Positions 1 to 53,496 of a stretch of DNA of 53,496 bases are shown here, one piece after another. The stretch lies in the NCBI RefSeq assembly GCF_000338295.1, contig NZ_ANMO01000130.1:1-53496 (forward strand). Reading direction: 5' to 3'. The notes beneath the pieces are model-generated. The model saw nothing but the letters and a program-made list of their open reading frames with translations, did no database searches and was not told the DNA's origin. Origin of the DNA: Rhodopirellula europaea 6C (GTDB lineage: Bacteria; Planctomycetota; Planctomycetia; Pirellulales; Pirellulaceae). The translations under genes and the position numbers were made by a program. Position 1 is the first letter of the stretch, and every line of letters starts with the position of its first letter.

Positions 1-133
1 CCGAGCATGGGAAACGGCGTGCACTGCCCTCCCCGGAATTCTCGCTGAACGCTCGAATCCCGACCCTCCCCAACTGCGTTCAGGAGGGTGATTTCAACCT
101 CGCGAGCACGGCTCTTGAAAACTGCACGACCTC
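1..133. repeat. Right-hand part of a dispersed TIR element, cut by the window edge
   Basis: This stretch matches 51712-51844 almost base for base, with a few substitutions. It ends in the same terminal sequence, AAAACTGCACGACCTC (118-133), so it is the right part of the 252-bp element described at 51593. The left terminal repeat lies outside the window. No gene is visible in it. Confidence 0.85.
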
Positions 134-185
134 GGTTGAGAACTGGGATGGCGGAGGTGTTTGAGCCGATCGTTGGTCGCTCAGG

Positions 186-1877
186 TCACTTCGAATCGCC
201 GATTTGAATGGCGTCGATGGAGGTGAATTTACCCTCCTGCATGTTGGCTCCACCGAGCATCACCAAACGGTCGTCTGCGGTTGGCAGCATGCGGTGAAAG
301 AACCGGGCCGGTTCGACTTGGGCGACCGTTTCCCAGGCCTCTCCATCGGCTGCCAATCGGTGAACAAATCCGTCCAAGGTGGTGACGTACAGACGACCGC
401 CAGCGGCGAAAGCGGAGGATCCAAATCCGGCCATTCCGGATCCGGGAAGGGCGGGGCCGAGTGCCCAGGTTTTGGCCGACGGGTCGTAGACATCGACTCG
501 GGTGGTCGGGCCACCTTCGGATCGCATGCCACCAACCACGAACAGTTTGCCGTCGTGAGCGGCGACGCTGATCGCACGTCGTTGGAAGGGCGGCGTGGCG
601 ACGGATTGCCATCCCGAATCGGGGTCGGCCAGGTCCAGCGACCATGCGGTTTGATGCCAAGTGCTGTCTTCGCTTTCGCCGTTCAGTCTCCATCCACCGA
701 AGACATAAACGGTGTCACCGAGGACCGCCGCGTCCAATGAGGAACGACCTTCGGGCAGAGCGGGAAGATCGGTCCAGGATTTTGTCTTGGGATCAAAGCT
801 GGCGACGGCGGGTTGCGATCGCAGGTCGTGCTCTTCACCGATGTCGTTGACGGCCGCGAAGCCACCGATCCGAATCAGTCGGTCGCCATGTGCGACCAAA
901 GCCAAACCTTGCAAACGCGGACCGGTCGCAACCGTTTCCCATTTCGCGTCGGGGTCGGTGGTGTCCAACGCCCATAGTCGGTTGGATTGTTCTTCGGTCG
1001 AATAGGAGTGAGCGCTGCCGGTGTGTCCGCCGTAGGCGTAGATGGTTCCGTCGACGAAGGCGGCACCAAAACTGGTCAGCTCCTCAGGCAGATCGGCGAG
1101 ACCAGATGGTTGGATCGACACGTCGCTGTCGGCGATCACCTTCGGAGACTCGGTTTGCTTTTTGGGCTGAGCTGCGTCCGATGAGATTCGGAACGATGCG
1201 GTCAGGTAGTCGGCGGTGCTGGAGTACGCTTCGCCGCCGAGTTCCCCTTTGGCGTTCTTGTCGGTGATGCCAGCCATGACCGAGTTGAGTCCGGGCTCGA
1301 TGATGTCCGACGAAAACGACACGCGGCCGTTGCTGTTGGTCGTTTCCGTTCCGGCTTCGTGGCCGTCTTCGCAGAATAATTTGACTTCCGTTTCGGGCAG
1401 AGGTTGCCCGTTACGCAACAACTGAACTTCGATGTCGCCATTCTTTGCCGATGTGATCACGGTTTGCAAAGCAGCCCCGGGCCGAGGATCGCTGGGCCAA
1501 GCTTTCGCGTCATCCTGTGGCAAGTGTTCGACGTGGTAGGTCAGCTTCATTCCGTGGTACAGACCGTAGGTGACCGAGCCAGCGATCTCGTCTCCTTCCG
1601 GAATCGGTTGCGGACTCTGGATGCCAACCAAGTCCTTTGTTTCGACCGGTTTCATGTCAATCGTTTTGCCAGCCGCCGATGCGTTGGTGCTGTGCAACTG
1701 AATTTGCTGAACCGCTTCGGGCATGGGGTAAGTGCGATCGTCGGTTGATTCACCGAACCACATGACCGCGTGCCCGTCGGAATCGGAGGCGAGCCAAGGG
1801 AAGTGAGCTGAGGCAGAAGAGGTTCCGCCAATGAACAGAGCCAAAGCGAGCAGTTGTCGTCTCTTAGAAATTTTCAT
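186..1877 (-). CDS. Secreted DUF4198-like / kelch beta-propeller protein
   Basis: A 563-residue protein with a Sec signal peptide (residues 1-24, ending in SSASA before HFPW). Residues about 25-235 resemble the DUF4198 family, beta-sandwich domains found near metal-uptake genes in other bacteria; the HFPW start and the later stretch that looks like an Ig or carboxypeptidase-regulatory fold fit this. Residues about 255-560 form a kelch propeller. Its blades show hydrophobic-GG strands such as YAYGGHTG, VYVFGGWRL, LFVVGGMRS and LVMLGGANM. It is the last gene of a minus-strand group after a DUF1559 protein and a small lipoprotein, with a 117-bp gap to the latter. The location is probably periplasmic or on the cell surface. 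The ligand is unknown; a role in binding glycans or metal-associated surface proteins would be a guess. Confidence 0.85.
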   Translation of the reverse strand: MKISKRRQLLALALFIGGTSSASAHFPWLASDSDGHAVMWFGESTDDRTYPMPEAVQQIQLHSTNASAAGKTIDMKPVETKDLVGIQSPQPIPEGDEIAGSVTYGLYHGMKLTYHVEHLPQDDAKAWPSDPRPGAALQTVITSAKNGDIEVQLLRNGQPLPETEVKLFCEDGHEAGTETTNSNGRVSFSSDIIEPGLNSVMAGITDKNAKGELGGEAYSSTADYLTASFRISSDAAQPKKQTESPKVIADSDVSIQPSGLADLPEELTSFGAAFVDGTIYAYGGHTGSAHSYSTEEQSNRLWALDTTDPDAKWETVATGPRLQGLALVAHGDRLIRIGGFAAVNDIGEEHDLRSQPAVASFDPKTKSWTDLPALPEGRSSLDAAVLGDTVYVFGGWRLNGESEDSTWHQTAWSLDLADPDSGWQSVATPPFQRRAISVAAHDGKLFVVGGMRSEGGPTTRVDVYDPSAKTWALGPALPGSGMAGFGSSAFAAGGRLYVTTLDGFVHRLAADGEAWETVAQVEPARFFHRMLPTADDRLVMLGGANMQEGKFTSIDAIQIGDSK

Positions 1878-1994
1878 GATGATGAATTGCTACGGAGGGA
1901 TTTGATTTGTCTGGGAAAGAGTCGCTCGGTAGGGCGACTCGACAGTTGGCGTGGATGACGCGGCCGAAATCGGCACGCGTCGTTGTTCACGTTT

Positions 1995-2477
1995 TCAACG
2001 TTTGGTCAGTTCGAACGTCAACGGTTGAACGTTGGCTGCGTTAATCGTTGCTCTCAGTTGACCGGTGCTTCGATAGCGAGCCGGAATGGTTCGAGCGTTC
2101 AGTGGATCTCGATCACCGTTCTGCATGGCAGCCAACGCTTCGTTCATTTCAGGTTCCAAGGGAGTGACAATCACGTGATGTTCACCCGGCGAGGGACCGT
2201 TGGTCGAATCGAAAGCAAAGCGTCCCTCTGAAATCATGGTAACGCTGTCGTGAAGCCCCGGTTCGGTTTTGACGGGCGTGAACCGGATCATCGCACTGGG
2301 CAGCGGTTTGCCGCCGAGTGTGACTTCGCCTGCGACGGCCACGTGTTCTGATTCAGGTGCCTGAGAACATCCAGCCGAAAGAATCACGATCAATGCAACG
2401 CTGAACGACCACGGTGTTTTCAGTCCACTCGTGATTGTTCGAATCGACTTGGAAACATCAGCGTGAAGCATGATCAT
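1995..2477 (-). CDS. Small lipoprotein, carboxypeptidase-regulatory-like fold
   Basis: A 160-residue protein. A hydrophobic stretch (about residues 25-34) runs into a lipobox, LSAGC, with Cys37 as the lipidated residue. The mature part has the pattern [22 protein letters not shown], then ISEGRFAF and PGEHHVIV. This is typical of the transthyretin / carboxypeptidase-regulatory-like beta-sandwich lipoproteins that are very common in planctomycetes. Its ATG overlaps the stop of the upstream DUF1559 gene by 4 bp (ATGA), which suggests translational coupling. A second ATG two codons downstream is also possible. The function is unknown; it is probably exported together with its DUF1559 partner. Confidence 0.85.
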
Positions 2478-3430
2478 GGAGCTGCCTCAACAACTTCACG
2501 ACCGTTGCGGGTGGCCAACGCGTTCAGCAATTCGCGATCGAGAGATTCCGACGTGAATCGAACACTGCCGTCTCCGAACAAAAAGTAGACACCGCCTTTG
2601 TGCATGCTTTGGAATCCGCCATTGTTGGCGGCGTTGTGAACGTTGAGTTCCTTTTGGCTGGTCCCGAGCGAAACCTTCGGGTAGCCAAGCACCCAACGGG
2701 CCGTTCCCCACTTCACCGTTCCTGCAACACTGGCCGGGCTGGTCCACAAATAGTCGGCCATGTCATAGGTCGTTTCGCCGTACGCGATCGTGTTGCTGCT
2801 GCCATCGATTAAGTCGCGAAAACCGGTGGCTGGGTTGTCGTATCCGTAGGCGGTCCAGTTCAAACCAAACATCCCATCGGCTTTGGGCATGTAAGCGGCG
2901 GTGCCTTCGCACGCGAGATAGCTAGACGGTCCACCGGTCTCGTTCAGGTCTCTGTCCGGAACGCTTCGAGGCAGGACCATCGATGGGCACAGGTACGTCG
3001 CGATCGTTTGTGCGGCGACTTCTTGGTTGATGGGATCGGAATACGAACGGCTGAAGTCAAATTGCTGATACGTGTTGGCTTCTTCCAGAAACGGCAGGGC
3101 GGCAGTCAATGGTCCAAGGAAGTTGCTCAGCCGCGAACCTTCGGGGAACTTTTTGAAAGTGCCGTGGTAGTTGTGCAGCGCCAATCCAATCTGCTTGAGA
3201 TTGTTACTGCAGCTCATCCGACGAGCGGCGGCACGGGCCGATTGAACGGCGGGCAACAACAATCCGACCAACACACCGATGATGGCGATGACCACCAAAA
3301 GTTCGACCAACGTGAATGCTCGTCGCCGCGAGCTTTGGGCGGGCGAGATTGTTGGGACTGATCCGCCAAGATCAGTGGAAGGGGATGCAAACGCGGAAGT
3401 ACGGGCGCGGAAGCGCGCAGAAATAGGCAT
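2474..3430 (-). CDS. DUF1559 prepilin-like protein
   Basis: A 318-residue protein with a type IV prepilin methylation site: basic RRR followed by [15 protein letters not shown], cleavage after Ala38 and Glu43 as the +5 glutamate. Then follow [16 protein letters not shown] and the DUF1559 signature [17 protein letters not shown]. The C-terminus carries the usual [17 protein letters not shown] end of the family. DUF1559 proteins are expanded in planctomycetes and are thought to be pseudopilin-like exported proteins. The ORF is open to a GTG at 3454. I prefer the ATG at 3430 because TGGAG stands just upstream of it as a ribosome-binding site. The leader of 38 residues is longer than the usual pilin leader. 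It is first in an operon with the lipoprotein at 1995 and perhaps the kelch protein. Confidence 0.9.
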
Positions 3431-3859
3431 GGTTTTCTCCAGCCAGAAAGTCACGGAACGGGAAACGTCCCGGGTGCGGGACGGATCGAGCGTGGCTGGC
3501 TAGAGAGCGAAAAAGCTCGTCGCTTGCTGCGTCGTCGATGCTGATATTGCGAATCAGTTGCAATAATTATGCTCGTTCTAACGGTTGTTGCAACCGTGGT
3601 TGAGGAGAAAAGTCGTTTGAACCCTCCTGAAGAAGGGTTTGTTGATGTAGTGGCAGCCCACTTGGGTGGTTATTTAGTTTGGGCGGCGACGGTGCTGCAT
3701 TCATGCACGACCCCAGTTCAGGGGGTTCTGCGAGTGGTTCAGTGCAGGGTGCTTGGTCCCCGGAGGCCGCCTCCTGGAGGCAGTTTGACCCGGAGTCCCG
3801 AGGCGGTACGAGTCGTAAGTCGTTAAATACAAATCATTTATCGTCGAAAACCCGACGGG
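3431..3859. other. Gene-free upstream region of the DUF1559 operon
   Basis: No convincing coding region is present. The sequence near 3500-3570 is where the promoter of the minus-strand DUF1559 operon should lie. AACCCT (3620-3625) pairs with AGGGTT (3634-3639) as a weak hairpin. A GC-rich self-complementary patch (CCGGAGGCCGCCTCC) lies at about 3760-3775. I cannot assign either to a function. Confidence 0.4.
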
Positions 3860-4053
3860 GAGGTCGAGCCAGGCGGTGCAGTTTTCCGATACCACTTTTC
3901 AGCAGATTTCCACATGGCGTAGCTCTCCCGGACCGAAGTTGGGGGAGAGGGTGAGCGACGCCGTTCAGGCGTACGCGAGGGTGAGTGCCGGGCATGGGAT
4001 CTTGCACACAACCTTTCCCGGCGTGTGGATGTTGCCTCTCATGGAAATCCGAT

Positions 4054-4351
4054 GCGTCAGCGAGGATTGAGTCAAGTGCGTTCCCTCGCTGACGCGTTTT
4101 GAAGTTGCGCTTTTGCATTCGGTTTTGTTGGCCAACGGCCATCCTCATCGAAGCCAGGGGCATCGCCCCTGGGATTGAGAACCAAGAGGACTGGTTGGCC
4201 AACGGCCAACATCAACCCACACGTTTTGAATTGAATTTGGCCGTTGGCCAAAATGGGGCCGTGTTTTTCTGCTCCAGGGGCGATGCCCCTGGCTATGTTG
4301 AACGAGGCCGTTGGCCATTAGAGGAAAAAGCGCATCTTCAAAACTGACGCG
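4054..4351. repeat. Large multi-level palindromic repeat element
   Basis: Several inverted repeats are nested here. GCGTCAGCGAGG (4054-4065) pairs perfectly with CCTCGCTGACGC (4084-4095). TTTTGAAGTTGCGCTTTT (4097-4114) pairs 17 of 18 with the complement of 4326-4343. TTGGCCAACGGCC occurs at 4128-4140 and 4195-4207, and its complement near 4239 and 4306. CCAGGGGCATCGCCCCTGG (4154-4172) is itself nearly palindromic and is the exact reverse complement of 4274-4292. The whole could fold into a long cruciform or RNA hairpin. No transposase is present. Confidence 0.8.
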
Positions 4352-4371
4352 TGGGGGTTACCAAAACCAAT

Positions 4372-4392
4372 CACCTTCCCAAAGGGAAGGTG
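4372..4392. repeat. Short perfect hairpin near the end of the FAH gene
   Basis: CACCTTCCC and GGGAAGGTG form a 9-bp perfect stem with a 3-base AAA loop. A related hairpin, CCTTCC..GGAAGG, follows at 4471-4487. The two are followed by similar bases (GAAGTAAAACT and GTAGAAAACT), so they look like a short direct repeat. They may act as transcription stops for the FAH gene, which ends at 4513 on the minus strand, but there is no clear T-run. Confidence 0.4.
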
Positions 4393-4512
4393 AAGTAAAA
4401 CTGCACGGCCTCCGGGATGGTCGAGCATCGGATCCAGCGCCTAACCCTCCCCGTACCGAAGCGGGCCGACCCTTCCAGAGGGAAGGTGTAGAAAACTCTC
4501 GGTCCTTCAATA

Positions 4513-5409
4513 TCAGGCTTCAGCTTGGCAGGTGTTTTCCAGGCGACCGATGCCGTCGATTTCGACCACGCAGCGATCACCGGGGGCCAGATATCGTTGC
4601 GGTGTTCGTGCATCACCCACTCCTGATGGAGTTCCCGTGAAAATCAGGTCGCCGGGCTTCAGCGTCATGAATTTCGATAGGTGTGTGATCAACGCGGGGA
4701 TGTCGAAGATCAGTTGATCCGTTTTGCTCTCCTGCAGTGTTTCACCATTGATGTGCAAGCGAATCGGGAGATCGCCTGGATCAGAGATCTCGTCGGCGGT
4801 GACGACGGCGGGGCCGAGTGGAGCAAACGTGTCAAATGATTTCCCCACCAACCATTGCCCGCCGGGACGCCCCTTTTGCCAATCTCGCGAAGATACGTCG
4901 TGGCCGACCGCGTATCCAAAGACCGCGTCCATCGCTTCGCTGGCATCCACGTGACGCGTGGTTTTCCCGATGACCACGACCAATTCGGCTTCGTAGTCAA
5001 CTTTGTCGCTGATCTTGGGCAGCACGATGTCTTGTCCGTGTCCGACCAGTGCTGAATTGAATTTGCTGAACACGACCGGCAGCGATGGTTTCTCGGCTCC
5101 CGTTTCAATCGCGTGATCGAGATAGTTCAAACCGATGCAAAGAATTTTTTCAGGGCAGGCAACCGGCGGAAGCAATTGCTCAGGAGCATCGGTCCACTGC
5201 GATTCGGTGGGCGTGGGGAGTTGATCGAAGTCTGATTTGCCGAGCGAAAAAAGGGTGTTGCCTTGCAACCATTTTTGTTCGACCCCCGCACCCATCAAAT
5301 CGCCAATGGGACAAACCTTGGGACGCGGAGCCAGTTGGGTTTCAGGTTCTTTTCGAATCGCCAAACGTGTGGCACCGGAAGAATCAACGTAACGGCAAAA
5401 AGCGACCAT
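4513..5409 (-). CDS. Fumarylacetoacetate hydrolase (FAH) family protein
   Basis: A 298-residue protein of the FAH superfamily, which includes acylpyruvases, fumarylacetoacetase and 2-oxo-hept-ene-dioate decarboxylases. Diagnostic pieces are [16 protein letters not shown], the metal-binding [12 protein letters not shown], and [32 protein letters not shown]. The late [18 protein letters not shown] is typical of the C-terminal lid. These enzymes hydrolyse or decarboxylate 2,4-dioxo acids with a Mg2+ or Mn2+ ion. The substrate cannot be read from the sequence, and no aromatic-catabolism genes are adjacent. I chose the ATG at 5409 rather than the in-frame TTG at 5421. The gene stands alone and ends directly beside the repeat-filled 3.9-4.5 kb region. 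Confidence 0.88.
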
Positions 5410-5668
5410 GAGGGGAACCAATCGAAATGGCAGTGAGGCGGGGACAGTGGACTCGAGAAGTCAAAACAGACGACCGGATGAATCGTTGATTTGCTAGCAA
5501 ATCTTTTCTTTTGCAAGCAATAACATAACGATCCACTCAATTGTTGGGGGAAGCCAGCAGAGGCCCAAACGAATCTTTACACTGCGACCACGCGTCGGCA
5601 TACTCCGATCCCCGCGGCTGCGTTGGAGCTCCAGCGGGCGAGTTCGATCCTCTCTTTTCCCACCGTCT

Positions 5669-6487
5669 ATGAACACCTTGGCGATCAACCAATTGTCGAC
5701 TCTTCGATGGGAATTCGAGCAAGACGCTCAAGCGTATTCCGACCGAGGTTTCGAAGGCATTGGCTTGTTTCGACCGAAGCTTGATGACCTGGGAATCGAT
5801 CGAGCCGTGGAGTTGCTGGCCGAAACGAACTTGCGAGTCACTTCGCTCAGTTGGGTCGGTGGATTCACCGGCAGCGATGGTCGAGGATTTGACGACGCCG
5901 TTCGCGATGCGATGAGCGCCGTTCGTGACGCCGCGGAATTGCGAGCCGAAACGCTGATCGTGTTGGCTGGTGGTCGCAACAATCACATTCGCAAGCATGC
6001 TCGCCGGACGCTTTGCGATGCCTTGTCTCACCTCGCGATCATCGCCGAGGAGTTTGGCGTGAAGCTTTCTTTGGAACCGATTCACGCCGGATGTGGCATG
6101 GAATGGTCCTTCGTCAATGATTTGGAATCGACCCTCGAGATTCTCGATATGGTCGACAGTCCCAACCTAGGAATCGTGCTGGATACCTATCACGTCGGCA
6201 TGGATGACCGAGTGCTCGATATGTTGCCGCACGTCGTTCCTTTCATGCATTTGATGCAGTTGGGCGACGGTCGACACAGTCCACTCGGCGAGATGAATCG
6301 TTGCCTTCTGGGTGAAGGCTGCGTGCCGATTCAGTCGCTGGTTCACCGAGTCTTGGAACTGGGATACTCCGGACCGATCGAAGTGGAGTTGATCGGCGAA
6401 GACGTCGAACCGCTCAGCTACGAATCCGTGCTTGATCACACGCGATCGTACCTGGACCAATACGTTGGTCCTGTGAAATCAAGCTGA
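5669..6487 (+). CDS. Sugar phosphate isomerase/epimerase-like TIM barrel
   Basis: A 272-residue protein of the xylose-isomerase-like TIM-barrel family (IolE, hydroxypyruvate isomerase and endonuclease IV relatives). Visible conserved steps are GFEGIGLF near the N-terminus, LSWVGGFTG, LIVLAGGRNNH, KLSLEPIHAG (the metal-binding Glu on a core strand), LGIVLDTYHVGMDD (Asp and His ligands), HLMQLGDGRHSPLGEMNRCLLGEG and GPIEVELIGEDVEP near the end. The combination is usual for enzymes that isomerise or epimerise keto-sugars or inositol derivatives with a divalent metal. It has no signal peptide, so it is cytoplasmic. No sugar operon lies beside it, so the substrate is unknown. Confidence 0.85.
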   Translation: MNTLAINQLSTLRWEFEQDAQAYSDRGFEGIGLFRPKLDDLGIDRAVELLAETNLRVTSLSWVGGFTGSDGRGFDDAVRDAMSAVRDAAELRAETLIVLAGGRNNHIRKHARRTLCDALSHLAIIAEEFGVKLSLEPIHAGCGMEWSFVNDLESTLEILDMVDSPNLGIVLDTYHVGMDDRVLDMLPHVVPFMHLMQLGDGRHSPLGEMNRCLLGEGCVPIQSLVHRVLELGYSGPIEVELIGEDVEPLSYESVLDHTRSYLDQYVGPVKSS

Positions 6488-6557
6488 TCCATCCACCGGA
6501 ATGCTCACGCATCTCGTTGGAGAATGGGGCCTCAATGACGGTTTCTGATTTTCTGAA

Positions 6558-7451
6558 TCACAGCAAACGGCAATGGTCCAAAATCGCGTCGGCATCCGCT
6601 TTGTAGCCGACGTAGAAGGGCCCGAACTCGGCGTACTTCGCGCTCGCTTGATCGAATCGCATCTTGTAGACGATGTCTTTGAGATACTGAGGGTTGCGAC
6701 CCCACAAGGTCACCATCCATTCCCAATCATCCAGTCCAACGCCGACTGAGATCAACTGGCTGACCTTGCCCGCGAAAGCCATTCCGCTTTGGGCGTGTTC
6801 GGCCATCATTTGGTTACGAGCACTGAATGGTTCCATGAACCAGTTGGCACCCGGCACTCGGCTCTTGTTCATCGGATAGAAACACGCCGACGGCCAATCA
6901 GGAATCTCAGGTTGCAAGCGATTGCGATTCATCATCGGCAAACGTCGTTCGTAGGCAGCCACTTTCGCGGCCAACTCGGGTGAGTCTGGCGTGTTGCCTT
7001 CTTTGATCAATCGTTGACGATACTCTTCGATCGAAGGAACGTATTCGCTCACTTCGCTGACGGAGACGAACGACCACGCGGGTTCAATCAACCGACCAAT
7101 TCCCGGTGCCATGATCGCTTGGTGGATGCCATCGACTTTGGCGGGATCGGGATCCATCACCATGATGCCGAAGTCGCAATCGTGGCCGCTGATCCAATAC
7201 GACGCCAAGCGTTCGGGAACCGCATCGCCGGTGGGGTTCAGGGCCGCGAGGAATTGTTCGCGATGATTTGGTGCAATCGATCCATCAAACATTTCACGAC
7301 GGAATCGATAGAAGTAGTGGCCGCAGTGCCAACCTTCTTCTGGAACGACACTTGGTTCGGGCAAAGGAGCATGCCCGGGCCGGCCGACTCCTGGAGGAGG
7401 ACCGCCAGCAGAGGGTGCGGATGGACGTGACTGCGATGGATCAGATGTCAT
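6558..7451 (-). CDS. hemQ: Coproheme decarboxylase (HemQ/ChdC), chlorite dismutase family
   Basis: A 297-residue protein of the chlorite-dismutase-like family. It converts coproheme III to heme b using H2O2, the last step of the coproporphyrin-dependent heme pathway. Tyr192 and Lys196 in FYPMNKSR match the catalytic Tyr and Lys known from Firmicute ChdC, and His219 in AEHAQSG matches the proximal heme ligand. The Tyr-to-His spacing of 27 residues is the same as in the characterised enzymes. The core starts around residue 38. The first 35 or so residues are a Pro/Gly/Ser-rich extension that may be disordered. No other heme genes are in the window. A true chlorite dismutase is unlikely because of the Tyr/Lys pair and the length. 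Confidence 0.88.
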   Translation of the reverse strand: MTSDPSQSRPSAPSAGGPPPGVGRPGHAPLPEPSVVPEEGWHCGHYFYRFRREMFDGSIAPNHREQFLAALNPTGDAVPERLASYWISGHDCDFGIMVMDPDPAKVDGIHQAIMAPGIGRLIEPAWSFVSVSEVSEYVPSIEEYRQRLIKEGNTPDSPELAAKVAAYERRLPMMNRNRLQPEIPDWPSACFYPMNKSRVPGANWFMEPFSARNQMMAEHAQSGMAFAGKVSQLISVGVGLDDWEWMVTLWGRNPQYLKDIVYKMRFDQASAKYAEFGPFYVGYKADADAILDHCRLL

Positions 7452-7571
7452 GGAGGTCGATCGAGTGGGTGTTTTTTTGGAGGACGTCGAGACGAAGCGG
7501 CGGGTTCAGAATCAGAACCTTCCATCCTCGAGCCACCCAGTGTAGATCTCGATCGTTGATTTTGCAGCGCG

Positions 7572-8291
7572 TTATCGCAGCGACCACTGCAAAGAACGGT
7601 CTTGGTAACCGTGTTGCCGGGACCAATGTCGTTTTCCTTCGGCACCAAAATAGCCATACGAATAGGGCGTTTTCCAGCGAGGTTGGACGGTGGCGGCGGG
7701 AATGGTTGGGCGCGTCTGAGGATTTTTGACCCAGTGTTCACCGACGCCCAGTCGACCCGGGCCCTTCGCACCGGGATCGTTTTCGACTCCGGGAGGATGG
7801 GTCAAAGGAGCCATCGTTGCTTTGGCTTTTTGGTGAGCGTGCTGCAGGTGAGGGTGCACGGATCCGGCGGATTGTTGGTGCCCGTGTTGTGAGTGACCGG
7901 AAGATCGATTCGGGGCGTAGCCATTTGCTGGCACGGAACCGTGGTTTCGAGCGTTTTTCGGTGCCGCGGGGGCCTGGATGATCACGTGAGGAACCTGGGC
8001 CGGCGGATTGAAACCAGGCACTCCGTCCCAATAGTCCGCCAAACCAACTTCTTGGTGAGGAGCTCCATCGACGTAAGTCTCGGAAGACACAATGGTTTCG
8101 CCGCTCTGAAGAGGCAACTGAACTGGCTGAGGCAGCTGTGCCCGAGCCGAATTCGCCATCAACGCGAACATTCCTGCCAGGAGCAGGGTTTTCGGCGTTG
8201 CGAGCCATGCCGAGGCTTGTTCCCCACGGAGCGATTGGTTCGAAGCATGAAAATTCCCGCCAAGCAGTCGGCGAATCGGGTGGTTCAACAT
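7572..8291 (-). CDS. Histidine-rich secreted protein of unknown function
   Basis: A 239-residue protein. A long basic n-region (about 33 residues) precedes the hydrophobic core LLLAGMFALMA and a signal-peptidase site after NSARA. The mature protein is Pro/Gln/His-rich. It includes SGHSQHGHQQSAGS and HPHLQHAHQKAK (His clusters at about residues 130-160), and an aromatic, basic C-terminus (TPYSYGYFGAEGKRHW). No family is recognised. The His clusters could bind metal, which is speculation. It ends 120 bp before the ChdC start on the same strand, so the two could share a transcript. Confidence 0.7.
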   Translation of the reverse strand: MLNHPIRRLLGGNFHASNQSLRGEQASAWLATPKTLLLAGMFALMANSARAQLPQPVQLPLQSGETIVSSETYVDGAPHQEVGLADYWDGVPGFNPPAQVPHVIIQAPAAPKNARNHGSVPANGYAPNRSSGHSQHGHQQSAGSVHPHLQHAHQKAKATMAPLTHPPGVENDPGAKGPGRLGVGEHWVKNPQTRPTIPAATVQPRWKTPYSYGYFGAEGKRHWSRQHGYQDRSLQWSLR

Positions 8292-8343
8292 GAGATGGCA
8301 GGTGTTGGAGGGACCGATGGGCGGGGACGGACATGTCCGCTTA

Positions 8344-8540
8344 TCACAGAGCCGAATTGGCTGGCTCTAGCGAGAAACCTTCGACGGTATCCGCTACCAA
8401 ACTCAAACCGCCAATCACAAGAGGCGAATCACCCTGGCGAGAAAATCGAGCGGCTTGGTACAAGCGATCTTTGGTAGCCGTCAATCGTTTGCTGCCGTGA
8501 GTCCAGAAGACCCATTTTCCGCTCGCTTGATTTACTTCCA
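8344..8540 (-). CDS. Possible 65-residue small protein
   Basis: An ORF starting at an ATG whose last coding-strand base is shared with the ATG of the ABC exporter on the other strand (CATG at 8538-8541). The product reads MEVNQASGKWVFWTHG, then TKDRLYQAARFSRQG and SPLVIGGLSLVADTVEG. The codon use (CGA/CGC, TTG, GGT, GAA) looks like that of the neighbours. No family is recognised. It fills an otherwise empty 247-bp gap. The lack of room for a promoter, and the absence of a ribosome-binding site that I can see, keep the confidence low. Confidence 0.3.
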
Positions 8541-10582
8541 TGAAGAGTTTTCGCCGAGTTCTGCGATTATCGCTGCGACGTCGTATGTCCTTGCTGGGCA
8601 TCTTGTTGTCGTCGTTGGTGATTGCTGCTTTGTGGGGCGCGAACATCGGCACGCTGTACCCGATGGTGGAGGTCGTTTTCAAAGGAGACGATCTGCCGTC
8701 ATATGTCGATGAACGACTGGCCGAGGCACGCGTCACGGTCGAAGAACAACGCGTCGAACTCATTCAGCTGAATGACGAGCTCGACGAGCTTCAACAACGA
8801 GCGAAGACAGCAACCGACGCCGACACCCAGGCTGCGTTGCAACAAGAAATCAATACAACGACGTTTGAAATTTCCTCCGCCGAGTTGGCACAAACTGCGA
8901 CCAAGAAATCTGCGGAGTGGTTGTCTTGGGCCCAGCCTTGGATTGACCAATCGGCTCCACGAGGTGCGTTTCCGACTTTGGTATTCATCGTCGTGATGTT
9001 GGTTGGTGGGACCGCGATCAAGTTGGTCGCCCTGACCATCAACCTGATGCTCGTTCAATACGTCGCCGAAGGCACGGTGATGGAACTGCGAGAAAAGTAC
9101 TTTCGCAAATCCTTGCACTTGGACCTCGATCACTTTGGCCAAAACGGCTCTGCCAATCTGACCAGTCGGCTCACCAACGATGTCGCTCACATCGCCGTTG
9201 GAGTCAGCACGCTGCTCGGGCGACTGATTCGCGAACCTCTGAAGATGGCGGTTTGTTTGTTTGGAGCCGCGACGGTTTGCTGGCGTTTGTTGTTGTTGGT
9301 GATGATCGTTTCGCCACTGATGGCGTTTGTGATGCAACACCTCAGCCGAGCGATTCGTCGTGCCAGCCGCCGAGCGATGGAAGAGATGAGCAGCCTTTAT
9401 GGAATGCTCAATGACGCCTTCGGTGGTATTCACGTCGTCAAATCATTCAACACACAAGCCTACGAACGAGCCCGTTTTCGCGCTCGCGTGCAGGCCTATT
9501 TTCGCCGCTCGATGAAGGTGGCTTTGTACAACACACTCGCTCGCAGCAGCAGCGAATTGCTAGGTCTGACGATGGTCGGACTGGCAATCTTGGCGGGTGG
9601 TTATTTGGTGATCAACCAACAAACTCACTTGCTGGGCATTCGCATGAGCGCACGTCCGCTGGATGTTGGCCAAGTCCTGTTGTTCTTTGGTTTGTTGATT
9701 GGTGCATCTGATCCAGCTCGCAAGTTGTCCGATGTTTGGACGTCGCTTCAGCGTGGTATCGCCGCATCGAATCGCGTTTACGAAATCATCGACGAACCGA
9801 TTCGAGTGACCGAGCCAACCAACCCGGTTCACCTAGATCGTCCTCATCGATCGATCGAGTTCAAGGGTGTCCACTTCCAGTATCCCTCCGGACCGATGGT
9901 GCTGCGTGGTATTGATCTCACCATTCAACATGGCGAGACGATCGCGTTGATCGGTCCCAACGGTTGCGGCAAAAGCACCTTGATCAACTTGTTGTGTCGT
10001 TTCGACGATCCACACCAGGGCGAAGTCTGCTTTGACGATGTGGCGATCAATCGTCTGCCCACGCGTGATCTGCGGCGACGCATTGCATTGGTCAATCAAC
10101 GGACGGTGCTGTTCGATGACACGATCGAAAACAATATTCGCTACGGCAGTCCCAGCGCCGATGCTCACGACGTCGTTCGCGCCGCCAAGCTGGCTTTCGC
10201 AGATGACTTCATTCGCCGGAAAACACCCGACGGCTATCAAACGCTGCTCGGATCCGGTGGCGTTCGATTGTCCGGCGGACAGATGCAACGAATCGCACTC
10301 GCACGAGCTTTCTTGCGGGATCCCGACATCCTGATTCTGGATGAAGCGACCAGTCAAATCGATATCGAAAGTGAACAGCTGATTCACCGCGCCTTGGAAA
10401 CGTTCCTGGAAGATCGCACGGGAATCATGATCACCCACCGAGCCAGCACGCTCGCGATGGCCGATCGAGTCGCGGTTTTGGATCTTGGACAAGTTGCCGA
10501 TGTGGGAACGCATCACCAATTGCTTGCTAGCAATTCATTCTATCGCAGCCTCTGTCACAGTGATCTGACCGACGCGGCTTGA
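8540..10582 (+). CDS. MsbA-like ABC exporter with an inserted extracytoplasmic coiled coil
   Basis: A 680-residue half-transporter with the membrane domain and ATPase fused. TM1 is near residues 18-36. The sequence EARVTVEEQRVELIQLNDEL and onward (about residues 55-125) is a heptad-rich helical insert before TM2 (FIVVMLVGGTAIKLVALTI). The ATPase has Walker A GPNGCGKST (about 472-480), signature LSGGQMQRIALARA (about 577), Walker B ILILDEATSQID (about 596) and the switch His in ITHRAST (about 632). Family members export lipid A, lipids, peptides or drugs as dimers. The substrate is unknown. The insert is on the outer face if TM1 goes outward, as in MsbA. The gene is followed 90 bp later by an S46 peptidase in the same direction. 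Confidence 0.92.
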   Translation: MKSFRRVLRLSLRRRMSLLGILLSSLVIAALWGANIGTLYPMVEVVFKGDDLPSYVDERLAEARVTVEEQRVELIQLNDELDELQQRAKTATDADTQAALQQEINTTTFEISSAELAQTATKKSAEWLSWAQPWIDQSAPRGAFPTLVFIVVMLVGGTAIKLVALTINLMLVQYVAEGTVMELREKYFRKSLHLDLDHFGQNGSANLTSRLTNDVAHIAVGVSTLLGRLIREPLKMAVCLFGAATVCWRLLLLVMIVSPLMAFVMQHLSRAIRRASRRAMEEMSSLYGMLNDAFGGIHVVKSFNTQAYERARFRARVQAYFRRSMKVALYNTLARSSSELLGLTMVGLAILAGGYLVINQQTHLLGIRMSARPLDVGQVLLFFGLLIGASDPARKLSDVWTSLQRGIAASNRVYEIIDEPIRVTEPTNPVHLDRPHRSIEFKGVHFQYPSGPMVLRGIDLTIQHGETIALIGPNGCGKSTLINLLCRFDDPHQGEVCFDDVAINRLPTRDLRRRIALVNQRTVLFDDTIENNIRYGSPSADAHDVVRAAKLAFADDFIRRKTPDGYQTLLGSGGVRLSGGQMQRIALARAFLRDPDILILDEATSQIDIESEQLIHRALETFLEDRTGIMITHRASTLAMADRVAVLDLGQVADVGTHHQLLASNSFYRSLCHSDLTDAA

Positions 10583-10672
10583 TCAGGCCCGACGACCGGT
10601 TGCATGCGACCGTCGCAACGGCTGAACTGGAGATTCAGGATTCTGTCCCTTCGTGTTTCTGGTTTATCCATC

Positions 10673-12739
10673 ATGTTTGCACACGTGCGCCGTTGGTTCT
10701 TGTCGGGAAGTTGCATGGTTTTCGCTTTGGCTGGTCTGTCCAGCAATTCGCATGCTGATGAAGGCATGTATTTGTTCAACGATGTTCCTCGCGAATTGCT
10801 GCGAGACCGACATCAGTTCGAACCGTCCGAAGAATGGCTGAAGCATCTGCAGCTCTCTTCGGTTCGGTTTAACTCCGGTGGTTCCGGATCGTTTGTGTCC
10901 TCCAACGGTTTGGTGCTGACCAACCACCATGTCGCCAGCGACACGTTGGCCAAACTCAGTTCCAAAGAACGCAATCTGATCGACGATGGGTTCTTGGCGA
11001 AAAGCTTTGACGAGGAACTCAAGGCACCTGATCTAGAACTGAATCAACTGATCTCGATCGAAGACGTGACCGATCGAGTCAACGAGCAGATCACCGAAGC
11101 CGCGGACGCCGAGGAAGCCGCCAAACAACGGCAGGCCGTGATCGCGACGATCGAGAAAGAATCGCTCGATGAAACCGGTTTGCGAAGCGATGTGGTGACA
11201 CTGTTTGGTGGAGCGAAGTATCACCTGTATCGCTACAAGAAATACACCGATGTGCGATTGGTATGGGCTCCCGAGACCGCTGCCGCATTCTTCGGTGGCG
11301 ACGCGGACAACTTTGAATACCCTCGCTACAACCTCGACGCGACGTTGATGCGTGTCTACGAGGATGGCGAACCTGCCAAGCTGGAACATTTCCTGAAATG
11401 GAACGATCAACCTGCCAAGGATGGAGACTTGGTCTTTGTCAGCGGTCATCCTGGTCGCACGCAGCGGATCTTTACTGTCGAGGCGCTGGAGTACCTTCGC
11501 GACAAACGATTGCCTCATGTGTTGGATTTGCTTCGTCGCAAAGAGGTGCTGCTACAGCAATATCGCTTGGAAGGCAAAGAAGCGGCTCGCCGTGGACGCG
11601 ACGAGTTGTTTGGAATCCAAAACGCTCGCAAGGCTTACTCAGGCATGTTGGCTGGACTTCAGGACCCGCAAACGTTTGTGTCCAAAAGAGGGCGCCAGGA
11701 TCGTCTGCTGACTGCACTTTCGAAGTCGCCGGAGCATTCGGGGCTGGCGGACGCTTGGAAAGAAGTCGCGGAAGTGCAGAAGGAAAAGGCTGAGTTGCTC
11801 GACCACTCGGTATCGCTTCGCAGTGAGCTTTTCCAGCTCGCTCTTCGAATTCTGATTTTGTCAGAAGAAGATCGCAAACCCAATGAAGAACGTTTGCCCG
11901 GATACACCGATTCGGGACGCGAATCGCTGATGGCTCAATTGCTTTCACCGGCGCCGATCTACGACGATTTGGAAATGGTGAAGTTGGCCGACGAGATCGC
12001 TTTGTTGCTCGAAAGCCGCGGCATGAACGACTCGATCGTTCAGGAAGTCCTGGCGGGACGTTCGCCCAAACAAGTCGCCAGCGAACTGGTGTCCGGGACG
12101 AAAATCAAAGACGTTGAGACGCGCAAGGCGTTGATCGAGGGTGGGTTGGACGCCGTCTTGGCGTCGAAAGATCCGATGATCCGAATGGCTCGAGTGATCG
12201 CACCTGAGTATCGTCGAATCGACAAGATGAACGAACAACTCAGCGAACGTGAAAAGCAGGCTTACGCGGAGATCACCGAAGCGACGACTGTAATCGAAGG
12301 CACCGGAGGCTATCCCGATGCAACGTTCACACTACGTTTGGCGTTCGGTGTGGTTTCTGGTTACGAAGAACGCGGCGAACAGATTGAGCCGACCACGAAT
12401 TTCGCAGGTGCGTTCACCCACGCGAAGGAACATGAAGGGCAAGAAGATTTTGACCTTCCTGAATCTTGGATGTCCGCGAAAGACAAGATCGACTTGGATA
12501 CCCAGCTCAACTTTGTCTGCACCGCTGACATCATCGGTGGAAACAGTGGTTCACCGGTGGTCGATCGAGATGGAGCCTTGGTGGGACTGATCTTTGATGG
12601 AAATATCCAAAGCCTGACCAGCGACTACCTTTACACCGACGTCCTGAGCCGAGCGGTGAGTGTGTCCGGCGTCGCGATTCCCGAAGCCTTGCGTTCGATC
12701 TACCAAGCCAATGACTTGGCCGATCAACTCGGGAACTGA
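10673..12739 (+). CDS. S46-family dipeptidyl-peptidase, DPP7-like specificity
   Basis: A 688-residue exported serine peptidase. From the ATG at 10673 there is a clear signal peptide (MFAHVRRWFL to SNSHA). The frame is open to 10604, but that would put 23 polar residues before the signal, so I chose 10673. The chymotrypsin-like fold of family S46 is shown by GSGSFVSSNGLVLTNHH with His85 or His86 as the catalytic base, GGDADNFEYPRYNLD with Asp222, and GGNSGSPVVDRDG with Ser625. S46 enzymes remove dipeptides from peptide N-termini in the periplasm. The residue 18 after the catalytic Ser is Gly643 (IFDGN). In characterised enzymes Gly here gives DPP7-type cleavage after hydrophobic residues, and Arg gives DPP11-type cleavage after Asp/Glu. 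Confidence 0.9.
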   Translation: MFAHVRRWFLSGSCMVFALAGLSSNSHADEGMYLFNDVPRELLRDRHQFEPSEEWLKHLQLSSVRFNSGGSGSFVSSNGLVLTNHHVASDTLAKLSSKERNLIDDGFLAKSFDEELKAPDLELNQLISIEDVTDRVNEQITEAADAEEAAKQRQAVIATIEKESLDETGLRSDVVTLFGGAKYHLYRYKKYTDVRLVWAPETAAAFFGGDADNFEYPRYNLDATLMRVYEDGEPAKLEHFLKWNDQPAKDGDLVFVSGHPGRTQRIFTVEALEYLRDKRLPHVLDLLRRKEVLLQQYRLEGKEAARRGRDELFGIQNARKAYSGMLAGLQDPQTFVSKRGRQDRLLTALSKSPEHSGLADAWKEVAEVQKEKAELLDHSVSLRSELFQLALRILILSEEDRKPNEERLPGYTDSGRESLMAQLLSPAPIYDDLEMVKLADEIALLLESRGMNDSIVQEVLAGRSPKQVASELVSGTKIKDVETRKALIEGGLDAVLASKDPMIRMARVIAPEYRRIDKMNEQLSEREKQAYAEITEATTVIEGTGGYPDATFTLRLAFGVVSGYEERGEQIEPTTNFAGAFTHAKEHEGQEDFDLPESWMSAKDKIDLDTQLNFVCTADIIGGNSGSPVVDRDGALVGLIFDGNIQSLTSDYLYTDVLSRAVSVSGVAIPEALRSIYQANDLADQLGN

Positions 12740-12762
12740 GCCGTTTCGGCCAAAAGATTTTC

Positions 12763-12789
12763 GACTGGTGGACAGAAGATCCACCAGTC
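12763..12789. terminator. Bidirectional terminator-like hairpin between convergent genes
   Basis: GACTGGTGGA (12763-12772) pairs perfectly with TCCACCAGTC (12780-12789) around a 7-base loop. It lies between the stop of the plus-strand S46 peptidase (12739) and the stop of the minus-strand lipoprotein (12810). Read on the minus strand it is followed by GAAAATCTTTT, which suits termination of the lipoprotein transcript. Confidence 0.6.
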
Positions 12790-12809
12790 ACTCAATGGTC
12801 GGTTCTCAA

Positions 12810-13076
12810 TCAGTCCGTTTTGGCTTCGATCAAGTCACCGGTTTGCTCAGCGACTTCGCCGGCTGCTTCGCGAATCTCCTCATTCTGATCTTCGAGCTCT
12901 TCCAATTCGTCGGACGAGATCGCACCGTCAACCTGAGCTTCGTTGAGCTCTTCTCGGCCTTCTTGCACTTCTTCGTTGTAGTTGTCGACCGACATATCGT
13001 ACTGGGCTTCGTCGCATCCGATTGCGGTCAAGCAAGTAGCGAAAGCGGCGGTCAATGCGAATGATTTCCAAGGCAT
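12810..13076 (-). CDS. Small acidic lipoprotein
   Basis: An 88-residue protein with a short signal and lipobox LTAIGC (Cys21 lipidated). The mature part is strongly acidic and probably helical, with Glu/Asp-rich heptads (NEEVQEGREELNEAQVDG, ELEELEDQNEEIREAAGEV). GAGAGG stands about 6 bases before the ATG as ribosome-binding site. No family is recognised; the likely location is anchored to a membrane as a short helical spacer or binding protein. It is monocistronic, as far as can be seen. Confidence 0.75.
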   Translation of the reverse strand: MPWKSFALTAAFATCLTAIGCDEAQYDMSVDNYNEEVQEGREELNEAQVDGAISSDELEELEDQNEEIREAAGEVAEQTGDLIEAKTD

Positions 13077-13248
13077 GATGAACCTCTCTGAGTGGGAGCG
13101 TGAGAATTGAATGACGCGCTCGATGAATCAAACCATCGACATTGACGCGTCAGACTCTTCCACGGTCGCACATTTCATGCCAGAAATTTGACGCCTCAAA
13201 CAGGCACCTGCAGGCGTTTCGTTGTTTCCGCTTTGAAAACCAAGCGTC

Positions 13249-14598
13249 TCAGCGAACGATGACCAGGACTTCGGTGATGAAATCGCTGCCAGTGCTGGCG
13301 GCTTCGGGTGTACCCAGAGCAAAATCAATTCGATTGGTGAATGATTCGGCTTCGACGGGCATGAAGTCGCGGTTGCTCAGTGCCATGCCGAGTCGTTGCA
13401 AAGAACGCTTGTCTTTGGCATTCAAGTCATAAGCAACGGCACTCGAAGGAGCCACGTCTTCATCTTGTTGCCACGCGATGCCGGAGACTGCATTGCCCAT
13501 CGCCATCGACATACCGACGGATTCAATCGAGTCTTCGTCAGCGAGCAGTTCGAGGAACAAGCGATCCAATTGTTTCGCTGGACCTCGTAGCAACAGGATT
13601 TGGTAACGAGTATTTTCGTCGAGGGTGACGGATTCACGCGTCGCTTCGATCAAACGTTCACTGACGAGTTGTTTGCTCGATGCCGCTAAACCAGCCGTCG
13701 TCATCGCTTTACGAACTGGATCGCTATCCAATGCAAAGTGGTTACGGGCACCAGGATCACGGACCTCTGGTTTCAGCTGAACGTCGTAGATCAACACCGC
13801 ACCGGAGAGCGACTGAACTTTGCTGTTATTTCCAGCAGCTACGGTCGCCGACATGTCGACGGGAGCAGCGTTCAGCTTGGGCGTTGTTTCGGTATTCGTT
13901 GCCGAAGCAATGGAGTTTGGCTCGGGACGGTTCGGTCCGTTGTTGGTGGATGCCTCCAGGTCTGCGACCGAATTCGTGGTCGCTGATGTGTCTTCAGCGA
14001 GCATATTGCCAACGGGCAAATTGTCGGCAGATTGGTCCGTCGAACTATCATTCGCCGCGATGGTATCCACGGCGGGAGCACTCCGCGAATCCAAGTCATT
14101 GACTGGATCGACTTCAACATTGGCCGGATCGGCTTGCGCGACCACGGTGGAAGGATCACCAATTGGAGTGTTCGGATCGGTATCGCTCAAACGGTTCTGC
14201 AGCGAGGCAACCAACAATCCTGCTGCGGCCAAGCCGGCGATCGCAGCCACCCAAGTTCTTCGGCCATTGCGACTGGATTGAGGAATCACCGATTCGACGG
14301 GAACCGAAACGGGAAGTTTTCGCAGCGGGTGATCGGACGACAAATCATCGTCGATGGCTCGTTGCTGCGCCGCAGCGACAACGCGGGACGCGAAATCGGA
14401 TGGCAAGCTCGATGAGGTGCTTGTGCTTTCGTGCAACGACCGCAACATTTGACGATCGAATTCCGCATCGGTGAGTCGCTGGGCTAAGTCAGCGTCCATG
14501 CGCAACTGCTCGGCGAGCCATTGCGATTGATCATCGCTCAAACGACCATCCAAATGGTCGCTGATCAGCTGATCGATCTGTTCGGGTTTTAAAGACAT
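13249..14598 (-). CDS. Anti-sigma-factor-like membrane protein
   Basis: A 449-residue protein. Residues 1-60 (EQIDQLISDHLDGRLSDDQSQWLAEQLRMDADL, without break) resemble the planctomycete anti-sigma/FecR-type N-terminal domain. The same pattern, [21 protein letters not shown], opens the PSD1 protein at 26032, which is coupled to a sigma gene. A single TM helix (WVAAIAGLAAAGLLVASL, about residues 120-140) follows. It leads to a long Asn/Thr/Asp-rich linker and a C-terminal domain (about 260-449) of unknown fold. I chose the ATG at 14598 because the upstream extension to 14706 lacks the family start. No sigma-factor gene is adjacent, so the partner, if there is one, is elsewhere. The function as an anti-sigma factor is inferred. 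Confidence 0.7.
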   Translation of the reverse strand: MSLKPEQIDQLISDHLDGRLSDDQSQWLAEQLRMDADLAQRLTDAEFDRQMLRSLHESTSTSSSLPSDFASRVVAAAQQRAIDDDLSSDHPLRKLPVSVPVESVIPQSSRNGRRTWVAAIAGLAAAGLLVASLQNRLSDTDPNTPIGDPSTVVAQADPANVEVDPVNDLDSRSAPAVDTIAANDSSTDQSADNLPVGNMLAEDTSATTNSVADLEASTNNGPNRPEPNSIASATNTETTPKLNAAPVDMSATVAAGNNSKVQSLSGAVLIYDVQLKPEVRDPGARNHFALDSDPVRKAMTTAGLAASSKQLVSERLIEATRESVTLDENTRYQILLLRGPAKQLDRLFLELLADEDSIESVGMSMAMGNAVSGIAWQQDEDVAPSSAVAYDLNAKDKRSLQRLGMALSNRDFMPVEAESFTNRIDFALGTPEAASTGSDFITEVLVIVR

Positions 14599-14836
14599 GA
14601 TGCTGTTCTTTTGCAGCGAAAGCGAGGTTTGAAACGTATCGAACCAACGCGACGCGTCCATGCGTAGGGGTACAGTGTGAACAAGCCGGCCGCCAGAGCG
14701 GTGCATCGGGTTGTCAAGGTGTCAGATGGCGGATGAACTCACAAAGTTCCCAAATTAGCTTGAAAACGTTCCGTCTGGGGTACCCACCATCGATCGCGAG
14801 ACCATTTTAGGTGCCAATCGCAAGGCTTATCAGCGA

Positions 14837-15658
14837 ATGACGGCCGCCGGATCTCCGCTGTGCCAGATCGTTTCGGACGAGGAATTAGCCAATCCTTTGC
14901 AGACGGTCGACGCTGCAGGTTGGCTGGGCGGGGACATTTCTGGGAAAAAAGTTTTGTGTCTCGCCGCGGGTGGGGGTCGGCAGAGCTGCTTGTACGCGGC
15001 TGCTGGAGCCCGTGTCACGGTGGTGGATCTCTCACCTGCCATGCTGGAACAGGACCGCATTGCGGCTCGCCAGCGGGGTCACCAGGTCGAACTGATCGAG
15101 GGTTCGATGGATGATTTGTCGATGTTGCCCGCCGGGGGTTTTGACATCGTGATCCATCCCGTCAGCACCTGTTATGTGCCCTCGGTGATGGTCGTTTACG
15201 CCCAAGTCGCTCGGGTGATTCGTGGCGGTGGTATCTATATCAGTCAGCACAAATCGCCGGTGAGCCTGCAAACGTCGACCCAGCCACGGGCTGCTGCGAA
15301 CGGTTCGCCTCGATACACGGTGGAACATGCGTACTACCGCAACGGTTCATCGTCCAAGTCTGGTCCGAACACTCCCGTGCCTCCGCCCGCCGCGAATCCG
15401 GTGGCCGCTCGATTGAGAGAACCCGGTGCGGTGGAGTTCTTGCATCGGTGGGAAGAATTGATCGGCGGGATGTGCCGCTCCGGATTTGTGATCGAGGAGC
15501 TGGCCGAACCAATGCATGCGAAACCTGACGCCGAACCAGGCAGCTTTGCCGAGCGAGCTCGCTTCATCCCGCCTTATGTCCGGATCAAAGCCCGTCGACG
15601 AAACGACCAAACGGCAACCGCCGCGACGACTCAGCGACTTTGGATTCCCGAAAACTGA
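14837..15658 (+). CDS. Class I SAM-dependent methyltransferase, start uncertain
   Basis: A 273-residue protein from the first ATG. The Rossmann-type methyltransferase fold shows in KKVLCLAAGGGRQSCLYAAAGARVTVVDLSPAML (motif I and the acidic end of strand 2), VELIEGSMDDLSMLPAGGFDIVIHPVSTCYV (motifs II-III) and ARVIRGGGIYISQHK. The substrate is unknown. The coding signal seems to begin earlier. In the same frame the codons before this ATG spell ANRKAYQR, matching the NRKAW-type opening of this methyltransferase family, yet no ATG, GTG or TTG occurs back to the stop at 14756. The real start may therefore be a rare codon (ATC at 14789 or ATT at 14804), or the sequence may hold an error. Confidence 0.8.
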   Translation: MTAAGSPLCQIVSDEELANPLQTVDAAGWLGGDISGKKVLCLAAGGGRQSCLYAAAGARVTVVDLSPAMLEQDRIAARQRGHQVELIEGSMDDLSMLPAGGFDIVIHPVSTCYVPSVMVVYAQVARVIRGGGIYISQHKSPVSLQTSTQPRAAANGSPRYTVEHAYYRNGSSSKSGPNTPVPPPAANPVAARLREPGAVEFLHRWEELIGGMCRSGFVIEELAEPMHAKPDAEPGSFAERARFIPPYVRIKARRRNDQTATAATTQRLWIPEN

Positions 15659-15776
15659 TCTAGCCGAGTCGCCACGGCAATTGATAGTTCCAAAGCTTCC
15701 CATTTCTTTGAGTTTGGAAACCATTCAGTTGCACGCTTTGGCAAACCGCATCGAGCCGTTCTGTTCGCAGGCGAAA

Positions 15777-16178
15777 ATGTTGGCGATGATCACGCTGCTG
15801 ATTCTCGTCTGCTCGGGCTGTGTGCGTCGCCGAATGACGGTGCGGACCAGCCCTCCGGGCGCAACGGTCTCGATCGACAACCAATTGATTGGAACCTCTC
15901 CAGCATCAACTGATTTCATTTACTATGGCACGCGTGAGGTTCGTGTAGAACGCGAGGGCTATCGCACAGAAGTCGTGCTACGGAGAATGAAGCCGCCGTG
16001 GTATCAATTGCCGGTTTTGGACTTTGTGAGCGAAACGCTTTGGCCAGGTGAAATTCGCGACGAGCGGATCATCGATATCGAATTGGTGCCTCAAGTGATC
16101 GAACCCTCCGAGGATGTCCTGAATCGTGCCGAAGCCCTCCGCAATCAATCGCGAAGTGGCATCATCCCTGCAGGCTGA
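15777..16178 (+). CDS. PEGA-domain lipoprotein
   Basis: A 133-residue protein from the ATG at 15777. A short hydrophobic stretch, MLAMITLLILVCSGC, looks like a lipoprotein signal, although Cys at -3 is unusual. The domain that follows (MTVRTSPPGATVSIDN, IGTSPASTDFIYYG, REVRVEREGYRTEVV) is a PEGA repeat. PEGA domains are small beta-sandwiches on surface proteins that carry a PPGA-type turn. The rest (WYQLPVLDFVSETLWPGEI) is also usual for planctomycete versions. The frame is open to 15516, overlapping the methyltransferase, but the internal start gives a sensible signal. It is closely followed by the large membrane protein. Confidence 0.78.
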   Translation: MLAMITLLILVCSGCVRRRMTVRTSPPGATVSIDNQLIGTSPASTDFIYYGTREVRVEREGYRTEVVLRRMKPPWYQLPVLDFVSETLWPGEIRDERIIDIELVPQVIEPSEDVLNRAEALRNQSRSGIIPAG

Positions 16179-16197
16179 TTCGACCGATCCTTCGTGG

Positions 16198-18588
16198 ATG
16201 AAGTGGGGCGGGCCTTTCATCGGTCCAATTTGCATCGTGGTTCTGATGGCCACGGTTTGGACGGGCCGCGACCGTCTCGCTTTTCGCGACGTCAGTCATT
16301 TCTACACGCCGCTGTATCAATACGTCGGCGAGCGATGTGCTGAGCGACCGCTGACGTATTTCTGGTCCGCGATGTGGAACCCACTGGACCAAACGGGAAT
16401 GCCGTTGGCCGGCGAGACAACGACCGCGGTCTACTACCCGGTTCGGCATTTGGTTTACCTGATCGCGTCATTGGTCGATCACTCACCGACCGAATTGGCA
16501 TCGCCCAACGAGTTGCCTGAAGATGCTTCATTGGCATTGGCTTGGTATGTGACGCTGCATTTGGTCTTGGCATCTTTGGCAGCCTACTGGGCCGCCCGGC
16601 GACTTGGATCGCAACCGGCGTTCTCCGCCATCGCCTCGCTGGTGTACCCGTTGTCCGGCAGCGTGTTGTTTCTCACGACCAACCCGCCGTTTCTGGTCGG
16701 CGCCGCATGGTTGCCGTTTGCTCTGCTGCCGTTGGTTCATGCCAAGGAGCATGGTTGGAAGCTTCCGTCGTTTGCCTTGGCCTTGATGGTTTTGGGCGGT
16801 GATCCTCAGACCGCACTTCATGTCGGAATCATTGCCGGACTGTGGTTGATCTTCGACGTGATTCGAAAATTGCGTGACCGCGATGCAGGGCAATCCTTCT
16901 GGTCGCGTTCGCTTCGTATGGTGGGCATCGCGGCGATGGCTGCTGCTTTAGCGGCACCTCAGATTGTCGCTTCGATCAATTGGGCCCGTCACAGCGGTCG
17001 CGTTTGGTCGAAACTGGATGCATCGCAATCGTTCGCTTTTTCGGTCGCTCCGTGGCGATGGTTGGAGTTGGCGATGCCATCCTTGTTTGGTTCGCCATGG
17101 CCGGTGAACCATCGTTGGGATCGTCCGGTGTTTGCTGGCGGAACGGTCAGTCCCATTGATGCGTTATGGACGCCCAGTCTGTACATCGGCATGTCGACGT
17201 TGGTCCTGGTCTCGATCGGCTTGGTCGGAAGATACCGCGGTCACATTCGCGGCACCGGTTTGTGGTGTTGCGTGCTGCTGGCATCCGGATTGGCCGCGAT
17301 GGGTTGGTACGGACCATGGCACGCACCGTATCAGTGGCTGATCGATTGGGTACCGGGTTACGACGCGTTTCGGTATCCGGCGAAGTGGTTGCCTTTTGTC
17401 TCACTCGCTTTGGCGATGTTGGCGGCACAGGGTGGACAACATCTCTTTCGTGGATGGTTTCGCGAATCGTCCGATTTGAATGAGTCGTTGAACGGTCCGC
17501 GAACAAAGCGTCGAGCAGTCCAGGTTTGGTTGTTGATGACATTTGGATTAGCGGTTGCCAGTGTCGCCGTTTGGTTCGCGATGGCATCGATGAGTTCAGC
17601 CCCGGTGGACGTGGTGTGGGGACCGTTCCAAACCGAGGTCGCTTGGTACAGATGGTTGGGCAGTACCGCTCATGTTTGGATTCTCGTCACGATCATTCTC
17701 GCGATGAGCGTCGCGTGGAAACGCCCGGTCGATCAGCAGAAACTGGCTTGGGCATGGGTCGCTTTGATCGCGTGTGACTTGATGGTCGCTCATTGGAATT
17801 TGGTCCCGACCATCAACCGGAAAGCTGAACGTGTCGCCTGGCACGAACTCGATCATTCCCCATCCAACGCACTCGATTCAACTCGTTGGATTCGAACGGC
17901 GGGCGAAGGTGAATATCCCGCGAAGTGGGCGACCACATCAGACCAGCAACGATTGTTGGACATGGAAGTTCATGATCGCCGACGTTGGTATGGTCGTTGG
18001 CACATGGTCGAGGACGAGGCGGTATTCAACAGCGTCGTCTCGATCCGGCCTTGGGCGATCGATCAGTTTTGGGACGCGGCCGGCCAGCAGTCCACACCAA
18101 TCAATTGGCAACAAACGGCGTCATGGTTAGGCGTGGGTGGATCGCGAACTTCGAAAGGGCGGAGTCATCGCTGGCCGACTCGTGGTCTGCGATATCATCG
18201 CCACGATCAAGTTATGACGGAGGCCGAAATTTCTTGGCCGAAGCGAATCGAGATGGCATCGGAGGCTGGAGACCAAGTCGGCGTGATCTCGGTTGGCTCG
18301 TTGGCCATGGCCGAAGGAAGGCCAGAAGACACCTTTGTGTCGCGACGGGTTTACCAGGACGGTGGCTGGCGAGCGGAATTGCGGTCGCAAGATTCCGCGA
18401 TCGAACCAGTGCCACTGACGGTGTTTTCAGCCGATGGTGTGGCGCAAGGCGTGTGGTGTCCGCCCGGAACTTGGACGATTCGTTGGATCTACGAACCCCG
18501 GGGGCACAGGGGTGCGGTGATCGTTTGGATGTCGGGATGGTTGATGTTGCTGGCGGTCTCGATTTGGTCGGTTACTCGAACGAAGTGA
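16198..18588 (+). CDS. Large multi-pass membrane protein, YfhO-like
   Basis: A 796-residue protein from the ATG at 16198. A GTG at 16126 would add 24 residues but overlap the PEGA gene by 53 bp. It has about twelve hydrophobic segments in the first 560 residues, including FIGPICIVVLMATVW, WYVTLHLVLASLAAYWA and SLALAMLAAQGGQHL. The pieces WNPLDQTGMPLAGE and WVPGYDAFRYPAKWLPF resemble the YfhO/GT-C type membrane proteins, some of which decorate cell-wall polymers with sugars. The last 230 residues are a soluble, Trp-rich, outward-facing domain before a final TM helix (VIVWMSGWLMLLAVSIW). The function is not established. It ends 17 bp from the convergent HD-GYP gene. Confidence 0.75.
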   Translation: MKWGGPFIGPICIVVLMATVWTGRDRLAFRDVSHFYTPLYQYVGERCAERPLTYFWSAMWNPLDQTGMPLAGETTTAVYYPVRHLVYLIASLVDHSPTELASPNELPEDASLALAWYVTLHLVLASLAAYWAARRLGSQPAFSAIASLVYPLSGSVLFLTTNPPFLVGAAWLPFALLPLVHAKEHGWKLPSFALALMVLGGDPQTALHVGIIAGLWLIFDVIRKLRDRDAGQSFWSRSLRMVGIAAMAAALAAPQIVASINWARHSGRVWSKLDASQSFAFSVAPWRWLELAMPSLFGSPWPVNHRWDRPVFAGGTVSPIDALWTPSLYIGMSTLVLVSIGLVGRYRGHIRGTGLWCCVLLASGLAAMGWYGPWHAPYQWLIDWVPGYDAFRYPAKWLPFVSLALAMLAAQGGQHLFRGWFRESSDLNESLNGPRTKRRAVQVWLLMTFGLAVASVAVWFAMASMSSAPVDVVWGPFQTEVAWYRWLGSTAHVWILVTIILAMSVAWKRPVDQQKLAWAWVALIACDLMVAHWNLVPTINRKAERVAWHELDHSPSNALDSTRWIRTAGEGEYPAKWATTSDQQRLLDMEVHDRRRWYGRWHMVEDEAVFNSVVSIRPWAIDQFWDAAGQQSTPINWQQTASWLGVGGSRTSKGRSHRWPTRGLRYHRHDQVMTEAEISWPKRIEMASEAGDQVGVISVGSLAMAEGRPEDTFVSRRVYQDGGWRAELRSQDSAIEPVPLTVFSADGVAQGVWCPPGTWTIRWIYEPRGHRGAVIVWMSGWLMLLAVSIWSVTRTK

Positions 18589-18605
18589 ATGACCGAATCC
18601 ACGGT

Positions 18606-19925
18606 TCATTCTTCGTCGAAGAACAATTCGTCAGCCGGATTCCAGCGGATGTTTTTCATCGCGTCGATTGAAAGTCGGCCTTGATTGCGTTGAGGGTCGC
18701 AAGTTGGCTGAACCACTTCATCGGGGTTTTCCTGCATGTCGAAACGTTCGCCATCGGAAAGTTGCAACACGGGGCACGCATATCCTTCGACTGGTCGGCG
18801 GATCACGTCCGCCCATTTGCCGTTTGTCAGTTCGACTCGGCTGCCCAGTGGAAACAACGACTTTGTTCGTAACAAGGCATGAATGACCTGAGGGTCAAAG
18901 CTTCCATAGCGAGCTTGATGCAGGATGAATCCCAACGCATCGTGTGGCACCAACGCTTTTCGAAAACCTGTTCCGAGTGTCAAACGAAGGTACGTATCGC
19001 AGACGTTGAGAATGCGAGCGTAGATGTGAATCCGTTTGCCTTCCAAACCAAACGGGTAACCAGCACCGTTGTACTGTTCGTGGACTTGTTCGATTGCCAA
19101 CAAGACTGAATGAGGGATGTCAGAAACTTCACGAAGACTGTTCGCCGAGACGACCGGATGTTTGCGATACTCCCATGTTTCTTCTTCTGAAAACGCACCT
19201 CGCCCAGGGACGCTGAAGGCGGGATCCATGGAATACAAACCAATGTCATGCAGTAAACCAGCCATGCCGATTTCCAATACGGAGGGTCCATCCAAATCAA
19301 GTTCGGTTCCGATGGCCATGCCCAACACGCCCAGCTTCACGCTGCGGTCGGTTAGTGACATTTCGGTGTTGCAGGCGACAACTTCGCCGACAGTTTGATC
19401 GTGGTCGTCCACCATGGCCGAAGCGAATGCGCCCGATAGGTCAGACAACGCCTCGACGGTTTGCATCTTGCGTTCGGTCAGTGCCAAACGAATTTCTTCG
19501 AACTTGCTACGAGCCATTTTGACATGGCCTTGCAGTGTCCGTCGTCGTGTTAGGTCAATGGGTTCGTGATGACGATTGACCAAAGCGTCTTTCAACGGCA
19601 CTCCCTTGATCCATTTTGTTGGATCGCGTCCAGTGGTATGCGACGCTTCTTTTTCTCGCGTGGTTCTTGGCTTTGCCCTGACCGCACCAGTGTTGCCGCG
19701 GTTGCTCAGTACATCGGCTTCCTCAGCATTGACGGTCAGTTCTTCGATGCCGCGTTCTCGCAGACCATCGATCACTTCATTGGTGATGCGGGTGCCGGTG
19801 CCGAGTAGCAATCGGCCCATTTCGTCATTGATCGGTGTACGACAAATCGCACCGACCTGAAGATCGTCGATGGGAACAAGAACAGTGTTCGCACTGTCGT
19901 TCGCATTAGAAGTAGTTGAAATCAT
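18606..19925 (-). CDS. HD-GYP domain protein with altered motif residues
   Basis: A 439-residue soluble protein. The N-terminal part (residues 14-66, VLVPIDDLQVGAICR to GIEELTV) resembles the small domain that precedes HD-GYP in many bacteria. The HD-GYP domain spans about residues 165-345, with LLHDIG (His216, Asp217), KHPVVS (His246), HEQYNGAGYP (272-281) and ARILNVCDTYLRLT. HD-GYP enzymes hydrolyse cyclic di-GMP. Some typical residues differ. HDIGK is HDIGL, the usual HHE is VHE and the DG before GYP is NG. Activity is therefore uncertain and it may be a sensor or scaffold. The C-terminal 95 residues carry a small beta domain (GSRVELTNGKWADVI). It is divergent from the LhgO gene. Confidence 0.85.
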   Translation of the reverse strand: MISTTSNANDSANTVLVPIDDLQVGAICRTPINDEMGRLLLGTGTRITNEVIDGLRERGIEELTVNAEEADVLSNRGNTGAVRAKPRTTREKEASHTTGRDPTKWIKGVPLKDALVNRHHEPIDLTRRRTLQGHVKMARSKFEEIRLALTERKMQTVEALSDLSGAFASAMVDDHDQTVGEVVACNTEMSLTDRSVKLGVLGMAIGTELDLDGPSVLEIGMAGLLHDIGLYSMDPAFSVPGRGAFSEEETWEYRKHPVVSANSLREVSDIPHSVLLAIEQVHEQYNGAGYPFGLEGKRIHIYARILNVCDTYLRLTLGTGFRKALVPHDALGFILHQARYGSFDPQVIHALLRTKSLFPLGSRVELTNGKWADVIRRPVEGYACPVLQLSDGERFDMQENPDEVVQPTCDPQRNQGRLSIDAMKNIRWNPADELFFDEE

Positions 19926-20067
19926 ATTGTGCCCAGTTCATATTTTGCTCCGGCGCGGAGTACGATCGAACGAGTCCGAAATCAATGCTGCCCGTGCATG
20001 CGGTCCCACCCGATACTCCAAACTTAGGTTTCAAAGTGAGCTTAGGCATGAGTCTTTCGCGAAATTT

Positions 20068-21339
20068 ATGAAACACTACTCGAATCCAGCCCTCGATTTG
20101 GCGGTCATCGGCGGAGGAATCGTCGGCCTGGCCACCGCGATGACGTGGTTGCAAACCCATCCAGGTCAGCGTGTGACGGTGCTGGAAACGGAGGCTCGGG
20201 TCGGCCAACACCAGAGCGGGCACAACTCGGGTGTCATCCATTCAGGGATCTACTATCAGCCCGGAAGTGAGAAAGCTTTGTTGTGCCGGGAGGGCAAAAC
20301 CAAACTCGAAGCATTCTGCGAAAAACACGGGATTCGCTGGGAAAAATGCGGAAAAGTCGTCGTCGCAACGGATCCTAGCGAACTGAATTCGTTGGAACGA
20401 ATCATCGAGCGAGCGGACCTCAACGGAGTGGAATTTCGACGGATCACAACCGACCAATTACGGCAACTCGAGCCTTCTGTTGCGGGTGTTGATGCGATCG
20501 TGGTTCCCGAAACGGGCATCGTGGATTACCGGTCGGTTTGCGACGCTTATCGGCATTGCATCGAAGAGATGGGTGGCAGCGTCCAATTGGGTTTTCAGGT
20601 CCAACACTTGGACGCGGATGACTCCGGCGTTCGTATGGCTGGTGTTGATCACAATCAATCAAGCGGGAAGTTTGATATCCGAGCCCGATCGGCGATTGTG
20701 TGCGCGGGGCTGCACAGCGACACGCTGGTTCGGCAAAGTGAATCCGATGCCTCCCGTTCAGATACAGAATCATTGTCAGAGGAAGTTCGAATCATTCCAT
20801 TTCGGGGCGAATACTATGAGCTGCGGCCTGAACGGCGTGGTTTGTGTCGCAATTTGATCTACCCGGTTCCGGATCCCGCGTTCCCATTCCTTGGTGTGCA
20901 CTTCACTCGGATGATCGATGGAAACGTCGAGTGTGGTCCCAATGCGGTGCTGGCTCTCGCCCGAGAGGGTTACCGATGGCGTGACATCGATGTTCGATAT
21001 TTGCAACGAACGTTGGGGTACAGCGGCTTTCGTCGGTTGATCCAGAAGCATTGGCGGAAAGGCCTCGGCGAAATGAATCGTTCGCTACGAAAGTCCGCCT
21101 TTGTCACGGCACTTCAGAAGCTTATCCCTGAACTGCGTGCCTCGGACTTGATCCCCGCTCGAGCAGGTGTGCGGGCTCAAGCCGTGCGGGCCAACGGCGA
21201 ATTGGTCGATGACTTCTTGTTCCGATCGACGCCCAATGTCACTCACGTGTTGAACGCACCCAGCCCCGCGGCGACGGCATCGCTGGCGATCGCGCGTCGG
21301 GTCATCGAACAGCATCAGAACCAAAATCCTAATTCCTAA
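20068..21339 (+). CDS. lhgO: L-2-hydroxyglutarate oxidase
   Basis: A 423-residue FAD-dependent oxidoreductase of the DAO family. The FAD-binding LAVIGGGIVGLATAMTWL is at the N-terminus, and RVTVLETEARVGQHQSGHNS is the second ribose-binding strand with the family's GxHxSGHNSGVIHSGIYY motif. The middle holds the GKTKLEAFCEKHGI and FRGEYYEL stretches usual in LhgO, and the C-terminus PSPAATASLAIA. It oxidises L-2-hydroxyglutarate to 2-oxoglutarate, repairing a side product of metabolism. In related bacteria the electrons go to the respiratory chain. I chose the ATG at 20068. The longer frame from 19870 would overlap the divergent HD-GYP gene and adds no family sequence. Confidence 0.9.
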   Translation: MKHYSNPALDLAVIGGGIVGLATAMTWLQTHPGQRVTVLETEARVGQHQSGHNSGVIHSGIYYQPGSEKALLCREGKTKLEAFCEKHGIRWEKCGKVVVATDPSELNSLERIIERADLNGVEFRRITTDQLRQLEPSVAGVDAIVVPETGIVDYRSVCDAYRHCIEEMGGSVQLGFQVQHLDADDSGVRMAGVDHNQSSGKFDIRARSAIVCAGLHSDTLVRQSESDASRSDTESLSEEVRIIPFRGEYYELRPERRGLCRNLIYPVPDPAFPFLGVHFTRMIDGNVECGPNAVLALAREGYRWRDIDVRYLQRTLGYSGFRRLIQKHWRKGLGEMNRSLRKSAFVTALQKLIPELRASDLIPARAGVRAQAVRANGELVDDFLFRSTPNVTHVLNAPSPAATASLAIARRVIEQHQNQNPNS

Positions 21340-21363
21340 AATATCGGTTTTGATCGCGGTTGC

Positions 21364-22470
21364 TCACACGCTGCGGTAGGTCGGTTCTGGACGACCGGGA
21401 CGGAAGCTGTCCAGTTGGGTTGTTTCGGTGTCAGCGTTCAGTCGAGTAGCCAGCAATTCAATGACTTGCTCGACCTCTTGAGTCAACGATTCCGGCGCCA
21501 GGCGAACTCGAGCGTTGATGATCGCTTTCGCGGTTGAAGTGTTCGTGCCAGAAGCAATCGACAAAACAGTTTGTGAATCGCTGTCGATCAAGTTGGCAAC
21601 GCTAACCGGTTCGTCATCGGTTGCGTTGGCACTGCAGAGCACTTTCAAGTGTCCGGGTTCGGCACCCAGTGACAGCAAACGTTGTCGCAGTTCATCGACC
21701 AATCCCACGCTGAGTTCATCGAGTGCAAACGCGTGCTCACTGTTGAAGTTCACCGTTGCATTGAGCCAACCAAGTTCGGCTTCGCCATCGGCGTACACGT
21801 CGTAATCAACTTCCATCATTGATTCACGATGTGCCGCGTTGCCCTGAAACGCTTCGTACAAGACATCCAAGTTCTCGCCGGTTTTGGCAGACAACGGGAT
21901 GACTTTGCGACCTGGGTACTGCTCGTTCAGCTGCTCCTTCAATGCTTGAACGTCTTCGTCGGACAATTCATCGATGCGGTTGAGCAGGATGATCTCGGAC
22001 TCTTCAAGTTGCTTGCGAAAGATGTATTCGGCTTTCTCGGAAAATCCTCCGCCAACACCCGACAGAATCTTCTTTCCATGATTGGGTTTTAAAACCACGG
22101 CATAGGGACGATGCACAAACTTTTCGCCGAGACGTTCCATCATCGGGACCGCGATCGTCGCGATCAGGTCCGTGCAGCTTCCAACCGGCTCTGCGAGAAC
22201 AACATCGGGGCGTTGTCGGTTTTCGAACTCTTCCATCGCGTCGGTCAATCCGTCGAAGTTGCAGCAGAAACATGATCCGGCAACTTCGTTGACTTCCAAT
22301 CCTTGGCTCTTAAGCAACTGCGTGTCGACCAAACCAGTGGCTTGATCATTGGTCACGATGCAAACGTGTTTGCCTTCGGCTCGCAGTTGTTTGGCTAGTC
22401 GTGCGATGAGCGTGGTTTTGCCGGCTCCCAAGAAACCTCCGATCATGATGAATTCAATGGGCTGGAGCAT
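21364..22470 (-). CDS. COG0523 (CobW-type) G3E-family GTPase, probable metal chaperone
   Basis: A 368-residue protein. Walker A GGFLGAGKTT is at residues 11-20, and the switch-I cysteine cluster SCFCC (Cys67, Cys69, Cys70) matches the CxCC metal site of COG0523 proteins. LAEPVGSCTDL and the guanine-recognition variant NRID are also present. The C-terminus (about 235-350) is the CobW_C-like domain. Members insert or deliver Zn, Co or Ni. An ArsR-type regulator lies 150 bp upstream on the same strand with an 18-bp palindrome between them, which points to control by metal status. The ATG at 22470 is preferred to the GTG at 22506, since MLQPIEFIMIGG is the usual start. Confidence 0.88.
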   Translation of the reverse strand: MLQPIEFIMIGGFLGAGKTTLIARLAKQLRAEGKHVCIVTNDQATGLVDTQLLKSQGLEVNEVAGSCFCCNFDGLTDAMEEFENRQRPDVVLAEPVGSCTDLIATIAVPMMERLGEKFVHRPYAVVLKPNHGKKILSGVGGGFSEKAEYIFRKQLEESEIILLNRIDELSDEDVQALKEQLNEQYPGRKVIPLSAKTGENLDVLYEAFQGNAAHRESMMEVDYDVYADGEAELGWLNATVNFNSEHAFALDELSVGLVDELRQRLLSLGAEPGHLKVLCSANATDDEPVSVANLIDSDSQTVLSIASGTNTSTAKAIINARVRLAPESLTQEVEQVIELLATRLNADTETTQLDSFRPGRPEPTYRSV

Positions 22471-22544
22471 TGTGAGTCTCAACGGTTGAAGATGAACGGG
22501 AACCACGACGGAACGCCGTTAGAGGCAATTCCGCGACTCGGACA

Positions 22545-22562
22545 TTCTGACGATCGTCAGAA
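22545..22562. promoter_or_regulatory. Perfect 18-bp palindrome, candidate operator
   Basis: TTCTGACGATCGTCAGAA is a perfect palindrome. It lies 75 bp before the COG0523 start and 58 bp after the stop of the ArsR-type gene. ArsR/SmtB repressors bind inverted repeats of about this size. There is no T-run, so a terminator is less likely. Regulation by the adjacent ArsR protein is inferred from position. Confidence 0.5.
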
Positions 22563-22620
22563 CGTCAGTCAATCAGCTACCACGTCGCTCGTCGGTTGAG
22601 CCGCTGGCCGCTGGGGCTCC

Positions 22621-22953
22621 TCACGAAGGGTTCATCGGACCCATGTCGAGTTTGCAGCATCCCAGATTCAACGCGGACTGCTTTGCTTTTCCGCGACTGG
22701 GAAGCATGCCTTCCTTCAGCGAGTAATAGATGAATTTCCCTTCCCGCTCGGTTTGCACCAAATCGGCGTGAAAGAGGACTCGCAAGTGATGAGAGACGGT
22801 GCCGATTTCCTGTTCGACCAAAATCGCGAGATCCGAAACGCTCAGCGGACCGGATTGCAAAGCTCGTACGATTTGCAAACGCAAAGGGTCGCCCAGAGCC
22901 TTCAGGTAGACCGCGCACTGCGATTCATTCGGTTCGGAAGATGTCGAGGTCAT
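22621..22953 (-). CDS. ArsR-family transcriptional regulator
   Basis: A 110-residue winged-helix protein from the ATG at 22953. The frame is open to 23013, but the extra residues match no family pattern. AVYLKALGDPLRLQIVRAL and LSVSDLAILVEQEIGTVSHHLRVLFHADLVQTEREGKF (one run in the protein) are the ArsR helix-turn-helix and wing. The classical alpha-3 metal site ELCVCDL is replaced by LSVSDL, with no cysteines. A Cys-Cys pair occurs in the tail instead (NLGCCKL, Cys99-Cys100), so if it senses metal or thiols it probably uses that site. It is presumably a repressor of the COG0523 gene downstream. Confidence 0.87.
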   Translation of the reverse strand: MTSTSSEPNESQCAVYLKALGDPLRLQIVRALQSGPLSVSDLAILVEQEIGTVSHHLRVLFHADLVQTEREGKFIYYSLKEGMLPSRGKAKQSALNLGCCKLDMGPMNPS

Positions 22954-23095
22954 GGCCGGATTGTAGAGAAACAGATTGCGACACGGCAATCGGCGTCCGC
23001 AATATCGCCTCATTGCGGGGCATTCAGACGAACGGAGTCTGTTTCTGTCGTCACACGATCATGGCAATTGTCCCCTGTCGAACTAGAGTGAGTTC

Positions 23096-24487
23096 ATGTC
23101 CCCCCCGGCCGGAACGTCGCTCTTGGAAGAACCCGACGACCAAGACTTTGACGAACAAATTGACGAACCGATGCCATCACCGGATCCACAACGCGGTGCT
23201 TTGGAAGGATTGTTCGCGCTGGCGTGTCCGCTGCTTTTGACCCTTGCGGTGGCACTGAATCCTTTGGATCAATCCGACTCGACTCCGGCTGGTTCCGCGG
23301 GTGCTGGTTTGACGATGGAGGTGGCCTTGAAGTTGCTGTTGTCCGCCGCGGTTGGTTCAGTTGCTTTGTTGGGTTGGGTTCTTTGTCCGGCTGTTCGCAA
23401 GCGTCTGATGAAATTCCCGGGTTGGATTTTGGTGGCTCTGGGTGGCGTGTTTGTCGTGACCAGTGCGGTGGCGTTTGGTCCCGCCGCAACCGTGTCTCGC
23501 GCCGCCGCGATGATCAGTTGTGTGTACATCGTCTTCATCGCGGTGACGTTGCAGTTCTTGACGCTACGACAAACGCTTCAGTGCGTGCTGCTCGGATTGG
23601 TGCTGCATCTGATCACGGCATGGTGTCTGTATCTCGGCGGTGGCGAGACAGCGGTCTATCAAGAAGAACTGGGGCAGTCTCTCATCATCGAGCGCATGGG
23701 CAGCACGGCGCACCCCAACTCGCTCGGACGCATTGGTGCATTGGCGATTCTGGTTTGCTTGGGACTTTGGCGAACAAGAAAACGTCCGCTCACTCCCAGC
23801 ATGATTGCGATGATGGGATTCGTTTTCGTGATCTCAGTCGCGACGATGTTTGAATCCATGAGTCGGACCGCGGTGGTTTCTTGCGCAGCATCCGTGTTGG
23901 CCGTGATGATTGATCGGCTAGCCAATCGTCGTGGAGTGGCAATTGGTTTGTGCATTGTGATGGGGATTTGTTTGTTGGTGCTGACGGTTGGGTTGTTGTC
24001 GGAAGGTTCCGATGTCGGTAGCCGAGCGGTCGCGGTGGGTACCAAGACCGGTGACGTCGACGAACTCACATCCGCTACGGGACGAACCGAAATTTGGGCG
24101 GAAGCGATCCGCTACATCGCTCAACGACCGCTGACCGGATGGGGCCTGAATAGCGCGCCGTTGTTGCTGGAAGACTTCTCGCATCACACGCACAATTTGT
24201 TGCTGCATGCGATGTTTTCGGCGGGTATTTTGGCTGGTATCTGTGTTGCCGCACTCATCGCATGGACGGTGTACCACGCGGTGACGGTTGCCGATCCATT
24301 GTTCCGTGGAATTGCGGCCTACATTTGTGTCTCGGGTTTGTTCGAAGACACCGCGTTTGAAACGTTCCCCTTCGCGTCGACCCTGTTATGGTTGCTGGTG
24401 TTGCTCGCCGCATCGGTTGAAATGCCGCGATCAGACGATCCGGACGATGTATCGCTAGTTCATTTGGCCCGCGATCTCACGCGATGA
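23096..24487 (+). CDS. O-antigen ligase-like (Wzy/WaaL) membrane protein
   Basis: A 463-residue protein with an acidic soluble N-terminus of about 38 residues and 11-12 TM segments. The region [17 protein letters not shown], and the outward loop ending in [27 protein letters not shown] (continuous in the protein), are typical of Wzy_C-type polymerases and ligases. [16 protein letters not shown] follows and carries the family His/Asn pattern. Such proteins transfer or polymerise polysaccharide chains on the outer face of the inner membrane. No polysaccharide cluster is adjacent, so the target polymer is unknown. The C-terminus overlaps the convergent DUF1501 gene by 11 bp. Confidence 0.83.
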
Positions 24488-25967
24488 GATCCCGAATGAC
24501 GTGAGCTTCTTCCACTCCGGTGAGTCGCTGACTGAGGCCTCGGAATTTGAACGTGAACCGTTCATGATCGATTCCTAGTAGGTTCAATACAGTTGCATTG
24601 AGGTCACGGATGTGGACTGGGTTTTCAACAATGTTGTACGAGAACTCATCCGTCGTTCCATAGTCGAAACCGGACTTCACGCCGCCGCCGGCCATCCAAG
24701 TCGTGAAGCAACGACCATGATGGTCACGACCTGAACTTGGGTTTTCGAGCTGGCCTTGGCTGTAGACGGTGCGACCAAATTCGCCGCCCCATATCACCAG
24801 TGTGTCATCCAGCATGCCCAATCGCTTTAGGTCTTGAACCAAGGCCGCCGAGGCTTGATCGACGTCTTTGCATTGACGTGGCAACTGGTTTCGAATCGAG
24901 ATGTGTTGATCCCATCCACGATGGAACAATTGAATGAAACGCACGCCGCGTTCGGCCATGCGTCGAGCCAGCAAACAATTCGCGGCGTATGAACCGGGAC
25001 GCCGTGCGTCTTCGCCATAAAGCTCAAAAGTGGATTCCGGTTCGTCGGACACATCGGTCAGTTCAGGCACCGACGTCTGCATGCGGTAAGCCATTTCATA
25101 GGCCTCGATGCGGGCCAGTGTTTCCGGATCGCCCGTGGCTTCCGAATGCATTTGGTTCATCCGCCCGAGCGTGTCCATGAGTTGTCGGCGTGAGTCTCGC
25201 GAAACGCCATTCGGGTTCTTGAGATAGAGCACCGGGTTCGCACCGGGACGAAGCATCACACCTTGATGGCTGGAAGGCAGATATCCGCTGCCCCACAACC
25301 GCGAAAATAGGGGTTGGCCGGGGTTCTTTCCGCTGCCTTGGCTGAGTAACACCATGTAGGCGGGGAAGTCTTCATTCTCAGATCCCAACCCGTAACTCAG
25401 CCACGCTCCCATCGACGCGTGTCCCATTTGCTGTGACCCGGTGTTGATGTAGGTCACCGCGGGATCGTGGTTGATCGCTTCGGTCCACATCGATCGAACG
25501 ATTGAGATATCGTCGGTGATCTCTTGCAGGTGCGGCAACAAATTGCCAACCCAAGTCCCGTGCTGGCCACAACGTTTGCCACCCCACAATGGTTTGACGA
25601 CGGGAAACTGACTCTGTCGAGATGTCATCCCGGTCAGTCGTTGCCCGCCGCGAACGGAATCAGGCAAGTCGGTGCCGTGGAGTTGTTCCAGTTCGTCTTT
25701 GTGATCGAACAGATCGATATGACTTGGACCGCCGGATTGAAACAGGTAAATGACCCGTTTGGCTTTTGGGGCAAAGTGTGGCAATCCCGATACCAGACTT
25801 GATGGGCTTTGGTCCGCTGATGCAGCCGCATTGGGATTGGCCTCAGCCGCCAGAAGCTTTCCGAGTGCCATCGCACCGAGACCCGCCGCCGAGCTGCCAA
25901 ACAGCGATCGGCGAGTCATCATTTGCGATTGTCGCAATCCGAGTTCGTGAATCAATGATTGGTTCAT
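24477..25967 (-). CDS. DUF1501 protein with Tat signal
   Basis: A 496-residue protein of the DUF1501 family, related to the alkaline phosphatase/sulfatase fold. A twin-arginine signal ([20 protein letters not shown]) starts at residue 17. Typical stretches are [70 protein letters not shown] and [12 protein letters not shown]. In planctomycetes DUF1501 proteins are almost always paired with a PSD1/DUF1553 protein, as here: that gene ends 64 bp upstream on the same strand. The pair is exported, with function unresolved. Catalysis has not been shown for this family as far as I know. Confidence 0.9.
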
Positions 25968-26031
25968 GAGAAGATGCGTTTCGATGTGGTGGACGGTTGA
26001 TGGATGACGGCGTGAACGTTGGTTGACTCGA

Positions 26032-29000
26032 TCAAAGTCGGGTCAGCGTCTCGCTCAAATTCAGCAGCAGCGTTGCGACTTGCATCCATGCCGCGTGCTC
26101 GACGGGGTCCAAGGTTGCCGAACGTGGTGATTCGCCAACCGAGACGGCGGCCAGGGCGTCTTCGGGTGACTCGGCAAAGCGTTCTCGTTCGGTCTGCAAC
26201 AACGACAAAACGGCGTCACGTTCTTCGTCGTTGGGGATTCGACCAACGACGACTGTGAAAGCCTCATCGATTCGATTGGCATCCGAAACGGACTTTTCGT
26301 TTGACGCGGATTCGATCAATAAGCGTTCGGCCAAAGCGCGAGCGGCTTCGGCGAACTGGGGATCGTTCAGAGTCACCAAGGCTTGGATGGGCGTGTTCGT
26401 CGCTCCACGATCCATCGTGCAAAGTTCACGACTGGGTGCATCGAAGGCTGCCATCGCCGGATGAGGACTGGTCCGTTTCACGATGGTGTAGAGGCTGCGT
26501 CGATACAGCTTCTCACCGTGATCTTGCACAAAGACTTGTTTGGTCGCCGGCGTGCTGCCGAAGTGGCTGACTTCTTTCCAAAGTGCCGGCGGTTGATACG
26601 GCTGCAAACTTGGGCCGCCCACGCGAGGCACCAACAGATCGCTGACCGCGAGAGCTTGGTCGCGAATGAACTCGGCCGGCAAACGGAACCGCGGACCGCG
26701 TGCGAGCAAACGATTCTTGGGGTCGAGTTCGATCTGTTCCGGTGTGGCAGAAGATTGCTGACGATAGGTCGCGCTGCTGACCATTTCGCGAATCAACTGT
26801 TGTTGTTTCCAGTCGATCTCAACGAAGTGTGTCGCGAGATAGTCCAGCAATTCCGGGTGACTGGGGTACTCGCCTTGCGAACCAAAGTCCGCTGATGTGG
26901 CGACCAACCCGGTACCGAAGAACAACGACCAAATACGATTGACCGCGACGCGAGAGGTGAGTGGGTGATCGGGACTTATCAGCCAACGAGCCAAGTCCAA
27001 TCGGTCCACTTTGTCATTTTCATCGGCAAGTCCAGGTAGCACCCTGGGTGTCGTTGGAGTGACCCGATCCGTGGGCGAATCGTATTGGCCTCGGTCGAGC
27101 ACAAATGTTTCGCGAGGTTTCTTGGCCGTGTTCATCACCATGGTCGAGAAAGTTCCGGTCAACACATCACGACGTTCTTCGAGGTTGCTGATCCGGGTTC
27201 GCAACGGTTGGAGCTGATCGCTCGTTTGACGAAACTTTTCGAGGACCGTTTGTCGTGTGGTGTCGTTCCATTCGTCGGACGGAGTTTGAATGGCATCGAC
27301 TATCGAATCACTCCAGCGACTGTCGGTGTCATTGCCAGCGAACGGTTGGATTTGCCATTCGTACGGAAGTGATTTCCCCTGGCCAAAGACCAACAGCACG
27401 CTCAGATACGGTGTCGTTTGAGGATCAATCGGTTGATCGAAAGTCACTGTGAGATGTTGTTCTGATTGGCCGGTGGCAGGTTGCCACCAACGTTCATTGC
27501 TTTCGTCCCGGATTGATTCCGCTGCGTGTCCTTCAGCTTGAGTGCTCGCGGTGACTTTGTGGAATGAGAGCTGACGGTGGTAATCAACTTGGTCCGCCGG
27601 TTGTTGCGTTGCCGAGATCAACACGGTGGTGACCTTGGGGACCCCCTCGTCAAAGGGCGTGAGGACCATCGGTGGTTCAGTTGGCTCGGCTGCGTCTTCT
27701 TTGTTTGCTTCTTGTGCGGGTTTGGCTGGACCGGGTCGCGGGTGGAAGGAGACACGAAGGCCGGTGATCGGTGATCCATCGGTCAACTCATCCGCCGACA
27801 ACCGCAACGAATGACTCATCCCACTCAATCCGCCGCTGGGTTGAGCGAGCTTCACCGTGCCGTTTGCATCAAACTCCATCGCACCGCGAAGGTTCGGCGA
27901 GGAAACATCCAGCAGTTCGATCGGCACATACCGAAACTGGTCACCGCGTGATGCTTCTTCCTGACGTTGCGATTCCAACCACGCTTCCAAACCTGCCGTG
28001 GTTTCCGCCAGTTGCGCACGTAGCTGCTCCAGTTCTGATTCAAGTTGCGGCAACTCGTCAGTTTGCAGCACCGTTTTGGCCATGACGTTTGGAGCCGCAT
28101 TGCGACCCGAATTTCCGTCTAACCCGTTGTCTTGTATTTCGTTGAAAAACGCGAAGAACTGATAGTATTCACGTTGTGAGATCGGGTCGTATTTGTGGTC
28201 ATGGCATTGGGCACAACCCATCGTCAAACCCAGGAATACTTCACTGGTTGTTTTCACCCGATCCGCGACATAGTTGGTGAGGTTTTCCTCCGGGATCGTG
28301 CCGCCTTCGTGCGTGATCATGTGGTTGCGATTGAAACCCGTCGCGATCAGTTGTGACTCGGTTGGATTGGGAAGCAGATCTCCCGCGAGTTGTTCCGTCA
28401 AAAACTGATCGAATGGCATGTTGTCGTTGTAGGCCTGGATCACCCAGTCACGCCACAACCACATGTGACGACCGCCGTCGATCGAATAGCCGTTGGTGTC
28501 GGCGTAGCGAGCTTGATCGAGCCAAGGAAGGGCCATTCGTTCGCCATGATGTGGCGAGCTCAATAACCGGGTGATCGTTTCTTGATAGGCGGACTCGCCG
28601 TGCTGTTGGTAGTCGCGGACGAATGCGTTGACTTCTTCGGGCGTCGGCGGCAAACCGGTTAAGTCAAAGCTCAGTCGACGAATCAGCGTTCTCGGATCAG
28701 CTTCTGGGGAGGGTGCCAGATTGGCCTCGACCAAACGTTGAGCCACGAAAAAATCGATGTCATTGCGTGCCCAGCTCTTTTCGGATTGTTCCTCGGTAAA
28801 ATCAACCGTTGGAACTTCCGGCATCGTCGGCGAGATGAATGCCCAGTGGCCTTCATAGGCGGCACCTTCTTCGATCCAACGCTTCAGCAGCGTCTTTTGC
28901 TCCTGCGTCAAAGCGAGATGAGATTCCGGTGGCGGCATCAACATGTCCGGATCGTCACTGATGATGCGCTGCCAAGCCTCGCTGTCTTCCACGTTGCCAG

Positions 29001-29664
29001 GCACAATCGGTTGGTAACCACCAAGATCCGTCGTCGCACCTTCCAGAGTGTCGAGCCTCAAGTCAGCACGGCGTCCATGTTCGTCTGGGCCATGACAATG
29101 GAAGCAGGTTTCCGAAAGGATCGGACGAATGTCACGATTGAACTTCAGCTTGCGATCGCTGGCGGAGTCAATCTCGGGAATTGATGCCACGGTCAACGCC
29201 GGATGGTTCATCGAACCGGAGGAGTTAATGACTTTCCATGGATTCGGCGGACGTCGATTCGGTGAGCGTTCCGGATCGGGACTGTTGGCTGTTTGTGTCG
29301 TTGCTTGATCGACCTGAGTCGACGAGGTTGCAGTTTCGTCGACCATCGCCAAGCCAGAACGACCCGATGTGGGCCAGGTCTGCAACCAAATCAAATTGCC
29401 AATCACCAGCGCGCACGCGGCGACACTCCAAACAAGAAACGAGTGCATGGCGGAGGTGGATGTTGTGTCCGGCAAATTCACCAATGGTTTGGTTGAGGGT
29501 TGCCGTGAAACCAAGGCTTCATCCAGTTCGCAAAGATCGAGGTAGTGATCCAAGGCTTCCGTGTCTGACGCCAAATGCTCACGCAACTCGATGGCTTGAT
29601 CGTCTGTCAGCTCATTCGCCAAGTGGGCAGCAAGCAGTTGATCGATTGGTTCCCGGGAACTCAT
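26032..29664 (-). CDS. Anti-sigma-like N-terminus fused to PSCyt1/DUF1549/DUF1553 (PSD1) cytochrome
   Basis: A 1210-residue protein. Residues 1-65 ([21 protein letters not shown]) form an anti-sigma-like domain inside the cell, followed by a TM helix ([19 protein letters not shown], about 76-95). Outside, PSCyt1 has CFHCH (Cys187-His191) in [14 protein letters not shown]1549/PSCyt2 includes the second heme-binding CAQCH (Cys484-His488) in [14 protein letters not shown] beta-sandwich middle follows, and DUF1553 at the end ([22 protein letters not shown]). Its ATG overlaps the stop of the ECF sigma gene by 4 bp. It may pass a signal from a c-type cytochrome outside to the sigma factor inside, which is inference from the domain order. 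The DUF1501 gene follows. Confidence 0.9.
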
Positions 29665-30275
29665 TGGATTTCCGCCGTTTGGTGAGAAATGGGAGGATCG
29701 GAGAGAACGTCAGCTTCCGAGTGGTCACCGCATTGTTGAACGCAGCGGATCAAACTTTGGCGAGCCCGGTGAAGAGCTTGCCCGATCGCATTGGCTTTCC
29801 GCCCGGTCGTTTCGGCTAAGTCGTTCAGCGTCTTGCCCTCCAAGTAAAAATGCTCGACCAATTCGCGTTGATGATCGGGCAATTGTTGCAAGCAGTGATT
29901 CAGTCGTTGCCAATCGCTTTCGCGTCGATGTTGTTCCATCCGCTCACGATGACGTCGTTCGATGATCTCGTGCAGACGTTCATCAAAGAGCATCACGGAT
30001 GATGACGTGGCAAGTTTGCGGATTTGATTTCGATGATGGTTGATGGCAATTTGACTCAACCATGCAACGAAGTTGGTTCCTTCTTCAAACGCGTTTTGCT
30101 TTTCCATCGCGGTGACGTTCGCTGATTGCAGCACGTCCTGCGCAGCGTGCACCGATCCGGTGAGCCTGATCAAATAACCAAGCACAGGACGTTGGGCCTG
30201 CTGAAGCAGGTCTTCAAATGCCTTGCACGAACGAGTCAAACCGTTGGGTCTCCACCAATGAGATGTAAGGAGCAC
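29661..30275 (-). CDS. ECF-type sigma factor
   Basis: A 204-residue sigma-70 family protein. Region 2 is RPVLGYLIRLTGSVHAAQDV and NFVAWLSQIAINHHRNQIRK. Region 4 is LQQLPDHQRELVEHFYLEGKTLNDLAETTGRKANAIGQALHRARQ (one run). The pattern fits the planctomycete groups of ECF factors that sit next to PSD1 cytochromes. The only wide start is GTG at 30275; a TTG at 30240 is the next choice. Translation is coupled by a 4-bp overlap to the membrane protein downstream, whose N-terminus looks like its anti-sigma factor. The regulated genes probably include the sigma operon itself. Confidence 0.88.
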   Translation of the reverse strand: MLLTSHWWRPNGLTRSCKAFEDLLQQAQRPVLGYLIRLTGSVHAAQDVLQSANVTAMEKQNAFEEGTNFVAWLSQIAINHHRNQIRKLATSSSVMLFDERLHEIIERRHRERMEQHRRESDWQRLNHCLQQLPDHQRELVEHFYLEGKTLNDLAETTGRKANAIGQALHRARQSLIRCVQQCGDHSEADVLSDPPISHQTAEIQ

Positions 30276-30400
30276 GCTTCGTTTTACTCGGAAATTTCGA
30301 ACTTTTGTGAAATCGGTCCCACGCCCAACCGTGGTGGGGAAGCGATTATGCTGCTGCAGACGATCCCACCTTCCCTTCCTACCTCGGAGAATCCTTCACC

Positions 30401-31957
30401 ATGAAAGTGTCCCTTTCCACCCGGTTATTGCTTGCCGGAGCCGCAATCGCGAGCTGTTTAACGAGTCCGATAGGCTCAACCGCACAAGCCGAATTGATGA
30501 TGCCAGCGATCTTTGGCGATTCGATGGTTGTGCAACGAAACGAGCCCGTGCACATTTGGGGTTGGACTCAACCCGGTCAAGAAGTCAGCGTTCAACTGGG
30601 TGATCGATCAGCGAAAGGAAAAGCCAACGACGAAGGCCGATTCGACATCTCGGTTCCCTCTCTTCCCGCGGGCGGACCCTACGACCTGACTGTCAAAGCC
30701 GATGAAACAAAGACGTTCACCGATGTTTTGGTCGGCGAAGTGTGGATTTGCTCCGGACAATCCAACATGGCTTGGGCGGTGCAAAGTGCCAACGATGCCG
30801 ATCTGGAATCACTCTCAGCCGATTACCCCGAGATCCGTTTGATCTCGGTTCCACAAGTTGGCACGCAAGAACCCCAACGCGACTTCAAAGGCAAATGGAC
30901 GGCCGCCGCTCCCGATACCGTCAAGGACTTTTCCGCCGTTGGATACTTCTTCGGGCGACAACTTCATCAAACGTTGGACGTGCCCGTTGGCTTGATTGAC
31001 AACGCTTGGGGTGGATCCGCCGCGGAAGCTTGGATTCCTCGCGATGTTTTGGAAGCCGACGGCAAGTACGAATCGATGCTGTCCGGTTGGGACAAACGCA
31101 TGGCCAATTACGACTTCGACGCGATGGTCAAATCATGGGAGGAAAGGCATCGCAAGTGGGTAGCCGATGGTCGGAAGGGCAACGCACCTCGGCGACCACG
31201 TGATGAATCGGCCGGCAACCATCGTCCCGCCAACATTTACAACGGTGTGTTGCTGCCGACGATTGGCTACACGATTCGCGGTTCGATTTGGTATCAGGGC
31301 GAGTCAAACGCGGGTCGAGCTTACGAGTATCGCGATTTGTTCCCGTTGATGATTCAAACGTGGCGAGACAAGTGGGGCCAAGGCGACTTCCCGTTCTACT
31401 GGGTGCAACTGGCCGACTTTCGATCAGAAGTCGACGAGCCTACCGACAGCAGTTGGGCAGAACTTCGCGAAGCTCAAACGATGACGATGTCGCGATTGCC
31501 AAACACCGGTGAAGCCGTGATTTTGAACTTGGGCGAATCAGCTGACATTCACCCGAAGAACAAACAAGACGTGGCCAAACGATTGGCTCGATGGGCGCTT
31601 GCCAAGGACTATGGCTACGACATTCCTTATCGAAGCCCAACCTATCGTGATGTGAAGTTCGAAGACAACAAAGCGATCGTCAAGTTCGATCACGTCGGTG
31701 GTGGATTGGACACGTTTGATGTTCCCCAGCTGATTGGATTCACCATCGCTGGCGAAGACCAAAAGTTTGTTCACGCGAATGCAAAGATTGTGAACAAGGA
31801 CACCATCGAAGTGTCAGCCGAGTCGGTCTCGAATCCGGTCGCCGTGCGATATGCCTGGGCCGACAATCCAGTCTGCAACGTGCAGAGCAAAGAAGGTCTG
31901 CCAATGACTCCGTTCCGAACGGACGACTGGCCAGGCGTCACGCAACCGAAGGAATGA
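30401..31957 (+). CDS. Sialate O-acetylesterase (SGNH family)
   Basis: A 518-residue exported esterase. The signal peptide ends near TAQA (residues 1-30). The family start LMMPAIFGDSMVVQRNEPVHIWGW precedes a beta-domain, then GEVWICSGQSNMAW with the catalytic Ser121. Further blocks are PVGLIDNAWGGSAAEAWI, RGSIWYQGESNAGRAYEYRDLF and the catalytic pair Asp382-His384 in SADIHPKNKQDVAKRLARWA. It removes O-acetyl groups from sialic acids or other acetylated sugars. In planctomycetes such enzymes are common beside polysaccharide-degrading genes, so the substrate may be an acetylated marine glycan. It is divergent from the ECF sigma gene and followed by a strong terminator. Confidence 0.9.
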   Translation: MKVSLSTRLLLAGAAIASCLTSPIGSTAQAELMMPAIFGDSMVVQRNEPVHIWGWTQPGQEVSVQLGDRSAKGKANDEGRFDISVPSLPAGGPYDLTVKADETKTFTDVLVGEVWICSGQSNMAWAVQSANDADLESLSADYPEIRLISVPQVGTQEPQRDFKGKWTAAAPDTVKDFSAVGYFFGRQLHQTLDVPVGLIDNAWGGSAAEAWIPRDVLEADGKYESMLSGWDKRMANYDFDAMVKSWEERHRKWVADGRKGNAPRRPRDESAGNHRPANIYNGVLLPTIGYTIRGSIWYQGESNAGRAYEYRDLFPLMIQTWRDKWGQGDFPFYWVQLADFRSEVDEPTDSSWAELREAQTMTMSRLPNTGEAVILNLGESADIHPKNKQDVAKRLARWALAKDYGYDIPYRSPTYRDVKFEDNKAIVKFDHVGGGLDTFDVPQLIGFTIAGEDQKFVHANAKIVNKDTIEVSAESVSNPVAVRYAWADNPVCNVQSKEGLPMTPFRTDDWPGVTQPKE

Positions 31958-31987
31958 TGGAAGTCATTCATCAATGATCGATCGTCG

Positions 31988-32025
31988 ACAACCGCCCGTG
32001 CAGAATGCCCGGGCGGTTGTTTTTT
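31988..32025 (+). terminator. Rho-independent terminator of the sialate esterase gene
   Basis: ACAACCGCCCG (31988-31998) and CGGGCGGTTGT (32010-32020) form a perfect 11-bp GC-rich stem with an 11-base loop, followed directly by a run of T residues (32020-32025). It lies 31 bp after the stop of the esterase gene. Confidence 0.9.
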
Positions 32026-32381
32026 GGTGGGTCCGGCACGCTTCAGGTCAGTGCATGCCTCCGTAGAAACCCTCCGTACGGTAGTTCACCAGTGGTCAAA
32101 CAGGTGGATTTTCCCTTGTTTGTAACAGGGTTGTCCACCGCGAGGGAAATATCGAAGGCGAATCCATTAAGGGAAGATAAGGTGCCTTTAACGTTTCCTG
32201 GAGGGTCCAGGAGACACTCTGGCACTTGACAATAATTCTCATTTTTCGCCATAAACAACTCATAAATTGCTTGAAAACGCTCAACTTGCACCCTTAGGAT
32301 CTCTATACGTTTGCACGGGGGGTGGAGATATTCACCGACCGTCTTTTCGAATTCATTTCGCAAGAAAGAAACGAGAGAACG
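32026..32381. other. AT-richer leader region before the second DUF1559 gene
   Basis: No coding region is supported. It contains a stem-loop at 32103-32139: GGTGGA pairs with TCCACC, and inside it CCCTTGTT pairs with AACAGGG with one bulge. A promoter-like pair is listed separately at 32226. The base composition is lower in GC than in the neighbours. A minus-strand ORF spanning it has no family signal. Confidence 0.45.
32226..32255 (+). promoter_or_regulatory. Candidate housekeeping-type promoter for the DUF1559 operon
   Basis: A perfect -35 hexamer TTGACA (32226-32231) is followed after 18 bp by CATAAA (32250-32255), matching TATAAT at four of six positions. It points to the DUF1559 ATG at 32382. 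Planctomycete promoters are not well defined, so this is tentative. Confidence 0.4.
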
Positions 32382-33632
32382 ATGATTGGGCACAGAAAAC
32401 ATTCATTGAGAAGGGCGTTCACGCTGGTGGAGTTATTGGTGGTGATCGCCATCATTGGGGTCCTGGTCGGTTTGTTGTTGCCGGCGGTTCAGGCGGCTCG
32501 CGAAGCAGCGCGACGCATGAGTTGCAGCAACAATTTCAAGCAGCTCGGGCTGGGAATTCACAATTACCACTCTGCATTTAACCAGTTGCCACCTCATGGT
32601 GGCGGGACAGGTGCAGGACTTGAAACTCCACCGGCTTGGTGGCGTGCGAGCAACACGGCAAATCGGAAGAGTCTAAGCGTAATGGTCGCTTTGACTCCGT
32701 ATTTTGAACAGCAAGGATTGTGGGAACAAATTTCGAATCGCAGTTATGAAACTGTGACCGGTGCGGCACCACCGGCACCACTTGGCTACTGGCCCGCGAT
32801 GGGACCAAGTCCCAAAGCCTATTCGACCAATCCAGGCTACATCCCCTGGCAAACGGAGATCGCCATGTTGCGTTGTCCAAGCGACCCAGGAAGAGGTTTG
32901 CCAGGACGCGGGCGAACCAACTACGGTCCATGCTTGGGCGACTCGCCACAGATCCAAATGCAACAGCATTACAATTTGGCAACATTTCTGCCCAGCATGA
33001 ACAATGGAAATGTCGTCAGGGCAAAAGCCGCCCACCGTGGCTACTTTGCTCCTTACTCCTCTTTCAAATTTCGCGACGTGCTGGACGGTTTGTCCAACAC
33101 AATTGCTATGGGAGAGATTGTTTCCAACCTGGGTGACAGAGCGATTAACGGATCGTTGTCATGGAACGGAGGCGGAGCGGACAATGACGTGACGAACAAT
33201 CCACTGCACTGCGTGGAATCGAATGAGATCGATCCGGAACGGCCTCGTTTCTGGTGCCCCAATGGAGCAAGCCATTGCTCGCCGCCGGTATCGGTCGTCA
33301 ATGCCGAAACCAATGGCCGGGGGATGAGTTGGGCATCGGCATTTCGGTTGTCGATATCTGGAGTCTTCACGGTACGTCCCCCCAATAGTGAATTGTGCAT
33401 TGGTCACTGGGCCGACCATCCTGGCACCTTCTCTCCTAGCAGTCATCACCAAGGTGGTTGCCACATTCTGATGGGCGACGGTGCGGTGAAGTTCATCAGC
33501 GATTCAATTGAAGCCGGAAACCAAAACGCGCCCATGATCAGCTCCACCAATCAACCGGGTTCTGCCAGTCCCTACGGTGTTTGGGGAGCACTGGGTAGCA
33601 AAGCGGGCAAGGAAACTATTTCCGAATTCTGA
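32382..33632 (+). CDS. DUF1559 prepilin-like protein
   Basis: A 416-residue protein starting at the ATG at 32382, preceded by GAGAGAA as ribosome-binding site. A 12-residue basic leader (MIGHRKHSLRRA) precedes the type IV prepilin site [14 protein letters not shown], with Glu at +5 of the mature protein. Then come [34 protein letters not shown] and, at the end, HHQGGCHILMGDGAVKFISDSIEAG (in the protein each run is continuous). This is a full-length DUF1559 protein, probably exported by a type II/IV-pilus-like route. It heads a plus-strand series with a small lipoprotein, a seven-heme cytochrome and a TPR lipoprotein. This layout parallels the DUF1559-lipoprotein-kelch operon at the other end of the window. 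Confidence 0.9.
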   Translation: MIGHRKHSLRRAFTLVELLVVIAIIGVLVGLLLPAVQAAREAARRMSCSNNFKQLGLGIHNYHSAFNQLPPHGGGTGAGLETPPAWWRASNTANRKSLSVMVALTPYFEQQGLWEQISNRSYETVTGAAPPAPLGYWPAMGPSPKAYSTNPGYIPWQTEIAMLRCPSDPGRGLPGRGRTNYGPCLGDSPQIQMQQHYNLATFLPSMNNGNVVRAKAAHRGYFAPYSSFKFRDVLDGLSNTIAMGEIVSNLGDRAINGSLSWNGGGADNDVTNNPLHCVESNEIDPERPRFWCPNGASHCSPPVSVVNAETNGRGMSWASAFRLSISGVFTVRPPNSELCIGHWADHPGTFSPSSHHQGGCHILMGDGAVKFISDSIEAGNQNAPMISSTNQPGSASPYGVWGALGSKAGKETISEF

Positions 33633-33777
33633 CTTGCAAGCTGATCACATCACGCGTGTAAATCTGCACGCACATTCTTGATCGAGTCACGGTTGAACAT
33701 TGTGGCTCGATGAGTCTTTCACTGAGGTGAACAGGCTCACTCTTTGTTTCAACTTATTCTATTTTATTCAGGTACAT

Positions 33778-33963
33778 ATGATGACGAAAAACATGTTGGC
33801 TCTGTTCTTCTCTAGTTGTTTGCTAATCGGCGGAGTGGTTGGCTGTGACGACTCGGGTAGTACTGTAATTGCTCCTCCCATAGAAGAATCCACAACGGAA
33901 GTTCCCGGCGGCGAAATGAGCGAAGAGGAGTACGCCAAGGAACTCGAGAAGTCCATGCGTTGA
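33778..33963 (+). CDS. Small lipoprotein downstream of DUF1559
   Basis: A 61-residue protein from the ATG at 33778 (a second ATG follows at once). The hydrophobic LALFFSSCLLIGGVVGC ends in a lipobox with Cys as the lipid site. The short mature part ends in EMSEEEYAKELEKSMR, an amphipathic acidic helix seen in many small planctomycete proteins that follow DUF1559 genes. It lies 13 bp before the cytochrome gene. The function is unknown. Confidence 0.75.
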   Translation: MMTKNMLALFFSSCLLIGGVVGCDDSGSTVIAPPIEESTTEVPGGEMSEEEYAKELEKSMR

Positions 33964-33976
33964 TGCGACAGGGTTG

Positions 33977-35167
33977 ATGAGCATGCACATCAGTCGGCGG
34001 CGAATCGGATGGAAGGCTGGTAGCCTTTTCGCATTGGCCGTTGGCTGGGTGGTTCAATCCACAAGTGTGCCAACAACGTCGGGTGACAGCCCGAGAGAAA
34101 TCGACCAATTGAACGTGGCAGCTTTGCCCACATTTGTGGGCAAAGCCGTTTGTGCAGAGTGTCATCGCAGCAACTTTGAAATGCATCGAGCATCGGGGCA
34201 CGCTTCCACGTTTACTCTCACGAGTGAACCAGTCGTTTCGAATTTGTTCGATGGAAAGACGGTTGATGCGGGCGAGCTCCACGGCTTGTTCCACTATCGA
34301 TCCTCAGAAGAAGGGTTATTGGTGCTCCGTGCTTTGGATGAATCGGTCGATAAAATGGTACCGATGAAGTTTCCGTATGCGTTGGGGTCAGGTCGCAACG
34401 CGATTACTTTGTTTTCAATCTTACGAGAGGAAGCGAAGACATCCTCTATCATGGAACATCGTGTTTCGTGGTATCCGGGCCGAGAGGGTGAACCGTCGAA
34501 TCATCGAGTCACGGACTCACGACAAACCGGTCGCTTTGGATTGACGCCGGGGCACACGAACTCGGAACCTCTGGACGCAATAGATTGTTTCGGTGAGAGG
34601 ATTCGTGGGGAAAAAATGGATTCGTGCATCGAATGTCACACGACTTCGGGGAAGATTGTGGATCACGAATTGACGGATCTGATCCCAAATGTGGACTGCG
34701 AAAAATGCCATGGTCCAGGCAGTGAACATGTTCGCCTGGCTCGGCGAATGGACAATCCTCCCGCTTTTTCTGTTGGCCGTTCAGATTGGGACGGCGAATC
34801 TGAGATTCAACTGTGCGGGTCTTGTCATCGCCTTCCTCGGCACGTGTCTCCGAAGGAGCTGCGTGACTACTCCAGCGAGTTGTTGCGATTGCAGCCAATC
34901 GGATTGCTGCGCAGTGAATGCTATATCAAATCCGGCCGTTCATTAACTTGTTCGACTTGCCACAACCCACATCAAGACGCTCATTTGAAGTCGACAGCAG
35001 ACTACGATCAAGATTGTCGAACGTGTCACCAACCACATGTCGAGTCACAAGTGGCTTGCTCGGTTTCAACTGATGGCGGCTGCGTGAAGTGCCATATGCC
35101 ACCTATCTCGGTGGAGCAGGACATGGTGTTCCACGACCACTGGATTCGAGTTCGCGAAAATGAGTGA
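33977..35167 (+). CDS. Exported seven-heme c-type cytochrome
   Basis: A 396-residue protein with an N-terminal signal or anchor (RRRIGWKAGSLFALAVGWVV). It has seven CxxCH heme sites: CAECH (from Cys59), CIECH, CEKCH, CGSCH, CSTCH, CRTCH and CVKCH, so a heptaheme cytochrome is predicted. The spacing, one early site then six in the C-terminal half, and blocks such as CEKCHGPGSEHV and CSTCHNPHQD resemble NapC/NrfA-like and decaheme-type multiheme proteins, but no specific enzyme family is recognised. I chose the ATG at 33977 over the preceding TTG. The gene overlaps the TPR gene by 8 bp, so the two are translated together. Electron transfer at the surface is the likely role. Confidence 0.87.
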   Translation: MSMHISRRRIGWKAGSLFALAVGWVVQSTSVPTTSGDSPREIDQLNVAALPTFVGKAVCAECHRSNFEMHRASGHASTFTLTSEPVVSNLFDGKTVDAGELHGLFHYRSSEEGLLVLRALDESVDKMVPMKFPYALGSGRNAITLFSILREEAKTSSIMEHRVSWYPGREGEPSNHRVTDSRQTGRFGLTPGHTNSEPLDAIDCFGERIRGEKMDSCIECHTTSGKIVDHELTDLIPNVDCEKCHGPGSEHVRLARRMDNPPAFSVGRSDWDGESEIQLCGSCHRLPRHVSPKELRDYSSELLRLQPIGLLRSECYIKSGRSLTCSTCHNPHQDAHLKSTADYDQDCRTCHQPHVESQVACSVSTDGGCVKCHMPPISVEQDMVFHDHWIRVRENE

Positions 35168-36569
35168 TCGACATCGACGGACGTTGCGCCGGTCGTTGAC
35201 GCTGGTTGCTATTGCAGCGATCTCCTCGCAAATTTCATGTGATGCGAGATTGGAACCGAACTCGCCTTCGGAATTAACGGAGGTCCATTCAGAGGTCCAG
35301 CAAACAGAATCGACCGCCGAAGTCTTCAGCGACGATCGACCGGACCTATCCGTGCCTCGACCGGATTTTGTTGAACCCGCGATGTCAGTCGATGTCACTG
35401 CGTCGCGGGAGCTGGCGGAACAGGCGCTCGCCGATGGACGGATCGAGGAAGCCTACGATCATGCACGCGCCGCCTACCGACATGGCGGCGATGATCCATT
35501 AGTGATGTTCGTCATGGCTCGGGTCTTGGGCGAGCGGCATCGATTCGAGGAAGCCATTGCGATCTTGGATTCGGTTGCCTTGCGTGATCCCCAAGCGAGG
35601 TTACCCACCCTCGGTCAAACGGCGCAGTGGATGGTTCTAAAAGGAGATTGGAACCAAGCTGAAAAACGGTACAAGGCGATCCTGGATGAGGTGCCTGGCA
35701 TCGCGATGGTGCATGAGGAAATCGCCCAGCTGTATCTTCGCCAAGGTCGTCGCCATGATGCCGCGTCCCACATCCGACAGCTTTGTCAGTCGGGCACCGT
35801 GAAGGAGCACTGGATGCTTGAATTACTTTCAATCTCGGATGCCCCATTCCCGATGAACGGCAGCGAAGAAGATGAACCCATTGGTGTTCTAGGAACAGCA
35901 CAGGATTTAGTAGCGAATGACTCGCGTAAGGAAGCGATCAAGACGTTGATCAATTCGTCGGGAGAACCATCGGATCTGGAAAAGTCTTTGCTTGGTCGAT
36001 TGCTGGCTTTGGAAGAAGACCAAGAGGCTCTGACACAGTGGTCCGAAGAAATGGTTCTCACCAATGAATCCAACGCGGACGCTTGGTTTGCGACCGCGAG
36101 CCTGCATCAGATGCGAGGTGAGCACGCAAAGGCGGTGACTTGTTTTTGCGAAGCCATTTTGCGTGACGCAACCGATGATGTCGGGTATCAGCGTTTGAGT
36201 CAGTCATTGCAAGAACTAGCCATGGATGTGGAAGCCAAACGTGTCTCGGAACGAGCCAAGTTGATCCACCGAACCAAAATGATTGGAGATCAAATCAGGC
36301 AGTCAGCGGACGGAAAATACAAACCGGTCGTCGAACTGGTCGGGTTGCTTGAGCAATTGCATCGACGGGATGAATCATTGGCTTGGAATTCGATCGCCGT
36401 CGCCAATTCGGGCCGTCCAAAGAACGAAGTCCAACAAGCGATCTTGGAAATCAATGAACAACGCTTGCGTCACTTGGAATCGGAATCGTTTGAGATCGAT
36501 CCTTCTTTCGTAATATGTGGGTTGGACCTAAATGACTTTCCAAACGTGGCAGATTGGTTGATGTCTTGA
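35160..36569 (+). CDS. TPR-repeat lipoprotein coupled to the cytochrome
   Basis: A 469-residue protein. A basic start and hydrophobic LTLVAIAAISSQISC suggest a lipoprotein signal with Cys27. Residues about 80-400 contain tetratricopeptide-type helical pairs: ELAEQALADGRIEEAYDHARAAY, VMARVLGERHRFEEAIAILDSV, WMVLKGDWNQAEKRYKAIL, IAQLYLRQGRRHDAASHI and WFATASLHQMRGEHAKAVTCFCEAI. TPR arrays bind other proteins, and here the obvious partner is the cytochrome from the overlapping upstream gene. The last 100 bp overlap, tail to tail, the acyltransferase gene on the other strand. Confidence 0.85.
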   Translation: MSDRHRRTLRRSLTLVAIAAISSQISCDARLEPNSPSELTEVHSEVQQTESTAEVFSDDRPDLSVPRPDFVEPAMSVDVTASRELAEQALADGRIEEAYDHARAAYRHGGDDPLVMFVMARVLGERHRFEEAIAILDSVALRDPQARLPTLGQTAQWMVLKGDWNQAEKRYKAILDEVPGIAMVHEEIAQLYLRQGRRHDAASHIRQLCQSGTVKEHWMLELLSISDAPFPMNGSEEDEPIGVLGTAQDLVANDSRKEAIKTLINSSGEPSDLEKSLLGRLLALEEDQEALTQWSEEMVLTNESNADAWFATASLHQMRGEHAKAVTCFCEAILRDATDDVGYQRLSQSLQELAMDVEAKRVSERAKLIHRTKMIGDQIRQSADGKYKPVVELVGLLEQLHRRDESLAWNSIAVANSGRPKNEVQQAILEINEQRLRHLESESFEIDPSFVICGLDLNDFPNVADWLMS

Positions 36570-37972
36570 CGTTTCAACCATGCTCGCCAGTTGCTGGCGT
36601 ATGTTTGGAGGAATTGGTCGGTGGTGGCTGCGTCCCAGGCTTGGCGATTCCAGGAGGCGGAGATGCAGATCTGGCCCCAATTGATGCAGATGCCCAGAGC
36701 GATATTGGTTCCCTCCCGTGCTGGGGGCGATCCGAGCGCGTTTCGAAGGTAAGCATCGCCGATCTGGAGTTGTCCATCCGATTCTGGAAAGAACTTCTTC
36801 ATTCCTCGCGAAAGATCACCGGTGTAGGTGAGCACGCTGGTGGTCATGTGACGACTTTTATCGATCACCCACCGCATGAAACGTGGGTGTTGAACCGCCG
36901 CAGCCAAACCATCCAGAAAATCCATGTGCACGCGGGTTTCCTTGATTGCCACCACTTCGTCCGCGACGCTTGAAACGAGTTGCTCAATATCCTGGCATTG
37001 GTCTTTGCGTCGTCCTAAGAAAGCGAAGCTGAGCCGATTGGTTGCGGGCAGATTCAAGTCTCTTCGAGATCGCAAATCGACCGGCATCATCACTCGGTAG
37101 CGAATCGCTTTGCCTCCGCCGTGGGTTTGTTCCCATTGCTCAAAGGTTTGGAACAGCATCGCGATGGCAAGGTCGTTGACTCGGATGGACGCGTTGCTGC
37201 AAGCTCTCTCAATCGAGGCTGATTCTTCCTTGCTGAACAGAACATGTCGCAAGGGTTGGCCGATTGCCTGCGACTCAATCTCTTTCTGGGTTGATGCAGA
37301 GCCAAACCCTCGGGGTTTGGAAAGAACGGCGGGACGTTGGAAGTGGAAGTAGTAGGCATTCCGAATTCGATCCCAAGTCGTCAACGAACGTTTGGGCGGT
37401 TTGGAAAGCAACTCGGAGAAGTCGTTTCGATCGCGAAGACGTTCTGGATTGGGCGCGGAACGCGAAGATTTTCGAGAGGTTTTTCCGCATTCTGGATCGC
37501 CCGTTGCCCGCGCGTAACGCGTGAGGGTCCCAACAAGGACTTGCCGCATTCCCACGCCATCGCCACAAGCATGATGCAGTTGGACATAGAGGCGACTGCC
37601 GGTTTCCTCGGGAACGTACCAGAAGCGACATCCCGACTCACGAAACAAATCGAAGGGTTGAGTCTGGGGATTGTCAGCGGGGCCGGTGGTCAATGGCAGG
37701 TCATCGTTGGTCAGTACCTGCGGTGCCAGATCTGGATCAAAATGCCAAAAAAATCGCTCGCCTTCACGCACCAGTTTGCAAGCGAGCAACGGGTGATCTT
37801 TCACCGTCTCGTCCAACGCGTTCTGCAAGACGGGTAGCTGCAACGGCGTCGAGAATTGCAGCTCGATCAACATGGCGATCGGACAAGACTCTTTTTCATC
37901 CAGGACGAAAAAGGTTTCCAGTGGCGTCAGCGGCAAAGGAAACAGCGGCTCGTCTGATTCCTGTGCAGGCAT
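36470..37972 (-). CDS. Condensation-superfamily acyltransferase
   Basis: A 500-residue protein of the CoA-dependent acyltransferase / NRPS condensation superfamily, most like the stand-alone PapA and wax-ester-synthase-type enzymes. The active-site motif HHACGDG (His133-Gly139, with His134 as expected base) is intact. LTPLETFFVLDEKES and ALDETVKDHPLLACKL form the first half. The bridge region includes YRVMMPVDLRSRRDLNLPATNRLSF. Such enzymes transfer acyl groups from CoA or a carrier protein to an alcohol or amine. No PKS, NRPS or carrier gene is nearby. The end of the protein (INQSATFGKSFRS and on) lies in the 100-bp overlap with the TPR gene and may be a non-conserved tail. Confidence 0.8.
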   Translation of the reverse strand: MPAQESDEPLFPLPLTPLETFFVLDEKESCPIAMLIELQFSTPLQLPVLQNALDETVKDHPLLACKLVREGERFFWHFDPDLAPQVLTNDDLPLTTGPADNPQTQPFDLFRESGCRFWYVPEETGSRLYVQLHHACGDGVGMRQVLVGTLTRYARATGDPECGKTSRKSSRSAPNPERLRDRNDFSELLSKPPKRSLTTWDRIRNAYYFHFQRPAVLSKPRGFGSASTQKEIESQAIGQPLRHVLFSKEESASIERACSNASIRVNDLAIAMLFQTFEQWEQTHGGGKAIRYRVMMPVDLRSRRDLNLPATNRLSFAFLGRRKDQCQDIEQLVSSVADEVVAIKETRVHMDFLDGLAAAVQHPRFMRWVIDKSRHMTTSVLTYTGDLSRGMKKFFPESDGQLQIGDAYLRNALGSPPAREGTNIALGICINWGQICISASWNRQAWDAATTDQFLQTYASNWRAWLKRQDINQSATFGKSFRSNPHITKEGSISNDSDSK

Positions 37973-38069
37973 TTTGGAAACTCAAGCGTCAAAGAAAAGG
38001 GAGCGCGTCGCTCTCGAGAACAGGCTAATCCGCCGATGACAAAATGCAATTTGGGAACGACACGGGCTC

Positions 38070-38822
38070 TCAGAGCAAGTCTCGCAAACTGGTCATCGCA
38101 AGAGGTTCTTTGGTTGCAAACGGCTCGCCGTACTGGCGATCGATCAAACGACCCCAGTAAGCCGCATCGTCTCGGAATCGATCGGTCAGGCTTGGAGGGC
38201 CCGGGTCGCGACCGGTGATGAACTGGCTTTCGTAAGCACGAATCGATTCGAGTTTGCGGTCCCACTGTTCAGAGATATCGACGATCCAGCTGGGTTGCAC
38301 CGCCAAACGCAGGTGAATGCAAAAGTAATAGTAAATCCGCTGGGGATGATGCCGCGGACCCGGCATCGCCGTTTTGCTGAGTTTGGAATGAAACCGTGCC
38401 GCTTCGACCAGCTGAGTCGCAGCAACGTGATCTGGATGAGCGTCTTCGTGGTAGGGTGCGAACAACCATCGCGGTCGCAAACACCGAACGAAAGAAGCAA
38501 TGTGTTCTCGAGCGGGTAGGGTGGCTTCGACGGCTCGGTTGGTTAACCCGGCGTTGCCCCGCCAAGTCAACTTCGTGATCTCCGTTGCTCGGGCCGTTTC
38601 ACGCTTTCGGATCTCGAGGCTGCCATGGGGTGTCGGTTCGCCACTGGTCAGGTCCAACACTCCGACTCGCATGCCTTCGTCGATCATTCGCATGATCGTT
38701 CCACCCATGCCCAACTCCGCATCGTCGGGATGAGGGGCGACGACCAAAAAATCGAGTGGTTCGATCTTGTCGGGATCAGGATAGGGATCAGAGTCCGTGA
38801 ACACGGAGGAAGTGACGGTCAT
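38070..38822 (-). CDS. bshB1: PIG-L deacetylase, BshB1-like
   Basis: A 250-residue zinc hydrolase of the LmbE/PIG-L family from the ATG at 38822. The metal motifs are APHPDDAELGMGG (His31, Asp34) and EDAHPDHVAAT (His129-His132). The stretch DLTSGEPTPHGSLEIRKRE, with RGNAGLTNRAVEAT and then RHHPQRIYYYFCIH, and the end YGEPFATKEPLAM, are characteristic of BshB1. That enzyme removes acetyl from GlcNAc-malate in bacillithiol synthesis. The ATG overlaps the stop of the upstream PQQ-type gene by 4 bp. No other bacillithiol gene (bshA, bshC) is in the window, so its use in this organism is inferred from family. Confidence 0.83.
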   Translation of the reverse strand: MTVTSSVFTDSDPYPDPDKIEPLDFLVVAPHPDDAELGMGGTIMRMIDEGMRVGVLDLTSGEPTPHGSLEIRKRETARATEITKLTWRGNAGLTNRAVEATLPAREHIASFVRCLRPRWLFAPYHEDAHPDHVAATQLVEAARFHSKLSKTAMPGPRHHPQRIYYYFCIHLRLAVQPSWIVDISEQWDRKLESIRAYESQFITGRDPGPPSLTDRFRDDAAYWGRLIDRQYGEPFATKEPLAMTSLRDLL

Positions 38823-40558
38823 CGTTGAGGTAGCTCCAATGCAATGGCTTGATGAGCGTTGCGTACGAGAATGAGGTTGTCGACCACGGTAGGGATGTTC
38901 CACGTCTTGTGTTGCAAAGCTGGAATGCGGATCAACTCTCGGTAGTCATCGGGATCGGCGGCAACCAGCACGACCTCTCCTTCTTCTCCTTGCACCACCA
39001 AGACGTCTTCGACCAAAACGGCTTGCCCTTGTCCGAGCCGATCTCGACGTGATTGCTCCCACAGTCGCTCGCCGGATTCAATGTCAACCGCTTGCAAGGC
39101 ACCGTTGCTCAATCCGTAAGCGACACCGTTTCGAACCAAAGTGTGATTGAATTTGGTTTTCAAAACTCGTGACGAATGCCAAAGCTCCTCGGCAATGAAC
39201 GTCTCCTTCTCGGAGGAGGCATCGTCGGCGTTCGTCGCGTTGTCGACCCGAGTGACTTGAATCAACGAGCTTCCACCACCGTAGCCCTTGCCGATCAGAA
39301 ATTGATTTTCACCGGCTGGCATTGCCGCGGCGCAGTTGGCACCCGAGTTGGATTTGCCTTCCCAGGGGAACGACCAAAGGACTTCGCCCGATTCAATGTC
39401 ATGTCCGGTGATGTCGGCTTCGTTGACAGATACGATTTGTCGTTTGCCGCCAAGGGTCATGGTCATCGCCGAAGCATAACTGATTTGCTGGTCACCGCTT
39501 CGCCAAACGGTTTCGCCGGTTGCCGGATCCAAAGCGATCAACGAACGTCCTTCATCCGACGCCGATGCGGGACCACCGAGCGGGAGCACGCAGAGGTTGT
39601 CGACAATCAATGGTGAACCAGAGCGACCCCATGAGATCGCTTGTTCCGATTCTTCGATGGTCCACCCTGCGATTTCAATCAGGTCACGTTTCCAAAGGAC
39701 TTCGCCATCGGTCAATTGCAAGCACCAAACGGTTCCCGTGGCACCCTGGGCGTAGACTCTGCCGGGTGACAATTCGGTCGCCGGAATAATCGCGGGTGTC
39801 GAACGTGGGCCACCTCCGCCGAGTGCCTGAAAGTGAATCGCCTCATGTTCGACCAACCACAGCAATTGCCCATCCGAAAGTCGATAGGCGGTGACGCACT
39901 CCATTTCACCACGTTGTTCCAAGGTCACCGCGATGCCGTCAGCGACCGCAAACGATGACCATCCTTCGCCGATGCCGATGTCCCATCGCCGAGTGATTTC
40001 GTCGACTGAGTTTGGAATCTCAAATTCGCGTTCTGGCATCACTCCCGTGCGATCGTTTCCCAGAAACTCCAACCATGAACCTTCTTCGGTTGAGCTCTGT
40101 GCTTCCACCGCGAGCTCACCTGAGTCGGATTCGGCCAATGGGGTGACTTTCAAAGCAGGGGTCTTGTTGTTTCCGAACCGCCACGAGAACCGAGGAACCA
40201 TTTCGCCCGAAAAACTTTCGAACCGGAGAAGCGTGCCCCCTGCGACAATGAGTGCCAAACAAGAAGCCGGAACCAGCCACGCTTTCGCGGCGGCTGAACT
40301 GGCTCGTTGCAGTTGATACAACACGAATAGCAACGCGATTCCGCCGGCCGCCAGGCTTTGCAGCAGAGCTTTTTGATAGTCGGTTTCGTGGGCTCGGGAC
40401 TGAATCATCCCGACGACGATGATGCCTGCGATCAGGGCGACCAAAGCCTTCAGCACATGGCGGCGGACGGCGGTTACTTTAGTAGGCACGGTTTTCGCGG
40501 GTTCGAAACCTGTTGGTTCAGAATCCGAGGGTGTCGAATCGGGAGGAGTCACGGTCAT
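38819..40558 (-). CDS. Membrane-anchored PQQ-type beta-propeller protein
   Basis: A 579-residue protein. Three TM segments are seen in the first 120 residues (VLKALVALIAGIIVVGMI, SLAAGGIALLFVLYQL, AWLVPASCLALIVAGGTLL). The rest is a PQQ-like propeller with repeats of the GEVLW and LIALDPATGETVWR kind: YRLSDGQLLWLVEH, LQLTDGEVLWKRDL, HDIESGEVLWSFPW and VDIESGERLWEQSR. It lacks signs of a PQQ dehydrogenase active site and probably binds proteins in the manner of BamB-like or planctomycete PQQ-repeat proteins. Translational coupling with the BshB1-like gene is unusual. It is divergent from the phosphoesterase gene, with only 26 bp between the starts. Confidence 0.83.
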   Translation of the reverse strand: MTVTPPDSTPSDSEPTGFEPAKTVPTKVTAVRRHVLKALVALIAGIIVVGMIQSRAHETDYQKALLQSLAAGGIALLFVLYQLQRASSAAAKAWLVPASCLALIVAGGTLLRFESFSGEMVPRFSWRFGNNKTPALKVTPLAESDSGELAVEAQSSTEEGSWLEFLGNDRTGVMPEREFEIPNSVDEITRRWDIGIGEGWSSFAVADGIAVTLEQRGEMECVTAYRLSDGQLLWLVEHEAIHFQALGGGGPRSTPAIIPATELSPGRVYAQGATGTVWCLQLTDGEVLWKRDLIEIAGWTIEESEQAISWGRSGSPLIVDNLCVLPLGGPASASDEGRSLIALDPATGETVWRSGDQQISYASAMTMTLGGKRQIVSVNEADITGHDIESGEVLWSFPWEGKSNSGANCAAAMPAGENQFLIGKGYGGGSSLIQVTRVDNATNADDASSEKETFIAEELWHSSRVLKTKFNHTLVRNGVAYGLSNGALQAVDIESGERLWEQSRRDRLGQGQAVLVEDVLVVQGEEGEVVLVAADPDDYRELIRIPALQHKTWNIPTVVDNLILVRNAHQAIALELPQR

Positions 40559-40584
40559 GGTCGACCAAACACTGCGAGAGAGAA

Positions 40585-41493
40585 ATGTTGAAGCGTAGGA
40601 AAAAACAACTATCGGAGAACGGTAACACGCCGCCCAGGTTGGCGGAATTAGTTCCCGAGTCTGATCCTACCGATCCGCTTCAACTGGCGTTCATCTCGGA
40701 TCTGCATCTGTTCAGTTCACGCTGCAATTATGAGCGGCATGAAGCGACAATTCGGCGGGCGGTGGAGGCCTCGGACGTCTGCGTTTGGGGCGGAGATCTG
40801 TTCGACTTTTGCTGGAGTCGGATCGGTGGCGGCGATGTGTCTCGCAATGCCGCGATCGATTGGTTGGAAGCCTGGCGAGCCGAATTTCCGGAGAAGACGT
40901 TCGTTTATCTCACCGGCAATCACGACGCCCAAGCGGCTTTTCGCGAGTCGCTGGATCAGTGGGCTCGTCCGCACACTCAGCCCGAAAACTTGTCACCGAG
41001 CGATACCAATGGGGACAACTCGGACTCGACGGGGGCAGCTCAGCACGTTCGGCTGCCGATGCGACCGGGTTCCGTCTATGTGGGATTGGATGCGATTCGT
41101 CTGGCCGACACATTGATGGTCCACGGCGACGTGATCGAGGGTGGTCGCAATTCTGTCGGACTGGATCAATATCGAAACCGTTGGGCTCACGAACCAGCCA
41201 CCTCGCCGGCCAATCTACAAAACGGTTTGTACGACGCTGCGGTGACCGCGCGATTGCATTTGGCCGCGGCGGGAGTGGCACATCGTCGCCGGTCGACTTG
41301 TTTGCGCTTGCTTCACTGGGCGAGGCAACAACCTGATTGGATGCACCACAACATTGGCCAAGTCGTGTTTGGTCACACCCATCGGTGCCTCCGTGGTGTC
41401 CATGTCGCTGGAATCGACTTTTACAACGCCGGCGCCGCGGTCAAACACGTGAAATTTGAACCCGTGGTTCTGCCGTTTTCGGTCAGTGTTTGA
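40585..41493 (+). CDS. Calcineurin-like metallophosphoesterase (LpxH-like)
   Basis: A 302-residue protein. The phosphoesterase motifs are in order: ISDLHLF (Asp39, His41), GGDLFDF (Asp71), GNHD (112-114 Asn-His-Asp), MVHGDVIEGG and GHTHR near residue 260. This set fits the UDP-2,3-diacylglucosamine hydrolase (LpxH) branch, which releases UMP in lipid A synthesis, but other UDP-sugar or nucleotide phosphatases share it. An insertion after GNHD (about residues 130-160) is Asp/Ser-rich and poorly conserved. GAGAG just before the ATG at 40585 is the ribosome-binding site. The longer frame from 40513 would overlap the divergent gene. Confidence 0.82.
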   Translation: MLKRRKKQLSENGNTPPRLAELVPESDPTDPLQLAFISDLHLFSSRCNYERHEATIRRAVEASDVCVWGGDLFDFCWSRIGGGDVSRNAAIDWLEAWRAEFPEKTFVYLTGNHDAQAAFRESLDQWARPHTQPENLSPSDTNGDNSDSTGAAQHVRLPMRPGSVYVGLDAIRLADTLMVHGDVIEGGRNSVGLDQYRNRWAHEPATSPANLQNGLYDAAVTARLHLAAAGVAHRRRSTCLRLLHWARQQPDWMHHNIGQVVFGHTHRCLRGVHVAGIDFYNAGAAVKHVKFEPVVLPFSVSV

Positions 41494-41608
41494 GTGACTC
41501 ATACGTTCGTTTATGGCATTCACCGCACTGCTAATGCTTCACGGAGGAAATCTAACCTTCCTTCGAGAACGTCACAGTCAAGTCGTTTCATTGTCACCAT
41601 TAGTTGAG

Positions 41609-41626
41609 ATACACTGCAGCGTATCA
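41609..41626. promoter_or_regulatory. Near-palindromic site upstream of the ATP-grasp operon
   Basis: GATACACTGCAGCGTATC is an inverted repeat with one mismatched pair out of nine. It sits in the 247-bp space before the ATP-grasp gene (ATG at 41741), so it could be an operator for the cluster. No regulator gene is adjacent. A second hairpin, CCGCCGATTTTTCGGTGG, follows at about 41656-41673. Confidence 0.35.
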
Positions 41627-41740
41627 GTCAGAGGCGGACTGGCCGTGAACCCCCGCCGATTTTTCGGTGGTTGAGAGGGATGAGTGTCGTCGTGTTTACT
41701 CTGTAGGCCGGTTTCGCGAACGCGACCGGTAGATTGCTCC

Positions 41741-43300
41741 ATGCAAAATCACCCACAACAAACTCAGTCGCCGCTGGCTCAGGCGCAAGCCGGTCAGTCG
41801 CAGAACGGACAAATGCAATCCCAATCGGGAACGGTTCCGTGTTTGCCCGGCTACGAAACCGGATCTTTCTTTGACGAAGTGGTGGATCAAGACTCGTTTG
41901 CGCGGCCCGATGCGGTCGCGTTGGTGGATCTGATCAATCGTTTGCCACCGGGTGAATTGAATCGTCGACAGTTGGCGATCGAACGGTCGCTGTACCAGAT
42001 GGGCATCACGTTCACGGTTTACAGTGACTCAGCGGGCACCGAGAAAATCATGCCCTTTGACATCGTTCCGCGAATCATCTCACCGGATGTTTGGACGCAT
42101 ATCGACACTGGTTTGAAACAGCGTATTCGGGCGCTGAACCGTTTTTTGTCGGACATCTACAACGAACGAAAGATTATCGAAGACGGCATCATCCCGGCAT
42201 CGATCGTGGATTCGTGCCCGGCATACTTGCCTCAGTGCAAAGGTCTGCGTCCGCCGCATGATGTTTGGTGCCATATCACCGGGACCGACTTGGTTCGCGA
42301 CAACGACGGGAACGTCTTTGTTCTGGAAGACAACCTGCGATGCCCGTCCGGCGTTTCGTACGTGTTGCAGAATCGCTCGGTGATGAAGCGGAACTTCCCG
42401 CAAGCCTTCACGGCATCGATGGTCCGCCCGGTCAGTGATTATCCCGCGCGGCTGTATCAGATGCTTCGCCGGATGGCACCGAGCCATATTGCCGATCCAA
42501 ATGTGGTCGTGCTGACACCGGGTGTCTACAACAGCGCCTACTACGAACACTCCTATCTGGCACACCAGATGGGCGTCGAGTTGGTGGAAGGACGTGACCT
42601 GTTGGTCAAAGACGATCGTGTCTACATGCGAACGACCGATGGACTTCAAGCGGTGGATGTGATCTATCGACGTGTGGATGACACTTTCCTCGACCCAAAA
42701 GTGTTCAATCCGAAATCGGTCTTGGGAGTTCCCGGGTTGATGTCGGCTTATCGTGCCGGCAATGTGGCACTCGCAAATGCACCGGGCACCGGTGTTGCTG
42801 ATGACAAGGTTGTCTACGCCTACGTGCCGGAGATGATTCAGTATTACTTGGGTGAAGAACCAATTCTTTCGAACGTGCCGACATACCTGTGCGATCGCGA
42901 AGAAGACCGCGCCTATGTGCTGGATCACTTGGACGAATTGGTTGTCAAAGCGGCTGGTGAATCGGGTGGCTATGGCATCTTGATCGGGCCGCATGCCACG
43001 CCAGAAGAACGTCAAGAATTCGCGGCGAAGATCATCGACAATCCACGCAATTACATCGCCCAACCGACGCTGCAATTGTCTCGGGTTCCGACAATGGTGG
43101 ACGATCACCTTGAAGGACGTCATGTCGATTTGCGTCCGTACATTCTTTGCGATGGCCCAGACGATGTGTGGGTTTTGCCCGGCGGTCTGACACGAGTGGC
43201 ACTCAAAAAGGGTTGCCTCGTCGTAAATTCATCCCAAGGTGGCGGTAGCAAAGACACTTGGGTGGTCGCACAGGCTGGTGAAACCATCGCGCGGGTCTAG
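41741..43300 (+). CDS. Circularly permuted ATP-grasp protein (DUF404/DUF407), module 1
   Basis: A 519-residue protein from the ATG at 41741 with a Gln-rich start of about 35 residues. Family blocks are SLYQMGITFTVYSDSAGTEKIMPFDIVPRIIS (one run), FLSDIYNERKIIEDG, ITGTDLVRDNDGNVFVLEDNLRCPSGVSY (Glu196, Asp197 and Asn198 as likely metal ligands), VELVEGRDLLVKDDRVYMRT and DELVVKAAGESGGYGILIGPHAT (Lys and Gly-rich ATP contacts). These are predicted amide-bond-forming ligases that activate a carboxylate with ATP; the product of this branch is unknown. The metal and nucleotide residues look intact, so this copy is probably active. It is the first gene of the 41.7-51.4 kb cluster, 111 bp before the alpha-E gene. 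Confidence 0.88.
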   Translation: MQNHPQQTQSPLAQAQAGQSQNGQMQSQSGTVPCLPGYETGSFFDEVVDQDSFARPDAVALVDLINRLPPGELNRRQLAIERSLYQMGITFTVYSDSAGTEKIMPFDIVPRIISPDVWTHIDTGLKQRIRALNRFLSDIYNERKIIEDGIIPASIVDSCPAYLPQCKGLRPPHDVWCHITGTDLVRDNDGNVFVLEDNLRCPSGVSYVLQNRSVMKRNFPQAFTASMVRPVSDYPARLYQMLRRMAPSHIADPNVVVLTPGVYNSAYYEHSYLAHQMGVELVEGRDLLVKDDRVYMRTTDGLQAVDVIYRRVDDTFLDPKVFNPKSVLGVPGLMSAYRAGNVALANAPGTGVADDKVVYAYVPEMIQYYLGEEPILSNVPTYLCDREEDRAYVLDHLDELVVKAAGESGGYGILIGPHATPEERQEFAAKIIDNPRNYIAQPTLQLSRVPTMVDDHLEGRHVDLRPYILCDGPDDVWVLPGGLTRVALKKGCLVVNSSQGGGSKDTWVVAQAGETIARV

Positions 43301-43411
43301 AACCGTTCGCAGGGTTTGTTTGGCCGCGATGGCTACTCTGCATTGATCCGCTTTCGCCATTTTCAATTCAATCGCGCAGTCGCTTTTCTTTTCATCGCTG
43401 ACACCACTGAT

Positions 43412-44362
43412 ATGCTTTCACGCGTTGCTGAATCCGTTTACTGGATGAGTCGCCAAGTGGAGCGTGCTGAGAATATCGCACGCTTCTTGGAGGTCACTCT
43501 GAACTTGATCTTGGATCAACCTGAGAACTTGGTTGATCCTTGGAGTCCGTTGGTGCAGGTCACCGCTGATGAGGAGTGGTTCGAAGAGAAATATGGCAAG
43601 CCTGACAGTCGCAACGTCGTTCAGTTCCTCGCGTTCGACGATGAGTATCCCAACAGCATGGTTTCCTGCTTGCGAGCGGCTCGCGAAAATGCTCGGGGCG
43701 TTCGTGAGACCTTGTCTTCGGAAGCGTTTGAACAACTCAACCAGTTTTATCACTTCGTTGGTGACGCTTCGCCCGCGGCGGCGATGGATCCGACCAGCCA
43801 GTTTTTTGATGACGTTCGAAAGCAAACGCTGCTTTGGAGCGGTGTGTTTGCCAGCACCATGGCCCAGGACAGTGGATGGCACTTCGCGAACTTAGGCCGC
43901 ATGCTTGAGCGAGCCGACAAGACGTCTCGAATTTTGGATGTGAAGTACTTCAATCTGCTGCCGAACTTGGCAGACGTTGGCACGGCGGTCGACGATTTGC
44001 AGTGGTCAGCATTGTTGCTGGCGATCAGCGGGTTCGAAGCCTATCGTCGCGATCACCATCAAATTGAAATTGAAAAGGTCGTTGATTTCTTTCTCTTCAA
44101 TCGCAGCTTTCCAAGATCGATTCACCACTGCATCGCATCAGCGAACTGGTCGCTCGGAGAAATCGAGCAGGCTTCCTCCAGCAATATGAATCGTACGGCG
44201 GGCCCCATTCTCGACGAACTGCAACATCGTTTAGCTCACACTCAAGTCGAAGAAGCGCTAGCGGGCGGCATGCACCAATTTGTTGATTCGGTTCAATCCG
44301 AAATCAATCGAATTGGTGAAGCTCTTGGACAAGACTATTTTCAAATTTCGGTGAATTCATGA
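43412..44362 (+). CDS. Alpha-E domain protein (DUF403), module 1
   Basis: A 316-residue, all-helical protein from the ATG at 43412. The opening MLSRVAESVYWMSRQVERAENIARFLEVTLNLIL (one run) is the signature of the alpha-E family, and GVFASTMAQDSGWHFANLGRMLERADKTSRILDVKYF and SANWSLGEIEQ are later conserved helices. Acidic and Arg side chains in repeated ERAxx patterns suggest a substrate-binding bundle. Alpha-E proteins occur nearly always beside or fused to circularly permuted ATP-grasp proteins and transglutaminases. Their biochemical role is unknown. The stop overlaps the start of the next gene by 4 bp. Confidence 0.88.
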   Translation: MLSRVAESVYWMSRQVERAENIARFLEVTLNLILDQPENLVDPWSPLVQVTADEEWFEEKYGKPDSRNVVQFLAFDDEYPNSMVSCLRAARENARGVRETLSSEAFEQLNQFYHFVGDASPAAAMDPTSQFFDDVRKQTLLWSGVFASTMAQDSGWHFANLGRMLERADKTSRILDVKYFNLLPNLADVGTAVDDLQWSALLLAISGFEAYRRDHHQIEIEKVVDFFLFNRSFPRSIHHCIASANWSLGEIEQASSSNMNRTAGPILDELQHRLAHTQVEEALAGGMHQFVDSVQSEINRIGEALGQDYFQISVNS

Positions 44363-47300
44363 CGATCCGCGTCGCGCTACATCACAAGACGTCGTACAAA
44401 TACGAACGACCGATCATGGTCGGTGCTCAACAAGTCCGATTGCGTCCGGCCTATCATGGTCGAACACCAATTGTGTCGTACAACTTGGCGATCTCCCCCG
44501 AAGACCATTTTTGCAACTGGCAACAGGATCCCTTTGCCAATCCGGTTGCGCGGTTGGTTTTTGAAAAGCCAACAGACCACTTCACCGTTTGCGTGGATTT
44601 GGTGGCGGATATGACCGTCATCAACCCGTTTGAGTTTTTCGTTGACGATTCGGCTCAGGAATGGCCATTCGAATACGACGATCAAGTCAAACGGCAACTG
44701 GCCAGCTATTTGGCGCCGGTGGAGACGACGCCCAAGTTCGAAAAATGGATCGAAACGCTGCCGAAGAAGTCGGAGCGAATCATCGATTTCTTGGTCGACG
44801 TCAATCGAGCGGCCCAATCGAAGATCGATTACAAAATCCGTTTGGAACCAGGTGTCCAAACACCCGAAGAAACGCTGACTCTGTGCAGCGGTTCGTGCCG
44901 TGACTCAGCTTGGTTGTTGGTCAACGCGTTTCGTCACATGGGGATGGCATCCCGTTTTGTGTCCGGGTATTTGATTCAGTTGACCGCTGATCAAGAATCC
45001 TTGGACGGACCCAATGGACCGGCGGAGGACTTCTGCGATTTGCACGCCTGGACCGAGGTCTATCTGCCAGGTGCCGGATGGGTTGGGTTGGATCCGACCA
45101 GTGGCTTGATGGCCGGCGAAGGTCACATCCCGTTGGCTTGCACGCCGACATTCACTGACGCGGCACCGATCATCGGTGGGCATGAACCGTGCGAAGTGGA
45201 ATTTGAACACGAGATGACGGTCACTCGGGTCCATGAAGATCCACGCGTGACCAAACCGTACGCGGAATCCACTTGGCAAGAAATCTTGCAGGCCGGCCGA
45301 ACGATTGATGAACAGTTGGAATCAGCTGATGTTCGGTTGACGATGGGTGGCGAACCGACCTTCGTTTCGATCGACAACATGGATGATCCGCAATGGAACA
45401 CCGATGCGGTTGGTGAAGAGAAACGAGTGCTCAGCAATGTTTTGCTGACTCGTCTGCGGGATCGTTGGGCACCGGGAAGTTTGCTGCACTACGGTCAAGG
45501 CAAATGGTATCCCGGCGAGTCGCTTCCTCGATGGGCGTTGACTTGTTTGTGGCGGCGCGATGGGCAACCGATTTGGCAGGACGATCAATGGATCGCCGAT
45601 GAGGGGAAAGACTACGGTCACACTCACAGCGACGCGGAACGTTTTGTGAAAACGCTGGCGCGCGAGCTGAATGTCAGTGCCCGGATGACGTTCCCGGTTC
45701 ACGAAGACGTCTTTCACTACTTGTGGCGAGAGAACCGTTTGCCGATCGATGTGGACCCGGAGGATCCGAAGCTGGAGGATCCCAATGAACGTGCGATGAT
45801 GATGCGAACGTTCAACGCTGGGCTTGGGTCGCCCGTTGGATATGTGCTTCCGGTTCGCCGAGCATGGTGGCAGGCTCGCCCGGGTTGGATCAGCGGCCGA
45901 TGGCCTGTTCGAAGCGAACGTGTGTATTTGATTCCCGGTGATTCGCCGATCGGTTTGCGATTGCCTCTGGATCGTTTGCCCGTTGCTTCCGCATCCGAGG
46001 CCCCGTTCTATACCACGCCGATGGATCCGACGGCTCCGCACGGACCGTTGCCACCGCCCGAGATGCCTCGGGGGAATGAACAAGACCCGCGAGGCAATCG
46101 ACGCGTTGATTCGCCCGACGAGTCACGAGAACGGATTCACCCTCAAGTCTTGGATGAAGAAGACGACGACAATCTGCCGACCAGCGAAGACGTGGTGCAA
46201 ACGGCGCTTTGCGTGGAGTGTCGGTACGGACGATTGTATGTCTTCATGCCGCCGACTCAGCGGATCGAGGACTACTTGGATTTGGTCACCGCCGTTGAGC
46301 AAACCTGTGCTTCGACCAAATTGCCGGTCATCATCGAAGGCTATCTGCCGCCCGCTGACGATCGAATCGAGTTGTTCAAGGTTACTCCTGACCCAGGTGT
46401 GATCGAAGTCAACACGCAGCCGACCGCATCGTGGGACGATTTGGTTGAATTGACTGAATCGCTGTATCACGAAGCTCGCAAATCACGGCTGGGAACCGAG
46501 AAGTTTGACTTGGACGGTTACCACACCGGGACCGGTGGAGGAAACCACATCGTATTGGGTGGACGATCGACGAACGAAAGCCCGTTCTTGCGACGGCCCG
46601 ATTTGTTGGCCAGCTTCATTCGGTTTTGGAACAATCACCCGTCGCTGTCTTACATGTTCAGCAGTCGGTTCATTGGCCCGACCAGTCAAGCACCTCGAAT
46701 GGATGAGGCGCGACAAGACGCGGCGTATGAAATGGACATCGCGCTGAGTCAGTTGCCTCCGACCGAAACGGATGTTCCGCCGTGGTTGGTGGACCGATTG
46801 TTCCGTGACCTGATGGTCGATTTGACGGGCAACACTCACCGTGCCGAAATCTGCGTCGACAAGCTGTACTCGCCTGACAGTTCAACCGGACGTTTGGGCT
46901 TGGTCGAGCTGCGTGGCTTTGAAATGCCACCGCACGAACAAATGAGTCTGGCTCAGTTGTTGTTGATTCGCTCGTGCGTGGCCGCGTTTTGGCAGCAACC
47001 TTACGATCGTCCGATTCAACATTGGGGCACACGTCTTCACGATCAGTTTTTGCTGCCCCACTTTGCTTGGCAGGACCTCACGCAATTGGTCGGCGAACTT
47101 AACGCCAAGGGGTCACCGATATCCGCGGATTGGTTCGCGGTGCATCATGAGTTTCGGTTCCCATTGATTGGCGAAATGGTCCTCGATGGAATGCGAGTGG
47201 AACTTCGCAGTGCCATTGAACCGTGGTACGTGATGGGTGAAGAACCGGGGTCGAGCGGAACGACTCGATTCGTTGATTCATCACTGGAACGATTGCAGGT

Positions 47301-47706
47301 GTTGGTGGAAGGTTTGGAACCGGATCGCCACGCGTTGATCGTGGCGGGACGTGAGGTTCCGTTGCATGCCACCGGTGTTGCCGGTCAGTACGTGGCGGGA
47401 ATCCGCTATCGAGCCTGGCAACCGCCTCGCTGCTTGCATCCAACCATCGGTGTTCACACGCCGTTGCAATTCGATTTGGTGAATCGTGCGGCTCGCCGTT
47501 CGATCGGGGGCTGCACTTACCACACCGTGCACCCGGGTGGGCTCAGTCACGAACGGTTCCCCGTCAATCCGAAGGAAGCAGAGTCGCGACGTGCATCGCG
47601 ATTCCGTGAATTCACGCTGTCGGGAGGCGAAATCGTGATGCCTGGACTGCCATCGCGAACCGGGTACGAACCCTTCCCTGTCACGATGGATTTGCGGCGC
47701 AGCTAG
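44359..47706 (+). CDS. Transglutaminase-like protease fused to DUF2126, module 1
   Basis: An 1115-residue protein. Residues 1-100 are the transglutaminase N-terminal beta domain (ALHHKTSYKYERP, QQVRLRPAY). The papain-like transglutaminase core has Cys180 (LCSGSCRDSAWLLV), His229 (DLHAWTEVYLPGAGWVG) and Asp245 (GLDPTSG), a complete triad. DUF2126 follows from about 330 (VRLTMGGEPTFVSIDNMDDPQWNTDAVG, one run) to the end, with YGQGKWYPGESLPRW, a region of PEV-type linkers near 560-600, and YHTGTGGGNHIVLGG near 725. DUF2126 is otherwise found attached to these transglutaminases and is of unknown function; its pattern of His, Asp and Glu would fit an enzyme. It is a cytoplasmic protein as no signal is present. 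Confidence 0.9.
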   Translation: MTIRVALHHKTSYKYERPIMVGAQQVRLRPAYHGRTPIVSYNLAISPEDHFCNWQQDPFANPVARLVFEKPTDHFTVCVDLVADMTVINPFEFFVDDSAQEWPFEYDDQVKRQLASYLAPVETTPKFEKWIETLPKKSERIIDFLVDVNRAAQSKIDYKIRLEPGVQTPEETLTLCSGSCRDSAWLLVNAFRHMGMASRFVSGYLIQLTADQESLDGPNGPAEDFCDLHAWTEVYLPGAGWVGLDPTSGLMAGEGHIPLACTPTFTDAAPIIGGHEPCEVEFEHEMTVTRVHEDPRVTKPYAESTWQEILQAGRTIDEQLESADVRLTMGGEPTFVSIDNMDDPQWNTDAVGEEKRVLSNVLLTRLRDRWAPGSLLHYGQGKWYPGESLPRWALTCLWRRDGQPIWQDDQWIADEGKDYGHTHSDAERFVKTLARELNVSARMTFPVHEDVFHYLWRENRLPIDVDPEDPKLEDPNERAMMMRTFNAGLGSPVGYVLPVRRAWWQARPGWISGRWPVRSERVYLIPGDSPIGLRLPLDRLPVASASEAPFYTTPMDPTAPHGPLPPPEMPRGNEQDPRGNRRVDSPDESRERIHPQVLDEEDDDNLPTSEDVVQTALCVECRYGRLYVFMPPTQRIEDYLDLVTAVEQTCASTKLPVIIEGYLPPADDRIELFKVTPDPGVIEVNTQPTASWDDLVELTESLYHEARKSRLGTEKFDLDGYHTGTGGGNHIVLGGRSTNESPFLRRPDLLASFIRFWNNHPSLSYMFSSRFIGPTSQAPRMDEARQDAAYEMDIALSQLPPTETDVPPWLVDRLFRDLMVDLTGNTHRAEICVDKLYSPDSSTGRLGLVELRGFEMPPHEQMSLAQLLLIRSCVAAFWQQPYDRPIQHWGTRLHDQFLLPHFAWQDLTQLVGELNAKGSPISADWFAVHHEFRFPLIGEMVLDGMRVELRSAIEPWYVMGEEPGSSGTTRFVDSSLERLQVLVEGLEPDRHALIVAGREVPLHATGVAGQYVAGIRYRAWQPPRCLHPTIGVHTPLQFDLVNRAARRSIGGCTYHTVHPGGLSHERFPVNPKEAESRRASRFREFTLSGGEIVMPGLPSRTGYEPFPVTMDLRRS

Positions 47707-47864
47707 AAATCCACGATTGCCTCTCCCACGTAGGGGGTGGCCGAGGCGGCTGAGATGCATTTGCTCGCCCGGTCATTCGTCGAATCCTTGGGCTCGGTTA
47801 CAATGGCGCTTCAATGCTACACCGCGACGAAGAAGTTTGACCCAGATGGTATTTCCTCGGGTCG

Positions 47865-50522
47865 ATGCTGTTGCCAACTCAGATCGAATCAAAGGTGAAC
47901 GTGCCGACTCCCACCGCGACAGCTCATTCCAACGATTTGCCATCGGGATCGCCGCCTGGGCTCTCATTGGCAGACTATGCCTCGATGGCGGAACGCTTTG
48001 ACGAATGCCGTTTACCCGATGGTGCATTGCGTCCATGTTGGAAGAGCATTGCCAATGAGGTCACGAGTCTCGGCAAGTCAGGGCTGAACGACCGTGAATC
48101 GCAGATTGAACAATTGATTCGTGAGAACGGATCGACGTTTCAGATCGACACCGGTGAAGGCACGCAGACTCGCCCTTGGCAATTGGCGACCGTGCCGATT
48201 GCCATCGCGGAGCAAGACTGGAATCGGTTGGCCACCGGGTTGGCTCAACGGACCCGTGTTCTGGAAGCCATCCTGGCTGATTTGCTTGGACCCCAACGGC
48301 TGATTCGTGAACGCGTTTTGCCGCCTGAGTTGTTGTGGGACAACCCTCGATTCCTTCGCGTTTATCACAACCTTCCGGTGTCCGCTGGTCATCGGTTGCA
48401 TCTGGTCGGTTTCGATGTCGCGCGTGCCAGCGATGGTGCATGGTGGGTCACCGGTGATCGCACCCGAGCGCCGAGCGGATTGGGTTATCTGCTTGAGAAC
48501 CGGATTGTTCATGGACGCATCTTTCCGCATCTCAGTCGCACCGCCAACGTGCGTCGGCTGGCATCATTCTTCGGATCAATGCGGCGCCATTTTCGAACGC
48601 TTGCTCCTCGTCAAAAAGACAATCCGCGAGTTGCTTTGCTGACTCCCGGCCACGGCAGCTATCGCGATTTCGAAGACGCTTACCTCGCTCGGTATTTGGG
48701 ATACACCTTGGTCCAAGGCCGCGACTTGGCGGTTCGGGGCGAACGGCTGCATTTGAAAACATTAGGCGGATTGCTTCCGATCGAAGTGCTTTGGCGGCAT
48801 GTCTCCGATCGAAAGTGCGATCCATTGGAATTGGATCCTCATTCAACCGAAGGCGTCACCGGATTGCTGCGGTGCAAACGTGGCGGTGAATTGGCGGTTG
48901 TGAATTCGATCGGAACCGCGATCGCCGAAATGCCTGCATTGATCCCATTCTTGCCGGCGGCGGCAAAGTTGTTGTTGGGTGAGACGTTGCAATTGCCCAG
49001 CGTGGCAACGTATTGGTGCGGAGCCGAAAAGGAACGCCAGTATGTTTTGGAACATCTCGATGAATTGGTTCTGCGAGATGCGTTCGCGGTCAGCGACACG
49101 CGTCCGGTGATGCCGGTTCGATGCACCGCCGAAGAGAAGGACGCTTTGGTGCGTCGCATCAAAGCCCAACCCAATCGATTTGTTGGGCAACATCGGTTGT
49201 CTCACAGCGTCACGCCGGTGTGGCATGGTGAGCGATTCGAACCTTGGCACGTTTCACTTCGGACGTTTGTGCTGCAAACCAAAAACAACATCGAAGTGTT
49301 GCCGGGTGCACTTGCGCGTGTCAGTCCGAAAGAAGATCTGCTAAGCAACTCGCCAACTCAGGGGCAATTGACGCAGGATTGTTGGATCGTCAGCGACAAA
49401 CCAGTCGATCACGAAACCACGTTGCTTTCCAATGACGATCACACGATTGTTCTGCGACGCAGCGGAGCTGAATTGCCCAGCCGCGTTGCCGAGCATCTTT
49501 TTTGGTTGGGACGCTACGTCGAGCGTTGTGAGTCCATCGCCAGATTGCTGCGAACGACGTTGGCTCGGCTGGTGGGCGAAGATGAACTCAACGATTTGCC
49601 CGAGATGACGAGGTTGGTGGCTGCTTTGGCGGCCGTTGGACAACTCGAACCTGACTACGCGATTGAGGGCCTCGACGGGGCCATGCCTCAATTGGATAGC
49701 GTGTTGCCGTCCAGCGTCTTTGACACCGCCAATCCGCGAGCATTGCAAAACTCGGTTGCCAGCGCACTGCACAATGCGACGGCCGTTCGCGACCGAATCT
49801 CGCTGGATGCCTATCGAATTTTCCAAAGCATTCACGCGGATATCTCCGGCTCGCGAAGACCGACGACGGTCAACGTTTCGCGGGCGATGGAGCGGCTCAA
49901 CCGTTTGATCACCCACTTGATGGCGTTTAGCGGATTGACCGCGGAGAGTCTGACAAGAACACACGGTTGGCGTTTCGTTTTGCTGGGACGCCGCTTGGAA
50001 CGCGCTGATCAAACCGCTGAGTTGTTGCTTGCAACGATGGTTCGGCCAGTCGCCGATGAAGTTGGATTGTGCGAGAGCATTTTGGATGCGACCGACAGCT
50101 TGATGACCTATCGGTCGCGTTACCTTTCATTGGTTCGTCCCGCACCCGCGATTGACCTAATGGTCACGGATGAAACCAACCCGAGATCGCTGCGTTTTCA
50201 GCTCAACGACATTCAACAATTGCTCAGCGATCTACCGACGGAACCAGGGCGTGTCGCGTTGGGTGCGGACGAACGATTGGCTCGTGAACTTCAGCACCCA
50301 TTGCTGATTGCGGACGTCGGGACTCTCACCGAAGTCAACGCATCGGGGAATCGGGTGGAACTGCAGCGGTTGCTGGAATTGGTTCAAGCGAAAATTCCTC
50401 AGCTGGCAAACGCAATCGCTGGTCGATACCTCATTCATACCGCACCCGAGCAGACTTTGACTGGCGATCGCGAACAATCGCTGGATGAATCCTTGATGCC
50501 TCCCGAAGCAACGCAAAGGTGA
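47865..50522 (+). CDS. Fused ATP-grasp and alpha-E protein, module 2
   Basis: An 885-residue protein. Residues 1 to about 500 are a second circularly permuted ATP-grasp domain (LRVYHNLPVSAGHRLHLVGFDV, VALLTPGHGSYRDFEDAYLARYLGYTLVQGRDLAV, one run). Residues about 530-860 are an alpha-E domain (SRVAEHLFWLGRYVERCESIARLLRTTLARL, HGWRFVLLGRRLERADQTAEL). Compared with the copy at 41741, the LEDNLR metal motif is TGDRTR, and KAAGESGGYG after DELV is RDAFAVSDTR. Such changes are usual in this fused subfamily as I know it, but they suggest altered or lost ATP chemistry. It starts 158 bp after module 1, with TACAAT at 47799 as a possible -10 element. Its stop overlaps a GTG of the next gene. Confidence 0.88.
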   Translation: MLLPTQIESKVNVPTPTATAHSNDLPSGSPPGLSLADYASMAERFDECRLPDGALRPCWKSIANEVTSLGKSGLNDRESQIEQLIRENGSTFQIDTGEGTQTRPWQLATVPIAIAEQDWNRLATGLAQRTRVLEAILADLLGPQRLIRERVLPPELLWDNPRFLRVYHNLPVSAGHRLHLVGFDVARASDGAWWVTGDRTRAPSGLGYLLENRIVHGRIFPHLSRTANVRRLASFFGSMRRHFRTLAPRQKDNPRVALLTPGHGSYRDFEDAYLARYLGYTLVQGRDLAVRGERLHLKTLGGLLPIEVLWRHVSDRKCDPLELDPHSTEGVTGLLRCKRGGELAVVNSIGTAIAEMPALIPFLPAAAKLLLGETLQLPSVATYWCGAEKERQYVLEHLDELVLRDAFAVSDTRPVMPVRCTAEEKDALVRRIKAQPNRFVGQHRLSHSVTPVWHGERFEPWHVSLRTFVLQTKNNIEVLPGALARVSPKEDLLSNSPTQGQLTQDCWIVSDKPVDHETTLLSNDDHTIVLRRSGAELPSRVAEHLFWLGRYVERCESIARLLRTTLARLVGEDELNDLPEMTRLVAALAAVGQLEPDYAIEGLDGAMPQLDSVLPSSVFDTANPRALQNSVASALHNATAVRDRISLDAYRIFQSIHADISGSRRPTTVNVSRAMERLNRLITHLMAFSGLTAESLTRTHGWRFVLLGRRLERADQTAELLLATMVRPVADEVGLCESILDATDSLMTYRSRYLSLVRPAPAIDLMVTDETNPRSLRFQLNDIQQLLSDLPTEPGRVALGADERLARELQHPLLIADVGTLTEVNASGNRVELQRLLELVQAKIPQLANAIAGRYLIHTAPEQTLTGDREQSLDESLMPPEATQR

Positions 50523-50527
50523 ATTCA

Positions 50528-51448
50528 ATGCCTCGGTCGGTCACTTACGACATCGTTCATGAGACGAAGTACACATACAGCGAACCCGTTGCGGTTTGTT
50601 TGAACCAGCTTCGCATGCGCCCGCAGACACGGTCACCGTCGGTGGTTTGCAACCAGTGCACCGTCACCATTGAACCGGTGCCAGCCAAAGTGGATACGCA
50701 CCCGGACTACTTCGGTAACGTTGTCGACTCATTTGCGATTGAGTCACATCATGAATCGTTGGTTGTCAAAGTCGCCAGTCAGGTGCAGGTCAATGCGATC
50801 AATCCCTTTGAGTCGCCAAACATTCCGACGGTAGCAGAAGTGGTCCATGCAATCCGAACCGGACAGACCGAAGCTGATCTCTTCGCCAAGGAATATGTGT
50901 TCGCATCTCCTCGCATTCCCTTGGCGGGCCACTTCGCCGAATACGCCAAAACGATCGTGAACGAGGGCTCATCGATCTTGGACGCGGTGCTTCAGCTGAC
51001 CAAACACATCCACGATGACTTCCGATACGATTCGACCGCCACGGACGTCAGCACGACAACCCAGTCCGCGTTTGAACTCAAAGCAGGGGTGTGTCAGGAT
51101 TTCTCACACGTTCAAATCGCCTGCTTGCGCAGCCTTGGGTTGCCCGCCCGATATGTCAGCGGCTATCTGCGAACGTTGCCTCCGCCCGGAAAACCTCGTT
51201 TGATAGGCAACGACGAATCCCACGCTTGGATCAGCGTCTACGCGGGAGAAGCTCTGGGATGGATCGACTTTGACCCAACCAATGCTTGTCAGATCGGAGT
51301 CGATCATATCCCCGTCTGTGTTGGTCGGGACTATGACGACATCAGCCCCATGCGGGGCATCGTGCTGGGCGGCGGCCACACGACCCTTGCCGTCAAGGTG
51401 GACGTCGCACCGGTCGAACTGCCAACAGAGGTGGGACCACCTGCCTGA
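50528..51448 (+). CDS. Transglutaminase-like protein, module 2
   Basis: A 306-residue protein from the ATG at 50528; a GTG at 50519 overlaps the previous stop by 4 bp and is also possible. The N-terminal beta domain (SVTYDIVHETKYTYSEPV, LNQLRMRPQTRSPS) matches that of the module 1 protein. The catalytic triad is present: Cys189 in AGVCQDFSHVQIAC, His232 in DESHAWISVYAG and Asp249 in WIDFDPTN. It ends with a short RDYDDISPMRGIVLGGG stretch usual for this family. These enzymes may act as peptidases or amidases that undo amide bonds, or as transferases; neither is demonstrated. It is the last gene of the cluster, and a gene-poor repeat region follows. Confidence 0.88.
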   Translation: MPRSVTYDIVHETKYTYSEPVAVCLNQLRMRPQTRSPSVVCNQCTVTIEPVPAKVDTHPDYFGNVVDSFAIESHHESLVVKVASQVQVNAINPFESPNIPTVAEVVHAIRTGQTEADLFAKEYVFASPRIPLAGHFAEYAKTIVNEGSSILDAVLQLTKHIHDDFRYDSTATDVSTTTQSAFELKAGVCQDFSHVQIACLRSLGLPARYVSGYLRTLPPPGKPRLIGNDESHAWISVYAGEALGWIDFDPTNACQIGVDHIPVCVGRDYDDISPMRGIVLGGGHTTLAVKVDVAPVELPTEVGPPA

Positions 51449-51592
51449 GGCACGTTGGACGCCTCTCGCCTCAACGCCTCTTTGCCCATTCGTTATTGGC
51501 ACCCAGCAACGTCCACAAGGATCTTGTCCATTGCGTGAACACCGCTGCTGTGGGAACGATCAATTGATCGACACGCAAATCTGCCGTGCGTA
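51449..51592. other. Spacer after the transglutaminase cluster
   Basis: No gene is seen. CGATCAATTGATCG at 51557-51570 is a perfect 14-bp palindrome just before the repeat element. No T-run follows, so it is not a clear terminator. Confidence 0.4.
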
Positions 51593-51844
51593 GAGGTCGT
51601 GCAGTTTTTTTGATGCCGCTTTTCGGCAGATTGACACACGGCGTACCTCTCCCGAAACGCAGTTTGGGGACAGGTCGAGCGACGCCGTTCAGGCGTACGC
51701 GAGGGTGAGGGCCGAGCATGGGAAAAGGCCCGCACTACCCTCCCCGGAAATCTCGCTGAACGCTCGCATTCCGACACTCCCCAACTGCGTTCAGGAGGAT
51801 GATTTCAACCTTGCGAGCACGGCACTTCAAAACTGCACGACCTC
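51593..51844. repeat. 252-bp MITE-like element with perfect 16-bp terminal inverted repeats
   Basis: The left terminus GAGGTCGTGCAGTTTT (51593-51608) is the exact reverse complement of the right terminus AAAACTGCACGACCTC (51829-51844). The interior is GC-rich and has further weak self-complementary parts (ACCTCTCCC with GGGGACAGGT). Relatives are at 1-133 and 3860-4412. No protein-coding signal or transposase is present, so movement, if any, would be by an enzyme in trans. I do not see a clear target-site duplication. Confidence 0.85.
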
Positions 51845-51868
51845 CGTATTGGAGACTATTGGGAAGAC

Positions 51869-52168
51869 GAGCCGGCTTCACCGCGTTTCCACACTTTCGC
51901 CCCGGATGGGGCAATCATCCGTAGCTCGGGACGGAAGCCCCGAGACCGATGGCAGAACCCAGCAGGCCGCCCCGGACGGGGCCGTCGTGGTAACGGTTTG
52001 GGCGGTTCATCGTTCCGGGGCCTGACGACCCCGGCAATGGATGTGCCGGCCCTTCGGGCTTTATCGAGCCGAACGATGGTGCTCGGCACCATCCGACGAT
52101 CCATCAGCAAGAATGCGTCCGAAGCTCTCCGGTGCAGCGATTTGGTTAAAAGAACTCCGTCCCCCTTT
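51869..52168. repeat. Composite dispersed repeat, full-length copy
   Basis: Two modules are joined by a middle part. Module 1 (51869-51990) starts GAGCCGGCTTCA and includes the nearly palindromic GCCCCGGATGGGGC and GCCCCGGACGGGGC and the block GATGGCAGAACCCAGCAGG. Module 2 (52085-52168) starts GGCACCATCCGACGATCC and ends in a GGTTAAA..GAACTCCGTCCCC tail. Module 1 recurs at 53187-53305 and module 2 at 53000-53082, with about 85-90% identity by eye. The copy lies next to the 252-bp element with only 24 bp between. Confidence 0.8.
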
Positions 52169-52207
52169 ATCGTCCCCGGCAACTTGACCCCCAACACACG
52201 CCACAAG

Positions 52208-52585
52208 TCAACGCGTCAAACGGTCTTGAAATTCCAACAGGCTGTCTGTGAAACGCAGTGCATACTCAAACTTCTTGACGGACTCCAATTTCGAGATTCG
52301 CAAGTAGGCCGAATAGGCATCAAAATCGGCGCACTTCGAGAGCGAGTCCAGATCAACCTGTCCGGTCTCATTGTATCGATCAACGTAGTCGAGTAGTCGA
52401 TCCCGATGAATCGATTCCCAGAATGCAATGAACTCAGGGTCCGATGTTCCACCGCTTTGATTTGACAAAACATTCACCCGATGACCGCCCCGGCTTTCTC
52501 GAGCCTCCATGTACTCAGGCATCCAAATCGCCAGGCATGCCAAGATGGTGACGGCGCCAACAAATCCAATCAATTGTTTCATCAT
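52208..52585 (-). CDS. Small membrane-anchored protein of unknown function
   Basis: A 125-residue protein with an N-terminal TM helix or uncleaved signal (LIGFVGAVTILACLAIWM, residues 5-22). The soluble, charged, probably helical remainder includes FIAFWESIHRDRLLDYVDRY, DLDSLSKCADFDAYSAYLRIS and FEYALRFTDSLLEFQDRL. No family is recognised. The start ATG is followed by a second one; GAGCAG is a poor ribosome-binding site just before it. It lies between repeat copies but its sequence is not shared by them, which supports a real gene. Confidence 0.6.
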   Translation of the reverse strand: MMKQLIGFVGAVTILACLAIWMPEYMEARESRGGHRVNVLSNQSGGTSDPEFIAFWESIHRDRLLDYVDRYNETGQVDLDSLSKCADFDAYSAYLRISKLESVKKFEYALRFTDSLLEFQDRLTR

Positions 52586-52999
52586 TCTGCTCGCTTCGGG
52601 TCAAGTTTGTTCTGATCCTAAAACGATAGGTCGTGTTTTCGGCCGATTCCACCAAATGGGGGAATTTCGTGTCACCCATCCAGACACCGACGCAATGTCG
52701 TTACTCGAGGCGATGAGCGGCGATAGCGCGGAGAAGTCGAAGAGGTGAAGTGGCTCTCTGTGGGTCGGACCTTCCGGTTGGGTAGCGGCCATACACCGCA
52801 AGCTGAGCCGCTGACCGCTCCGATGAGGTGCTAACCCCAAGAGTGTGATCGAGGTCAGCTACATCTCGCTGTCCTCACAGGGCATCCGCCCTGAACACGG
52901 ACCGATGTACTACGACATTGGGTAGCGCATGAATCAGGAAGGTGAAATGACGATCCAAATCGGATCGTCCTCGGGAGGGAGAACGGAAAAACGCTGGCA
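52586..52999. other. Gene-free stretch upstream of the small membrane protein
   Basis: I see no coding region and no strong hairpin. It should contain the promoter of the minus-strand gene that starts at 52585. The part near 52750-52910 is GC-rich and resembles repeat debris, but I found no second copy in the window. Confidence 0.4.
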
Positions 53000-53082
53000 G
53001 GCACCATCCGACGATCCGGTAGCAAGAATGCTACTGCAGAGCTCCGGTGCAGACCAATGGTAGAACTAACTCCGTCCCCTTT
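53000..53082. repeat. Composite dispersed repeat, module 2 alone
   Basis: GGCACCATCCGACGATCC and the tail GAGCTCCGGTGCAG, AATGGTAGAAC, TCCGTCCCC match 52085-52168, with small indels in the middle (AGCAAGAATGC is shared). It is a solo copy of the right-hand module. Confidence 0.75.
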
Positions 53083-53130
53083 TCGCAGCTGACGAGGCCG
53101 ATCCGATTGAATCTTCGCGGAGGAATGGTG

Positions 53131-53176
53131 AAGCCTCCCTATACGACGGAGATCACCTCGTGCGTTTTGGAGGCTT
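53131..53176. repeat. Inverted repeat between repeat copies
   Basis: AAGCCTCC (53131-53138) pairs with GGAGGCTT (53169-53176) across a 30-base interval. It sits between the solo module 2 and the next module 1 copy. It has no known role. Confidence 0.4.
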
Positions 53177-53186
53177 TCTGAAAAGG

Positions 53187-53360
53187 GAGCCGGCTTCATC
53201 GGGTTTCCCTTTCGCCCCGGATGGGGCGATCGTCCGTAGCTCGGAGCGGAAGCCCCGAGGCCGATGGCAGAACCCAGCAGGTCGCCCCGGACGGGGCAGT
53301 CGTGGGGACTACCGAATTACTCCGGTGCACAAGTATGGTTAAACGACCTTCGTCCCCTTT
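53187..53360. repeat. Composite dispersed repeat, module 1 with a shortened tail
   Basis: Module 1 (53187-53305) matches 51869-51990 closely (GATGGCAGAACCCAGCAGG is identical). It is followed after 12 bp by only the tail of module 2, CTCCGGTGCA..ATGGTTAAAC..TCGTCCCCTTT (53318-53360). The middle and first half of module 2 are missing, so this copy looks internally deleted. Confidence 0.75.
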
Positions 53361-53496
53361 GATTGCTCCGTCTAGGATCCGAGCACATGGCCAACCACCG
53401 AAGAGTCGCACTTGGAACGAACCAGAACCTTCACCGGAGGGCAGGAATCAGACGCAAAGTTCCAAGGAGAACAGGCGGGCCGTTCGGCGTTCATCA

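What the first reader, a model, noticed from the sequence alone, without database searches (positions are those of the whole stretch)
41741..51448. Tandem double ATP-grasp / alpha-E / transglutaminase cluster of unknown product
Five genes encode two versions of one module: separate ATP-grasp, alpha-E and transglutaminase-DUF2126, then fused ATP-grasp/alpha-E plus a second transglutaminase. All three families are known from comparative genomics (ATP-grasp amidoligase surveys) to travel together, and the suspected role is making and trimming an amide-linked peptide or tag. No product has been established that I know of. The stop/start overlaps (44359-44362, 50519-50522) and common direction point to co-expression. 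No precursor peptide and no Anbu-type proteasome gene, often linked elsewhere, is seen in the window.
Basis: partly seen in the sequence, partly recalled or inferred. Interest (0 to 1): 0.75.

Follow-up and report, generated by a model that had tools for sequence, protein, structure and literature searches.

The report
Five-gene amide-ligase operon, one ATP-grasp dead
A planctomycete bacterium carries a five-gene set for making and cutting amide bonds that many distant bacteria share; its product is unknown, and one of its two ATP-grasp proteins has lost the residues needed to use ATP, so it probably serves as a partner protein rather than as a catalyst.

The parts
41684..43300 (+). A1: separate circularly permuted ATP-grasp ligase (538 aa from GTG 41684; 519 aa from ATG 41741), catalytic residues intact
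   Evidence: Pfam PF14403/PF04174; solved relative 3n6x, 545.6 bits, E 1.2e-162; E215, N217 and K375 present in 78 of 78 distinct A1 sequences, D482 and GGxG in 77 of 78
43412..44362 (+). E1: separate alpha-E protein (ORF opens at TTG 43316; domain match starts at 43412)
   Evidence: PF04168 E 1.6e-95; match begins 43412
44359..47706 (+). TGL: transglutaminase-like domain (C180/H229/D245) fused to DUF2126, a glutamine-synthetase-type fold
47707..47864 (.). 158-base gap between TGL and FUS; no conserved ORF found
   Evidence: Over the gap plus 200 bases, 41-81% identity to the window in 12 other regions of the genus
47865..50522 (+). FUS: pseudo-ATP-grasp (residues about 42-510) fused to alpha-E (537-856)
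50519..51448 (+). TGS: small transglutaminase-like protein, C192/H235/D252
   Evidence: PF08379, PF01841; triad in 109 of 109 aligned small transglutaminase-like proteins of the loci, not all of them next to FUS

Best explanation
The five genes encode one cytoplasmic amide-bond system, built by an ancient duplication of an ATP-grasp/alpha-E pair. A1, with E1 as its partner, is an ATP-grasp ligase that activates a carboxylate as acyl-phosphate and joins it to an amine. The DUF2126 half of TGL is a second, GS-type ATP-dependent ligase. The two transglutaminase-like Cys-His-Asp domains (in TGL and TGS) cut or transfer the amide bonds. FUS is a catalytically dead ATP-grasp fused to alpha-E, kept as a structural or regulatory partner of A1-E1 or of TGL. 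Shown here: gene set, conservation, co-occurrence, residue loss, predicted folds, triads. Inferred: complex formation (from the fusion of the paralogous pair), the reactions and their direction, the cytoplasmic place, and a role under nitrogen limitation. Unknown: the substrate.
For: Exact five-gene order in 21 of 48 testable named loci, six of the 21 from Rhodopirellula and near kin, the rest from several phyla, and on an Enterobacter plasmid. Co-occurrence in 98 genomes (own plus 97 relatives): E1 with fused 57, E1 only 7, fused only 1, neither 33; DUF2126 with fused 56, DUF2126 only 1, fused only 2, neither 39 (genomes are not independent). Residue loss specific to FUS; the lost positions fall, by motif and weak profile alignment, on GspS Glu330, Asn332 and Lys498, which by spacing match the TryS residues that hold Mg and ATP phosphates (Glu344, Asn346, Lys513; PMC3581523, passages). 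FUS folds as a GspS/3n6x-type ATP-grasp. DUF2126 has a GS/GmaS/YbdK fold. A relative of A1 from Yersinia bercovieri releases phosphate from ATP (PMC6376114, passages). Nitrogen: the Burkholderia cenocepacia genes for A1, E1, TG and large TG are NtrC/sigma54 targets (PMC5491218, passages); sigma54-like sites (score 13 or more) at 14 of 69 A1 heads and 7 of 33 TGL heads versus 20 of 707 control genes.
Against: No substrate, product or complex is known; pull-downs with the Y. bercovieri Anbu protein found no specific partner among the operon proteins (PMC6376114). The profile alignments to GspS are weak (hhalign probability under 1%), so the residue register rests on motif plus fold. Several pocket residues are kept in FUS (Asp216 119, Arg231 124, Arg484 124 of 125). 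The sigma54 threshold was chosen after a first look at the same loci; FUS heads show 1 of 32; and the window's own upstream region shows no such site (10.5, reached by 45% of shuffles; no excess in the window). Two genomes with E1 and fused lack DUF2126 (G016, G021).
Confidence: 0.55

Rival explanations
1. Two parallel, equally active ATP-grasp/alpha-E/transglutaminase modules with different substrates.
For: Both ATP-grasps and both alpha-E domains are full length and conserved; each half of the cluster has a transglutaminase gene.
Against: FUS lost E215, N217, K375, D482 and the GGxG loop in practically all 125 distinct sequences across phyla; the parts are nearly always present together.
Confidence: 0.1
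2. FUS is not dead but changed: the conserved new residues (Arg at 217, mostly Pro at 375) make a different site, for instance a ligand sensor or another enzyme.
For: Asp216 119, Arg231 124 and Arg484 124 of 125 are kept, and Arg stands at 217 in 119 of 125, so the pocket seems under selection.
Against: I know of no ATP-grasp ligase that works without the Glu/Asn Mg pair (recalled); no direct evidence of another reaction.
Confidence: 0.25
3. The cluster makes a secreted peptide natural product (graspetide-like) from a short precursor.
For: ATP-grasp plus protease-like genes are a usual set for such products (recalled).
Against: Among 1213 flanking ORFs of at least 70 aa from 135 loci the commonest family occurs in 11 loci and looks like protein kinases; the gaps of the genus hold no conserved ORF.
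Confidence: 0.05
4. A nitrogen-limitation cycle that makes and breaks peptide-polyamine or glutamyl-amine conjugates, in the manner of glutathionylspermidine synthetase/amidase, with ligases and Cys-amidases on separate chains.
For: After 3n6x the nearest solved folds to FUS include YgiC and YjfC (annotated peptide-spermidine ligases), GspS, TryS and glutathione synthetases; ligase plus Cys-amidase logic is the same; NtrC and sigma54 links.
Against: Fold kinship does not fix the substrate; no metabolite data.
Confidence: 0.15

Closest known systems
ATP-grasp / alpha-E / transglutaminase amidoligase neighbourhoods (Iyer et al. 2009, PMC3268129; not held, recalled and as cited in PMC5666114 and PMC6376114, passages)
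   Same: Same families and same general prediction of peptide or tag synthesis
   Different: Here five genes with a fused second ATP-grasp that has lost its catalytic residues, plus DUF2126; I could not check whether that survey noted the loss or the five-gene set
Anbu operon (ATP-grasp, alpha-E, transglutaminase, Anbu)
   Same: A1 and E1 are the same kind of pair, and a small transglutaminase is present
   Different: No Anbu found in this genome; DUF2126 and FUS present instead. In six relatives (G063, G066, G076, G083, G092, G095) an Anbu-like gene lies within 2 kb of E1
NtrC/sigma54-controlled genes I35_5080-83 of Burkholderia cenocepacia H111 (PMC5491218, passages)
   Same: A1-, E1-, TG- and large-TG-type genes in one cluster; in B. 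multivorans L100 the order is A1-E1-TG-TGL-FUS-TG
   Different: The window's operon has no TG between E1 and TGL and no sigma54 site was found
Glutathionylspermidine synthetase/amidase, trypanothione synthetase, YgiC/YjfC
   Different: About 10% identity; circularly permuted family; amidase role perhaps taken by transglutaminase-like proteins; substrate unknown

Membership tests
Circularly permuted ATP-grasp ligase (A1) | Pfam PF14403/PF04174 above cut-off | tested here: met
   570.9 and 497.3 bits, cut-offs 32 and 23.1
Circularly permuted ATP-grasp ligase (A1) | Glu-x-Asn Mg pair, Lys phosphate ligand, Gly-rich loop | tested here: met
   77-78 of 78 distinct sequences
Circularly permuted ATP-grasp ligase (A1) | ATP-dependent amide bond formation | not testable with these tools
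   In the passages read, only phosphate release by the Y. bercovieri relative is reported (PMC6376114)
Active ATP-grasp ligase (FUS) | ATP-grasp fold | tested here: met
Active ATP-grasp ligase (FUS) | Glu-x-Asn Mg pair, Lys phosphate ligand, Gly-rich loop | tested here: not met
   Glu 0, Asn 1, Lys 0, loop 0 of 125 distinct sequences
Alpha-E | PF04168 with conserved E-R motifs | tested here: met
   E1 and FUS both over cut-off; E49 and R50 in 84 of 84 E1 rows; the matching FUS positions keep E in 122 and R in 131 of 132 rows
Transglutaminase-like Cys-His-Asp superfamily | Catalytic triad | tested here: met
   TGS C192/H235/D252 109 of 109 rows; TGL C180/H229/D245 at least 97% of 95 rows
GS-type carboxylate-amine ligase (DUF2126) | Glutamine-synthetase/GCS2 fold | tested here: met
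GS-type carboxylate-amine ligase (DUF2126) | Ligase activity | not testable with these tools
   -
Anbu operon | Anbu gene present | tested here: not met
   No proteasome-family match over cut-off in the genome
Graspetide-type RiPP cluster | Adjacent precursor peptide gene | tested here: inconclusive
   None found beside the operon; a distant precursor is not excluded

The most novel reading that the evidence does not exclude
A phylum-spanning, nitrogen-limitation-responsive conjugation cycle in which an active ATP-grasp/alpha-E ligase is paired with its own dead, fused paralogue as an allosteric or substrate-holding subunit, working with a GS-type ligase and two transglutaminase-like amidases: a ligase-pseudoligase pair made from ATP-grasp enzymes. 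One search for inactive or pseudo-ATP-grasps listed a single paper, on a eukaryotic tubulin-ligase-like protein.
Probability: 0.2. Interest if true: 0.8.

Novelty: new member of a known kind. Interest (0 to 1): 0.5.

Why it matters
A widely spread bacterial system has stayed without a known product since it was predicted. Knowing that one of its two ATP-grasps is dead by sequence, that a GS-type ligase is the likely second catalyst, and that its control seems tied to nitrogen limitation in some groups tells the experimenter which protein to assay, which to mutate, and in which medium to look.

Tried and rejected

Considered and rejected: mobile origin in this genome (not searched for in detail; no sign in the neighbours read). 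The P-values ignore common descent and should be read as ordering, not as probabilities. Rows dropped: sequences cut by contig ends or of odd length were left out by length limits; operon heads with under 200 bases upstream, and heads whose last 140 bases were the same, were dropped. The 85 A1 and 132 fused rows hold some genomes twice (named and unnamed copies); 78 and 125 are distinct over the core.

Literature limits: Iyer et al. 2009 is not held. Nine searches listed no paper that I could see to report the loss of catalytic residues in the fused protein; of the papers only listings and passages were seen.

Full report
What is there. Window 41684-51448 (+) holds five genes: A1 (separate circularly permuted ATP-grasp), E1 (alpha-E), TGL (transglutaminase-like domain plus DUF2126), FUS (second ATP-grasp fused to alpha-E) and TGS (small transglutaminase-like protein), all above Pfam cut-offs. 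Overlaps are as reported. The genome (7.19 Mb, 99.93% complete) has just these two alpha-E domains and no proteasome-family or Anbu gene over cut-off.

It is a conserved set. Among 98 genomes (own plus 97 relatives), 64 have an E1-type and 58 a fused-type alpha-E; 57 have both, 7 only E1, 1 only the fused, 33 neither; DUF2126 and fused occur together in 56, DUF2126 alone in 1 (a fragment, G056), fused alone in 2, neither in 39 (from; the two types were told apart by bit score). Hand count: in 37 of the 57 the two lie side by side, in 20 they do not, though some of the 20 are contig breaks (G054 clearly). In single-contig genomes G018 and G064 they lie about 1.6 and 1.0 Mb apart and are both still there. 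The seven E1-only genomes include G063, G066 and G092, where an Anbu-like gene lies within 2 kb of E1, so A1-E1 seems to be used with Anbu or with the DUF2126/FUS/TGS set, or with both (G076, G083, G095).

It is not a planctomycete peculiarity. With enough contig on both sides, 21 of 48 show the exact five-gene order, six of them from Rhodopirellula and near kin; a DUF2126 gene lies just upstream of FUS in 44 of 58 and a transglutaminase just downstream in 66 of 73 (strict rules, so L126, L149 and L180 are scored as lacking TGL upstream although one search shows it). In the phylum, 64 of 392 evenly drawn genomes have DUF2126, so most planctomycetes sampled lack it. The same five genes lie on a 90.7-kb plasmid of Enterobacter roggenkampii, about 2 kb from arsC; Burkholderia multivorans has A1-E1-TG-TGL-FUS-TG, and Granulicella, Azospirillum and Caballeronia have TGL-FUS-TG in the stretch fetched.

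Control. In Burkholderia cenocepacia the genes for A1, E1, TG and large TG are NtrC and sigma54 targets (PMC5491218, passages), and in Pseudomonas putida a proteasome-type and a circularly permuted ATP-grasp gene (PP_2685, PP_2688) are higher with nitrate than with ammonium (PMC8050072, passage). Upstream of operon heads, sigma54-like sites of score 13 or more occur at 14 of 69 A1 heads, 7 of 33 TGL heads and 1 of 32 FUS heads against 20 of 707 other genes in the same loci (at 12.5: 17, 8, 3 and 41; at 13.5: 8, 3, 1 and 6; at 14: 5, 0, 0 and 3). The threshold was set after a first look at the same loci. The window's own operon shows none, and no head of its genus reaches 13.

Reading. One system with two ligases of different folds, two transglutaminase-like Cys enzymes and a pseudo-ATP-grasp/alpha-E partner, rather than two copies of a module. 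That E1 and A1 act together is inferred from the fusion of their paralogues. Substrate and direction remain unknown. The families and their association are known (Iyer et al. 2009, recalled; cited in PMC5666114 and PMC6376114), so this is a new member of a known kind; the residue loss in the fused partner and the sigma54 sites are what I add, and I could not check the 2009 survey for the first.

Noticed in passing
L193 (G008:C149) 5487-18761; L194 (G025:C12) 4224-11197; L195 (G288:C52) 1647-11551: Some planctomycetes carry extra TG-DUF2126 genes away from the five-gene operon: two full-length ones in a row in L193 and L194, and DUF2126 genes of about 700 aa without a transglutaminase part in L193 and L195, in L195 beside a divergent A1-E1-TG. 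Unexplained.
   Followed up: partly
L094 3231-12422: The whole five-gene operon is plasmid-borne in an Enterobacter roggenkampii isolate from blood, about 2 kb from arsC and 5 kb from an IS26 transposase.
   Followed up: partly
G001, G002, G003, G005, G008, G009, G010, G012: Weak proteasome-family matches (28.5-36.5 bits, open frames of 253-293 aa, Anbu-like) occur in 8 of the 12 other genomes of the genus, away from the alpha-E genes, but not in the window's genome.
   Followed up: no
window 47707-47864: Near relatives share a short stretch with GGTTACAAT or similar before FUS; it could be a promoter of FUS-TGS in this group.
   Followed up: no
L034 6601-9906: G001 has a second, separate A1-E1-TG trio besides the five-gene operon.
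   Followed up: no
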